Positions 1-64,000 of a stretch of 64,000 nt of DNA are shown piece by piece. Below the pieces are notes generated by a model. It did not search any database. It worked only from the letters and a program-made list of their open reading frames with translations, and had not been told where the DNA came from. This DNA is from Asterias amurensis (Eukaryota; Echinodermata; Asteroidea; Forcipulatida; Asteriidae). Within the stretch, counting starts at the first letter, position 1. Each line of letters starts with the position of its first letter. The DNA lies in contig NC_092648.1 of assembly GCF_032118995.1 (NCBI RefSeq), positions 23,526,059 to 23,590,058 on the forward strand, given 5' to 3'. The translations under genes were made by a program, and so were the position numbers.

Positions 1-3000
1 ACATATTTGTGTATGAATTATACAAGGATCTACTACTAGGTCCCTTCTTCAATAATGGTTTCTTCCACCTTGGTGTAGACTTCTTGACCATGTCGACTAG
101 GCTGACCACGTTACCTTTCCTTGTTCTAAAGTACATCATAACTATGGGGTACATGATGGCACTTTCAATTATCTGGAAGAAGCTGTACCAACCTAAGATA
201 AGTCAACAAGAAGGAAAAGATTACAGTTATTTGATAGTCAGAATAAGATTTTTGGTTGCATTCTCCCCAAAATTACTCCCAACATGATGCAATGAATGAT
301 GTCAGGTAAATTAGTCAAAACAAGAACCATGGGCTGTGCGCTGACATTCTTGAACAAAATGGCACCGTGAGATTGTACACCCCTGGGAACAAGGGTACTT
401 CTGATTATTTTATTTACCTGTTAAATAAAGAAAACAATGGCGGAGGGAAAGATTTCTGTATCAATCTATTAACAATGATGTGAACATGATACACAAAAAT
501 TGAACTCACAATTTGCCCTATTTGCACTGTCACACAACGAGACACAAGGCATAACGCCATTGGTCGTCAAGAGGCCAATGGTGACCATTTGAACGTCACT
601 GATGAGAAAACCGACAAATAGAATCAGGCACTTGGTGCTGAGGTAGAAACCTTTAAGCAGTGGCTTGGCGGCATTATGGACCATGTAAAGAGCTGCTGTG
701 AATATACCACCAGAGGCCAGTACCAACGAGTAGATTATAATGGAACCATTTGCAGTTGTCATCTGAATGAAGAAAAATTATTAAAGTTATGTTTTAATAA
801 TTCAGGTTCATTTTCTTGTTTTGATTAGGAAGGAATTGTTGCATTAAAGGCACTGGACATGTTTGGTAATTACTCAAAATGTATATATTAGCATAAAAAC
901 TTACTTGGTAACAAGCGACGGATAACTGTTGATTATGGTATAAAATATAGGAAAGACTCCCTCTAAAGTAAAATAGTTTTTGAGCAAGAGGTAATTTCTT
1001 ACTAAAAAATTTGAATCTTAGAAAGACTTCAGGCCTAAAGACTTTCTCAGTCATCTGGAAGTACACGCATGTGCTGTGTTTTTTTGTCCTTATTTTGAGC
1101 CAAAATTACAGATTTGCTATTCTATGCATACCGGTATAGTGGGATAAAAAAAATTGTTATGGTCATTCATTTTGTAGTATTTACCAATCTATGGCCCTAC
1201 CTTTCTCAAAATGTGGACAAAAGATAAGTTTCTGACCTCACAAATATAACTTAGGTCATACCTGGCTTGGACTGTATGTTCCATTAACAAACAAAACATT
1301 CTCAATAAACATGAGTAGTGCTCTGATCATGGCAAACTGGATGACACAACCCCGCAGACGTAAAATAGCCCATCTATACACAGAAAACAAACAAATTGTC
1401 ATGAGTAGTGCTCTGATCATGGCAAACTGGATGACACAACCCCGCAGACGTAAAATAGCCCGTCTATAATCAGAAAACAAACAAATCGTCATTGGCTACC
1501 TTGTATATTTCTTAATGAATTAACCAACAATGAATAAGTGAATAAATAAATAAATAAATAATTATTAAGGGTAAGGGCGAGTTTAATTTGTGTTGATCTT
1601 ATGCATAGACATCATCAAGCTGTCATCTTAGAGGTAAAATGATGATGATGAAACAATGGAAATTAATAGATTTGTAAGCATGGCCACCACGATTGGCCAA
1701 TGAACAGCCTCTTTTTTAACCTCTAGGTGAGAGCGCCCAACTTAAACATGTTAAATGACATCAGACCAGTTACACAAATGGACTTGGATTGGATCTAACT
1801 TTTTCTTTCCTAATTAACACTCACTCTGTCAACTTGATGGTTGGTTTTTTACAACAGAAAACGGACACTTGTGTATCAGCAATTTTGTGAATAGCTTGCT
1901 CATATCCACCGAAGTAGAAGACAATGAGTCCCATGAAGAAGTAGATACCTAGTGCGTAGTAGCTGCCAAGAGAAAAAAACAAACAGTTTTAAGAAAACCT
2001 CCTTTTGATGGCATCATTATTAATATTATTTGTTCTGCCATTTCTCAAAAACCAAACATTTAATATAGGCCTACAACTACTCTGTTAAGGGGGTGGCCCA
2101 TATCAAGTTGGCCAGGATTAACAAAAGTGTACTACACTGTGACTACAAATTCTGTTAATCTAAATATGAAAATGGGAACATTCAAAGGAAAAAATATACA
2201 TTAACAAATCATTAAATCGATATGAAAATATGCAAAGACATTTAAATAAGAAAACAAAATTAAAAGCTTGGTAAATATAAACAATTAAGAAGTGTATATA
2301 GGTAAATAATTTTAGATTAGAAGTGTATAGGTTAAAAAATAAACAAACAATTAAGTAATTTTCAGCAAGACAGTATGGCAAGGAGAGAGAAAATCAATCA
2401 ATATTAAACAACTATAAGAAAGGAGAAAAATAAACAAAGAAACAAATCAATAAATATGCATGCAAGTAAGCAAAGCCATAAATAAACATGCACATGATGT
2501 CAGCAAAAACAGGAATAAGTGTAAATTACATCAAGTATTTTATTGTTCACTCTATAAAAATAATTATACCAACTCCCATGCTAAAATTTATTTTCAGTTA
2601 ACCATATTTTTTAAAGATGCAATCTGAAGGGACACATTTTATAGAGCAGTTTATGCAGAAAATAGAGCTTAACAATTTCCTGCAAAGCAAAGATAAGCAG
2701 GATAATAGTTAGAGATGGTGCACATTAAATAGGTTTTTAGGCTGGTATAACCTTATTCCAGAAAACACAACTTTGTTGTGCTGATCTGATTTTTACCTCT
2801 ATGAAGTTTGGCCCTAGCGAGGTCAATACATTTTTTTTGCTCATAAGATATGTCAGAGGTAAACATTATTTTCTTGTACCTACCAGGTTGCAGTGAGATT
2901 ACAGAAGACTGCTGATCTTGGGAAGTAGAGGGACAAAAGCGAAGTTAACGCAAAAAGCTGCAAACAATAAATAAATATAAAATAATAAACAAATAAATTT

Positions 3001-5190
3001 GTCATTTTCGATCAATCAGACAATTTATATTATGCCAGTCAAGCACTTGTTGCATTAAAGGCAGTGGACACTATTGGTAATTACTCAAAATTATTATTAG
3101 CATTTAATACCTTTCTTGATATTACCTTTCTTAATACCTTTCATGGAAGTGTCATGGCTGAGCGGTTAAGAGCACCGAATTCAAACTCTGGTGTTTATGA
3201 TCAGCAGAGTGTGGGTTCGAATCCCCAGCCGTGACACTGTGTCCTTGAGCAAGACACTTAACCATTGCTTCGTACTTCAGATGGGACGTAAAGCCGTTGG
3301 CCCCATGTGTTCCTGGTTGTGGCTGCTTAATGCGCCGTAGCACCCTGTAAACCCTTATGAGGTGCTAAATAATTGGGTCTCAGAATCCATCACTGCAGCA
3401 ACCTATCTTTCAGAAAGTTTGTATATACTCAGTGCCTTGAGTACCATGTTTGGTAGATACGTGCGCTATATAAGACTTCGATATTATTATTATTATTATT
3501 ACGAGTAATGGGGAGAGGTTGCTGGTATAAAACATTGTGAGAAACGGCTCCCTCTGAAGTAACGTACATGTAGTTTTCAAGAAAAAAGTAATTTTCCATG
3601 AATTATATTTTGAGACCTCAGATTTAGATTTTGAGGTCTCGAAATCAAGCATCTGAAAGCCCACAACTTAGTGTGACAAGGGCGTTTTTCTTTCATTATC
3701 TCGCAACTTCGACGACCAATTGGGCCCAAATTTTCACAGGCTTGTTATTTTATGCATATGTTGAGATACACCAAGTGAGAAGACTGGTCGTTGACAATTA
3801 CCAATAGTGTCCAGTGTCTTTAAAGAATTTGTTATGCTAACAATTATTTTGAGCGATTACCAATAGTGTTCACTTTATTGTTTAAAGTTCTCAGTATTCC
3901 ACATCCTTGGAGCAGAGGGGATGACTTTTATGGGGGTTTTTCTTTTGAGAGAGAATTTTGCCTATAAATCACTATCTCCAATGAACAAAAAAACAATGTA
4001 TTTGACCCTACAATCTTCATTCCCAGTAAATCTAAATATTAAAGAATAAACAAGACACTTACGGGATATATTCCAAGAATCCATAAGATCCGGATCATTC
4101 TGTCTTTATTCGGTATCTTCTGGACAACAAAGTTCACATTCTCGACAAACGCAAATACGAGAAGCATCGTAATAAATGTAAGAATCCAGAAAGCACTGGT
4201 CATTGTGGTATCCTCAAATATATCTGGCAGAAAAAGAAGAAAAAAATATTAACAATTCAAATCATTTGTAAATTATTGCTACCTTCATGTATAAAAGCAT
4301 TTTACAAGTTATTACAAAACTGATGGCAGATAATGGACTTTATGTTACAGATGAGTGCGTGATATAATACACAATAATTATTTAACTTGTGGCCTATGAA
4401 TATGCTTCAAAATTTCTTGATCACAAGTGTCGTCACAATATCCGTGCAAAAACAGTAACACATTTGAGGGGGAATCGGGAGGGGGGGGGGGGGGCAGCGG
4501 CCATGCAATCTGGGGGAAAACAAGTACAGCTAAGAAAACTAGAGTAGTAAACTTTGCGAGTACATCCATGTATTAAACTCTTTGTGTGTCTATTACCAGA
4601 GCCATACAGGTTCATCTCATCAGAGCCAATACTCACTCCCAGAAGAGTTTTATGCAAGGTTGTATATCCCCAAAGTTTAATTCCAAAGATTTTCTTATGA
4701 TCAACACCATGCAATTTGAAACATCACTTCGCTGGCTTACTTAGTGCTAAAAATAAGTTAATAGTAATTTCATGTGCAGATTGAACAAAAGGGTGTCAAC
4801 TGGAAGTTGTCTCTAAATAATATAAATAAATAGAAATCCACATACAAATGTTTTTTGTTAAAAATCAATTTTACTTTGTTCTTATCAATTATTTCGGAGA
4901 CCACTCTTGACCAATAAACTCCATTTACCAGGAGCTCCACATTGTGCAAAATCAATTTTACAAAATCAAACAAACACCCGTACCGACCTTACAGTTCTGA
5001 GCTAACAAACTACAGAAAAATACAAATGCTTCACATCTAATCCAGACTGAGGAAACAGAAATACAAGCTTTAAGGATATGTATGAATTAACTTACAGTCC
5101 AAGACATCGAGCACTGAGCGATCATACGGCAGACACTCCCTTGTGTCATTCGTAGTGTTATCCATTCTTGTTGAGTATCGTCAGTTTGAC
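1..5190 (-). CDS. SLC51A: Organic solute transporter subunit alpha-like (OSTalpha), 3' end beyond the window
   Basis: Family role: multipass membrane subunit of the OSTalpha/OSTbeta heteromeric transporter of bile acids and steroid conjugates. Coding exons read on the minus strand: 5165-5096 (ATG at 5165; the exon begins at 5190 after an acceptor), 4223-4063, 2957-2884, 1962-1825, 1373-1262 (or 1463-1262), 762-510 and 192 to the window edge. All junctions are GT-AG and keep one frame, giving about 333 residues. Recognisable family blocks, compared from memory with human OSTalpha: a membrane helix followed by FVENVNFVV; the block FPRSAVFCNLTATCYYALGI; FYFGGYEQAIHKI followed by a double Cys; and a helix ending LISDVQMVTIGLL. 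Several hydrophobic segments fit the expected seven-helix topology. The C terminus after MYFRTRKGN is Lys/Ser-rich and continues past base 1. The odd feature is the duplicated acceptor in exon 5. The family call is strong; the exact ends are not certain. Confidence 0.86.
838..1065. repeat. Truncated copy of the abundant TTAAAGGCACTGGACA-type MITE (family A)
   Basis: Lies in the OSTalpha intron between exons 5 and 6. It begins with the terminal motif TTAAAGGCACTGGACA and keeps the internal TAATTACTCAAAAT, TTGGTAACAAGC and GACTTCAGGCCT blocks seen in other copies. The right end is lost. Confidence 0.6.
1311..1490 (-). repeat. 90-bp tandem duplication inside OSTalpha exon 5, duplicating the splice acceptor
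   Basis: Units 1311-1400 and 1401-1490 are nearly identical, with only a few substitutions around the acceptor. Each carries a pyrimidine-rich tract, an AG and the start of the exon. Splicing at the gene-proximal AG (exon start 1463) or the distal AG (exon start 1373) keeps the same frame. The longer form adds exactly 30 codons, repeating the helix that begins AILRLRGCVIQFAMIRALLM. Confidence 0.85.
2635..2815. repeat. Decayed foldback related to the TTTCATAGAGCTGCTTAAGC MITE (family B)
   Basis: Imperfect inverted ends (a TTTTATAGAGCAGTTTATGC-like left end and a CTCTATGAAGTTTGGCCC right end) enclose about 180 bp in an OSTalpha intron. It matches the layout of the better copy at 7143-7357. Confidence 0.4.
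3055..3823. mobile_element. Family A MITE interrupted by a SINE
   Basis: The left end TTAAAGGCAGTGGACACTAT starts at 3055 and the inverted end ATAGTGTCCAGTGTCTTTAA closes at 3823, giving matching terminal inverted repeats. A SINE with its ATT tail (3148-3501) sits inside, so the SINE inserted into the MITE. Without it the element would be about 415 bp, like the other copies. Confidence 0.75.
3148..3501 (+). mobile_element. tRNA-derived SINE with Deu-like core and ATT-repeat tail
   Basis: The head (about 3153-3236) folds like a Leu-type tRNA: pairing GTCATGG/CCGTGAC ends, an A-box-like TGGCTGAGCGG and the B-box GGTTCGAATCC. It is followed by a body with TGAGCAAGACACTTAACC and GATGGGACGTAAAGCCG, resembling the Deu domain of deuterostome SINEs. 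The tail reads GCGCTATATAAGACTTCGAT followed by ATT repeats. The tail matches a LINE-like fragment at 40598-40811. Confidence 0.78.
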
Positions 5191-5304
5191 CTGATAAAAA
5201 AACAAAGAAAAAAACCCAGAAATAATTGTTGAGTGACAGTATTCAAGTACTCTTTTAGCATGCACTGCTATTGGTTGCCTCCAAGTTGCCTCATGTGACA
5301 AGCC

Positions 5305-5689
5305 TTAAAGGCAGTGGACATTATTGGTAATTGTCAGACTAGCCTTCACAGTTGGTGTATCTCAACATATGCATAAAATAACTAATCTGTGAAAATTTGA
5401 GCTCAATCGGTCATCAAAGTTGCGAGATAATAATGAAAGAGAAAAACACCCTTGTCACACGAAGTTGTGTGCGTTTAGATGGTTGAGTTTGAGACCTCAA
5501 GTTCTAAATCTGAGGTCTCGAAATCAAATTCGTGGAAAATTACTTCTTTCTCGAAAACTATGGCACTTCAGAGGGAGCCGTTTCTCACAATGTGTTATAC
5601 CATCAACCTCTCTCCATTACTCATCACCAAGAAAGGTTTTATGCTAATAATTATTTTGAGTAATTACCAATAGGGTCAACTGCCTTTAA
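5305..5689. mobile_element. Family A MITE, about 385 bp
   Basis: Terminal inverted repeats: TTAAAGGCAGTGGACATTAT at the left and an imperfect GTCAACTGCCTTTAA end at the right. It carries the characteristic interior with GAGACCTCAAGTTCTAAATC and GGGAGCCGTTTCTCACAATG, in opposite interior orientation to the copy at 3055. Confidence 0.75.
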
Positions 5690-7142
5690 TGCTTCATCTG
5701 AATGAATGAATTAACTCAAATTTGTAGTTTACTTGTACACATCTGTGAATAGTATTATTCAATGAATGGAATGTTTTAGCAAATGTAGTACACAAGTCAT
5801 ATGTCCACTATTTCCAACGATCAACAAGAAAAATATGTAACCATTTGGTGAATGGATCCTCTTCATTGAGATTGCCTGAAACTGGTTGCCTGTAAATTGC
5901 CTCTTGTATAAACTTACGAGAAGAAACTCAAAAATTGAAATCAAGTGTGTTTATATCCCCTCTGGTTAAGCTTACTTGGTCTACAGAATTCTAGCAAACT
6001 CAAGAAAAGTTATTGATAAATTCTTATGTAGATTTTAAGCAGGCAATTTGCTTCTTATTTTTACTGCACCACACTAAAGGTAGCTTTTTAATAAGAGCAT
6101 TGCTTCAAATAGTAATTTTTCTTCAGATGCAGTAAAGTAACTGTGATTAAAAGTACATGTATAATCCAAGTATAACATAATTTTATAAACGACAGCTACC
6201 TTCAGATGCTATTTTTATCGGTTGAAAGTCCCATTCATATAATTGTAATAACATATTTTATATTTTAAGAAAACCTCAACTATCGAACTCACCGTTTGGT
6301 AACAAAGTGCTTCCAAAATTAACTCCTACACCGCTCAAAACTAAATCCTACCCAAGTCAGCTAAATATATATCCAGTGTCTACATAACAGAAACCCTTCC
6401 AAAGAACAAGCACGGCTAACAAAATGTGACCCAAAATGGGGAACTTTATTTGGAGTGACACAAACTTCTGTTTTGCGACGACTCAATAGGTGTGCAAATA
6501 AATCCAGAAAAAGAGTTTACAGTCTACACAGGGTCCAAGGGTGGCTGTAGAAACCCTAATGTCAGTTATACATGGCTTAAAATCCTAAAACAAAGTGACC
6601 TTTGGCTCTGATCATGTTTATACAGAAGATCTGTTTCCAAACATCAGCTTATGGTGAACTTGTGATAAGGATTTGTTGGATGTTAAAGGGTTTGGTTTTA
6701 ATCAGTTACCTACCTCAGAGTGATTAAACAGATTTTCTGGATGGAGAGTTGAATGTCTTAAAAAATATAAGTGATTGTTAACCATTTTTTGGTACCATTT
6801 AGGAAACTGAGATAATAACTTTAATGTTACAACAAATAACACTTGTGTAATCTTACTTGAGAGGAAAACAGCTTGCCAACCAAAAGGATAGTAAATAAAA
6901 TGGCCCGGCGCTTCTAACCTACATGTAGTAGAGTCTTTTTTGAAGGCTAAAATGAATGCATTCAAGAAAGATTCTGCTAGGCTAGAAACATCAGGTTACT
7001 TTTTTAGTAAACATATTTACACGTAATGTCTCTGCATCATGACAACCTCTTTAAAACAATACACACTGTGATCAAGTGATCAAACATAGAACTTACTTGT
7101 CTTGTCCATAATTGACATATTATGACTACATAGACCATCGGC

Positions 7143-7357
7143 CCTGTACAGGGATCAATTTCATAGAGCTGCTGAAGCAGAAACTAATTACAAAGCATTG
7201 CTTAAAATTTGACTGCTTAGCAGAAAAGAGCAGCATACCAGTGACAAATTGAACATGTGATTTGTTGTTTGGCTGGTAACCTTATTCTGGTAAGCATAAT
7301 TTGGTTGTGCTTAGCTAGTTTTTGTGCTTAAGCAGCTCTATGAAATTGGACCCTGGT
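7143..7357. mobile_element. Family B foldback MITE, about 215 bp
   Basis: The left arm contains TTTCATAGAGCTGCTGAAGC and the right arm its inverse, GCTTAAGCAGCTCTATGAAA; the whole segment can fold on itself. A related decayed copy lies at 21728-21920. Confidence 0.65.
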
Positions 7358-7697
7358 GTTGTCACTACCCGTTTAAGTGCTGTAACTGGTGGGTACTGGA
7401 TTTCCCCGACAGTGCAGAGACACAATGGTTTCCCATTCTTCTGTCATAAACAAAGTCTGATGTCAACAGCGCTAAAGTCAATAACTAGCTAGCACTTGTA
7501 CATTAATTGATCACACTCTCATGTTGACAATAGAATCCCCGTACTGTTAGTTTGTTGAGTGCATAACAAGCTTTGTGACTGTTAGTTCAATGGAGTGTGG
7601 CCATGTTATGATCTATATTTACACCATGGGGCGAGTGGTGGGGGACACACACATGGGTACTGATCCATTATACTGATCCATTTTACAGTCTAGAATC

Positions 7698-8188
7698 ACA
7701 TGACTGATTGTCCAGTCTTAGTCTTGCCGTTCCTCCCTACGGTTTGGGTTTCAAGTATTCTGACCTCAATCCAGTCCCCAGGTCTGAGAGGTCAATCCTG
7801 CTTCAGGTATCACAAGACTGGTTTTACAAAGCTCTAAGCCAATCTTAGCCTTTCTGTTTCTCCCTGTGGGTTTGAGCTTAAAGTATTCCGACCTCAATCC
7901 GGTCCCCAGGTCTTAGGGGTTGTTCCTGTTTCAGGAATCACATGACTGGTTTACAAAGCTCCAAGCCAATCTTAGCCTTCCTGTTCCTCCCTAGGGTTTG
8001 AGTTTAAAGTATTCTGACCTCAATCCAGTCCCCAGGTCTGAGAGGTCGATCCTGCTTCAGGTATCACAAGACTGGTTTACACAGCTCTAAGCCAATCTTA
8101 GCCTTGCCGTTTTCCTGCGGTTAGGGTTTAAAGTATTCTGATCTCAATTCTGTCCCCCAGGTATGAGAGGTTGCCTGCTTCAGGAATC
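7698..8188. repeat. Decayed tandem copies of the SRBD1 terminal coding segment
   Basis: Repeat starts, recognised by CAC(A/T)(A/T)GACTGGTTTAC, lie near 7698, 7811, 7939, 8065 and 8188, so the period is about 113-128 bp. Each unit resembles the last 115 or so coding bases of SRBD1 (the [12 protein letters not shown] to GLELCKPVM part), read on the minus strand. Alternate units share CACAAG versus CACATG, suggesting growth by a two-unit block. Confidence 0.8.
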
Positions 8189-11100
8189 ACATGACTGGTT
8201 TACACAGCTCTAAGCCAATCTTAGTCTTCCTCCCTGCGGTTTGGATTTGAAGTATTTTGACTTCAACCTTGTCCCCAGGTCCCAGGGGTTGTCCCTTCTT
8301 CAGGAAACTCGGTCTGATGTTGCTGTTGTGTATCAGGCCATTATTTTGAACGCCGATGTCAACAAATGCACCAAAGTGGGTCATATTAGTGACGCGGCCT
8401 GTCACCACATCCCCACGTTTGAGGTCTGAGATGGATTGAAGGTTTTTCTTGAAGAGCGGCTTGTCGTATGCTGAGGAGAAGAGTTAAACAAAGGGTCATT
8501 GTTTGCATTGGTTGGTTGAGTACTTAGCATCATCAATAATATTTTTAAAATGACATCTAAAAAGTGCTTACTTTTTTTTGCCAAAAGATTATCATGTAAA
8601 TATTTTACCACTGTTGCCAAGACAGTATACAACATTTTCTCAATGAAATGAATGCAAAGAGAATTTTGACTTCAACTAAAGATTGGAAACAGAGTGCTTC
8701 TTAAATATCTGGGCCCTTTCCCAAACCTCGGCTTGTGATTCATCAATTTTAGAACAGTGTATTTTAACGAAGCCCAGAGTTGGAGCCAGAGCTTGAGACA
8801 AAGCTCCCCGTTTGAAATAACTTGAGAAGTTAAGATGTGTATACTTATTGGACTCCATTCAGACAAAGCAAGATCTTGTGCTGACAAACCAATAGTGTGT
8901 GTATGTCTTCTTGGTCCTTTTTCTCCGAGCTGACAGGGTATTTCTAGGTCCTATAAGACCTTCTACTCTGAGCCAATGATGTGTTAGCTGGATAGAAATG
9001 AGAAAAGATTGATGTATAAATGAACTCACCCTCTCTGATATCCCGATCTACTGGTTGCTGAAGTCCGTCTATAATCAACTGCATCGTGGGTTCACCAACT
9101 TCAAATTCTTCCGCCAGACGCCTCATACCTTTATCAGAACAGAAACTTAGTATACTCAATTTAACAAGTGTGAATGATACATAGCATGGTCTTACAGGGC
9201 TTGATTTTGGAGGAAAATCCACAAGCTCAAAAGGTTTTGTTTTTACAAGACTAGAATTAAAGTGTAAAGTTTAACATTTGAACTGTTTTATATTGAACAA
9301 GCACAAAGAGAAGATTGATCTCATTTGTATTATGGGTAAGTAGTCTTCAATACTCAACAGAATTGAAAGATTTCAATCAGATTGAAAGTGAAGATTTGAA
9401 CTGCTGGAATTTTCCAGCCATGACCTCACTGGGTCGAAGCTAAAAACACTGGCCTTGGACCTGCTGTCCAGTGCTCAACGATCAAGCTGGTCATCATGAG
9501 CAGTATGTTTGACCGTAGGGTGTTTGAATGGTAAGGAGACAAACACCCGGGCCCAATTTCATAAAGCTGTTCAACAGAAAATACTGCTTATATTAGTGGC
9601 TCGGGGCAGACTTTAATTGATGTGAATTCCATGACTTACTGGTCGATTGTAGTAATCTCTTTAGTTTGGTTTTCATGAGAGGTTTTCCAATGTCGCTAGC
9701 ACTTGCTTCGGCCCTCGATAGAACCCTACACAACAACAAAAAATCAGAAAAAATAACTCATGAACTCTAGATTGAAAAAATGTCTAACGATTAAAACCAC
9801 ATCAAGATGAAATGGGGTTTGCAGGCTAGTCTAAAAGGAATCATCAATACAATAAGATTCAAAACAGAGTAAATGGCCTGATATTTTGACCCTATAAACG
9901 TCTTTTACAACCCAGGTATACTAGTGTAAAAGGAACAGTCAAGTGGAAATAGATAAATGGAGTGAGGAGAGAAGCAGAAAGCCCCTTGTTTGTTTTTTCA
10001 CACTACAGTGTTGCGTAAAACTGTTGCCTTTTAGTGCATCCTCAGAAGCAAACTGGTTAAATATAGAAGAAAGAATATAAAGCAAGACGAATTCTTAAAA
10101 GAATCTACCCTGACAAGTAGCTACACACATGGTGTTCCTGCAAACACCAAATAACTATATCTTGATACCTCACCATGCAATGCCTCAAATCACATATACA
10201 AGCATGTAGGACACCACAAAGACGATATTAAGAATAATTAACCGTTATTGTAAAGCGCATAACACATAGTAATTAAATGTGTCCCTAAATGCTCTGGAGA
10301 AAAACACAACAAAGAAAAATACAAATACAAGATGTACTGGGTAACAAACAAAAATGGATGAATTAAATGTTAAACGATAAATAAAGAATTAAGCTATTTT
10401 TTCCTAAAACATTGCAGGAAAGACAAACCCACTACAACAGAGAACTAGGCAGGAGGAAATAATGAATAAGGAGAGTGAACTGACTCAGTAGTGATGTTGT
10501 AAGATTCAGGATGGATCCACGTCATGTCTAGTGGATTCTGAATAAACTCTGTCTTCTTCTTCTTCTTAGCTTTACTCTTCCCGCTACTCGTCGCTTTCCT
10601 CTTGGATCCAGGTTTTATTGGTTCATCATCCTCTGCTACGAGGTCTACAACTGGGCTGTGGAAGACGGTAGAAACAATGGGACAGAGAAACGGTTACAAA
10701 TGTGTATCGCAAATTGAAGAAAGTATGATGCAAATAGTGTTACGCCACATACGCCTCTCTTAATATTCATGCATGACGTCTTAATTCTTACCCAAAATGA
10801 GGCTATAGGTCACGCACTGCTAAAAATGGTATTCTTGAAACAAGAAAAACATCTTATTTTCAGAAAATTATTCTTGTGTCACTCCCTAGAAAATATTTTC
10901 TAGGGAGTGACACAAGAAGATTTTCTCAAAATAAGATGTTTTTCTTGTTTCAAGAAAACCATTTTTAGCAGTGCGTCCGCCACCATTTGAAGTGGCTGGG
11001 CCATGGCCTCATTTTGAGTTAGAACTGTAACGTCACTCATGCATAAGTAATAAGAGAGGCCTATAGAGTTATCAAAGCAAACTGTATTATTGTGTATACT

Positions 11101-14100
11101 ATTCACAGATGTGCGCTAAAGGTAGCGGACATCACGTCTGGTAATTCTCAAAGACCAGTATTCTCACTTGGTGTATCCCATCATATGGTCACACAAACAA
11201 ATCTAAAAAGGCTTCAGGCCTTAAGTCTTTTAATATTTGACAAAATAAGTGTATTACTTACGCTTGGATATCGTGTCCAGTGGACTCCGGTGACACTCTA
11301 ACGAATCCAGCACACTGCTGATATGACTTTGGTCCTAGACCCTTGATGTCCAACAGCTGCTCTCGATTCACAAAGAAACCGTTCTTCTCTCGGTACTCTA
11401 TAATCTTTTTAGCTCTTGCGACATTCAGGCCAGCAATCTTCCTGTGGTTTTAAGGGACAAAAACTCATTCATAAATTTACAGACAAAACTGCATTCCTCT
11501 TTTGTTTTGACTTGTAGCTAGGATCTTGAATACAAACCTTCTCTTGAATCTTACCTAGATTTTTTTTTGGGGGGGGGGGAATAAAAGGGAAACTAAAATA
11601 GCCAAATCACTGGAATATTAACAAAAACTTTTTTTTTTATACAGCCATTTCAAAGCACTTTACTTCCGGACAGGTTTTTTATGTTTTTGAATTATGATGC
11701 CCATTTAGCTACCAAAATGTGAACTTGTAGCTATGTATGTGTTCCTACCAGGGTTGTAGCTAGACCAATTGTAGTGGTGGGCAATGAATCAAATTTTGAT
11801 GGAAGTCTACAGAGGGCAAGGGGATCAACAACATTATTATTCATGTTTAATTATGGCCCATTATTGCTGAAGTGGGGCCAGGTTTCCAAACTGTTTGTAT
11901 CATGGGTCATGCAATAAAAATTAAATGGTGTTTGGATTGTGTTCATTCTCACTTCTTATCATTATCTGTGTCTCAGACCAATGCAAAGTGGAAAGTATTT
12001 AAAATCTGTGCTGGGCAGCACAATGTATTTTGCTCAGAGTGCTGGGCATAAATTGAGAGTCCTGGGCAGGCCCGCCCAGCACCGCCCACCGTGGCTACAA
12101 CACTGGTTCCTACTACCAACTATGCACACTATTGCCCCTATTGGTGAGAGTGTGAGAGCCGATAAAGCCCAGTTCATACCTCAGCAGAATGTGAATTCGG
12201 ATTGAATTACATATAGTAGGCTCTAAAAGACATTTAAGGCTATTTAATCACAATTTTTAAACAAAATTTTCAATAGCAAAATAAATCAGAAATCAGATAA
12301 AAGTAGGAAGCTTATCACGCCTGGAATTTAGAACAGATAACATATTATCTCATCAAGGATGCTTTTTTTTTTAATGTCATAACGTAACCCAAACTGTAAC
12401 TCTGGAAAAAAGATGAAGCTTCCAAATGCTCCAAGACCTACTATTTACCTGAGGAGACTTTCGGAGCAAACATTGAGATCAACACCAACGAAACTGACAC
12501 ACTCCTCTACCACTCCATCTAGAGCCTCCTTCAAGAACTTGTCATGAACATCATGCTGAGGGGTAACAAGAAGTGTTGATAGCAGAATGTGTATGTAATA
12601 TTTAAAAAAGATCATTATCTTAATAATGATATACATAAAAGGCATGCATAAATACCTCAGCCAGTTTTGCTATTCCTATTGGTGGGGAGCACGTCACTTG
12701 GGGATGTTTAAATGGTTGATAATGACCAGCTGGTGCTTGTTTATAACCGGTTGGTTTCGGATACTACGCGCTAGTCTTGGAGCATGACGTTTCTTGTTAC
12801 AGGCTGTCGGTGAATTGGCCGCGCTGTGTGTGTAGGGAAAACGAGGATGTCTTGCACCAAGACTATACACGCTCGAACGGATTAGTATCCCTATATTAGG
12901 ATTCATCTGGGAAAAAATTGGAAAGAAGCTGATTTCAACTGATAATGGTAGGTATGGGTGTCAGTTACCACCAAAAAAAAGTAAGGACCAATTGGGGTTG
13001 GGGAAATCGTTTCCCAGGGGGGTAATTAAAACCCGGGGGTTAATTACCCATAATTTACCCAAAGTATGTTGTGTTTGGTATCAAATGAAAGGAAATTTAA
13101 TTTTAAACGAAGTAAGTGATGTTCATTTTGTCATTTTATTATCCTGTAAAAAGTTACACTTGATTTAAGATGTGGTGCTTGCTAACACAGGATCAACAAG
13201 GTCATTACACACATTCTAATGTAAAAACCTTAAAACTATTATTTTACATTACTTTGTATCTATCAAAGTGTACCACACTGTTTGAGGGTTCAAATGAACT
13301 TGGTTTAAGACATTTTAAGTAGATACTACTGGTACTGACAAGCCAAACGTGACAGAAAGCTCATTAAAGACCCTAAACACATTAATGGGCCACCACGGCT
13401 TGAATAGCAAAGTTCCTCTTCATTGCTCATTTTTCGGTGTCTGTAATATCTGCTCCATTGGAGCAATGTCCACAGCACACTCCACATCCCCCCTTATTCA
13501 AGGGGCCCAAGTATGGAGGATTTGAGATACTGCCATACCCTAACTTGGTGGTGAACACAAAGGGAGTGTTGTTGGTGTTGCTGGTAGGCGATGAGGATCC
13601 ATTTTTCCCTTGGCTGCTTGCTTTTGGAACCTTTGATAGTATGTTGTGTTTGGTTTCAAATAAACAGAAATTTAACTTGAAACTAAACAAGTGTTGTTAA
13701 ACCTGCAAGTTTACTATCATCCTTATTCTTCACATCGTGCAAAGCTTCAAAAACCGTTTACTCGGAATCTTGTGACAACTCTTCCAGAACGTAGGAGCCG
13801 TGATTCGGGTAAGAATGGGGTCACTTGTTACCAACACTGGAACCAGCAGGGACGATGGCAACCTGTTGGTAGCTGAAATTCCATCTCAACAAAGCCATCA
13901 TAAGGAAGAGTTGAATTATTTGCTGCCGTTATCAGCAGAGTACTGTTCTATAGCAAGTCAGTCACTGGTTGAACATGTTCTGGTTATAAGCCATGATGTA
14001 AACACTAGGGAAACCTGGGCACCAGTATCACACAAAGCCTAGGTTGGTCTTCTTCCTAGATTACACCGGGTGGTGCACTTCGGGCCAACTAAGTTGGTCA

Positions 14101-17100
14101 GTTTCGAACCTTGTGGTAGTTGCTGAGCTGACATTACCATGAGGGCAACACTCTATGAGACATCACTTGAGTGTATAGAGGTTTTGGTTAATTGGGTTGG
14201 TTTTGAAGACATTGAATTTCTTGAGATTAATTGAATGTCAGGACGGCTACTCATCCCCTCCGTTCGCCACGTTGCCGTCTCCTGCATGCTGGGGTCGTTG
14301 TCGCTGTTTGCAGCCTCTCCTGAAGTGCTTAGAGCTACCACAGGTGAAGCAGTGGTCATATTCAGGTCATTTACTGGCTTGTCGTTACAGCCCAACTCAT
14401 GAGAGGGCAGTGTTTTTGGAGCATTTGGGTCTCTCTGCTGTTTTGGTTAAGGTGGAAGCTTTGAGAGCAGCCAAGTCAGCTTGAATCTGTTGGAGCTGCT
14501 TCATCAGGTTGGTCTTGACGGCACTCACCTCCTGCACTCTTACAGCTTGCTTGTTTTTTTTCTGCGTGGCTAAACGAACAACATGTATCTCTCTACCCTC
14601 AGCAATTTTGAGATGCTGGAACAAGGTTTCATCGTGACCCGATTCACCGAACTGGCTGATAATGCGAGACTCCTTCAGTAAACCGGCCATTTGATTTACC
14701 GGCATGGTGGCCCTTGAGCTGCTAGTGTGTCTGTTGGGGCATCTTTGGGGCATCTTGGGTCGCTGTTGTGAGCTTGCTTCTGACACTGTACAAAAAAACC
14801 CATAAAAGTCACGGTTCTATACCTTGCGCCCTATGCTGCCAGGTAAAGCACCGTAAATTTTACTGTGGAGGTTTTGTAAACTACCCCTTCAAGGCAAAAT
14901 TTACAAAACCTCCACAGTAAAGTTTACGGAGATTTAACAGGCACCCTAGCTTCTTTTTTTACAGTGTAAGGGATTTTTGACTGACGTCCCTGGTGCTCAT
15001 GCTTTTGAGAAAGCTGTCAAGATCTTTAAATCGTTCTGACTTTTATATTCAGTTTCCTCTGGCCTATCGATGTTGAGATGTCGGGTTACGAGGGGAGTGC
15101 TTTCTTGGGTAGGGGTTGTCTGGTCCACTCCAACTGTCGGCATACCTGCTGTGGTCCTTCCCTCAGGGAACCGATCTGGCCAGCAACACTCTGAAGATCC
15201 TCAAAATGATTTATTTTCTTAGAAAAGCCATGCAAAAAATTTCTTCATCCACTTAAAACTCTCTCTCCAGCTTCCCTTACTGCCTCCGGCTGTTAACTAC
15301 CGCATACTACCATGGAGGTGCCTTCATGATACTACTGGGACGTTCTTCGAAGTTAGCTATGTAACAATGCATTGACATGCGCTGACCACATTACGTCCTG
15401 GCAAGGTTGCCAAAAGCAAGCTGGCAAGGTTGCCAAAAGCAAGCAGCCAAGGAAAAAATAGATCTTGATCGTGTACCACCAACACCAAATGCAACAGCAC
15501 AACACTCCCTCCGTGAACACCTCCAAGTTGTGATGTTGAAGCATCTCAAACCTCTCTTTGAGCCCCTTGGAAGAGGCTGGGAGTTTGATACCAACAATAA
15601 ATTGGGACTCAAGATGCTTATCGGAGTATCACCCCAGAAATCTTTTAACAACAATTTGCTGCAACTGCAAGGAAGGGGAGATGCAGTACCAAACCATGAA
15701 ATGTAGCAGCATAAAAGCTGGCATGTCATGTGTGTTTGCATTTAGAGTGTGCTGCGGACATTTTGATGTTACAGACTGAATAACTGAGCGATGTAGAGGA
15801 AACTGCCATTCAAGCCGTTTTGACCAAAATGTGTGTAAAAAGGGTCTTTAATGAGCTTTCTGTCACGTTTGGCTTGTCAGTACCAGTAGTATCTACTTAA
15901 AATGTCTTAAACCAAGTTAATTTGAACCCTCAAACAGTGTGGTACACTTTGATAGACACAAAGCATTGTAAAATAATAGTTTTAAGGTTTTTACATTAGA
16001 ATGTGTGTAATAACCTTGTTGATCCTGTGTTAGCAAGCGCCACGTCTTAAATCAAGTGTAACTTTTCACAGGATGATAAAATGACAAAATGAACATCACC
16101 TACTTGGTTTAAAATTAAATTTCCTTTCATTTGATACCAAACACAACATACTTTGCGTAAATTTTGGGTAATTAACCCCCGGGTTTTAATTACCCCCCGG
16201 GGAAACGATTTCCCCAACCCTAATTGGTCCTTACTTTTTTTTGGTGGTAACTGACACCCATACCTACCATTATCAGTTGAAATCAGCTTCTTTCCAATTT
16301 TTTCCCAGATTTGCTGCAATTATTGCTAATTTTGGGTTACTAGATCTGGAAACTGTCGTCTCAGTCATAACAATGTAGCACACAGACGTACAGAGCTCAA
16401 CTCAAGCATGTCGGAAATGGATAAGTTTTACAGAGTTTCTAGTTTATTATGTCTTTTAACAAAAAAAGGCATTTATGAATGGGAATAAAAGAATAGTGAA
16501 TCGTTCTTAAACGGCCATTTAAAGCTTTGGCAGCTACGGCAACAACCCTGCCGGTTTTAAACGGCCGTTAAAGAACTCATCGCTCCCCTTTTATGCCCTT
16601 ATATATGAATGGAAATAAAATGTCTTAAAGGGCAGTTTAAAACCTTGCAGAGTCATGGCCATGCGATAAATCGCACAGCCACTCGACCCTCCCGGTTTTA
16701 TTGGCAGTTGAAGACCTCGCCGTCTACTCTTTTATTCCCTTAGTGAACAGTACCTGATACATGCCGATGCCAAGATGTTTGGGATCTATCTTGACAAGTT
16801 CAACAAGAGGATCTTGGAGCCTTCGAGCGATAGAAACTGTAATCACAATCATAAGTATATAAAACAATGTCAATCTACAAAAACATTTAGTTTTAGAACC
16901 CTATAAACTTAGTTCAAACATTACTTTCCCAGACAACAACCTCCAAAGATACCAGCACCCCAAGGCCTAGAATAACACACAGACCACGGAGGCAATGGCC
17001 TTGTTGCCCTGGTCTTGGCCTCGGTGTCCTTTAAAGTTTCCTATTGAATTTAAGATCTTTCAATGGAAGTGCCCTTTGCAAATGAAAAATGGCCTTGCCC

Positions 17101-20100
17101 TTGTCAAGATGAAATTCCATGCCTGCCCTAACATAAAGCCAAGTTGGAAAATAATCCAACAGAAACGCTCAAGGCTCAATTTCCACAGCACTAAGATTCA
17201 TCCTCAGATGAGATGTCAATATTGCAATGGTAATTTTCATGACATCACATTTTACTTAGCAATTAAAACTGAAACACAGTTAAGATCAATCTTAGCTGTG
17301 TGTTAAAGATTAAAAATAACAAATATTTATTGTCATGAGAAAAAAACATGGAATTTGTCCCCAAAAAAGTAAAGGTACCTCACATATAAACAAATCTAAC
17401 TGAGATATTGTATTTCTTGCACAAAATTGTAGTTTCCCTTCCCCCTTTTTGTTCCCTTCGTTTAATTGTGTGTACATGTTTGCATTTCCAACAGTGGTCA
17501 GTCCAGTTTTTATTATGAAAAAAATAAATAAAACATCTGTGTCTAGTTTACAAAAAGAACATAATTGTGTACTTTACCAGCACTTCTATGATTGGGGTCG
17601 AGATCTGGCATTTCCTTTTTAGCGTCAGGAGACACACTGTAAATAGATGCACCGTCTTCATTCACAATGCTGAGGAAACAAGAACAAGTTGTGTTTGGTA
17701 AACAAAATTGCCCAGCAAGCGAGTCTGTTTCTTGACATTTGATCTATACTTGGCTTCTGGTAGATCCTAAGACAAATCCACACACCCCCTTCGAAATTGG
17801 TATGCCAAGCCTTTCTTGAAGTTTAAACAAAATGTCGGTTTTAACCATAATGTGACCTAGGGGGTCCAAAAGACCAATCTACACATCAAGTTTGGAGTTG
17901 ATATTCATGGTCCTTCTTGATTTGTCACTTGAACAACATTTGTTTGTTATAGCCTTCACAACAATGACATTTGATCTAGGGGATCCAAAAACATTAGACT
18001 TCTGATGAATCTTAAAGCCATTGGACACTTTCGGTAAACAATAATGCCAAAGGCCCACACTTCGTGTATCACAACTTATATATAAAATAACAAACCTGTG
18101 AAAATTTAGGCTCAATCGGTCATCGGAGTCGGGCGAAAATTACGGGAAAACCCACCGTTGTCTCCGCGTGTTTACAATAAATCTGTAATTCTCAATATCG
18201 AGAATTGATAATTGTTTTAATATTTTCTCAAAAAGTAAAGCATTTCATGGAATAATATTTCAAGAGAAGTCTTTTACCATTACCTTCTGTAAACCTTGTA
18301 AGTTATTTGTAAATCTGTGAACTTTTACTTATTTTTCTGTTCCGAAAGTGTCCAATGGCTTTAAGACCAATCCATACACCAATTTCATATTTGCATAACT
18401 GTTACACTAGGTACTGTATTTTGTGTCACAACACTAAAACACACTCACGTTTGAGTAAATTTGTCTGTATACACCAAACAGTGTCCACCATTTATCAAAA
18501 AGGCTTATGCCACAGCCTTTGTTAATCTCTGATACATACCAGTACATGACCTTGAGGTTACCAAAGGCTTTATCGTTGATGAGGTTGGACAGTATCCTCT
18601 CTGTCTCTCTGCAGGCTGTCCCATTACCCAAAGCTATGGTTTCACATCTAGGAGAATCAAAAGCTCAAAGGTTAAGTATCAGATAATAATAATAGCGGCT
18701 TCTTCAATATCATTCTCAATGGAAAGGCAATATACAAAATGTTGCTGTATGCACAGTTATCCATGCTCATATCAAACACCCAGTGGCACTCAAGGTGTGT
18801 CAACATTCCGAAGATTCCTGCAAGATTTGGGACTATATTTTTGAGTTATGAGACCTACTCCTTTTTCATAGCACCATGTAATGGTTTACAAGGTGCTGTG
18901 GCGCAATATAAAGCAAATCATACCAGGAACACAGGGGCGAACACTCGTGAAAAAACATGGGCTGTTTTTTTTCTCTCACAGAACTCGGGTAAGTATTGAG
19001 TATACAGTGGTAAAACACATCAATGTTTATGGGTAAACCAAAATGAATATTCTGTATCCCGATGCAAATTTAACATCTATTAAAACCCAAGACAAAAGAC
19101 AAATGGAAAAAGGGTCCAAGACTAGACAATACCAAACAGATATCTGAACATTAAATGAACAATATTAACCAGAAAGAAAAACCTAGTTAAAACAGGAAGA
19201 CGACAAAAATTGTTAATAACAAGTGGCTCTTCTCTGTCATTTCAAAATAGAAAAGGCGGTTGCTACAAGAACCTGACGGACCTGAGCGCTATATAAGAAG
19301 CCACTATTATTACTTTTATTATGAAGAAGAAAAAAAGGGTCACTTGATGACCTAAACAACAACATTTCTTGGGCTAATCTGATTTCTTACCCATGCCGCT
19401 TTGCCATCTCAACAATCTTCTGGGTTTCTCTCCTTCCATGACTTCCGTGGAGCATGGCCACATCCGTTTCCAATATTTGACCTGTTTTTAAAACAAAATA
19501 TTTTCAATTTCAAATTATGGTCCTATTCCTGACTGAGAGATGGGTAGAGGAGCCAACTGTTATACCCAATTTCAAGAAAGAAGGGAACTTCATTTATCTC
19601 ACCTGGCGATAACTGTGTATCTTGTTCTCAGATGGTTTGAGACAAATGTCAACAAATTCAGGGAACTTTTTATTAAGCGTCACCTTTCGACCACTTTACG
19701 TCGCACAACATTTTTCTTACTGACAATTATCCAATTGCTCATTACCAAGTAAGTTTTTATGCTAAAATTTGTTTTTAAATACAGGGGGCAAAGGAAACCT
19801 TCGAATAAGGGTTGATGTTTTATGAGAATGTGTAAGTTGAAATGAAACGCATGTACAGATGTTAATTCTAACTTTGCCCTCCTTCAAAAGTTCTTTGAGA
19901 TACCAACCTGTAGCTGATGTAATGGCCATTTTAACTCCATTCCTGTAGCCGGGGTCAAGTCCCATGACAACCTTTCCCCTTACTGGTGGGGTCAGCAGGA
20001 GCCGGCGAAGGTTTAGTGCAAACACATCAACTGAAGCCTTCTCGGCCGTCTTTGTTAAATTGGATCTATTTAAAATAACAAGACCTTCTCTTCAAGACAC

Positions 20101-23100
20101 TATCAATCTGTAAAGTCAAATTTTACTGGTTGCATATTATTCCACCGCCTGTTAAACCATGATCGTCTTTAAAGAATATATCTATACCCAACTCAGGGTT
20201 CCCCACAAGCGTGTTTTGGGCGGGCTCACAAAATTTCAGGAAAAATTCTAGAAAATTGCTAACACTGCACACAAACCACCCTTTCTATGCACCTTAAAAT
20301 CACACACTAGATGGTGCAGTAATTGTTTGTGTTAGGCTAAACGTCCAGGAACAACTTGCACTATTTGACGATCATGCAAGAATGGTTTGTACAATTCAAC
20401 GATTGTGCAGAATTGGTGGAGAATCCTGTCAAATTCCTATTTTACTTTAAAAACAAGCCAGACAGGACTTATTCTCTGCTCTAAAGATCGGGACAAAAAT
20501 CATTCATCATAGTTACACATGAGTCTATGAATATTTCTATCATACAAAACTTACCTCTTCAGTCAAGCCTACCATTAATTTTTCCCTTGGTCGTATTTTA
20601 GCGCAGTGATTAGTTTTCTAGATACCAGCGCTTTATAAGATTTATTATTATTATTATTATGCACACTCTTATTGAAAGACAACTTTACCTTATTTCTCGA
20701 ATGATCATGGGCAGAAGGCGTTTACTGCAGGCCTCGCTGATGGAAGACTGTATGAGCTTAGTGACCAACTCAGGACACCTGGTTTTAGGCATCCATTGTG
20801 AGTGGCAGAATGTCTTGAAGTGGGTCACAGTACTGTCTGGTATACACAGCTTGACGTTCAAAACTTTGAGAACTTCAGCTCTGTTTATAGCCATCACCTA
20901 TGGTGAAAACATTTGGATAGTTGAAAACTGAGTTGAGAAGCCCGAGGCATTGTTCTCGCTTAGCAGTGGTCTACTAACCAAACGCAATAAGACTGTGAAA
21001 GTCTTGTGATATTCAAACTACTGGAACCAATTTGTTTTCAACAAAAATACATTTTTAAGTAAGCGTAATCCTGTTTCTTCAGACACTTGCACCCTTAAAG
21101 ATGTGAAACAGCTAGTGAACCAGCCAAATGACAAGCCGACAAGGCCCATTTCATGGCAATGCTTCAACGCAAAATTATGCGTCCACGCCACTTATAATTT
21201 TGTACTTTACCAGACACAGTAAGCACAGAAAATCACAGTAAGCAGAGCCCTGAAATTGGACCCTGGTCTCACAGGGCAGTCAGTGAGAAAGTTCACGGCA
21301 AACACTGAGTTAAAAGCACTGGATTTTGGTGTGCTTTCAGATGCGTTATAAAAGGTTTTGAGTGAGAAATTACCATTCTCGACAACCAAGTTACATCAGA
21401 GGGAGGCGTTTCTCACAATGTTTTATACTCAACAGCTCTCCATTGCTGGTTGCCAAGTAATGTTTTATACTTAACAATTGTTTTGAGTAATAACCAAAAG
21501 TGTCCAGCGCCTTTAAAAAAGACAACTGTTGGTAATATCAGTCCTACCTGATGTGGTTTGATTGATCTGACTGACGTAGAGAAATCATAATACAGGACGT
21601 AGGTGTCCGATGCTCCTTGATTCTCTTCAGTTATGGCTCTCTGACTTGTCTGGATCATTGGAGGTGGGTTCTGCTTCACTCTAGTTTGAACAAACACCAC
21701 AATGATAAAAAGTATTCAACATCAAGACCCAATTTCATAAAAGTTGCTTAAACACAAAAACTAGCTATAGCACAACAAGATTATGCTTACCAAAATATGG
21801 TTACCAACCAAAATGCCAAATCTCATGTACAATCTGAGACTGGGATCTTCCTTATTTTGTGCTAAGCAGAAACTGTGTTAGAAATACTTTCTGCTTAAGT
21901 AGCTAAATAAAAAAGAGCCCAAGTTATTAACAGCTACTTCATTATTTATCTTATGAGCATTTTAAAAGAGTTTGAACAAATGTTGATTGGAGTGGAGGGT
22001 GCATGGGGACACATGTCGCTTATTTCATTCAGAGGTCACAGGTTAAAGTCCCTCTCTTTGTTCAATGCCAAATTAACAAATAATAATTATGAAGATAAAA
22101 ATGGCCCAATTCTTGTCCAATGTAAAGAGAGTTAAGCTTGGTTCATACTTCCTGTAAATGGGAATGCAATACAAATTTGGACTTCACAGGACTGTTTTTG
22201 CTGTGAATGTTTCGCAGGAGTTGAGCACAATTCAACTGATGCAAATTATTTGATACGAATTTGTGGCTTCAAAATTTGTATCGCATTCGCTGGAAGTATA
22301 AACCGGGCTTTACACACCACCAAGTTATTGAAAACCTTCCTTAAATCAAAACTCACAGCTGTCTGAGTTTGTTAACGACTGTGCTGCTTTTGGCTATGAT
22401 GTCTGTCAATATATGCTCAATGCCTTTTGCTACCTCTGCCACCGAACTTCTCCCTAAAAATCAATAATAAAAGAGGGAAACAACATTTCAGTTTACGGAC
22501 TTATACCACGGAGAGCCATCAAAATTTAAAACCGAAGAGTTACATGTAAACAAAGGCAACCTATCCAAGAAAGTATAATGCAACACAAAAATGTCAATAC
22601 CAATTCAATTCAGTTAAATTAAAAAAACTTTAATCATCCTTTGCAGGCAATACAACAGTAGATCAGCTCCATATAAAAAAAATTAAGAGAAATATACAAC
22701 ATACAATGATTTAAAAATATTAAGCCTACTTGACAAAATGACATAGCAGATAATATGTATAAATAGTTGAAACCACAGCAATTATATACATTGTTAGATC
22801 TGATCACTTCAAGAAGGCATTAAAAGCAATTGGTCTTTATGCCCCTTCATCATTGCCTTGGTGCCCTTTTGCAATGTTACAGAAGCAAGCGACGAATACC
22901 ACAAAACATAGACACTGATATTCCGTATATTTTTTACTTATAAACAGCTCTATGAAATTGTGCCTTAGCAAAAAGTCACCATACAATATAAAATGCTGAA
23001 TGTTGTCCGACCAGCTTACCCATGTGTAAGTCAATACAGAGTAAGCTTGGGCGATATCTATTTATTTTATCACGATATATCGCCGACAATATATCGCGAT

Positions 23101-25987
23101 ATTCGATATAATCACAATTAATTAAATTTGACATCACCAGTTTTCAAACTTGAAGTTCAAGTTGTAGACGAGACAGTCATAGCATAAGAGAGGTGTTCTA
23201 ATGACCTATTCGTCTGGTTTTACTCTGAACCTATGGGGTGCAAGACGTCTGAGCTAGGAAATACATCGTGATATTGCGATGTTTAATCGATATCGCGATA
23301 CATTGCGATATAGCGCAATATATCGATATTTCGATTAAAACCAAATCGATCCGATATCGAAATCATTTCCAAATTAATACAGCGATATTTGATAATATCG
23401 TGATATCGCCCAAGCTTAATACAGAGTCACCAGCAAAACACAATGACCATCAAGTGCACTCACCTTTCACTCCAGAATCGACAAAGTGCGTCAGCTGGAA
23501 TTCAGCCGGCCAACGAAGAAGGCTCTCGGCAGCAGGATCCAAGCCCAACTTTCTCGCTCTCTCTGCTAGAGTCGTCTTAGCTCCAGTCTTATACGGGACA
23601 AACTGCAATAAAGTAGAATGATTTCATTATGGTAGAGGGGTCTATGGGAATCTCCTCATCTCCTCATACACTCCACTGAAGCCTGTGCTAGTTCATACTT
23701 CCTGAGAATACAATCTAACTTTGACAGCACAAATTCGCAACAAATAATTCACATTAGTTGACTAGTGCTGAACTTGCAAAACAATTGCTGAGAAACAAGC
23801 CCTGTGGCGTCAACATTTGTTATGGCATTCGGATGAAGTATGAACCGGGCTTTTTTACAACCAATAAATTGGCAACTGTTATCAAGTAAAGTATTTTGGT
23901 TTAACTCTCCAACCCACACTCTGCTGATGACCAGATACTCTAAAGCTTGAGGAGTCCAGTGCTCTTGACCGCTCAGCCACGTCTCGCCTTGATCGGAGAC
24001 ACTTTCAGACATCAGAATGCATTTAGACATCAAGTCAGAAGGGTAAGGGCATTTGTGGTCACTTACCAACACTTTGACTTCCTCAACGGTTTCAGCATTC
24101 TTGAAGGCATTTAGTAGTCTGTCGGTCATTTTCCCACTCTTTTCTATCTGCTTGACTGCAGTTGTTGCTTTGATCTGCACGCTTCTATAAATCACAAAAA
24201 ATTACACATCCAAAATTAAAGGCACTGGGCACTATTGGTTATAAATCGAAATAATTATTAGAATACAAACCTACTTGGTAACAAGCAATGGAGAGCCTGA
24301 AGAAACATAGTTTTTGAGAAAGAAACTAAAATATTTGAATTTGATTTTGAGACCTCAAAATTAAATTTGACGTCCAAATTCAAATTTTCACAGGTTTTTT
24401 ATTATTTGCATATGTTCGGATGCACCAAGTGAGAAGACTGGTCTTTGACAATTACCAAAAGTGTCCAGTGTCTTTAACAACAACAACAACAACAACAACA
24501 AATAAGCACTTTGATCGGTGTTGTCATAACTAGTGAATAATCAACAAAAATATTTGAAAGATTCACACTGTATAGATGAAAAATTCAAAATGTAAGCCTA
24601 CTCAAACGAGTGAATGACCAAATAAGTTGTGAGAAGTTTAACAAAAACCAATTCATCATGTTGGAAAAGAAAAAGAAATATTTAGTAAAGGGTCAGGTAT
24701 TTAAAGCTGCCCTAAGGGTTTTTTTTTAAATCAAAAACCAAGTTTTACTCACTTGAGTTCTTCCAGTTTAGAAACAACTTCTCTGATTTTGTCGGCTTCC
24801 ATGTTGTTAGTTCGTTCCTTCCGATATCGTGCAATAAATGGCACACTGCATCCCTCCTCTACCAGATCGACTACATTTCCTGTCAACAAAGTGCAAGGCA
24901 TTATCAAACAAGCAAAGTCAACACCGTGTGTAATTAGCAATGAAATAATGAAGAATTAACACAAATAGGAATACACCATCAAAGAAACATTACTGACCAT
25001 AAGGCTTCTTAGATTCATGCATGAGCCATTTCTGAGATTCAAACGTTTTGGGGTGAAAATTATCCAAACCGTATTTTTCAAAGAAACCTGTCCCAAAATT
25101 TGTTACATCACATTATCAACAGCTGCAGTGATTATCAAACAAAATGCTAAATTTTCGAGTGACCAATTCTAAGGGCAGTGTCACACATGGCAATTTACAG
25201 GCTACCAGTTCCAGGCAATCTCCAAGAAGAACAGGCATTCGCATTTCAGTTTTCTCACTTTTGCCCCATGGCATAGTAATTTACAGCAAGAACTTAACAG
25301 AATGTATCTTGTGTACTTCTAGAAACTATAAGGCTCCCCCGTGAGCCTTATAGGGGTCTTATATTTTGAGCCTCCTTAACACTATACGTTTTTCAAATCA
25401 GGGAAAAACGTGCGATGCGGCAGAAAAACAACAGTGAGTACTGTTAAATTTCACTTAACAAAGGAAATGCAAGCATTATGAATGTACATTGAGTACATTA
25501 GTATGTGGGGAAAGTTTTGGTAGTGTAGTACAAAAGAAGTTTTAGTTATTGCTGGCTAACGGTCGTAAAACTGTCACCTATAAACGTTGATTTTAAAAAT
25601 GTATAGCATTAAGGAGGCCCAAAATATTAGACCCCTACAAGGCTCACAGGGGAGCCTTATAGTTTCTAGAAGTAGTATCTTGTGCTGCTGAAGTGTTTCT
25701 TGAGCATGCTGAGCAGATAGTTGCCTCCAAGTTGCCTATAAAAATTGCCCTGCGTGACAAGGCCTTACAATAAATACACCTGTACTTTGTAAAAGATTAA
25801 GGAACCTGATTCTTGCACTTACTAACAGCCCAGTATTTCTCATATACACTCTGGGAGAGTAGATCTACTATATTCCAGTTCATCTTAAGTCCACTCGATG
25901 CATCCATCTTGGCTGCAGATGTCGAAGCTCTGTCTTTCTGGGTGTTGTCCATTTTTCTCAAGACATGTAGAATGGAACGATGATTAC
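8187..25987 (-). CDS. SRBD1: S1 RNA-binding domain protein 1 (Tex-like), 19 exons read, 5' coding end unresolved
   Basis: Minus-strand exons: 25987-25823, 25087-24998, 24879-24753, 24184-24067, 23602-23464, 22453-22357, 21680-21548, 20897-20689, 20065-19908, 19481-19391, 18647-18540, 17669-17578, 16836-16754, 12555-12449, 11441-11262, 10655-10485, 9725-9640, 9128-9030, 8470-8187. All junctions are in frame. Counting from the Met at 25952 gives 833 residues. Tex core with [12 protein letters not shown]; YqgF RNase H-like fold at about 370-510 ([42 protein letters not shown]); helix-hairpin-helix region at about 545-600 ([30 protein letters not shown]); a Lys-rich, NLS-like stretch in exon 10655-10485; S1 domain at about 750-825 ([20 protein letters not shown]). 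Human SRBD1 is longer at the N terminus, so upstream coding exons may exist between 26 and 28.3 kb. A strong minus donor at 28250/28249 may end a noncoding first exon. Role by family: nucleic-acid-binding Tex homologue with no established enzymatic activity. Confidence 0.93.
10751..11065. mobile_element. Nested palindromic MITE, about 315 bp
   Basis: An inner near-perfect palindrome (10818-10975; arms beginning CACTGCTAAAAATGG, centre TAGAAAATATTTTCTA) sits inside an outer imperfect inverted repeat (CCTCTCTTA to TAAGAGAGG, sharing a TCATTTTG-type motif). Located in the SRBD1 intron between exons 11441-11262 and 10655-10485. Confidence 0.75.
14397..14786 (-). CDS. 129-codon open frame inside the 3.4-kb transposon
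   Basis: It starts at an ATG at 14786. The N-terminal third is Gln/Arg/Ser-rich. The centre is acidic and polar, and the C-terminal part (ending about 20 codons before the stop) is rich in Leu, Gln and Lys with a heptad-like spacing, as in a coiled coil. No catalytic motif and no family recognised. It may be a surviving exon or a fragment of the element's original protein; its coding status is uncertain. Confidence 0.35.
   Translation of the reverse strand: MSEASSQQRPKMPQRCPNRHTSSSRATMPVNQMAGLLKESRIISQFGESGHDETLFQHLKIAEGREIHVVRLATQKKNKQAVRVQEVSAVKTNLMKQLQQIQADLAALKASTLTKTAERPKCSKNTALS
14851..14929. repeat. 30-bp hairpin inside the 3.4-kb transposon
   Basis: Arms 14851-14880 and 14900-14929 are inverted copies with one or two mismatches (shared core TACTGTGGAGGTTTTGTAAA) around a 19-base loop. 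Confidence 0.75.
16477..16742. repeat. Two degenerate direct repeat units of about 125-130 bp
   Basis: Units at about 16477-16600 and 16609-16742 share GAATGG(G/A)AATAAAA starts, CCTCCCGGTTTTA / CCTGCCGGTTTTA middles and CTTTTAT-CCCTTA ends. Each is also partly self-complementary (TTAAACGGCC and GGCCGTTTAA-like arms). Confidence 0.5.
18011..18365. mobile_element. Foldback MITE, family C, 355 bp
   Basis: Terminal inverted repeat CTTAAAGCCATTGGACACTT at 18011 and its inverse AAGTGTCCAATGGCTTTAAG ending at 18365. Located in an SRBD1 intron. It shares the TTAAAG tip and the GTGTATCACAACTTATAT-like interior with family A but has a distinct terminus. Confidence 0.7.
21225..21516. repeat. Family A MITE, left end truncated
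   Basis: The right end is intact (AGTGTCCAGCGCCTTTAA). The interior includes TCAGAGGGAGGCGTTTCTCA and TTTTGAGTAATAACC. SRBD1 intron. Confidence 0.6.
23033..23427. mobile_element. GGGCGATATC-type MITE (23043-23417) with 10-bp target-site duplication
   Basis: The tips AAGCTTGGGCGATATC and GATATCGCCCAAGCTT are inverted copies. Flanks 23033-23042 and 23418-23427 are both AATACAGAGT. The interior is rich in ATATCG. Element length 375 bp. An 8-10 bp duplication would suit a hAT-type mobiliser, but that assignment is inference. Confidence 0.82.
24216..24477. repeat. Family A MITE, internally deleted
   Basis: The tips TTAAAGGCACTGGGCACTAT and AGTGTCCAGTGTCTTTAA are inverted copies. The interior is shortened to about 260 bp. 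It is followed directly by a CAA repeat (24478-24500). SRBD1 intron. Confidence 0.7.
25304..25684. mobile_element. Foldback MITE (25314-25674) with perfect 10-bp target-site duplication
   Basis: The arms begin TACTTCTAGAAACTATAAGG and close with the inverse ending AGTTTCTAGAAGTA. The flanks 25304-25313 and 25675-25684 are both GTATCTTGTG. Element length 361 bp, in the first visible SRBD1 intron. Confidence 0.82.
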
Positions 25988-26050
25988 CTGTAAAGTTCTG
26001 TAAAATACATACACCTATATTACACCGACACCCTGGGCCTGAAGAGACAT

Positions 26051-26411
26051 TTAAAGGAACACGTTGCCTTGGCTCGGTCGAGTTGGTCTTTGACAGGCGT
26101 TTGCAACCAGTTTTTTTAAATGCATGTGGGTAGAAATATGTTTTTAAAGTAGAATACAGTGACCCACACAAACATGCCTCGAAATTTGACGGTTTTCCTT
26201 TTACCTCATCTACCAATGGCCAACCGTATTATTTCGCACAGTAAAAGGAAAACCACGCAATTTCAAGGCAAACTTGTGTGGATCATTGTATTGTATTTTA
26301 CTTTTAAAACATCTTTCCAACCATGTATTTTATAAAAAAGGGTTACATTTACAAACGCTGTTTAAAGACCAACTCGTCCGATCATAGATAATGGACCAAC
26401 TCGTCCGATTT
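26051..26411. mobile_element. Foldback MITE family D, right tip missing
   Basis: The left tip TTAAAGGAACACGTTGCCTT and an inverted interior matching the complete copy at 41299-41687. The expected right tip is absent and the family A MITE at 26411 begins there instead. Confidence 0.65.
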
Positions 26412-26815
26412 AAAGGCAGTGGACACTCTTGGTAATTACTCAAAATTGTTATCATCATAAAACCTCATTTGGTAAAAAGCAATGGGGTGAGGTTGATAGT
26501 GGTTGATAGAGGTTGATAAAACGTTGTGAGAAACGGCTCACTCTGAAGAAAGAAATAATTTTCCACAAATTTGATTTCGAGACCGTAAGTTTAGAATTTG
26601 AGGTATCAAAATCAAGCATCTGAAAGCACACAACTTCGTGTGACAAGGGTGTTTTTTTCTTCCATAGTTATCTTGCAACTCCGATGACCAATCAAGCTCA
26701 AATTTTCACAGGTGTGCTATTTTATGCATATGAGATACACCAAGTGAGAAGACTGGTCTTTGACAATTACTGGTCTTTGACAATTACCGATACTACTGGG
26801 ATGTCCATTGTCTTA
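26411..26815. repeat. Family A MITE with small internal duplication
   Basis: The left tip TTAAAGGCAGTGGACACTC begins at about 26411. The right part repeats ACTGGTCTTTGACAATTAC twice in tandem before a degraded tip. Confidence 0.6.
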
Positions 26816-27229
26816 TGTGTATGCATATTGACCCCATTGGTCGACATCACGAGGTCAAACGTTTGAACTCTGGAAGTGCAAGTGGGGTGGGGGGGGGTTG
26901 TTATTGGTGGGGGGTGGGGGGTGACATGGGTTTATTTTGGATGTACGCTACATACAGGGGGCCAATTCTGTGGCAGCAATGGAAAAGTTTCCGTATGGCG
27001 CCACCACTTTTTCATTCGAATAGTATCTTCTTTACCTCAATAGTCAATGAGTATTCCTTTTTCTGGTCCTTGCTCCATGCTATAATAATATTTTACACCA
27101 CATTATTTCCAGAAAAGTCTTGGGTTAAATTTCCATATCCATAATCATAATCCTGCCACCACTTTTTCACTCATTTTTTTTTTACTGAGGCTGAGCCTCC
27201 CTGCCCGTTGAGGTAAATTACTAATTAGT

Positions 27230-27408
27230 CTGGGGTGGATTTCACAAAGGTAGTCCTAACTTAGGACTAGTCCTAGGCAATGCTAAGAGATAGGACCAGT
27301 CCTAAGTTAGGACGAGTTACTGGTCCTAACTTAGGACCAGTCCTATCTCTATTAGCATTGCCTAGGAGCAGTCCTAAGTTAGGACTACCTTTGTGAAATC
27401 CACCCCAG
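27230..27408. mobile_element. Long-palindrome MITE, 179 bp
   Basis: Nearly the whole element is one palindrome. The outer arms are CTGGGGTGGATTTCACAAAG and its inverse. The inner arms repeat TCCTAACTTAGGAC-type half-sites several times. It lies at the edge of the GC-rich candidate promoter of SRBD1. Confidence 0.78.
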
Positions 27409-28286
27409 GTTAGATTGTATCGAATGAAAAAGTGGTGGCGTGACTGATAGGGCCTACGGAAACTTTCTGGACATACCTACAATGTATCACGTGAAAGGGC
27501 TCATTTTGAGAAAGAGCATGCTTTGAACTTTCCCTCCTTCGACTCGGCCTCTCAATTCGTAGTGGTACACACCCGGCGGCCGCCGCGGTTGGTTGGACGG
27601 GGACGGACGGCGGAACGAGGACGCGCGCACGGACGACGTGAATCGCATGTGTCAAAAACTGTGCGCCATTTAATTTAACGCCCTCTACGATGATTCCTTC
27701 TAACGTTTCAAAACAAACGCAACCTCATCCCTTCGCTCGGACCAGGCGGCCAGCCAGGCATACTGGGGACGAGCGAACATCATCCAAAGTGGTGTACGAT
27801 CTCTCCGCGCCATTTTCTTTATTTTCCAAGAATGCCTTCTACTCACTAGAATTAGCAACCCAGCTCACAGTCACAGAGGAAAATTTGCTATGAAATATAC
27901 CTAAAAGCATAGTAATAAAAGACATAAAGTTAGAAAGAGACAGTCACGAAAAGGTAAGTTTATAAATAATTTTTGTCAATTTATAATGAAAATTAATATA
28001 GTAAATACAATAGTTATAGTGACGCTCCGTCGAGGCTGATCGAAAAAAAAGAAGTCCCAAACTCCCAACCCAAACATGCCAAGCAACACAAGCACTCACT
28101 GCAGCGCCATTCAAAAAAGCGGCGCGAAAAGAGGGTTGATTTCGACGGAATTGACCACTATTTCGCCCAAAATTTAACAGTGTTTACAAATCAATTACCC
28201 ACAAAACACGACTGAGTAAATATTTCCCGAAATAAATGACAAAACTCACCTGCAATATATTAATTAATATTTATAAATTATACTTA

Positions 28287-29007
28287 TAGTTGCGATAAGG
28301 TATCACTCCTCCCGACGGCCGGATGCTTACCAGATTCTTTCGAGCGGGAAATGACAATCTGGTCCAACGCCTTTAATTTTGACAGCTAGTCACCAGATTT
28401 GCCCCATTTTTACCAGTTTCAAAATCCATGACACAAATTCAAAGGGCACGAACTTAATCTTCAACTCAATCGTCAATGACAAAAACGCCGTTGTCAATAA
28501 TGGCATTGAGAAATTATTTTTGAAGAAAAAGGACAAAAACTTACCAGATCCCGAAGTGAATTCCCAGGTTAAGGTTTTATATTTTGAACCTCTCGCATCG
28601 CTTTGCAAATGCTTTATTTTTCGGTTGGACTAAAGCATTCTGTGAATGGGGTGTTGCAATGCAGTGCGTGCGTGCTGTCTATACATTGCCCGCGGTTCAC
28701 TCATTATAATTATGGCACGCACGCACTGCAGCACTGCCTTGCATCACCCGGAATCTAGTAAGATTTGTCCCTTTTTCTTCAAAAATATTTTCTCAATTGT
28801 GTTTTGAGCGTTCATTAGACATTACGAATTAAGTTTGTGCCCTTAAAATTTGTGTCATGATTTTTGAAAGTGTTAAAAATGGGGCAAATCTGGTGACTTA
28901 CTGTTGAAATTATATGTGTTTGAACAAATTGTCATTTGCCGCTCGAGAAAATCTCGTAACCCTCTGGGCTGGCGGCCGTCGGGAGGAGGGCTATGTTATC
29001 GCAACTA
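28287..29007. mobile_element. Foldback element, about 720 bp, with arms of about 300 bp
   Basis: The tips TAGTTGCGATAA and TTATCGCAACTA are inverted. Inner matches include CTCCTCCCGACGGCC with GGCCGTCGGGAGGAG, and ATTTGCCCCATTTTTA with its inverse at about 28880-28900. The centre holds GCAGTGCGTGCGTGC and GCACGCACGCACTGC. No coding frame explains it. Confidence 0.78.
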
Positions 29008-29247
29008 GAGTTGTTGAGGTCTTCAACTTATTAAGGTTGTGACCCATTGATTGTATTATATTATTAAAATCATCAAAATAAATCCTCACTTCACCATTTT
29101 GTGCCTATTTGAAAGCTCACTGGGACACTCACACTGCTGTGTGGTACATTTTGTATTGGAATAATATTTTGGGGTTGCACAGCTAGCCTTTGCCAGCAAG
29201 TAGCAACCTTCATGTTAACCGTCTGCATCATTTATGTTTCATTTTCA

Positions 29248-31358
29248 GTTGTCTTGATTGATACTGATCCACCATGCCTCGTGTTGGGACCCCAGTTAAG
29301 TCAAGAGGAGTTTCTTGTGCGGTTCATGGTTGTGAAAGTCGTTTCTACAAACAGAATATGTCAAGGTCTCCGTTCCATTTTTTTCCATATCCAGCTAAAC
29401 ACAAACTTCGAGACAGGTGGTGTTTAAAAATAAAAAAAAACCATGATGGTAACAAATTTTATAGAAAGGACATTTTCGTTTGTAATCTGCACTTCAAAGC
29501 AGAGGATTTTACGAGGTCTCTCACAGGCAAATTGAAACTCATCCCTGGTGCTGAGCCAATAAATGTTACTGCTGAGACAAAGTCACAGAGAAAAGAAATG
29601 GTTCCTCAAGGGAGTACAGATGATCATGCTGATTCGTGTGTGGAGATGAATGGCAACCAACCACTCGATGATGGACAAAGCGTTGCTGGTGAAAAGGATA
29701 AATTGAATAATGAACTACAGACAGATACTGACTGTTTAGAAGCACAGGGGAAAAAAATAGTTCCTCCAAGATCTTCTTTGCAAAAAAAATCAACAAATAA
29801 GAGGAGAAATACAGATGCTGATTCCCATGTGAAGATGAATGGCAACCAACCACTCGATGATGGACAAAGCGTTGCTGGTGAAAAGGATAAATTGAATAAT
29901 GAACTGCAGACAGATACTGACTGTTTAGAAGCACAGGGGAAAAAAATAATCCCTCCAAGATCTTCTCTGAAAAAAAAATCAACAACTAAGAGGAGAAATA
30001 CAGATGCTGATTCCCATGTGAAGATGAATGGCAACCAACCACTCGACGGACAAAGCGTTGCTGGTGAAAAGGATAAATTGAATAATGAACTGCAGACAGA
30101 TACTGACTGTTTAGAAGCACAGGGGAAAAAAATAATCCCTCCAAGATCTTCTCTGAACAAAAAATCAACAAATAAGAGGAGAAATACAGATGCTGATTCC
30201 CATGTGAAGATGAATGGCAACCAACCACTCGATGATGGACAATGCACTGTTGATGCAAAGGATAAATTGAATAATGAATTGAAGGCAGAGAATGCCCGCT
30301 TAAGAGCACAGGTCTCTAAGCTAGAAAGATCGTTTAATAGGGCGAAAATTGAAAAATATGAACAAAGTAAGTTCATCAACACTTTGGAAAAAGATGACTC
30401 CCTAACAAAACATCATACTGGATTTCCAACTTTTTCTCTGCTCCTGGCTATGCTTTCCTTTTTGGACCCGGAAATAAACATGATGATGTACTCTTCAAAT
30501 ACATGTGTGAGATCTGAGGATGCAATCGATTTTGACCACAACTACGCAGGTGCTAAAGAAACTCAAAATAAACCTGAGATAAGACCTGATCTGACATCTA
30601 CAGAACAATTTATCTTAGTGCTATGTAGACTAAGGCAGGGTTTTTCCTTGAAACATTTGGGATATCTGTTTGGTATTTCGGAATCCACTGTCGGTAGCTA
30701 TGTTAGCCGCTGGATTAATTTCATGTACGACAGACTTACAGTACTGTCCATTTGGCCTAGCAAAGACGCTGTCCTGAAAAATATGCCACAGATTTTCAGA
30801 GATAAATATCCAGACACGAGGGTTGTTCTTGGTTGTTCAGAAATCTGTGCAGAGGTGCCAGATTCTGTGACTCAACAAAGCATTTACAAGCATCATGTCT
30901 CATACAAAAGCCTCCTGGGGGTTGCTCCAAGGGGTGAAATAACATTCGTCAGTAAGCTCCAGCCTGCATCCGTGTCCAAAAGGGAACTAGTCATCAGAAG
31001 TGGTTTCCTTAATCCAAGTTTGTTTAAAGAAGATGATGTTGTAATGACCGACCAGGGTTTTACTATTGAGGATCTGCTGGAACCTATGAATGTAAAACTT
31101 GACACCCCTGCTTTCCTTAAAGGGAGAGGGCAGTTTAAAACTCAAGAGACCCATAAAACACAACACATGGAAGCAGAGAGAATTCATGTGGAAAGGGCCA
31201 TCGACAATGTTAAACAATTTCGAATTTTGGACAGCCCTATAGATGGGTCCTTACACGAGTCCTTGAACCAAATCTGGACGGTTTGTTGTTTATTGACTCA
31301 TTTCTATAAAGTTACCGGTAGTAAGAAGGATTTTAATAGTTGTATTTCTTATCATTAA
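29248..31358 (+). CDS. THAP zinc-finger / DDE transposase-like protein, 694 residues, single coding exon
   Basis: The coding start ATG at 29274 is in a good context (CCACC before ATG). A 3' acceptor (TTTTCAG) ends at 29247, so there is probably an upstream noncoding exon. THAP C2CH finger: Cys15, Cys20, Cys70, His73, with Pro38, Trp49 and Phe79 conserved, implying DNA binding. Residues about 117-330 are four imperfect repeats of about 63 residues (each with KMNGNQPLDDGQ and EKDKLNNEL), then a short coiled coil. A helix-turn-helix (LGYLFGISESTVGSYV) follows at about 463-480, then a DDE_Tnp_4-like nuclease domain of HARBI1/THAP-transposon type to the C terminus. Asp593 (VMTDQGF) and Glu640 (HVERAI) fit the second and third catalytic residues. 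The expected first Asp is Gly520 (VVLGCSEI). It may be a degenerate transposase or a host-recruited DNA-binding gene. No terminal repeats were recognised around it. Confidence 0.87.
29624..30260 (+). repeat. Coding minisatellite in the THAP gene, unit about 186-189 bp
   Basis: Unit starts (GATGCTGATTC) at about 29624, 29814, 30003 and 30189. The units are highly similar, differ by single bases and one 3-bp deletion (DDG to DG), and keep the reading frame. The fourth unit is partial and diverges after GGACAATGCACTG. Confidence 0.85.
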
Positions 31359-31435
31359 AAGTAAAATGGATGACTACATCATGGAGGAAGTATGACTACA
31401 TGTAGGATTTGAAACTTTGCATGTTGGAAATACGA

Positions 31436-31690
31436 TGTAGAAAGGTTTGCGGTATACCATGTAATGACTATCTGTAATGAGTTGCGGTGGTTCTGAAAGG
31501 AACCGTTGGTTTCAACTCGACGATTCGATCAGTCTGCTCTGATCGTCCTCTGGAGAAGAAAAAAAGAAAAGAAAGAGGATCAGAGCGAGGGTCAGAGCAT
31601 ACTGATCGAAGTGTTAGTTGAAACCAACGGTTCTTTTCAGAACCACCCCAACTCATTAGAGATAGTCATTACATGGTGTTACCGCAATCC
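31436..31690. mobile_element. Foldback MITE family E, copy 1
   Basis: The arms share GAACCGTTGGTTTCAACT and its inverse, plus CATGTAATGACTATC and GATAGTCATTACATG. The centre carries CTGATCG motifs and a purine-rich loop. Confidence 0.75.
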
Positions 31691-32043
31691 TTTCTATATA
31701 CGTTGTAGACAGTTAAAGAAAGTGTTCAAAAATACAGCAAGATTGGATATATTTATTTTTATTCTCTTTAATATGATAAATCAATATGATTTTTGTTTCA
31801 AAAATTAAGTTCCCCCCTAAACACATTAATTTTCAATGAAGGGAATGAAATAAATATGTTGGCAGATTGATCAGATAATGAAATTACATTAATAATTATT
31901 ACGAATAAGTTACATTTATATTTCAATCATAACTTTTTGAATGGCAATAATAATGTGCTCAATGTCTTAAAGGGACTGGGTACTTTTTGTAGGACGGGAC
32001 ATAACACACAATTTAAGCTTACATGTTTTGAAGAAAATGTAGA

Positions 32044-32335
32044 ATTTGAAACTTTGCATGGTGGAAATACGATATGGAAAGGTGTTTGGTAACGCCATGT
32101 AAGGACTTGCTCTAAATGAGTAGCATTTGTTCTGAAAAGAATTGGTTGGTTTCGCCTCAACGTTTTGATCAGTATGCTCTGATCTTCTTCTGGAGAAAGA
32201 GTCCAAACTTTAGGGTCCAGTGACACCCGGAGCATACTGACCAAAACATCAAGTTGAAACCAACGGTTCTTTTCAGAACCACCCCAACTCATTTAGAGAG
32301 TCATTATTACATAGTGTTTCTCAAACCTTTCTATA
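32044..32335. mobile_element. Foldback MITE family E, copy 2
   Basis: Same arm structure as the copy at 31436, including CATACTGA/TCAGTATG pairs and the right-arm CCACCCCAACTCATTTAGAG. The left arm is more diverged. A solo right arm of the same family is at about 41135-41240, and a divergent relative lies at about 45270-45370. Confidence 0.7.
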
Positions 32336-32609
32336 AGATAATAATGGTAGAAACCTTCCCTTAAAATGTTACTTTGATATTTTTGTTTTTTAGAAATGAG
32401 TAAAACAAGTTGGCTAAACACACAATTATTTTAGCATGTAAAATGTATTTGCCAGCATCTCTAATTCTCATTTACAATTTTATTTAGCAGGACTTCTTTC
32501 TGCTAAAAAAAATTGTAAATGAAAATTAGAGATGAAAACTATTTTTGTGACACTGTTTTACTAATTTCTCAAAAACTGAATCATCTCAGCAACTTAAGCA
32601 AGTACTATT

Positions 32610-32957
32610 TTAAAGGCACTGGATACTATTGGTAATTGTCAAAGACTAGTTGTCACAGTTGGTGTGTCTCAACATATGCATATATAATAACATAGAAAAT
32701 TTGAGCTCAATTGGTGGTCAAAGTTGCGAGATAATAATGAGAGAGAAAAAAGTTGTGTGCTTTCGGATGCTTGATTTCGAGAACTCATTCTAAATCTGAG
32801 GTCTCAAAATCAAATTCCTGGAAAATTACTGTTTTCTCGAAAACTACATTACTTCAGAGGGAGCCGTTTCTCACAATGTTTTACAATATCGTTACCAAGT
32901 AAGGTTTTATGCTAATAATTATTTTGAGTAATTACCAATATTGTCCACTGCCTTTAA
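32610..32957. mobile_element. Family A MITE, 348 bp
   Basis: The tips TTAAAGGCACTGGATACTAT and the inverse TTGTCCACTGCCTTTAA. Interior with GAGGTCTCAAAATCAAATTC and GGGAGCCGTTTCTCACAATG. Confidence 0.75.
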
Positions 32958-33280
32958 GGGAAGCTGTCTATTTGCAAACCCTGTAAGGTAAATCTGTGGA
33001 TTGTCATACACAAAGTACCCAACTAGTGAAGCATGAGTCACAATGGAATTGTCCCTATTGTACTAAGTACAGTATACATGTCAGTTACCCTAGCTCACAT
33101 GGCTGTACAAAAGTATGGTCCCCACTGATGAAGACCAAGTAGTACATGTATCAATGGACCAAGAGTATCTTAAAGGGGCAGTACATTATAAATCTTACAA
33201 TAAACATAACCTTAATGTAGGGCATTGATGTCCTGGAAACTGCAGTAATATGAGTTGTGACCTTTCGCATAAATTATAGA

Positions 33281-33634
33281 CATGGACACAGTTGGTAATT
33301 GTCAAAGACCCCAGTATTCTCACTTGATGTATCCAAACATATATGCATAAAATAACAAATAGGAAGAACATTTTTGGACTCAATTTGTCATCGAGGTTGA
33401 AAGAAAAGAATGAAAGAAAAAACGTAATTTTCACACACATTTGTGTGCTTTTAAATGCAATAAGTATTGTAATATGTGAGAAATTACCTCATTTAATTTT
33501 GTTTATTTCATTACTTCAGAAGGAGCCATTTCTCACACTGCTTTATACTACATGTATCAACAGCTCTCCATTACTTAGTTAGTTTTGATGCTAACAATTA
33601 GTTTTAGTCATTACCAAAAGTGTCCATGCCTTAA
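33281..33634. repeat. Family A MITE, diverged
   Basis: Degraded tips (ATGGACACAGTTGGTAATTG and AAAAGTGTCCATGCCTTA) and the interior CAGAAGGAGCCATTTCTCAC. Confidence 0.6.
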
Positions 33635-34507
33635 AGTTGAGTTAAAACAAGCACTCAGAATCCATGCCCTGTTAGTCATGACAAGGTACCGGTTGACTCT
33701 TTAACTGTATATGTAATTATTGACTTTTTGAGACAACACCCTGGAAATGTTCACAAGCTACTCTCAAGTACAAGTCAAAATAAACTTGTGACAATTTGTC
33801 ACACAGAATGTTCCGGAATTTTGAGTCGATGGTATCCATTGTGTATGTAGATGATTTTGCAGCAACCATTTTGATCATGTCATGCTGTTATCTTTATGCT
33901 AATGCTTTTCTCTGCATTTTTACTTCAAGAATTCCAAATGGAAATTGTAACAAATATGTAGTCGGAACACCCTTCGGTCAGGTGATAGTGACACGCCCAC
34001 AAAATGAACCTCTATTAATGACAAGACCGCATTTTATGTTATCCAACTGCACACAGCACAGACTGAACCATTCATGTTACCAAAAGATTTGTTTCCAGCA
34101 ACTGGTTCAGCACATGTCTGATTTATTTGTATTTTTCAGAAATGGGTAATTTCTTTTATGCATAGGCCCTATATTACTTGGTGAGATTAAACAAGATTTT
34201 CGGCAAAACAATAACCAGAAAGATAGGGAGGGGAAAAAGTTGAAGAGAGAGCAGTATCAGATGATGTTACTTTATCTGAAATTTGTAAGCGAAAAGGCCC
34301 CTAAAGTTTGATATGGAATAAGGAATTCAGAATTTTAATACTTTTGTATACAGTAATCAAGTAATGCTGCTTTCGTAAAACTCCAAATTTTAAGGTAGGG
34401 CCAAAAGTGATAATTTAGTAAATACTGTCAATAAATAGTTATATATATATATATATAAAAATAGGCATATTTGCCAATGGTTGCGCGTCCTCAATCCAAG
34501 TTTTCAT

Positions 34508-37260
34508 CTACCAGCATTTACCAGCTGCGTCACAAAATTGTCCTTCACCGCAATCAACATCGCTAAAACAGCTCCGCTCTGTGCAAAAAGGGAATGGGAA
34601 AAGGGTTACAAAGGATTAGGGATTGATAACCAGGCATACATATAGGATTACATGGGGCCATGTATGCTCCTTCAACAAAATTCCACCGACTTAAAAGATT
34701 GAAAGTGATGCCCTTTGCAAATGAAAGTGGCCTTGCCCTCTCAAAGACGAATCCATGCCTGGAAAACTCTTTAGCAGTTTGTGATACCATAACAAAATAA
34801 CTTGCTTGTGGCCCTAGCAAAAATGCAATAACAGCAAAAATGATCAACTCGTGGAAAAGCTTACAACCACACTGATCCATGCATTATTATATGCACCCAA
34901 ATACTAACATAAATGACAATCATTGGACAGTGGGCCTTAAAAACCAAAAAACACCTTATTTAATCATTTTACATTGAATAGGAGAAAATGTTGAGGTGAA
35001 AAGACCGGTCATCTACTCTTTGTTCAAAGACCATTGGTGTTGCGCAGTCACACACAACCAACGTTCCGATTATCAATCAGAGAAACAGAGCGCCCGCTAG
35101 CGTTCGTTCATTACAAGCGTGTACAGTTTTTGCCGTGCATAATCGGAACGTTGGTTGTGTACGTGTATGTGACCGCGCAACACCAATGGTCTTGGAACCA
35201 AGACTACCGGTCAACTGGCCGCTGCCCAGACCAACCCCAAGCCGTACGTCCTCTGTGTAGGACGTTATGTTATGAGGAGTGCAACCTGTTAAGACAAATC
35301 TAACCGAGCAATTGGCTGGCTTCGTCAACATGGTTCTTTTTTATCTTGTTACATCAATAAAATGAATCTTCAAACTTACTCCGCTCGGGCAGTTCCTCAT
35401 TCAGTTCTATACAGAAAAGAAAAGAAATGTAGAGCTGAAGAATAAAATAACTGCAAGTTGGCAAGATTTCCAAGTTCCCTGAGTGCCGACAAAGGATGTC
35501 AGTTTTAGCTAATGGATTCTCGATATCCTAGTGAACAACATATTTTTGTTTAATTGTGTGCTTTCGTAAACAAATGTATCAACATTTATAATGTGTCAGC
35601 AGGTTGCACATGAGAATGGGCATGTGTTATCCAAAAAAATGGATTTACCTAAATAGTAGGTCTCCAGCCGACCTAGCGTGCAAACAGCCCCATTAATGTG
35701 GCAAGCTATAAGTTTTGAGCGTGAACTTCTATAATGTTCTACAAATCGGTCCTACACAGTATTTTGACATTCTACAAGTGTACATTGTATAACTTGTGTG
35801 TATGGAAACAAGAGAGTGACCTTTGCAATATGAGGTTAAACTGGGAAAGATGTCAATTTTAAGTATGAAGGGCAAAGTTTGGAATGTGCCTATGGACTAC
35901 TGACGATGATTATGCTATAATATGAGGACGTATTTATATGTGACCTACTTTGCTCAAACTCCCGAGTTTCCAACCTCATGAGAAGATTTCTCAGACTCTC
36001 CTTGAGTCCCTCATCTTCTGTTAAAAGAAAAAGAAAAGAAAAAAAATCGAAATCTTAGTTTAAATGTTGAGTGGCATTTTTAATACTCCATTCACACTGT
36101 ATTGCAAGTCATCTCCAATCATGCGCAGATCTTCTAAAACAGATCAAAATACATAAAACCATGCAGTGGCTTGGAACAGTTGTGAAAAGGGGAAGGAGTT
36201 TATAAATACGTCTCACAAACCAATGTGAGATTTTGTATGAATATGATATTCTTTGTGTGCACCAACGAAATAACCAAACTGACAATGAAGCTAAGCAAGC
36301 ACGGTTGTGTTTCTACAACCATGCAAAATGCACTGATACGTAATGTTGTGTCACGTCTAGTCGCCGCCCGATTTTACTCAAAACAGACTAATCTATTTTA
36401 ATCTGCTTATGCTTAGTCAATTGCACTTGTCATCTCAACATGAAATTCTATAAACTCTTTTGTCTTAAATATTTTCATCCTAAGCACCTCTGAATAGATT
36501 GGTGGCGCTCCACCAAAGTGCCGATGATTGATTGATGACTTACCCAAATTATTAGCTGTCACTACGGCACACACTGTACACACAACCAGGGTCAATAACA
36601 TGTACGTCTTCATTTTTCACTGACGCGGTCACTTTGTGAAAAAAATAAAAGCAAAATAAATGGAGGCACTCAGAAAGACTCTCGACTTCTATTATACTAA
36701 AGAAATAAAGTAAAATGGCAATTTACCCCAATTTACGGTGACCGTTAAGCTCAAACAAGTCTGCTGTATTGTCACCAAAAATGGACTAGAAGACACAAAC
36801 GGACAAAAAGTGGGTCCGTACTCTCGTTACTTGATAGACTTCAGAGATCAATGTACTATTATGATTAAACCATTATATAAAGTGGCGTCGGTTCTAAAAT
36901 TTGGAACAAAGTGCATTAGTCTAAAACGTTTAACATCAAATGATGATCAAAACTAAGCAGGAGACGGAGTAGCCGAGGTTTTGAAAAAAAAAAAAAAGGG
37001 TTGTCTATTGCATGTTGCGAATGAGAGCTCCTTTGTGCAGTTGTGTGTCATTTTTTTTGACATGGACTACAGGCCCTAGTACAACTAAAAAACTATCACG
37101 AAAAACTTTTGTAATTCATTTATTACGATATCCAACTTCAGACAAAGGTGTACATTTTTCAATAAAATGAGATAATCCACATCAGAACTCTTACTTACAT
37201 TATAACTTCTGAGTTCATGTAGAAATCGCAGAGTGGTGCACATAGACCGGAGCTAAAAAC
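34508..37260 (-). CDS. Small secreted cysteine-rich peptide precursor, paralogue 1 (78 residues)
   Basis: Coding exons 36613-36544, 36017-35949, 35406-35380 and 34578-34508 on minus. All junctions are GT-AG and in frame. A noncoding first exon ends at 37199 (TATAAT then GTAAGT), matching the first exons of the two paralogues. Exon 1 gives a signal peptide starting MKTYMLLTLVVCTVCAVV. Exon 2 gives an amphipathic propeptide helix (ESLRNLLMRLETRE). The short exon 3 supplies an acidic linker. The last exon completes a Lys-Arg site split across the junction and encodes the predicted 21-residue mature peptide: Cys at mature positions 2, 8, 14 and 20, aromatic at 3, Asp at 7, terminal Trp, net charge about -3. 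The layout fits secretory prepropeptides such as antimicrobial, signalling or toxin-like peptides; the function is unknown. Compare with the cysteine-rich antimicrobial peptide reported from the sea star Patiria pectinifera. Confidence 0.82.
35027..35193. mobile_element. Foldback element in intron 3 of paralogue 1
   Basis: The arms AAGACCATTGGTGTTGCGC and the inverse ending CCAATGGTCTT, with inner CCAACGTTCCGATTA and its inverse. A weaker outer match (GACCGGTC) extends to about 35002-35215. Confidence 0.7.
37243..37254 (-). promoter_or_regulatory. Shared core-promoter motif of the peptide genes (paralogue 1)
   Basis: The inverse of TAGACCGGAGCT reads AGCTCCGGTCTA on minus, preceded by TAGTTTTT. 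The same 12-mer lies at matching distance upstream of the noncoding first exon of the other two paralogues (39540-39551 and 45861-45872). Confidence 0.6.
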
Positions 37261-38221
37261 TAGAATGATGAGGTCGGGTATAGTGACGCTTTGTATTTCA
37301 TTTTCTTTCCATCGCATGCCAATCCCCCGCACCTTTTAAACATTGTATTATTATTCTCTGTTATGAATTCCCAAGAATTCGACAGTGTTCCGGTTTGTTG
37401 GGGGTACACCCACACCCTCCCCCTCAAGTTCAAACCAGTGGGTTTCCGAGAATATTATGTCCCGCTACAATGATTATACCGTAGGGCCTACAGTACATTG
37501 TAAAAGCAACAAGAAGAAAAGAAAAAAAGAAAAAATTTTGATTAAACTGATTCACTTCCGACTTCATTGCAAAGGAAGCAAAATGGAAGTAGTGGTAGCT
37601 GTTTGAAACTGCTTCACAAGCAAAAGTACAAGTATAGTATAGACCTATACATTGTGTTACAGGCCTCGCGCTTTGACCCTGTATGGGAAGAACTTTATGA
37701 GGGACAAACATAAATGAATCGTGTTTTCAGCTCAGAGGGATAAAAGTATGTTGTCACCACAGCCAACCCATAGCATTCAGCGAACCATAATCTGTGACGG
37801 ACGCAACCCTATGTATAGTCTTGAAATCAATCGGAAATTGTTAAGTGCGGTGTAGCTACGGGGACGGTATGCACTCATTCTCGATCCCAGTATGTTTTTG
37901 TGTCGGTGGCAATTGCACTGTGACTGTTCAATGACCGGCAGAATGTGTGTTTGTAAATAAGCAGTGCCTGACGACTTGTCATCAAGTCTACAGTATGTAT
38001 AGGGCCTATTAAAGGTATCATAACAAAATGGAACCAAGCTTAGTGATTAGTGTTAAATCATCAGCGCACTGGGTAAACTAATGTACACAAATACTGTCTA
38101 GACTCCGAATGTGTATGAAGTGTTATTAAAATTGTGTAATCATCAGGTAATAAACCCGTTGCAAGCATTCATGCAACACGGATAACACAAACATTGTACT
38201 TTCATAAACATTACTAAGATG

Positions 38222-38230
38222 TAACGATGA

Positions 38231-38267
<37 letters not shown>

Positions 38268-38312
38268 AACAACAACAACAACAATAACAATGCAACAACG
38301 ACAACAACAAAA
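38222..38312 (+). repeat. GAC/ACA trinucleotide microsatellite
   Basis: About twelve GAC units followed by interrupted ACA units. It lies in the space between the divergent paralogues 1 and 2. Confidence 0.9.
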
Positions 38313-38421
38313 AGTCTCTCAAAATATTGAATAAACTTTACTAATATTCGTTCTTAACAAACGGGGATTTGTTGTATATTATGAATCAAAGAGTAGTGAC
38401 TCGCTCGGTCCAAACCGGTCG

Positions 38422-39200
38422 TTTCAAATATGGTGGCCCTGAAGGGACATCGCATATCGCAAACGTGTGCGCATACGTATGCAATGTCGTGAAACAATTC
38501 GCAAATATGTGCGCACACGTATGCAATGTCGTGAAACAATTCGCGAATATGTGCGCACACGTCTGCGAATATTATTTGCGATGTCGTGAATTTTATTGCA
38601 TACCATGTTGCATACCTTTGAATAAAATGTCTAATGATCTGGGGGTTTTCTTTCCAACAGTGAGATAAGCGGTAGTCATTGCAGCAGTAGTCTTTGTTGT
38701 GAGGCAAGCGAGGCGTGTTGTCGTTCTTGGCCTGGTGCCAAGTTCCTGGGTATACACATGCTTTACAGAGGGAGCCTGCTGTAGCGCCACAGTACTCCCT
38801 AGATCGGTAACAAATTATCCACAACTATGACATCATCCTAATGGTATGCAACATGGTATGCAATAAAATTCACGACATTGCAAAACAAATCGCTCTCGTG
38901 TGCGCACATATTCACGATTTGGTTCACGAAATTGCATACGTGTGCGCACATATTCACGATTTGGTTCACGAGATTGCATACGTGTGCGCACATATTCGCG
39001 ATTTGTTTCACGACATTGCATACGTGTGCGCACATATTCGCGAATTGTTTCACGACATTGCATACGTGTGCGCACATATTCGCGAATTGTTTCACGATAT
39101 TGTATACGTGTGCGCATATATTCGCGATTTGTTTCACATTGCATACGTGTGCGCATTCGTTTGCGTTATGCGATGTCCCTTCGGGGCCACCATATTCAAA
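38422..39200. mobile_element. Foldback element with arms built of a 42-bp satellite (FB/TU-like)
   Basis: The tips TTTCAAATATGGTGGCCC and GGGCCACCATATTCAAA are inverted. The left arm has about 2.5 and the right arm about 6.5 units of a 42-bp repeat (right-arm starts at 38898, 38940, 38982, 39024, 39066, 39108, 39147) containing GTGTGCGCAC and TTCGCGAA sub-palindromes. The inner arm edges match at 38586-38620 and 38840-38874. The only length change between right-arm units is 3 bp. Architecture like Drosophila FB and sea urchin TU elements (family knowledge). Confidence 0.85.
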
Positions 39201-40268
39201 CCTTGCCGGGTCGTGGCAGTGTGATGAAGGACCTCACCTCCGGCTTGCATTTGTCACTCATGGATCTTCAACAACAAGTGGCACAAATAAAATAGAATAA
39301 ACCTGATTATTCTTCGTTCCGATTTACATGTTCACTGTACTGTAAAATCTCACCATTGTATAGCGAGACCTTTACCTTATTCGCGAAAACACACTGACCC
39401 TCGCTCTATGTCTGTGAAGGGGGCGGGGCTGCGAAAAGGAACAATGTGGAAATCTCGACAGCCCCTGGATTCTCAGAGAAGCATAAACATTTTTTTAAAG
39501 AATTTAAATTTATATCACTACCCGATCTAGCTTTTATATAGCTCCGGTCTAATTGCAACCGTTCCCTGATTGAACAGACTAGCGTGTTGTTTGAATTCTC
39601 CTGGAACTCAGAAGTTGTAATGTAAGTAAAAAGTTTAATGTGGATTTTAAGTTTATTGCAAATGTCACCGTGTACATTTTTTTGTCTGAATTACATCTCG
39701 TCATTGCATTTTGTTGATCAGAATGACAAACAACCGAAAGTCAGCTCTACATACGCATCACAATGACAATGTCCCGGGCCCTTTCGAAACCTCGGCTCCT
39801 GCCTCTGTTGATGTTAGAAGCAAAGTTTAGAAATTCACTTTGTTTAAAATTTGGGGACCGAGTTCAAGCGCCAGAGACGCAGGGCCAATCAGGCAGAGGT
39901 TTGGAAAATGGCCCTGGTGTGTGCCTGAGTTATAGCGTTGATTGGAGCCCTCGATGCCTACAATCGAAATGATGTTAAAATCAGTAGTGGTTGAAAATAG
40001 ATCATGTTGTTATAATGTGACGCCGAAGAGTCAATAGTTTCGGAAAAAGGATAAAAGCGAATCCAGAGAGCGGTCCCACTTTTTGCCCAATGGCCACATG
40101 TATCGTGTCGGTCTTTTATATGAAACATTTTGGGTTCAATGTTCAACTTTCTCTATTCCTTTTGTATGCATCATTTTATGAGTCGATAGTCTGTCGTGCA
40201 TATATTGTTATGCTTTTTATGTATTTTTTTCTCATAAATTTCATAAAAGTGACGAGATCAGCTTGAAA
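39201..40268 (+). promoter_or_regulatory. Promoter and noncoding first exon of paralogue 2
   Basis: TTTATATA at 39533-39540 followed at once by AGCTCCGGTCTA (39540-39551). The noncoding exon ends at 39621 (GTTGTAAT then GTAAGT). A block at about 39345-39560 (TCTCACCATTGTATA, GAGACCTTTAC, AGAGAAGCATAA) is repeated upstream of paralogue 3 at about 45645-45870. Confidence 0.65.
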
Positions 40269-43200
40269 ATGAAGACGTACATTTTATTGGCCCTGGTAGT
40301 GTGCGCACTGTGTGCCGTAGTGCAAGCTGATAATAATGAAGGTAAGTCAATCAATCAATCAATCATCAGAAACAGAGCGCCATTATTCTATAAAATATTG
40401 AAATATGGTGGACACTGTACTGCAGCTCGATTAGGTTTGTGTAAATTTGGCTGAAGACACCCAAACCAAGTGATGCACTCCTATACCTCCATGGTCCATC
40501 ATACCTTAAAAAAGGCTAGCAAAGTGGAGGACAATTTTAGACAAAACAATTTATGGAATTTCATGTGTGGAGATGACTAGTGCAATTGACTAAAAATAAT
40601 AATAATATCGAAGTCTTGTTTAGCGCACGTATCGAACAATGTACTCAAGACTAAGCATAGGCCTAAGCAGATTTGAAGAGATTAGTCTTGAGCTGGCTTT
40701 TGAGGGTCGATAAGGAGTCAAGTGTACGGAGCTGATTGGGAGATGATTCCACAGCTTTGGTGCACTCGAATAAAGGCCGCGGAAAATAAACAAGTGACTG
40801 GAGCACATCACGTGCGCAGTGAATCATAGGGTGCGTTCGTTTAGCTTCCCTGGGTCGGCCCCAGGCTGCCCCGGTACGTTCGAATAGCTTTGATGCGGCT
40901 CACCTGGGTCAGCCCCCAGTGCCCTGCTTGTATGTGGAGTGGGCAACACGTTACTGGGGCACATCACGGGCGCAGTGAATCTATATAACTTTACCACCCA
41001 TGCGCTTTGTAACCCAGAATACTTATCGTGAAAGAGAATAGGTGATAGTGTTTCTGGTTCACACAAAAAAAATGATAATGCACCGATGTTTACAGTTTTT
41101 TTTAGGTTTGAAAACTACAGTGATTAAGTTATCCAGAAGACGATCAGAGCATACTGATCGAAACGTCGAGTTAAACCAACGGTTCTTTTAAGAACCACCC
41201 CAACTCATTTAGAGATAGTTATTACATGGTGTTACCGCAAACTCTTTTATATAAGTTATTTAATGAACACTGATTTCATTACAAGGTAATACTGCATATT
41301 AAAGGAACACGTTGCCTTCGATCGGTCGAGTTGGTCTTTGAAAAACGTTTGTAACCGTTTTTTATAAAATGCATATGGGTAGAAAGATGTTGTAAAAGTA
41401 GAATACAATGATCCACACAAACATGCCTCGAAATTGCGTGGTTTTCCTTTTACCTCGTCGACTAACACGTCGGTCATTTATGGGGGTCAAAATTTTGACT
41501 CCCATAAATGGCCGACGGTGATAGTTCGCACAGTAGAAGGAAAACCACGCAATTTCGAGGCAAACTTGTGTGGATCATTGTATGCTACTTTTAAAACATC
41601 TTTCCAACCATATGCATTATATAAAAAACGGTTACAAACGCTTTTGTTTTGACCAACTCGTCCGATCCAAGGCAACGTGTTCCTGTAACTTCAACTTACT
41701 ATAAAAGAATAATTTGTTTTACTGTATACCCCGAAGAATATACCCCAAACTGTTAAGTTAGGACCAGGTTCAACATTTTAACCCTAGAAAATGAGTTAAT
41801 GTACATCTTTTAAAAACAGAGAAAGTTATAGCCTTGCTCAAGGCAGTCGAATTATTCACTCCGAAAAAAGACCGCCGCTGTATAAAAACCCACCCGTATT
41901 CACTGTGCGTAAAACCCACCCGTATTCACTGTGCGTAACTACAGTAACATCGCACGACACGATGCCCCCGTACATTATCCGCATTATCCGCATGCGGACG
42001 GTTAGTGGTGTACGAGTGCGATGACTTGTGTGAACAGTATTCGTGCGATGTGACAGTGTGTATACGGGTGGGTCATTCGGTGTGATCGCACACACCATGC
42101 ACAGGGTATACGGCGGGTGGGTTTACAGCTGCGTCTTTTCGGAGCGAATAATGCGACTGCCTTGAGCAAGGCTAAGAAAGTTACAAAAACCGTTGCGTAA
42201 AAATATCGTATTATAGATTGTACGAAGTGTGCCAAAACAATGTATAAAATCTCACATTGGTTAGTGTGACGTAATTTCTAAAACTCCCCCCCCCCATTTT
42301 TCACCAGTGTTCATGCCACTGTTGTATGTATGATTATGACCTGTTTTACAAGATCTGCACATAAACAGGGAGGGATAGGCCTATAGTCTGACTTGATAAT
42401 GACTAGTCTTGCAGTACAGTGTGATGGAATATTAACAAAAGTCACTCAAAATTAAACCAAGATTTGTTGTCGTTATTTTCAACAGAAGAAAGGGAACTTA
42501 CGGAGAGTCTGAGAAATCTTCTCATGAGGTTGGAAACTCGGGAGTTGGAGCAAAGTAGGTCACATCATGGAGCTACCTCCATGGTCTGTTATGTCCTCAA
42601 CATAAATACCATCGGCAGGTGCCCGTGGGCAATATCCCATTTCACAATACGATGTGTGTACAATAAAACTGAACACCCCTGGATGGAAAATTCCATTGGT
42701 CTTTTACATAAATAACAGCACTGACCGTCGAAAATACAAAAAAGTAAACCCTGTGCAGAAAGAGAAAAGGACTCGCATTATACAACAAAACATCAATGAC
42801 GATGCGTGACAAATAAGTTTAGAACTTGATTCACCGTTCCATTCCAATGGGTATCCGGAACAAATGAACTGCCAATACCTTCAGGTTTTGATGGCCTTTT
42901 GAAGAAAGCCTTTGCCTCGAGCATTTTTTGGAATATCAATTGAAGCGGGCTAGAGCTGAAATAATTATATATATTTTTAAAATGTGAGATAAATCATCCG
43001 GTACAGCCTTCCGAATACCGATTTTGTTTTTTAAAGTCTGTCAGTAGAAAACTTATAAATCATGCCATTTGCATTGTATCCTTTAGTTCTACTTTTCCCT
43101 TTTTTCTCTCTATAGAACGAGACTACCTGAAGGAAGAACTGTCTGAGCAGAGTAAGTTTGAAGACTCATTTTTGTTATTTTTTTTGTTTTAAATGGCGAG

Positions 43201-43586
43201 GTTTCGTAGCCGAGGTTGAACTCCTCTGTAGTACACAACGGAAGACTATAGAGGATGGCTTGGGCTGTGAAGTTTGGGTAGCGGCCTGCGACCGGTCTTT
43301 TCCCCTCATCATTTCCTTTCATTCTATGTGTTTAAAAAGGTTTGATGCGTTTTGATAACAATTTAAGGCCCAATGTGAAGTCTAAAATGGTTGTTATCAA
43401 TGTTATTATCTGCACTACCAACCACCCTCCCTCCAACACACACACAAACTGCCAAGAAACAAAGCCCATAAACGTAATGTTGTTGTATACATTTTCATCC
43501 TCCCTTGTTCTGCAGAGCGGAGGTGTTACAACGATTATGACTGCCCATCTCTCAAACGGTGTAGCAAGACCGGTGTTTGCTGGTAG
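40269..43586 (+). CDS. Small secreted cysteine-rich peptide precursor, paralogue 2 (82 residues)
   Basis: Coding exons 40269-40341, 42486-42554, 43116-43151 and 43516-43586, in frame, with stop TAG at 43584. The ATG follows an in-frame TTG-AAA and aligns with the starts of the paralogues. Signal peptide MKTYILLALVVCALCAVVQA. The propeptide helix exon (ERELTESLRNLLMRLETREL) is identical base for base over 69 bp to that of paralogue 3. Exon 3 carries DYLKEELSEQ and is preceded by an extra Lys-Arg. The last exon gives Lys-Arg then a predicted 21-residue mature peptide with Cys at mature 2, 8, 14 and 20, Tyr3, Asp7 and terminal Trp. Net charge about +2. Two disulfides are predicted. Intron 1 has gathered at least five repeats absent from paralogue 3. 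Function unknown; secreted defence or signalling peptide is inference. Confidence 0.83.
40598..40811 (-). mobile_element. LINE 3'-end fragment (reverse-transcriptase protein C terminus)
   Basis: The minus strand reads GLYSSAPKLWNHLP, a motif typical of the C terminus of CR1/jockey-type reverse-transcriptase proteins. It is followed by a 3' tail GTGCGCTAAACAAGACTTCG with ATT repeats, matching the SINE tail at 3430-3501. Remnants of the same fragment lie at about 47520-47605 (paralogue 3) and probably at about 36370-36415 (paralogue 1). Confidence 0.65.
40826..40990. repeat. Partial AGGGTGCGTTCG-type element (family F)
   Basis: Shares AGCTTCCC, GGTACGTTCGAATAGCTTTG and GCCCCCAGTGCC blocks with the fuller foldback at 57237-57497. 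Found only in intron 1 of paralogue 2. Confidence 0.55.
41299..41687. mobile_element. Foldback MITE family D, complete, 389 bp
   Basis: The tips TTAAAGGAACACGTTGCCTT and AAGGCAACGTGTTCCTGTAA are inverted. Both arms include GGTTTTCCTTTTAC-type and AACAAACATGCCTCG-type blocks. The centre is a palindrome, CATTTATGGG to CCCATAAATG. Confidence 0.82.
41820..42183. mobile_element. hAT-like MITE (41829-42174) with 9-bp target-site duplication
   Basis: The tips TAGCCTTGCTCAAGGCAGTC and GACTGCCTTGAGCAAGGCTA are exact inverses. The flanks 41820-41828 and 42175-42183 are both AGAAAGTTA. A 28-bp direct repeat (CACCCGTATTCACTGTGCGT twice) lies near the left end. Confidence 0.85.
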
Positions 43587-45860
43587 ATGACACGTTGGAA
43601 CGGCACGACACCATTGGCAACATGTATACCGCATAAACTACGTATTACAACTCATACTTCTTGACTACATATTTTTTCGGTTCCCATCAGTTGGAAAAGT
43701 ACATTAGGCTAGGTATTGTAAGTTCCTAATTTGATTTTAGGTGCTTTTTATAAAAAAAGATGATACTTCTTTCACATCAAATTAAAAACATAATGTATGT
43801 TTCAGACTTTATGGATAATTCATCAGTAAAAAACGGAAGGTTGTTGAAAGGCCCTTTCGACACGCGAGAGTTTTCTTCTGTTGCAGTCACTTAGGGATCG
43901 CGGCTCGACGAAGCTGTCCCAGACACGCAGGCCTTGACAAAAGACTATATACCTCCGGATTGCCTTTAATATCAAGCGCCCAATCTGAAATCAACAAGTC
44001 CTTTTAATGGCGGGTATTCTTATGGATGCTATGTCATTTTCACGAGCCATATCAGTACTGGGTGTAGTCTACACTGCAAAACCGAGGTGTTAAATTAACA
44101 CAATTATAGGTGTTGTAACAGATTGATACAAACAAAATAAACAAAATGTACACAAATTTGAAATAACACAAATTTCTTTAAAAACATTTGTATTATTTTT
44201 GACACCCTTTAGTATGACGTTAATTTTGATTCTCTGTTCGGTATCTATGTGACAAACACCCATGGTGTCAATTTTAACACCCCAGTTCGTGCAGTGAATG
44301 ATCTGTATAGTCAAACTGCAGAGCATAGTTGATGAATCCTTATTAAGGTTGGAAGCAAGTATCCAATAATTTATGGCCTCTCGCTATTTTGCAATTTTAC
44401 AAACTTCCACAAGGAGGTATTTCACGATTGAATTTATTTTTGAATAATAAACCAGAGTGCAAGCACGACTTTTCTCTTATTACTGTTTCTTAACTAGAAA
44501 GGTATTTTGATGTGTGTGTTAGAATTGCCATCCTCAAAAGGTTTCCAGATGTCTTTTAAGGATTACCGTGTTTGAAATTTAGAAGAAGACTCACAAAGTT
44601 CGCCGTTGAAAACACAACGATAGTGGTAATTTTGATGCACAGAAAAAAACTGCAGTCTGAAAGTCTGACGTAACATTTCGAGACTCGTAAACAACGCCAG
44701 AGAGAGTGACCCTCAAGCTTAGCCCAATCCCCGTACAAATTCGCAGTTCACCTACATTCATTTCACATGGGAAGACGCAGTAAAACCATGCATACATTGT
44801 ACAAGACAATAGCACATGCAATTACATGTACCGTATATAGAGCATCTGGTCAATAAGTGTGACCTTGTACATTATTTGGCTTTTCTGGCAGGCAAGATAC
44901 TGCACTGGTAATATGGGAACGTTGACATTTTGTGTCATAATAGTTATGAAAGTAAAAGCTGGGCAAGTTTTGAGATGTGCCCCTTTCATCATATCAAAAT
45001 TTGATAAGAATCAGACAGTGCAATCTCCGTGAAATATAACATTTATGTTTTCTCCCATTGAGCTGTGTACAAATCGTATCTTCAGGAAGTCCTGGATCTG
45101 TGGTTCTTTAGTAAACATGTGATGTCACAGGTCACATCGTCTATATAATCACTGCACACAACATGCAGACGACCGAAAGAAGTTTCCTTATCAGCTGTGA
45201 TTTTAAAAGTAACTATAAAGTAAATATGAATAGTAAACTTGCGGGTACAACCATAGGTACAATCTCTTTTGAAGGAGTGCAGGTGGCTCTGAAAAGAGCC
45301 GGTTTTGGTCTCGACGTTTCCAACAGTATACTCTGCTTGTCTTCAGGAGAAGTCTGTGTCTGTGAAAGCTGTGTTTTTGTTGGTTCGAGGTGATGTTTGC
45401 CAGGTGCACCCAAATCACCTCAGACCAATCAAAACACAGGTATGGAAAGCTTACGTCACTGCACGTTTATCCAATGAAATCACTAGCTCTGAGCATTGAT
45501 CTCCATTATAATGCACCATGGTGGGGCCGTGCCAGTACCAATAAATCCAACCATTACAACAACGACGACAACAACAACAAATGCCACAAAATATTGAATG
45601 ATCTACATTATTAATTCGATCTGGTCTTTAAATAGTAAGATCTCACCATTGTATACTGCGACCTTTACTCGACTGCAAAAACACACCGGTCTGAACTTTT
45701 AATGGGTGGGGCCTACGAAAAGGAACAATGTTAACTTTAGGATAACCCCTGGAGTATTAGAGAAGCATAATAGAATTTTGAAAAGGTACGGAGGGTTGGC
45801 AATGGAAAGAGCTCAAATACACAGCTGCACTACCCCAGGTCACCATTCTAGTTTTTTCAA

Positions 45861-45872
45861 AGCTCCGGTCTA
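45861..45872 (+). promoter_or_regulatory. Shared core-promoter motif of the peptide genes (paralogue 3)
   Basis: AGCTCCGGTCTA, about 60 bases upstream of the noncoding exon's donor, as in paralogues 1 and 2. The adjacent TATA-like run of paralogue 2 is replaced by TTTTTTCAA. Confidence 0.6.
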
Positions 45873-46184
45873 TGTACACCACTCTGATTGAAAAAGACTG
45901 CGGTTGTTCGAATTCTCTTGGAACTCAAATTGTAAGTACAGTTCCGTGTAAGTACAGTTCCGATATGGGTATCTCGTTTCTTGCAAATGTCACCATGAAC
46001 CTTTGTCTGAATTGCATTAGAACGTTCTTTCAGTTTTAAGCCCAAGTCCTAGAAATGACAAACACGAAACGAGTTCCAAGCATCAAGCTAAATATCAAAT
46101 AACTTCCTCTTGTTTCTTTTTCCAAACCTCGGTTTGAGCTCCCGTCTCCTGCATCGTTTGATGGATGTTGGAAGCAGATTTTAA

Positions 46185-46520
46185 AGACACTGAACGACAC
46201 GTCACGTTTGGTATAATTATTGTCAGCAGCATTCCGCACTTGGTGTATCTTAACATGATGCATAAAATAAAAAATCGGTGAAAAGTTTGACTCGATTGGT
46301 CATCGAAGTTGCAGGAGAGGATGAAAGAGAAAAAAACGCATAATAAAAGGTTTCAGCTGATGTAATTTATTTAAGTAAAGAAAAACCTCTTTCTCAAAAT
46401 TCAGAGGGAGCCGTTTCTCACAATGTTTAATATCAACAGCTCTCCACGGCTCATTACCAAGTAAGTTTTAATGCTAGTAACCGATTATTTTGAGTAATTA
46501 CCAAGAGTGTCCAGTGCATG
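46185..46520. repeat. Family A MITE, diverged
   Basis: TTAAAGACACTGAACGACAC at the left, GAGTGTCCAGTGCATGC at the right; interior GGGAGCCGTTTCTCACAATG. Confidence 0.6.
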
Positions 46521-47175
46521 CCGATTAAAATGCATTCTGTTCCAAACTTGGGTACCGAGTTCAAGCCGGAGTTGGAGCCCTAATCGAGGTTTGAGAAAAT
46601 GACCCTGGTCTGTGCCTGACTAGCGGTTGATGCTTGGACATCCTTTGGCTTTACTCGAATGCTGGACTTTTTTTACTTTTCAGAACAAACATTGTATCCA
46701 TTCACAGCATTGTCAAATTAATTGTTAAAAATAGATCATGTTGATGGGGCGAGTCAGTGATTTCGCAACAAGATAAAAACGTACAAACCACGTGTGAGAA
46801 ACAAGGAATTTTCCTTCAGAGAATAGCATTTAGAAACTCGATTGGGGTTGTGTTGAGCATATTATTGTGCTTTTTAGTCATACTAATGTGTTGCTATCAG
46901 TAATCAAGAGTTTAGTCCCAGAGTTTTTTGTCCCAGTGGCCATGGGACTTTTTGTCCCATGGCCACTGGTATCCGGTATGTAAAGTTTTACATGGTGTTG
47001 GTAGGCCTATTGGTGACGATAAGTAAGAGGACTTGTTTAATCTGAACTTTTGTGGTAAAACCGGGACAACCCCATGCCTCATACACTATTTTGAAGTCGT
47101 GCATCAAGCCGAGTGTTTCATTATATTATTTTCCTTTTATTTATTTTTTATAGAAGTGATCTGTATCAGTGAAAA

Positions 47176-49395
47176 ATGAAGACGTACATTGTATTGGCCC
47201 TGGTTGTGTGCGCACTGTGTGCCGTAGTGCAAGCTGATAATAATGAAGGTAAGTCGATCAATTAATCATCGGCCATTTTGTAGAGCGTCATCATTCTATT
47301 TAGAGGCGCTTAGCAAAGTTTATGGAAACTTAAGCCAACAGAGTGTAGGTTTGTGTTTTGTCTCAAGACACCCAAAGCGAATGATGCATTCATTTAATGT
47401 CCTCCATACATCCAAAAGGTTCATTCTGAGGCGCTTAGCAAAAAGAGTTTATAGAATATCATGTTGAGATGACAAGTGCAATATTGTATTCAAATTGAAT
47501 AATCAGATTCAAATAGATGAGTCTTTAGCTGGCTTTTGAAGGTCCGGTAAGGAGTCAAGTGTACGGAGCTGATTGGGAGATGATTCCACAGCTATGGTGC
47601 ACATAAATCCGTGAAGAGTGCATAGGCCCTTTTCGAAACCACGGCTGCTGTTCTGGGTTCGGCTCAGGCTAGCTTGTTTTGACAATTGCGCGTGCTCTGC
47701 GAACGTGCTCAGCTTCAGACGAAAGAACGGAGCCTGAAGCCGAAATTCGAAATTCGTGGATTCGAAAAGGGTTCATTGATCTTTGGTGTGACGTAGTTTT
47801 CTACTAAAAACAAATCCACCACCGATCTATAGCTCGACTGATGTAATGCGTTTTGATCTGTTTGACAAGATCTGCACATAAACATAACTGATCCAGCAGA
47901 CTCGCTAGAAGATTACTTGCAATACAGTGTGACTGTAGTATTAAAAAAGTCACTCAAAATTAAACCAAGATCTGTTGTCGTTATTCAACAGAAGAAAGGG
48001 AACTTACGGAGAGTCTGAGAAATCTTCTCATGAGGTTGGAAACTCGGGAGTTGGAGCAAAGTAGGTCACATTATGTCCTCATAACACCACCGACAGGAGC
48101 CCGTATGCATGCCATTGCAATACCATACCACAGGACAATAATATTCTTTTGTGTTATTATGCCCAATACAACTGTAACACCCCTGGATGGAAAATTCCAT
48201 TGACCTTTTACAAATTACAAAAAGTAAACCCTGGAAACGAAAAAAGGGCATACAAAAATCATTGCCAAGGGATAGTTGTTGGTATATGCAACAATACACC
48301 ATTCGTCATCAATTTATTGTAAAAGGCCATGAACGACAGAATGGTTTAGAACCAGTGCAGTTCACCGTTTCATTCCAATGGGCAGTCGGAACAAAATGAA
48401 CTCCCACACCTCCAGGTTCTGATGGCTCTTTGACGAGAGCGATTACCTCGAGCCGTTTCTGGAACTTCAATATTGAAGCAGACTATAGAGCTGACACAAT
48501 ATGAAATGTTGATGAAAAAAATATTGTTGTCAAAAGCACACAACTGAAAATAATTGATCGTGTATACATCGAGAATACATCAGGTAATTTTGGTAATAGC
48601 TAAATCTGACTCCCTGTGTTTTGAACATGGAACAATGTCTGTCAGTTACTTAGTCTGGAAATCCTTACCATTTTGCATTTTCCTTTCAATTCTTGTCTCC
48701 TTTTCCTCTCCCTAGAACTGGAGGAGGCAATTGCGCCTGAGCAGAGTAAGTTCGAAGACTCATTTGTTATAACAATATGAAAAGAGTAACCATGTTTACG
48801 AAGCCACTGCCCGGTCAGATTTGTCTTCAACCCAGGTTGAACTCCTCCGCGCAATGGAGACTGGCGTCCTACCAGAGTATGTTTGGTCTGGGCGTTAGTT
48901 TGGGCAGCGGCCTGTTGACCGGTCTTTTCCCCTTATAAGTTAGTTTTTGACCATTTTAAGGCCCAATGTACAGTTTAAATTGTTGTTATCAATAGTTCTT
49001 TAATGTGCATAATCCCTGACTAGAGTAATGATTGCGCTGACTCTGTGTGATAGGATGAGCTATCCTTTTTACAGCTCCATGGTGATTACATTTGTTGATC
49101 AGTTTTGAAATAATATTGCAATGTCGTGTCGCGGTACTGACTCTCTATCCACATCAAGTGCGGATGCGCACGTGCGAAGCTATACCCGGGCAACATTCCA
49201 TGATCGGGCTTCTTTATGTTCATTTTCTATGGCATTTTTGTCCACAAACTGCCAAGACTATACAATGCTCTTGAATGTAATAATTAGTTTGTAAAATTTG
49301 TTTCTCCTTATTTTGCTCTCACAGAGCGAGGCTGTTTCCACGATTTCGATTGCTCGTCTCGTCGCTGTGACACTTCCCGCAACCAATGCTGGTAG
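47176..49395 (+). CDS. Small secreted cysteine-rich peptide precursor, paralogue 3 (80 residues)
   Basis: Coding exons 47176-47248, 47992-48060, 48716-48745 and 49325-49395, in frame, with stop TAG at 49393. The signal peptide differs from paralogue 2 mainly by one residue (MKTYIVLALVVCALCAVVQA). The propeptide helix exon is identical to paralogue 2. The linker exon is acidic (ELEEAIAPEQ). The last exon follows a Lys-Arg site and encodes a predicted 21-residue mature peptide with Cys at mature 2, 8, 13 and 20 (the third Cys is shifted by one), Phe3, Asp7 and terminal Trp. Net charge about 0. Introns and 3' flank align with paralogue 2, so the two arose by a recent duplication of several kilobases (about 39345-43630 and 45640-49440). 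The precise function cannot be read from sequence. Confidence 0.83.
47627..47775. repeat. TTTCGAAACCACGGCT-type foldback (family G)
   Basis: CCCTTTTCGAAACCACGGCT at the left, an imperfect inverse CGAATTCGTGGATTCGAAAAGGG-like end at the right. A second copy lies at 60209-60360. Intron 1 of paralogue 3. Confidence 0.55.
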
Positions 49396-52300
49396 GTGAC
49401 AAGTTGGAACGGCACGACACCATTGGCAAAATCTGGCTTCGTAGTGTTTTTATATATGATGTTTATTAAGGGGATGCGGCAGAAAACTATAATAAGGGCC
49501 CCATACACGGCTAGCTTCAGTTTGGTCCACGCTATCAATAGGGAAATGTTTTAAATTCCCGCGGGTTTTTTCGGCTGAAGGGCTGCATGCCTGATTTATA
49601 CCGCATAAATAACCTACGTATTAAACACCAATTAGACAAAGCCTTAGACTTAAGTAATTCTTGACTTTAAACTTGTCGACTAAAGATACTCTGCACATAC
49701 CTTGAACTTGAAACAAAATTATGTAGAAAACTACAAAAGTATTCTAAATTCTTAATTCTAAGTTGAGTTTATAATAACTAGATGCTCAAAAAGATGACAT
49801 TTCATTCACGTTCAAAAAGTAACAGAGTATACTATTTCCTACATTCTATGTTGTTATATTTCGGTTTCTGGTTTATTGTTTTATGCTAGTGGTTGCCGAA
49901 TAGCCATTTCAAAACCTCTCAAAGGAATGTGGGTAAGGTATTCCACATTTTTCGCTAGCCCTGTATTAGGGTACTAAGTATGTGTAGTTTTCTTGTTATA
50001 GTCAAATCCGTAGTCAATACCATAATCCATGTTTGCCTATAACCAACAAACTTTCACCAACATGTATCTCCCAGTAAAAGTTGTTTTTGTAATAAACCAG
50101 ATTTCAAGCAACTTTTCTCTTCTAACAGTTTCTTGAATAAAAAAGGTACTATAAATGTGTTGAAGCCCCCCTCCCCCCCCCCCCACCCACCACCCACCAC
50201 CACTCCTCACCTGAAGTCATGGCGGGTGCTGCTCACCACATTGCTTACGAAACACCTTTAAGTGCATAATAATCCCTTGGCCCAATTTCATAAAGCTGTT
50301 TCATTTCATTTCATTTTCATTTATTAATTTCACAGGCAAAAATTCAGGCACCGCAGACAATAAGAACAGTAAGAAAACAAAAACATGAACATACAATACA
50401 ATAACAAAAAAAGCAGCACCCCTGAAGGATTTAAAAAAAAGTAAACTAAATTACTATTGAGTTAATCTCCTGATGCCACAATTTACGAAGAGACAAAAAG
50501 GGACATTACAGATGGACATTATTAAAACATGGCATACAGTATACAAGTATAGAACTATACAAGCAGTTAAAACTATAAAAGCACTACTGGGCATTAAAAA
50601 TACAAAATCGTTAAAAAAGAGATCACTGTTACTTGAAAATGAATACATGGTCGATTAAAAAGATGTCACTAACAAAAGAGGACAATAGGGTCCACGGTTC
50701 AGGTAAAGTTCTTCAGTTGGAAAACGTGTATAAAACCAATGGTAGCTGTTGCAAAAAAAATGTGGAGTATAAACATACGAGGGCAATAGGAGGTAAACGA
50801 TTGCAGGCGTATGTGTCTCTGCACTTATGATGTTTTTGTTGTACCACATTGGAACAGCGGATCCTGGGATTCTTTGTTCGTACTGGACCCCTTAGAAAGG
50901 GAACAATAAAACAACATTGTAGCAGGACTTAAAACAATATTAGGACATCTAATTTAAAGAGCCCGTGAACAACACGTTTTTGATTGTGTGGCCTTAAAAG
51001 TGCTCGCACCACGACTTCATCAGAGTGTTCTGGAATAAAAATGAGTGACGACGCCCTCTGTTGCCCAACCACATAACAAATATGTTTAGTTCCGGTGTTA
51101 CTTTCTACTTCCTGTCAAAAATTGAAAAGAAATCGGAAGTTTAGTTGTCCGAAAATGTATTTGATTTCGTTTTAAGAGGCTAAGAGAACTTTTAAGTATT
51201 TTTGAGCATTGTGAATTATTTAGAAATTTAGCATTGTTTGCCATTGGAGTTGATTTTGTGGTGCACCCTGGTGTGAAAAAAAAAAAAAAAAAAAACACGA
51301 GTCATAGCGCCCTCTAGTTGTATTCATCACTAAATGTACAGTGTGCACTATAGATCTGTGAACTCTAATATTAACATTCTCCTATTATTAATTTTTCATA
51401 TTGTATCGTACAGTCTTCAATGTTTAATTTGGGGTGCATTTTACTATTCGTAATCATTAGAGTAAGAGAGCGAAACTCATCGAAAAGAAACATTTATTCG
51501 TGTGCTGTAGGTGGTGGGTTGAACTCTATGTCCGTTGTGCATTGTGAACGCGTTTCAGCCATAATTGTATAAGCTTTTTCAGACTGGGGTTTATAGCCTA
51601 CATAATTTGGTTGCAAACGAGTGTCTACCTATACCCACAAACAACTCCATCAAATTAATCGCAGCTAGCCAACAATCAACAAAATGCAACATCGTCTACC
51701 AGTAGTTCTTCAAGAAAGTGACATGACACCTACCACATTAATACCATCGTCCAGCAAGCTTACAATCCACAGTATTCCAAACTGTATATCAGTCACAATG
51801 TGGCCACTTACAGTTAAACTTCCCTCTTTCTTCATCCCCAACCTCCTCAATGCGCACATCTTATATAAACGTTTTATTGTGTACAATAAAATTAGTTCAT
51901 TTCATTTTCAAGGGTGGTCACTTTTTTGAGATGTCGCCACAACTCCGGAGCGAATCATGTCCAAGCAGGAAGAATGACCCCATTACACAATCTGAGCGGT
52001 AACGCTTCATATTATTCAAATTTTAGGGACGGTGTTGATCTCTTTTTCCATAACCGTAGTGCTTTGAAGCGAAACATTTCTTTAAAAAAAATATATTTAA
52101 AAAAACATTCAAAGCTGACGTACATGTACGCCCTACTTATCACCACGTAACTTTTTATTTCCATTTTGAAGAGTAATTACCCAACGTTAACAGACCCTAA
52201 ACCAATTTCCATGTGCATAGCAATGGTCCATATTCATGCAAAGCGATGGAAGCCTGCTGCCGAGATGATTTTTTTGTGAGTTCAGTAATAGAGCATCCTT

Positions 52301-55300
52301 TGTCTATGGTTCAAATCAAACTCAGCGGGATAGAAAAGCATCGTCTGCAAGTCATCAAGTCCTGATTCCCTTTCCCTTCGCCAGTCTGTCTCTCACCAAG
52401 TCAGGGAATATCATAAACACTTGGGCTCCTAAGGAAGCGACGGAATGAAATTGACCCGAAAGACGACTGATGGATTGTTGGCCCGGTCACGTAGTGTGAA
52501 AATGATGAGGAGTACCACACCGAAGAGTCTTCTTGAGAGTCAAGATGATGGATGTATAAAGGAAGACAAAATTGTCCTAATGTGACATGTAATTCGTCTT
52601 AAACAATCCACTGAAGCATTTCTTCAGAATGTGGGCTGATGTATCCATCATAATATAAGCCACCTGGTGGTTGCCTCTGAACCTTTTTTTTTTGAAAACG
52701 GATTATTATTAATATTGTCAAAGATATGCCTACCACCTAATATCTGAGTTATCTCTTGGCGCTTTACAATAATATTACAACAACAAAACTATATCTGCCC
52801 CAATACACCGAGTGTTTTTTGTGCTGAGTTACGGGAAACACCCCAAAACGAGATAAGATTGGAACTAGATTCTAAAGAATCGTGTTTTTATTCGTTTTTA
52901 TTTGAAAGTAAACACAATTGTCGCAGTACCATTTAAAAGGCCTTGGACAGTATTGGTTTATAACTCAAAATAATTGTTAATACTAGTAACATGGAGCTAT
53001 TGATAGTGAACGTTGTGAGAAACAGCCCGCTCTGAAGTTACGTTGTAGTTTTGTTTAAAGAAAGTCTCAGTCAAATACTATAGAAGACTTCAGGCCTGAA
53101 GCTTTTTATTATATAGCTATCTGAAAGACACAAATTTGGTGCAACAGGATTGTTTTTTCCCTATTATTATTCTCTAGCAACTTCGATGACCAGTTGATTC
53201 ATTATTTCTTTACAGATTTTTAAATTTTATGCATACGTTGGGATACACCAAGTGAAAATACTGGTCTTAGACAATATTAAATGAGGCTGGTGTTCCTACA
53301 GTCGTCATTGACGGCAGAATTCCAAGTCGATTCAGTCATGCCAGGAGGATTGCGCATAGTGTGAAATGACACCTCTCCTTCATTTTGGATTTTTAGCATT
53401 GCCAACATTGTTGTATTGACGTTTCTAATTCACCCAAACTATCTCGGGGGGGGGGGGGGGGAATAGCATTAAGGAAGCAGGTCCCAAGTGACTCTTCCAA
53501 CCAAGCCTTGACAAGACCATGGAGCAGACAAGACTGTCCTCAAACTGTGACGACATCAATAATGGCTAGAGTCATTTTTCCTTAAATTGAAGTTGAGAGG
53601 GGTGGGGGGACACAAACTATTTCTTCGAATTAATGTGAAAGAAAGGCAAGCACAAGTTCTATCATAAAATGTAGATCGTGTGATGAGAGAGGGGAAGAGA
53701 AGGGTACTCGTAACCGCAAGGACAACTTTGGACGGTCCCAAAATGTTAGACTTTTCGGGCTATTTTTTTTTACTCCCTTCGCACCAATTTGTGTGAAGGA
53801 TCTGATACCATACTGCCCTTTTCAGACTGACGACAACTGACAATGTCTAAACATCAAGAATAGACTTAAGACGTTCCAGCCATAATTGGCAAAAGAATAA
53901 CGAGAGAGAAAAGGGAGAGGCAGAAACAATAATCAACGCCTCCGGTAAACTCCGCCCAACCAATTATCATTCTTCGTTTGGGCCCACTGTTATAAATAAA
54001 GTAATTGGTGTGCACGAGCCACCTGTCTAAACCATCGTTAACGTCTATAAACTGCTTCAATATTGGTCTAAAATCTAATTCTACAACATGGTCTAAGCAA
54101 GGATGATTGCCCGATCATCACGAAAGGAAGATGCAACACGGCTGGAGAGCTTTGATTGCATTCAGTGGACTATAGTGCACAATATTTGTCAGAGACCAGA
54201 ATAACATAGGAAAAAACACCCACGTTGTGTGCTTTCAGATGCCTTACTTATTATATTTCGAATGGTGTCCTTGGTATATGATGTTACAGTTCAGATGCCT
54301 AATAAAAGGCTCAAGGTTTGAAGTCTTAAATCACTTAATATAGAAATTACTTCTTTCTCGAAACCTACGTCACTCACAATGTTTTCATTTACCAACAGCT
54401 CTCGATTATGTCCACACACAGGAAGAATAAGTTTCTTATCAAATCTTATCAATTTTCGGGGGGAAAGGAAAAGTGATATCTTTTTCAAGAACCGCAATAC
54501 CTCAAAGTAAATAGTTTCTCAAGCTGCTGTACTTCCTACCACGTAAGTTTCGATTGCCTTCAATGTTCAGAGTCGTTACCAAACGTAATACAAACCCTTT
54601 AAATTATTCGTCGAGACTTTTTTTTTACACAAAGCAATTCCATTATTTAGAACTTGTTCGTCGGAGCTGTCAACACCGACCAATTTTATTTCCCACACGA
54701 CTGCTGGGAATTTCTGAATGTATATTTGTGTTTACACTATTGACTGGAAAGGGGGGGGGGGGTGGATCTGCAACGATCTGGAGAAATTCTTTGTCCACAT
54801 TTTGGCAGACAAAAATAAATAGTATTCATCACGGCAGCGTTAAATCATAAGACAAGTCTCTTGTCAATGCATGGTGTGCACATTTTTAGAAATAACCGCA
54901 ACTTTGTTTTGGACCCTGTACATGAAAACACTTGAAATGGAAATAAGAAAAAGAAGAAAACAAGTTAAAAATAATAACAACAAAATTGAGAAAAAAATAT
55001 GAAAATAACATGAGAGGAAGAGAAAACAGACTATATTCAATTGATTTCATTCCAACAACTTATTTTTTTACCCCCCCCCCCCCCCTCCCGTTATTCGGAC
55101 CTGCATGATGCAGTAATTTGTACTCAAACGTTTTTCATTTTAATATGGCCAACTGACTGCCGGAGATACTGCCCCCAGCTTCCTCCCCGGCAAATTATAT
55201 TGACGGGAGCACTACAGAGGCAAATATTCGTGTGCCAAACTAAAACCGTAATATTTGTAGGCTTTCGACATTTGTTGAGTAATAAATACTGTTGTGGGGT

Positions 55301-56068
55301 CATACAGTTAATAGATTGTGTAATTATGACACATTATCATAACTCGGGGTTCTTTTCTTAAGAAGTGCACTCAATTATTGAGTTTCTGGTTTCAAGTGGG
55401 TCCTATTTGGCCTGGGAAGTGGACGGATGCTGCATGACAACTTTGGCAGCAAGTCAGTCTGGGAAATTTAAAACTTTGTGCGGGGTAGTTAGCAACGAAG
55501 GTAAACAAATTAAAAGAAAACTGAATGTAAGTTGTGCAACAATTTGTTGGATTAATTTTTTTAATAAAATGAGAAAATAACAATAAATGAGAAAATAACA
55601 ATAATGTAACAGGTTTTTTTTTAAAGTTGTGACTTCATCTCAACTTTGACTCGATGAGAAACCCCAAAAACAAAAAACTTGTGTCATTTTGTTAATTAGT
55701 TATTGAGATAAGGGTTAATGAACTTTTGACTAATTAGCATAATGCTATATTTGGACAGCAATATCTTCAATAGTAAAGAACATACAGAAATAAACTTTAT
55801 ATAATTTTGAAGCTCTACAAATTACCTTCACAAATATTGTGACCAAAATATGTCACCCATGTTTTTTGAGTTGAAGCCATCAATTACCCTAATAAAATGG
55901 CAACAAACTTGTTGATCGTTATACCTGTTCCAACAGACATCTTGACCAAATGCGAACATAGTTTACTGAAGGAGTACAAAAATAAATAAAAAACATGTAG
56001 GCCTAACGTAGCATTTTTGTGTGAGATGTCACAAGAGGTTTCACAATTCAGAAAATATTATGCCTTAC
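49396..56068. other. Gene-poor interval, about 6.7 kb
   Basis: No exon could be supported. It shows C-rich runs at 50166-50215 and 55068-55090, an A run at 51278-51296, a G run at 53446-53462, a G run at 54750-54762, family A MITE remnants at about 52935-53285 and 54190-54550, and otherwise AT-rich unique sequence. Confidence 0.55.
52935..53285. repeat. Family A MITE, right end truncated
   Basis: Left part TTAAAAGGCCTTGGACAGTA with TATAACTCAAAATAATTGTT, then AGAAACAGCCCGCTCTGAAG and GACTTCAGGCCTGAAGC. It stops at ACTGGTCTTAGACAATATT without a closing tip. Confidence 0.6.
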
Positions 56069-59000
56069 TCAGTTGCAATTCAAATTGTTTTCAACTTGGT
56101 TGATTAATTTGAGTATGTCCTTGCACAATTTCTCAAGGTTGTTGGTCTCTGGACGTGTAAAGTCATAGGTATTCATTCTGGTGACGATTGTAGATTCTGT
56201 ATCATCTCGCAGGAAATGAAATAACACGGCTTGCTGTGCATTTAGAATCAAGCCTGCCACCTCTTTTTGCTTTGTTAAATCTGTGCAACACTCATAAAAA
56301 AGTTGCTTTTTGCTTCGCTCAGAAATATCCCCAAAACCACTTTTCCGAGATGCTATCAATAGCATGTTGCCATCTATCAATTGACATGTTCCGTCCGGCA
56401 CAAAAGTGTGTTTGTCAACAATGTCTGGAAGACTGTAACCAGTAGGACATGTTTTGAAGCGTTCATCACTTGACTCCTGTGGAGGTGAGGGCATTTGGTC
56501 ATCTTCGTAAGTCGAGTCAATTTCCTGAATCTGAAATCCTATTAGATGGGCATTATCATCACTCCTTGAACTGCCGCCGATGTTTCTTACATCGTATATG
56601 GGAGCAGGGCTAGTATGAATCCCCAGCAGATCCTCTATAAGTGACTCTACAGCCTGCCTTCCTGCAGCATTCGAGAACAGCTTTAGAAATCCATATTTAA
56701 ACCTTCTCATCTGTACATTTGCTTGTAGGCGGTCTGAAAAAAGGTAATGAACATGAGCTAAGGTCAAATTCTTCAACATTCAATATCAACACATGTTGGG
56801 TAACTATCCAAACTGTTGAGTGAGGGGTGGACCTGTAATCTGTTTTGCATCCCCACCCCCGCCCCCTTGTGAACTTGTGCAATTTGTCCATTCAGGGGAA
56901 TGTTTCCAGTCCACCTCAGACTTTTAATTTACACTGCCAAACAAAATCAGACTTTGACGAAAATCAGAAACTGGTAACAATATCCACTGTTGGTATAACA
57001 AAATCACACATAAAGATTTCTTCTACAACTTCCGGTGGTTACTGAGCAGTATCTAATGGCAGCTCCTTCACAAGCCTTCCCTGATGCCTGCCATGGCACA
57101 ATAATATTGACTGCCTTTAATAAAAACGTTCCTGAAGTTTAATTCAGCACACACCAAGAAAGGGTCCTTTCTATTCCACTTCGGACCTCATCTTGGAAAC
57201 ACTGTTGTTTCTGCACTGGCTCCCTATCAAACATAATATGGGTATGTTCGATTAGCTTCCCTGTGTAAAAGGTGCTTTCTCATTCGGGTGAGCCCCTGAC
57301 AAGAGCTAATCGAACGATCACATTCGCCCTCTCGTGGTGTTGTCATGCACCTCGGGCCAGCTCCAGGTGACCCGTTCCACAAGCTAGGCACTGGGGGCTG
57401 ACCTGGAGGAGCCCCTGGAATGACGTCAAAGCTATTTGAACGTACCGGGGACAGACTGGGGTCGACCCGGGGAAGATAATCCAACGCACCCTATGTCATG
57501 TCTATATCTCATACTGGTACCCAATGCTTGTGCATATTATAGACATGAAAAGTATGGGAACCAGAGAAGTATATGTAACATGCTTTTAAAGTTGGAAATT
57601 TAAACTTTTGTAAAATTGAAAAGGCTGTTTTTAAGGACAAATTTGAAAATTGTATATTTAGTACGAACACTTGTATTTTCATAAACATTAACAACTTTAT
57701 AATAATTTACATTTATTTTGTAATAGTTGGCAGCTATAAAGAATGGTTAAGCTCATAAATATTGACACAGACATTTATAGATTAATTCTTTTCTTTCCCC
57801 CTTTTTTTCTTTCAATCGACAAACCTATGTTTACAGATACGCCATATCACCTGAACCAAACTGTCCTATAAATGAGTAAAGTGTTATTACCAACTACATA
57901 TACTTACTTTCCACCTCCCAAACAGAAAACCCTGACAATTCTTTGTATTTGATGTCTTTGATGGCTTGCTGCAGATTTGTTGATAAACTTGGTTCTGGTA
58001 GGTTGTCCAACATTATTGTAGAGTTTATGGGCAGTATCTTTTACACCTTTTGTTTGTCTTGTTTTGTGAGCTGTTTATATACTCCGACCCATTTATACTC
58101 TTCTGGTCTCTCTAAATTCCACTTTAAATAACTTCTTTCTATGTCCAGAATGACAATTGCCTACAAATGAAAATAAACAATCAAAGTAAAGCCTGTGGGA
58201 ACATTCGAGTACCGGTATGTTACTTATAATGTAAAGATGCTGTGGTTTAAACAACTACTTGTAAGCCACAAATTTGTGGACCACGTCAGGTGGATAGTTT
58301 CTTTTTTGCCTTGTAATGCACTAGCAACTGAAAAAAAGGTACACCAATACTGGTCATGCAACCAAATTAAATATCAGGTAAACAAAGCAATAGTAACAAA
58401 TTATTCCAAAATCTTTGTATTTTGGGATTAATAACCTTCAAGAGGAACATAGCAGCAACAAAATAACAAAACATTAAGAGTTATGTTATGATATGCACAT
58501 ATTAATATGATGAACTGCACAATCCTCGCGTGCCGAGTATGTGGTATAGATCGCAGCTAGCAATTTTTTTTTTCAAGTTTGAATTTGTGATTCCAATTTT
58601 ACACCAAAAATTAATTTGAGAGAATCCTTTCTTTTGTTTCAAGAAGAGTAAAATTACTATTTTACTATTAATTTTTTAATGACAATGGAAATTTAGACTA
58701 CAAAGAAAAGAATTTGCTCACAGCTAAATGTAGCTGCAACCATCTTGTCCTTACTCTATGCTGCAACCATGAGCCATGCTGCAACATGTCTCCCAATGCG
58801 AACGGTGTTCATACTCAACCAGAATCAGCTGATTTGCTGGCACCCCAACACATGTTCTGAGTACAAGTATTACACAATATCGGCTGCTGTCATCAAGCAG
58901 TCTTTTTACAACTCAGCTGAGATGCTTTGGTTAGAGGAAATAGAACGGATGATTCAAGAGAAAACATATATCATTGGTTTGATATAATTTACGAAAAAAC

Positions 59001-60857
59001 ATTTAGGCAAAAAGTTAGGAAAGTCAAATTGAATGGCCCCCAACCCCATCATGTTAACAAATAAAACTCCTTCCTCAACCCACTTCCAAAAATGTTTTTG
59101 ACTTATCAGCATAAAGGTCATTTTGTTTAACTATTTATTGTGAATAGACCCTTCCCGTGAAATATGTAAATTGCACATAGCAAGTGTGCACTAACATTTT
59201 TTTGGTTGGCAAAATGAGGGTACATCGGGCTGTTTTGTCTTCGGCTAATGGCTGCGTGACGCAGACGTGATTGTGCGTCTGCTTAGTGCACAAACTCTAT
59301 AGACCTTATCGCAAATACAAATGCGCAAGCGCAGACTGTTGAATGAGGTGCATTGTGGGATATATATGAGTCAAATTTGTAATCAGCTAGACCACAATGC
59401 ACCTAATTCCAAGCTTTACGCGCGCGCCCCAGTATTTGCGAAAAGGTCTATGGCGTTTGCGAACAAATAGGTTCTGTACGCATGCGTGGATGTAATTAGC
59501 ATATTTCATGGGAAGGGTATATTACTATATGTACTTACCTCTAAGTTTACATTATTCTTCTTATGTCTAATACTAGAATCTGTTATTGGCCCTCCTGCCC
59601 TCTGCAAAATAAAAAGACACATCTTGTAACTGTGTTAACGACCCTGCCGTTGAAACTCTTCCTAACTTAGGATTAATCTTATGACTTAGGACGAGTCCCA
59701 ACCCTGCACTGTAGCATTCCCATGTCCTCACGATCAGTTTTAAAAACATTGCCTAGGTTTAAACATATAGAGCAAAGCCCAGTTCATACTTCCTGCGAAT
59801 ACTTTGTGCGAAGCGAAATTTCTTGCGTCACAATTGGAAAACAACACGTATCAATTATTGCATCACCAAACAACTACAACTACAACAAAGATATGAAAAA
59901 TAGCTTGAAGTTTGCCTACAGGCCTCTCAGGATGTAATTTGTGTGATGTGGGTCATTCAGTTTTATTTCAATTTTCATGAACATTTTCTGGCCGCCAAAT
60001 CGATGATTTTTGCACCACGTTTGCACCCGCCGCGTTGATACACGTGTATAATGCATTGCTCAGGTTGGACTCCTCCGCTCAGTGGCACTGACTAAATCCT
60101 ACCAGGGCTATTATTGCACTTGCAGACAGAAGGTTAATCGCGATTCAGAACCGCAATGCGTAATAGGTAGGCAGATGGGGCATTTGCTTCCGCGGTGTAT
60201 GATGGCCTTTTTCGAAACCACTGCTTTGGCTTTGGATTCGGCTTCTCTCGTTTGAAACCCTGGGTGCGTATCAAAAAGCAGGCGCAATTGACAAAATAAC
60301 CGCGGGCCGGGCCAAGCTAGCCTGAGCCGAATCATCCAGTCGTTTCGAAACGGGCCTAGGCCTATGGCTATATTTATTATTAGTATTATTATGACGTTGG
60401 CGATCATGCACGACGTGCGCATGCACGACGTGCGCATGCACGACGTGCGCATGCACGACGTGCGCATGCACGACGTGCGCATGCACGCACGCATGACCTA
60501 TATCTTTAGCTTTGAGTGGGTCATAGAAATAGAAAGGCCTATATCTTTGACTGGGTCATAGAAATAGAACCCGGAGAATGCTTGCCGTTCTATTTGTGGG
60601 TTCAACAGCGCCCTCTCTTGATGTTTGCTATGCGATAAACCTGTGATAAAATTGAAAGGAATGGAAGTCACCTATCTCAGTATCTGCTAATCATTCATGA
60701 CCTTTATCTTTGATGAGTAAAACGTACTAAGATTCGTCGTAGTATAAGAAAATTTTTCGGAAATTACCTTCTTGATAAACCTCGGCTCACTGGTGTGTAC
60801 TGAGCTTGTTGTAGGCCTACACGTACCCCGTGTAGTGGCACCGGTAGACGCCGCCAT
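56069..60857 (-). CDS. Unrecognised four-exon gene with one in-frame TAA (about 356 codons)
   Basis: Minus exons 60857-60768 (ATG at 60857), 59601-59539, 58160-57908 and 56733-56069. All splice sites are GT-AG and phases agree. Exon 1 begins MAASTGATTRGT and ends RFIKK. Exon 2 is basic (IRHKKNNVNLE). Exon 3 starts AIVILDIERSYLKWNLERPE and has a TAA at 58043-58041 after DKQKV, yet the same frame continues with LPEPSLSTNLQQAIKDIK to the donor. Exon 4 carries RRFKYGFLKLFSNAAGRQAV and a Cys-containing C-terminal part. No signal peptide or membrane segment is seen, and no family recognised. Options: recent nonsense allele or pseudogene, sequence error, readthrough, or re-initiation at the Met in STIMLDNL. 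The promoter signature and intact frame on both sides argue that the gene was functional until recently. Confidence 0.7.
57237..57497. mobile_element. Foldback element family F
   Basis: The left tip TATGTTCGATTAGCTTCCC and right tip GGGGAAGATAATCCAACGCA form an imperfect inverted pair. Interior with CAGCTCCAGGTGACCC and GGGGGCTGACCTGG. Intron 3 of the gene at 56069-60857. Confidence 0.6.
59147..59522. mobile_element. Nested foldback: one palindromic element inside another
   Basis: Outer arms ATAGACCCTTCCCGTGAAAT and an inverse ending CATGGGAAGGGTATA. Inner arms TATAGACCTTATCGCAAATA and TATTTGCGAAAAGGTCTAT (59300-59452). Intron 2 of the gene at 56069-60857. Confidence 0.7.
60209..60360. repeat. 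Foldback family G, second copy
   Basis: CCTTTTTCGAAACCACTGCT at the left, CGTTTCGAAACGGGC at the right; inner GATTCGGCTTCTCTCG and AGCCTGAGCCGAATC. Confidence 0.6.
60404..60487. repeat. 15-bp tandem repeat, about five and a half units
   Basis: The unit GCATGCACGACGTGC is repeated without change. It is self-complementary in parts (GCATGC, GACGTGC) and open in several frames (for example MHDVR on plus), which is a property of the unit and not evidence of coding. Confidence 0.92.
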
Positions 60858-60890
60858 CTTTAAGCGGCGGTGCTCTCGCGAGATCACTGC
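60845..60890 (-). promoter_or_regulatory. Promoter signature at the start codon of the 56069-60857 gene
   Basis: TCTCGCGAGA at 60874-60883 lies 17 bases upstream of the ATG. AAGATGGCGGC, a YY1-type site, overlaps the ATG itself (about 60850-60860, read on minus). Both motifs are established marks of TATA-less housekeeping promoters in animals. Confidence 0.65.
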
Positions 60891-61429
60891 TTTCGCGCGA
60901 ACTGCTGGTTAGCGACCATTGATCTCCAGCAAAAAAAATACAATGTGATAATTGAGAGTTGCCTCCATTATAATAACGAATTTAAACTTTTTTATTTAAG
61001 CTTCTATTCATTGAAAAACAATCCCAACAGCAAAACTCCCATAACCTTTTTTACTGTTTCGCCAGAAATAAATACTTTTAAATCGATCACAAATAAAGAA
61101 GCGGGCTATTTCTGAGACGACTGATCCTCTCAACGAACTTCTAATTTTTGTAATGTCTAAAATGCTACATAGTTCGTATGCTTGTCACTTTCCCGAACCT
61201 TTGAATTATTGATGCTATGACGTACACCTTGTTGGATCCCGGGCTTCCCGTCCTCGTCGATTCCAGAAAACCATCTGTAACGGTTGAGTGAAAACAAAAA
61301 TTGCTCGATAAAAATAACAAATACTTGACCTTTAATAAATATTTTAATGAATGATAGTTTAAATTGTAACGTTAGATATAATAATAATATGAATCATTAA
61401 AAAAAATGCAAAGGCCTATATAGACTTAC

Positions 61430-61508
61430 TTTTATGGAAAGACAATCCATTTGCCGACTCAGTTTTCCCTCCTCCGGCAATTAACAGCCGCGCACACCTG
61501 CACACCAT
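61430..61508 (-). pseudogene. Possible decayed first exon of a THAP-domain gene
   Basis: The minus strand from the ATG at 61508 ends in GLSFHK and a GTAAGT donor, as THAP first exons often do. The Cys pair typical of THAP (CAAVNCRRRE) lies in a different frame of the same stretch. A one-base shift would therefore be needed, suggesting decay or a sequence error. Low certainty. Confidence 0.3.
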
Positions 61509-63844
61509 TTTTAGTTTGTTTGATCCGATTACAAAATTTTAAATCCCCAAAATGACAATTAAAAGGACGAAAACTTCTCCCTGTTTGCAGCAACTCCGTT
61601 TAAAAGTGTACAACGCATTTCGTGTGACGAACGGTCTTCACCCGTTTCAAAAAGTACGCGCGCGGCCTGCGTTTGGACGCGATGTCCTATCCAGTCAGTA
61701 TATAATGGAGATCAATGTTAGCGACTTCCGAATCTCCCCCGATTCCCGCGGTATTCTCGCGAGACTGCTGGCCCTGCGAGACTGCTATTTACGACTCCAG
61801 TAAGTCGGCTGCTCCAGTCTAGAAAGTTATCTTTTAGGCCTAAATCTAGTGAGCTATCTCAAAAAATGCTGATATGACCCCATCCCCATGGGCACTTTTT
61901 GTAAAAGTATTTTACATAAATGAATTTTTCCCCTAATGGCTGTTTTGTCCGTTTCCATTATGTACATTTTCAGGCTTATTCTTCACAGCGAAATCAGATT
62001 TACTGTTTTCATTGTTTTTTCTTTCTTCAAAAATCCCTTTGTAATTATTACGTTATTAATCGGTGGAATGTCGTGGAATTAAAGTACTCAATAAATTCAT
62101 GTCAGCTTTTGTGATCGTGTCCCGATTTGCTCACTTCAAGCCATGTGGCACATTGTTCAGGCGTAGATTGTTGGGGCGGGTCGCACTGGGAGTTCGACAA
62201 GAAGTACAAGCCTCCCAGAGGATCTGCGGTAGAGGCCCGGTGAAAAGCTCCATATTGACGGGGCTTGGTATTTTCTCTGTTTGGTTTAACCATGGTTTAA
62301 TACGATATTCCAATCGACCATCGTTTATTTTTCTTACCCGGTTTCGCACCACTCCATCATGTTCAGGTCGCAGCTGCAAAACTAGACTTGTGAACAGGTC
62401 GTTAATGGTCTGTCGGGTGCGTAAGTTTCCGAGATGACATACTGCTCCCCCTGCTGGTTGCCGACTACTACCACCGCGCGAGAGCAGTAGTCTCGCGGGG
62501 CCAGCAATACTGCGAAAGACACTAAACGACTTGTCCCCAAGTCTACTGCAAGCCCGGCGTACTCTTGAAGAATTCGAACACGGCCGTTTTAGGCATCAGG
62601 GTTATAAGAGCGTCAAGTATGTGGATTCCATTACAATACAAATATTTAAAATGCTCCAGAGAGGAGGGATGCATGGGTACATCATAATTTTTTTGAGAAC
62701 AACAATCTTTGGAAATAAACGCAACTTTGAGTTTTTGAGAAACTAGCGGCACAAAATGTGCACGCGACGTATGGCCTAGGCCTATAGGCTATAACCTGAA
62801 TTCCATAGGTAAGATGCAGAAGAAAATATGGGATGGGGGTGAATTGTGAGAGGCATTGTTAAGTCATAAGCTACAGTAAAATGTTTAAACTAAAAACAAA
62901 TGTATTGAATCAACATTTGGGACCATGCGGCGTCATAAAGATGACTGACTGGCACTGAACTTGTTATATCACTGCAACTTTTGGCCTTATTTTGCATGTA
63001 GGATTGTGCAATAAGATTTTCCTGTTTAAGATCAGAGTGTTTTAAATTGCGTTGAAGAAGTCTAATAGACCTATAGTAACGAAACCTGCCAAATTCATAT
63101 TCACAAAATAAACAAACGAAAACTCAATAATACTGCAAAGTGTCAACTTCGGTATCCATCAATATTAGCAGAGTGGTATACACTGATACTAAACCCGATC
63201 GCAAGATACAAACAAGAAGGGGTGGGGTTATGGTGTATTTTGAAAAGATGAAGGAACTACATTTCCTAGATGGGATTTTTTTCCTTTTTTCCCCCAAATA
63301 TCATGCGCACATTACCATATTAGGGCCAATGTAGTGTTGACGCCCCAGGCAATTCCACACCTGGTTTTAAAGCGCGTACACACACCAGGATCAAAAGGAG
63401 GGGAAAAAATCAACAGTTTTTTACCCCCACAGTCTGGTGAACCGCCAAATGGGGGCCGGCTTGTCAAGGAATACGGGCAAGTTGAGACCACTCGAGACTA
63501 TAATTTTGTTATTTCTAGGCCACTTTGCCTGAGGCTACGGTATGGATAACTGCATGTGGTAGGTATACACACAAACGGCGTGAATCATTTATATATTAAA
63601 AGGAGAGCTCTCAAGTTCAACGTGGTGTTGAATCTCGGCCTGAATTCCAGCGAGCTTTCTGCCCAGCGATATGAAATTACACGGATCCATTTCATGGGTT
63701 GATAATTACTTGCTAGTTATAATACTCATGGCTGACCCAAATGACCCTTTTTGCTAAACAGAACCTTTGAGTTTTTAGCTGCGGGTTCATTACTTAACCT
63801 CGATAGTGTCTCTGTGGGTGTTTATGTGTTTTCTTATTTTTTAG

Positions 63845-63934
63845 AAGACGGATCCAATGTCTTGACAGGTTTTGAGTCAGATTTTGTTCGACTCCTTGAG
63901 GCAGTTTATATAAAAGCAAAACAGCTACACGAAG
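63845..63934 (+). CDS. Candidate internal exon at the right edge
   Basis: A pyrimidine-rich acceptor (TTTCTTATTTTTTAG) is followed by a 90-base open frame with DGSNVLTGFESDFVRLLEAV and a donor (GAAG then GTGAAC). Composition looks protein-like, but no partner exon or family is recognised in the window. Confidence 0.3.
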
Positions 63935-64000
63935 GTGAACTTTGTGCTATTGTTATTCATCTCACAATCCAAACCAGCAAGGATTTTCCTTTTGACATGT

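Follow-up and report, generated by a model that had tools for sequence, protein, structure and literature searches.

Among the systems described so far, the closest are found in the sea star Asterias rubens, in which the KARTESH (KASH1, KASH2) and CHUPA precursors contain a signal peptide, an acidic stretch, a convertase site and a mature peptide with four cysteines (PMC11891777). A rise in coelomic fluid after injury is a further trait of these families. The structure of KASH2 has been solved and is a disulfide-directed β-hairpin (DDH) with two disulfides, C1-C3 and C2-C4; the peptide bears an amidation signal, its homologues were retrievable solely from the A. rubens genome, and its authors favour convergence with arachnid peptides and call for synteny data and additional relatives to resolve its origin (PMC11891777). 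Two reviews describe the cysteine-rich PpCrAMP of the sea star Patiria pectinifera as a β-hairpin peptide. The Min-21/Min-23 core is the piece that engineers excised from squash inhibitors, and Min-23 is EETI-II shortened at the N-terminus, with two disulfides (PMC6259850 and PMC2659701).

In our study, the window (the whole stretch of 64,000 nucleotides of Asterias amurensis DNA that was analysed) was found to contain three genes, A on the minus strand and B and C on the plus strand, encoding precursors of 78, 82 and 80 residues, respectively. The last base of the stop codon lies at 34508 in gene A (minus strand) and at 49395 in gene C (Table 1). All three precursors contained a signal-like N-terminus (residues 5–18 hydrophobic, V at −3 and A at −1), an acidic pro-region, a Lys-Arg site and a predicted mature part of 21 residues with the pattern C-x2-D-x-D-C-x4/5-C-x5/6-C-W. 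The exon structure, the motif scan and the 21-residue mature part bear out the cluster of three secreted four-cysteine peptides proposed in the initial annotation, as well as its precursor size of 78–82 residues. All nine introns were GT-AG and phase 1, and in every gene intron 3 interrupted the final Lys-Arg within its Lys codon, as A/AG, just as the shared splice phases and the split Lys-Arg had been annotated. At its exon 2/3 junction, gene B had an additional Lys-Arg in the place of the Lys-Leu of A and C. The genes had been annotated with four exons; four coding exons were found in each, and an additional non-coding first exon upstream of coding exon 1 is likely in each gene, because a conserved upstream block ends in a splice donor. 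That no named family has this layout did not hold in kind, since KARTESH and CHUPA share with all three genes the signal, acidic region, dibasic site and four-cysteine mature peptide, and are likewise small families in a sea-star host (compared by published description). The predicted mature part contained 21 residues in all three genes, whereas it contains 28–30 residues in KARTESH and 35–48 in CHUPA (PMC11891777). The A, B and C peptides end in C-W and all three precursors are devoid of a C-terminal Gly for amidation, whereas KASH2 carries the amidation signal.

Table 1. Features of the three-gene cluster, in positions of the window.
Feature	Positions	Strand	Remarks
Gene A coding exon 1 (signal peptide)	36544..36613	-	59/70 identity with B and with C
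Gene A exon 2 (pro-region)	35949..36017	-	62/69 identity with B and with C
Gene A exon 3 (acidic linker)	35380..35406	-	
Gene A exon 4: Lys-Arg remainder, predicted mature SCFSDVDCGEGQFCDAAGKCW, stop	34508..34578	-	Motif scan; model and fold matches
Gene B coding exon 1 (signal peptide)	40269..40341	+	71/73 identical to C
Gene B exon 2 (pro-region)	42486..42554	+	69/69 identical to C
Gene B exon 3 (acidic linker; extra Lys-Arg at exon 2/3 junction)	43116..43151	+	
Gene B exon 4: Lys-Arg remainder, predicted mature RCYNDYDCPSLKRCSKTGVCW, stop	43516..43586	+	Motif scan; sequence matches
Gene C coding exon 1 (signal peptide)	47176..47248	+	
Gene C exon 2 (pro-region)	47992..48060	+	
Gene C exon 3 (acidic linker)	48716..48745	+	
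Gene C exon 4: Lys-Arg remainder, predicted mature GCFHDFDCSSRRCDTSRNQCW, stop	49325..49395	+	Motif scan; model and weak fold matches
Gene A candidate non-coding 5′ exon/promoter block, AGCTCCGGTC to donor GTAAGT at 37198	37199..37254	-	
Gene B candidate non-coding 5′ exon/promoter block, donor at 39622	39540..39621	+	
Gene C candidate non-coding 5′ exon/promoter block, donor at 45932; second GTAAGT 16 bases on	45861..45931	+	
Gene B conserved 3′ flank, directly after stop	43587..43636	+	35/40 identical to C, 29/39 to A

A six-frame scan of the window gave three occurrences of the strict exon 4 motif with C-W-stop, against a mean of 0.0000 in 150 first-order Markov sequences, on which count chance frames were rejected, in agreement with the initial annotation; a looser four-cysteine pattern gave four matches in the window against a mean of 0.94 in the Markov sequences. 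An exon 2 27-mer, with up to three mismatches, was found only at these three loci in the 491.5 Mb assembly, counts that come from this one pattern and are lower bounds; more diverged copies elsewhere in the genome are possible. Three public open reading frames from another sequenced source (P0001–P0003) matched the three loci one to one, introns included, over the stretch that they span, namely exon 1 with a portion of intron 1. Because of the architecture, the conservation and these one-to-one counterparts, the reading of A, B and C as real, uncharacterised genes of secreted four-cysteine peptides is supported at the level of sequence. A transposon origin was rejected, with no transposase among the Pfam matches of the precursors. 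A DDE transposase frame was observed at 29268–31358, apart from the cluster. The ARAGORN scan gave no tRNAs, the viral-contig search gave 64 stretches, none of them confirmed, and the exon 2 read-through alignment gave 722 candidates, none with E ≤ 1.

Conservation was uneven along the genes. The pro-regions of A, B and C have SLRNLLMRLETRE in common; the propeptide had been called invariant, and exon 2 was identical only between B and C (69/69), A matching either at 62/69 positions (MAFFT). Its helical nature was also left unproven, as 37% and 55% of 5000 shuffles gave a helical hydrophobic moment at least as large, and an amphipathic helical pro-region was rejected as no better than shuffles. 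Around exon 2, B and C were identical at 69/80 positions in the 100 columns upstream and at 21/29 in the 50 columns downstream. The mature-encoding exon 4 was far more variable than the remaining parts of the genes, and the 3′ flank, whose agreement had been noted earlier, was more conserved than exon 4 in all three pairs (ungapped identities in the first 50 columns after the stop: B-C 35/40, A-B 29/39, A-C 30/39; MAFFT). The differences in exon 4 reach third codon positions too; residues shared between mature parts mostly had identical codons (6/7, 6/7 and 7/8 in the three pairs, hand-aligned at the cysteines), and the Cys codons were identical between paralogues. The dN/dS ratio (Nei-Gojobori) was below 1 in all three pairs, computed for exon 4 on the same hand alignment with the mature rows starting one residue early, at the Arg of Lys-Arg, and this speaks against diversifying selection. 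P values were one-sided and took sites as independent. The net charge of the mature part (K,R minus D,E) was −3 in A, +2 in B and 0 in C, a poor fit to a plain cationic antimicrobial family, which was rejected.

The modelled mature part of A was found to resemble squash trypsin inhibitors minus the inhibitory loop, with no significant E-value; the model aligned with residues 3–28 of EETI-II, the cysteines of A falling on 9, 15, 21 and 27. The model of C gave weak fold matches only, to carboxypeptidase inhibitors and a fly-venom knottin. The models cover A and C as 31-residue stretches in which the first eight residues are translated intron, adding one extra cysteine in A, and residue 9 is Glu instead of the Lys of the spliced protein. 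On these models, the mature peptides are predicted to fold as a knottin-type core pinned by two disulfides, with a likeness to cystine-stabilised β (CSB) peptides in A and a weak one in C. Weak PDB sequence matches were found for B (elafin, nawaprin and an MCoTI-based cyclotide) and for A (Ascaris carboxypeptidase inhibitor), and mature C had none; the best E-values, 0.31 in Foldseek and 0.19 for PDB sequences, were not significant. The PDB profile search gave six matches with the precursors, to ribosomal L29 and similar, and three weak matches with the mature parts. Pfam at E ≤ 10 gave six matches for the three precursors, all under the curated cut-offs (DUF7107, WAP, DUF7740 twice, Dickkopf_N and Uteroglobin); the WAP score in gene B was 14.6 bits against a cut-off of 20.8, and A and C had no listed WAP match. 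A literal search of the peptide strings in paper texts gave no match. The KASH2 entries 8V2M and 8V2U were absent from the PDB sequence, Foldseek and VIA match lists, an absence that is no proof of a difference in fold.

The C-x5-C-x5-C-x5-C spacing of the squash inhibitors (EETI-II, MCoTI-II) was present in A and B, whereas gene C contained C-x5-C-x4-C-x6-C. Squash inhibitors are plant proteins with a six-cysteine knot, whereas A, B and C have four cysteines, are devoid of Cys I and Cys IV and begin after most of the inhibitory loop that precedes Cys II; the likeness of A to them, as modelled, is one of fold and not of kinship. DDH peptides such as the scorpion U1-LITX-Lw1a contain one hairpin braced by two disulfides, as predicted here, and their consensus has a central G/P between C2 and C3. 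Gene A contained C-x5-C-x2-G-x2-C-x5-C, whereas B had no central G/P and C only x4; all three peptides are shorter than DDH peptides, and no sequence match to these was seen. PpCrAMP contains 38 residues and four cysteines. The C-x2-D-x-D-C element is common to the mature parts of A, B and C, elafin and Dickkopf-4, and EB-type modules also carry it. The WAP domain is an eight-cysteine, four-disulfide core, and WAP, Dickkopf and EB-type modules all have more cysteines than the four found here.

From the observed gene structure, the conservation pattern and the three copies of the exon 2 pattern in the assembly, together with the predicted fold, we infer, with about as much belief as doubt, a paralogous trio of diversifying secreted peptides of host defence or injury response on a minimal two-disulfide core. 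The signal peptide would route the precursor into the secretory path, and the acidic pro-region may assist folding or hold the peptide inactive. A furin or prohormone convertase would cleave after Lys-Arg and free the 21-residue peptide, which would adopt a minimal cystine-stabilised β or disulfide-directed hairpin core, probably paired C1-C3 and C2-C4. The residues between the cysteines, carried on a rigid frame, differ among the paralogues, and therefore the targets bound probably differ from peptide to peptide; selection may have driven this diversification. The likeliest role would be in the coelomic fluid or epithelia, where the peptides would act by binding targets rather than by lysing membranes through bulk cationic charge. 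The dN/dS values below 1 favour a non-adaptive history, in which exons 1 and 2 of an old tandem family were homogenised by gene conversion and exon 4 drifted within the cysteine frame. The complete B-C identity of exon 2 beside its less similar surroundings and the third-position differences in exon 4 also agree with such a history, which we nevertheless consider rather improbable, given a 3′ flank better conserved than exon 4 in every pair and shared mature residues that mostly keep the same codon. A history of this kind is compatible with any of the proposed roles.

A neuropeptide or peptide-hormone family, whose convertase-cut peptides act on the animal's own receptors, is unlikely. The signal, Lys-Arg and small mature peptide match the starfish neuropeptide precursor plan; however, receptor-bound peptides usually conserve the mature part over the pro-region, the reverse of what was found in these paralogues, and the amidation Gly is absent from all three. 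PMC4772807 reports several starfish precursors with cysteines thought to form disulfides, which favours a neuropeptide, as does the amidation signal of KASH2 (PMC11891777), but no four-cysteine peptide of this spacing was seen in the part of PMC4772807 consulted. It is quite improbable that the peptides are protease inhibitors on the core common to squash inhibitors, elafin or carboxypeptidase inhibitors; the fold matches of A and C and the sequence matches of B and A point that way, but they span the frame and not the reactive site, none was significant, and the peptides lack squash Cys I, Cys IV and the greater part of the inhibitory loop. Conserved pre-pro regions, a variable mature exon and unchanged Cys codons recall cone-snail peptide genes and would suit secreted antifeedant, skin or stomach peptides diversifying in that manner, a very unlikely reading given that only three copies were found with the single exon 2 pattern. 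A general remark on cone-snail likeness has been made (PMC11891777).

Tentatively, and with more doubt than for the host-defence trio itself, sea stars may deploy the minimal cystine-stabilised core (Min-21/Min-23) as free 21-residue natural products, through a cassette gene whose conserved pre-pro part delivers a fast-changing last exon. If true, echinoderms would employ the two-disulfide frame in a second and smaller form next to KASH2, and the peptides would offer a natural test of whether this frame preceded the inhibitor cystine knot. The 21-residue peptides are easy to synthesise, and their predicted fold is open to checking by NMR. Among sea-star hairpins with two disulfides, KASH2 is the only one for which we found a solved structure, and it has almost no usable homologues; if the cluster is related to KASH2, its exon structure, counterparts and variable last exon would provide genomic material on the origin of KASH2.

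Genes A, B and C, three paralogous loci with four coding exons each, were found to be real genes and not chance frames, as the initial annotation had proposed. A six-frame scan of the window gave three occurrences of the motif C-x2-D-x-D-C-x4/5-C-x5/6-C-W-stop, whereas 150 Markov sequences of equal length contained none; a loose four-cysteine pattern occurred four times against a Markov mean of 0.94. Exon 2, which encodes the pro-region, was conserved, with B and C identical at 69/69 and A agreeing with B or C at 62/69. The proposed common architecture was likewise borne out. The precursors, with exons joined at GT-AG sites, were 78 (A, minus strand), 82 (B, plus strand) and 80 (C, plus strand) residues long, and the introns of the three genes were of phase 1 in 9/9 cases. 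In each of the three genes, the Lys-Arg preceding the mature peptide has its Lys codon interrupted by the last intron, so exon 4 consists of the remainder of the Lys-Arg and the 21-residue mature peptide. Exon 4 is arranged like a cassette. The exon 2/3 junction of gene B contained an extra Lys-Arg, where A and C contained Lys-Leu; the acidic linker of B may therefore also be released, as a ten-residue peptide.

A block starting AGCTCCGGTC was present upstream of A, B and C, correctly oriented in 3/3, and these were exactly the three sites found when the two strands of the window were scanned. The block closes at a GTAAGT donor, followed in C by another GTAAGT 16 bases further. It is a candidate promoter with a putative non-coding first exon, the acceptor preceding the ATG not being fixed.

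The exons of the three genes were found to differ in their similarity. In exons 1 and 2, B and C were nearly identical and A was 84-90% alike to them; exon 4 was 54-58% alike between genes, and the flank directly past the stop was 74-88% alike, in keeping with the agreement of the 3' flanks noted in the initial annotation. When the shared Cys and Trp were excluded, the mature peptides had 3/15 (B-C), 3/16 (A-B) and 4/15 (A-C) residues in common. The 1st and 2nd codon positions of these mature residues had changed more than the 3' flank in two of the three pairs (p=0.0007, 0.002 and 0.06; one-sided Fisher tests, indicative only), and all four Cys codons had the same spelling in A, B and C. In our reading, these patterns suggest that exon 4 is a fast-changing cassette with constant cysteines. 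Counted against it are a Nei-Gojobori dN/dS below 1 in 3/3 pairs and third positions of the mature codons that were strongly altered too (9/15, 10/16 and 10/15). Both observations favour a fair rival, in which the divergence is old and the 5' exons have been homogenised, a history compatible with any role; however, the codons of the shared mature residues were mostly identical (6/7, 6/7 and 7/8), which counts against that rival.

The whole assembly (491,506,623 bases, 23 contigs) was scanned with an exon-2 27-mer at up to three mismatches, and matches, counted as a lower bound, were found at genes A, B and C alone. The three-sequence profile, run against a collection of some 5.8 billion proteins, matched three ORFs at E<=0.1; two of these ORFs also matched gene C alone at E<=10. 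These ORFs comprised exon 1, encoding the signal peptide, with read-through into intron 1. One had its best match in B, at 92.5% over 80 residues, another in C, at 91.5% over 71 residues in the intron part, and the third in A, at 88% over 59 residues. One or more other sequenced sources therefore carry counterparts of all three loci.

The cluster and its surroundings contained further frames and repeats. The S1 and Tex_YqgF frames are probably pieces of one minus-strand gene, which we take to be SRBD1/Tex-like and which could possibly serve as a synteny anchor. The first half of the THAP-containing frame contained tandem copies of a unit of about 190 bases. The near-palindrome looks like a non-autonomous hairpin element, and related copies of it were found at 26051-26383. 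The 236-residue frame is a possible gene and had no Pfam match at E<=0.01.

Features of the window in and around genes A, B and C
Feature	Position	Strand	Remark
S1 and Tex_YqgF domain frames	8190-8483 and 19765-20091	-	domain matches; upstream of cluster
696-codon open frame with THAP, HTH_Tnp_4 and DDE_Tnp_4 domains	29268-31358	+	
Inverted repeat, arms of short tandem units	38427-39196		between A and B
Near-palindrome, about 390 bases	41299-41688		gene B intron 1
236-residue open frame, Met start	56072-56779	-	far side of cluster

A literature search pairing 'Asterias' with 'disulfide-directed' retrieved a single paper, PMC11891777, and a search with literal strings of the A, B and C peptides retrieved none; within the scope of these literature searches, the peptides are not in print. 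According to PMC11891777, the KARTESH and CHUPA precursors of Asterias rubens have the same plan as A, B and C and are raised in coelomic fluid after injury. The same text describes KASH2, a KARTESH peptide, as a disulfide-directed hairpin with I-III and II-IV pairing, whereas PMC4942781 gives the disulfide-directed beta-hairpin fold C1-C4 and C2-C3 pairing. KASH2 left human fibroblast growth unaffected (PMC11891777). Other echinoderms are stated there to have homologues of these proteins, and usable KASH2 homologues are stated to have come from the A. rubens genome only.

A defence role of the A, B and C peptides is a guess, which we consider about as likely as not. That they are neuropeptides appears unlikely; protease inhibitors on a squash-inhibitor-like core are a distinctly weaker prospect, and secretion peptides (antifeedant, skin or stomach) seem slightly less probable still. 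A non-adaptive history may hold beside any role, so our confidences in these readings do not sum to one. The initial annotation had pointed to no named family with this exact layout; for the plan this did not stand, since it is the same as that of KARTESH/CHUPA in PMC11891777. The three genes are ordinary in kind, as a sea-star four-cysteine pre-pro peptide family, and new in form, with their 21-mers, CW end, predicted cystine-stabilised beta core and cassette exon.
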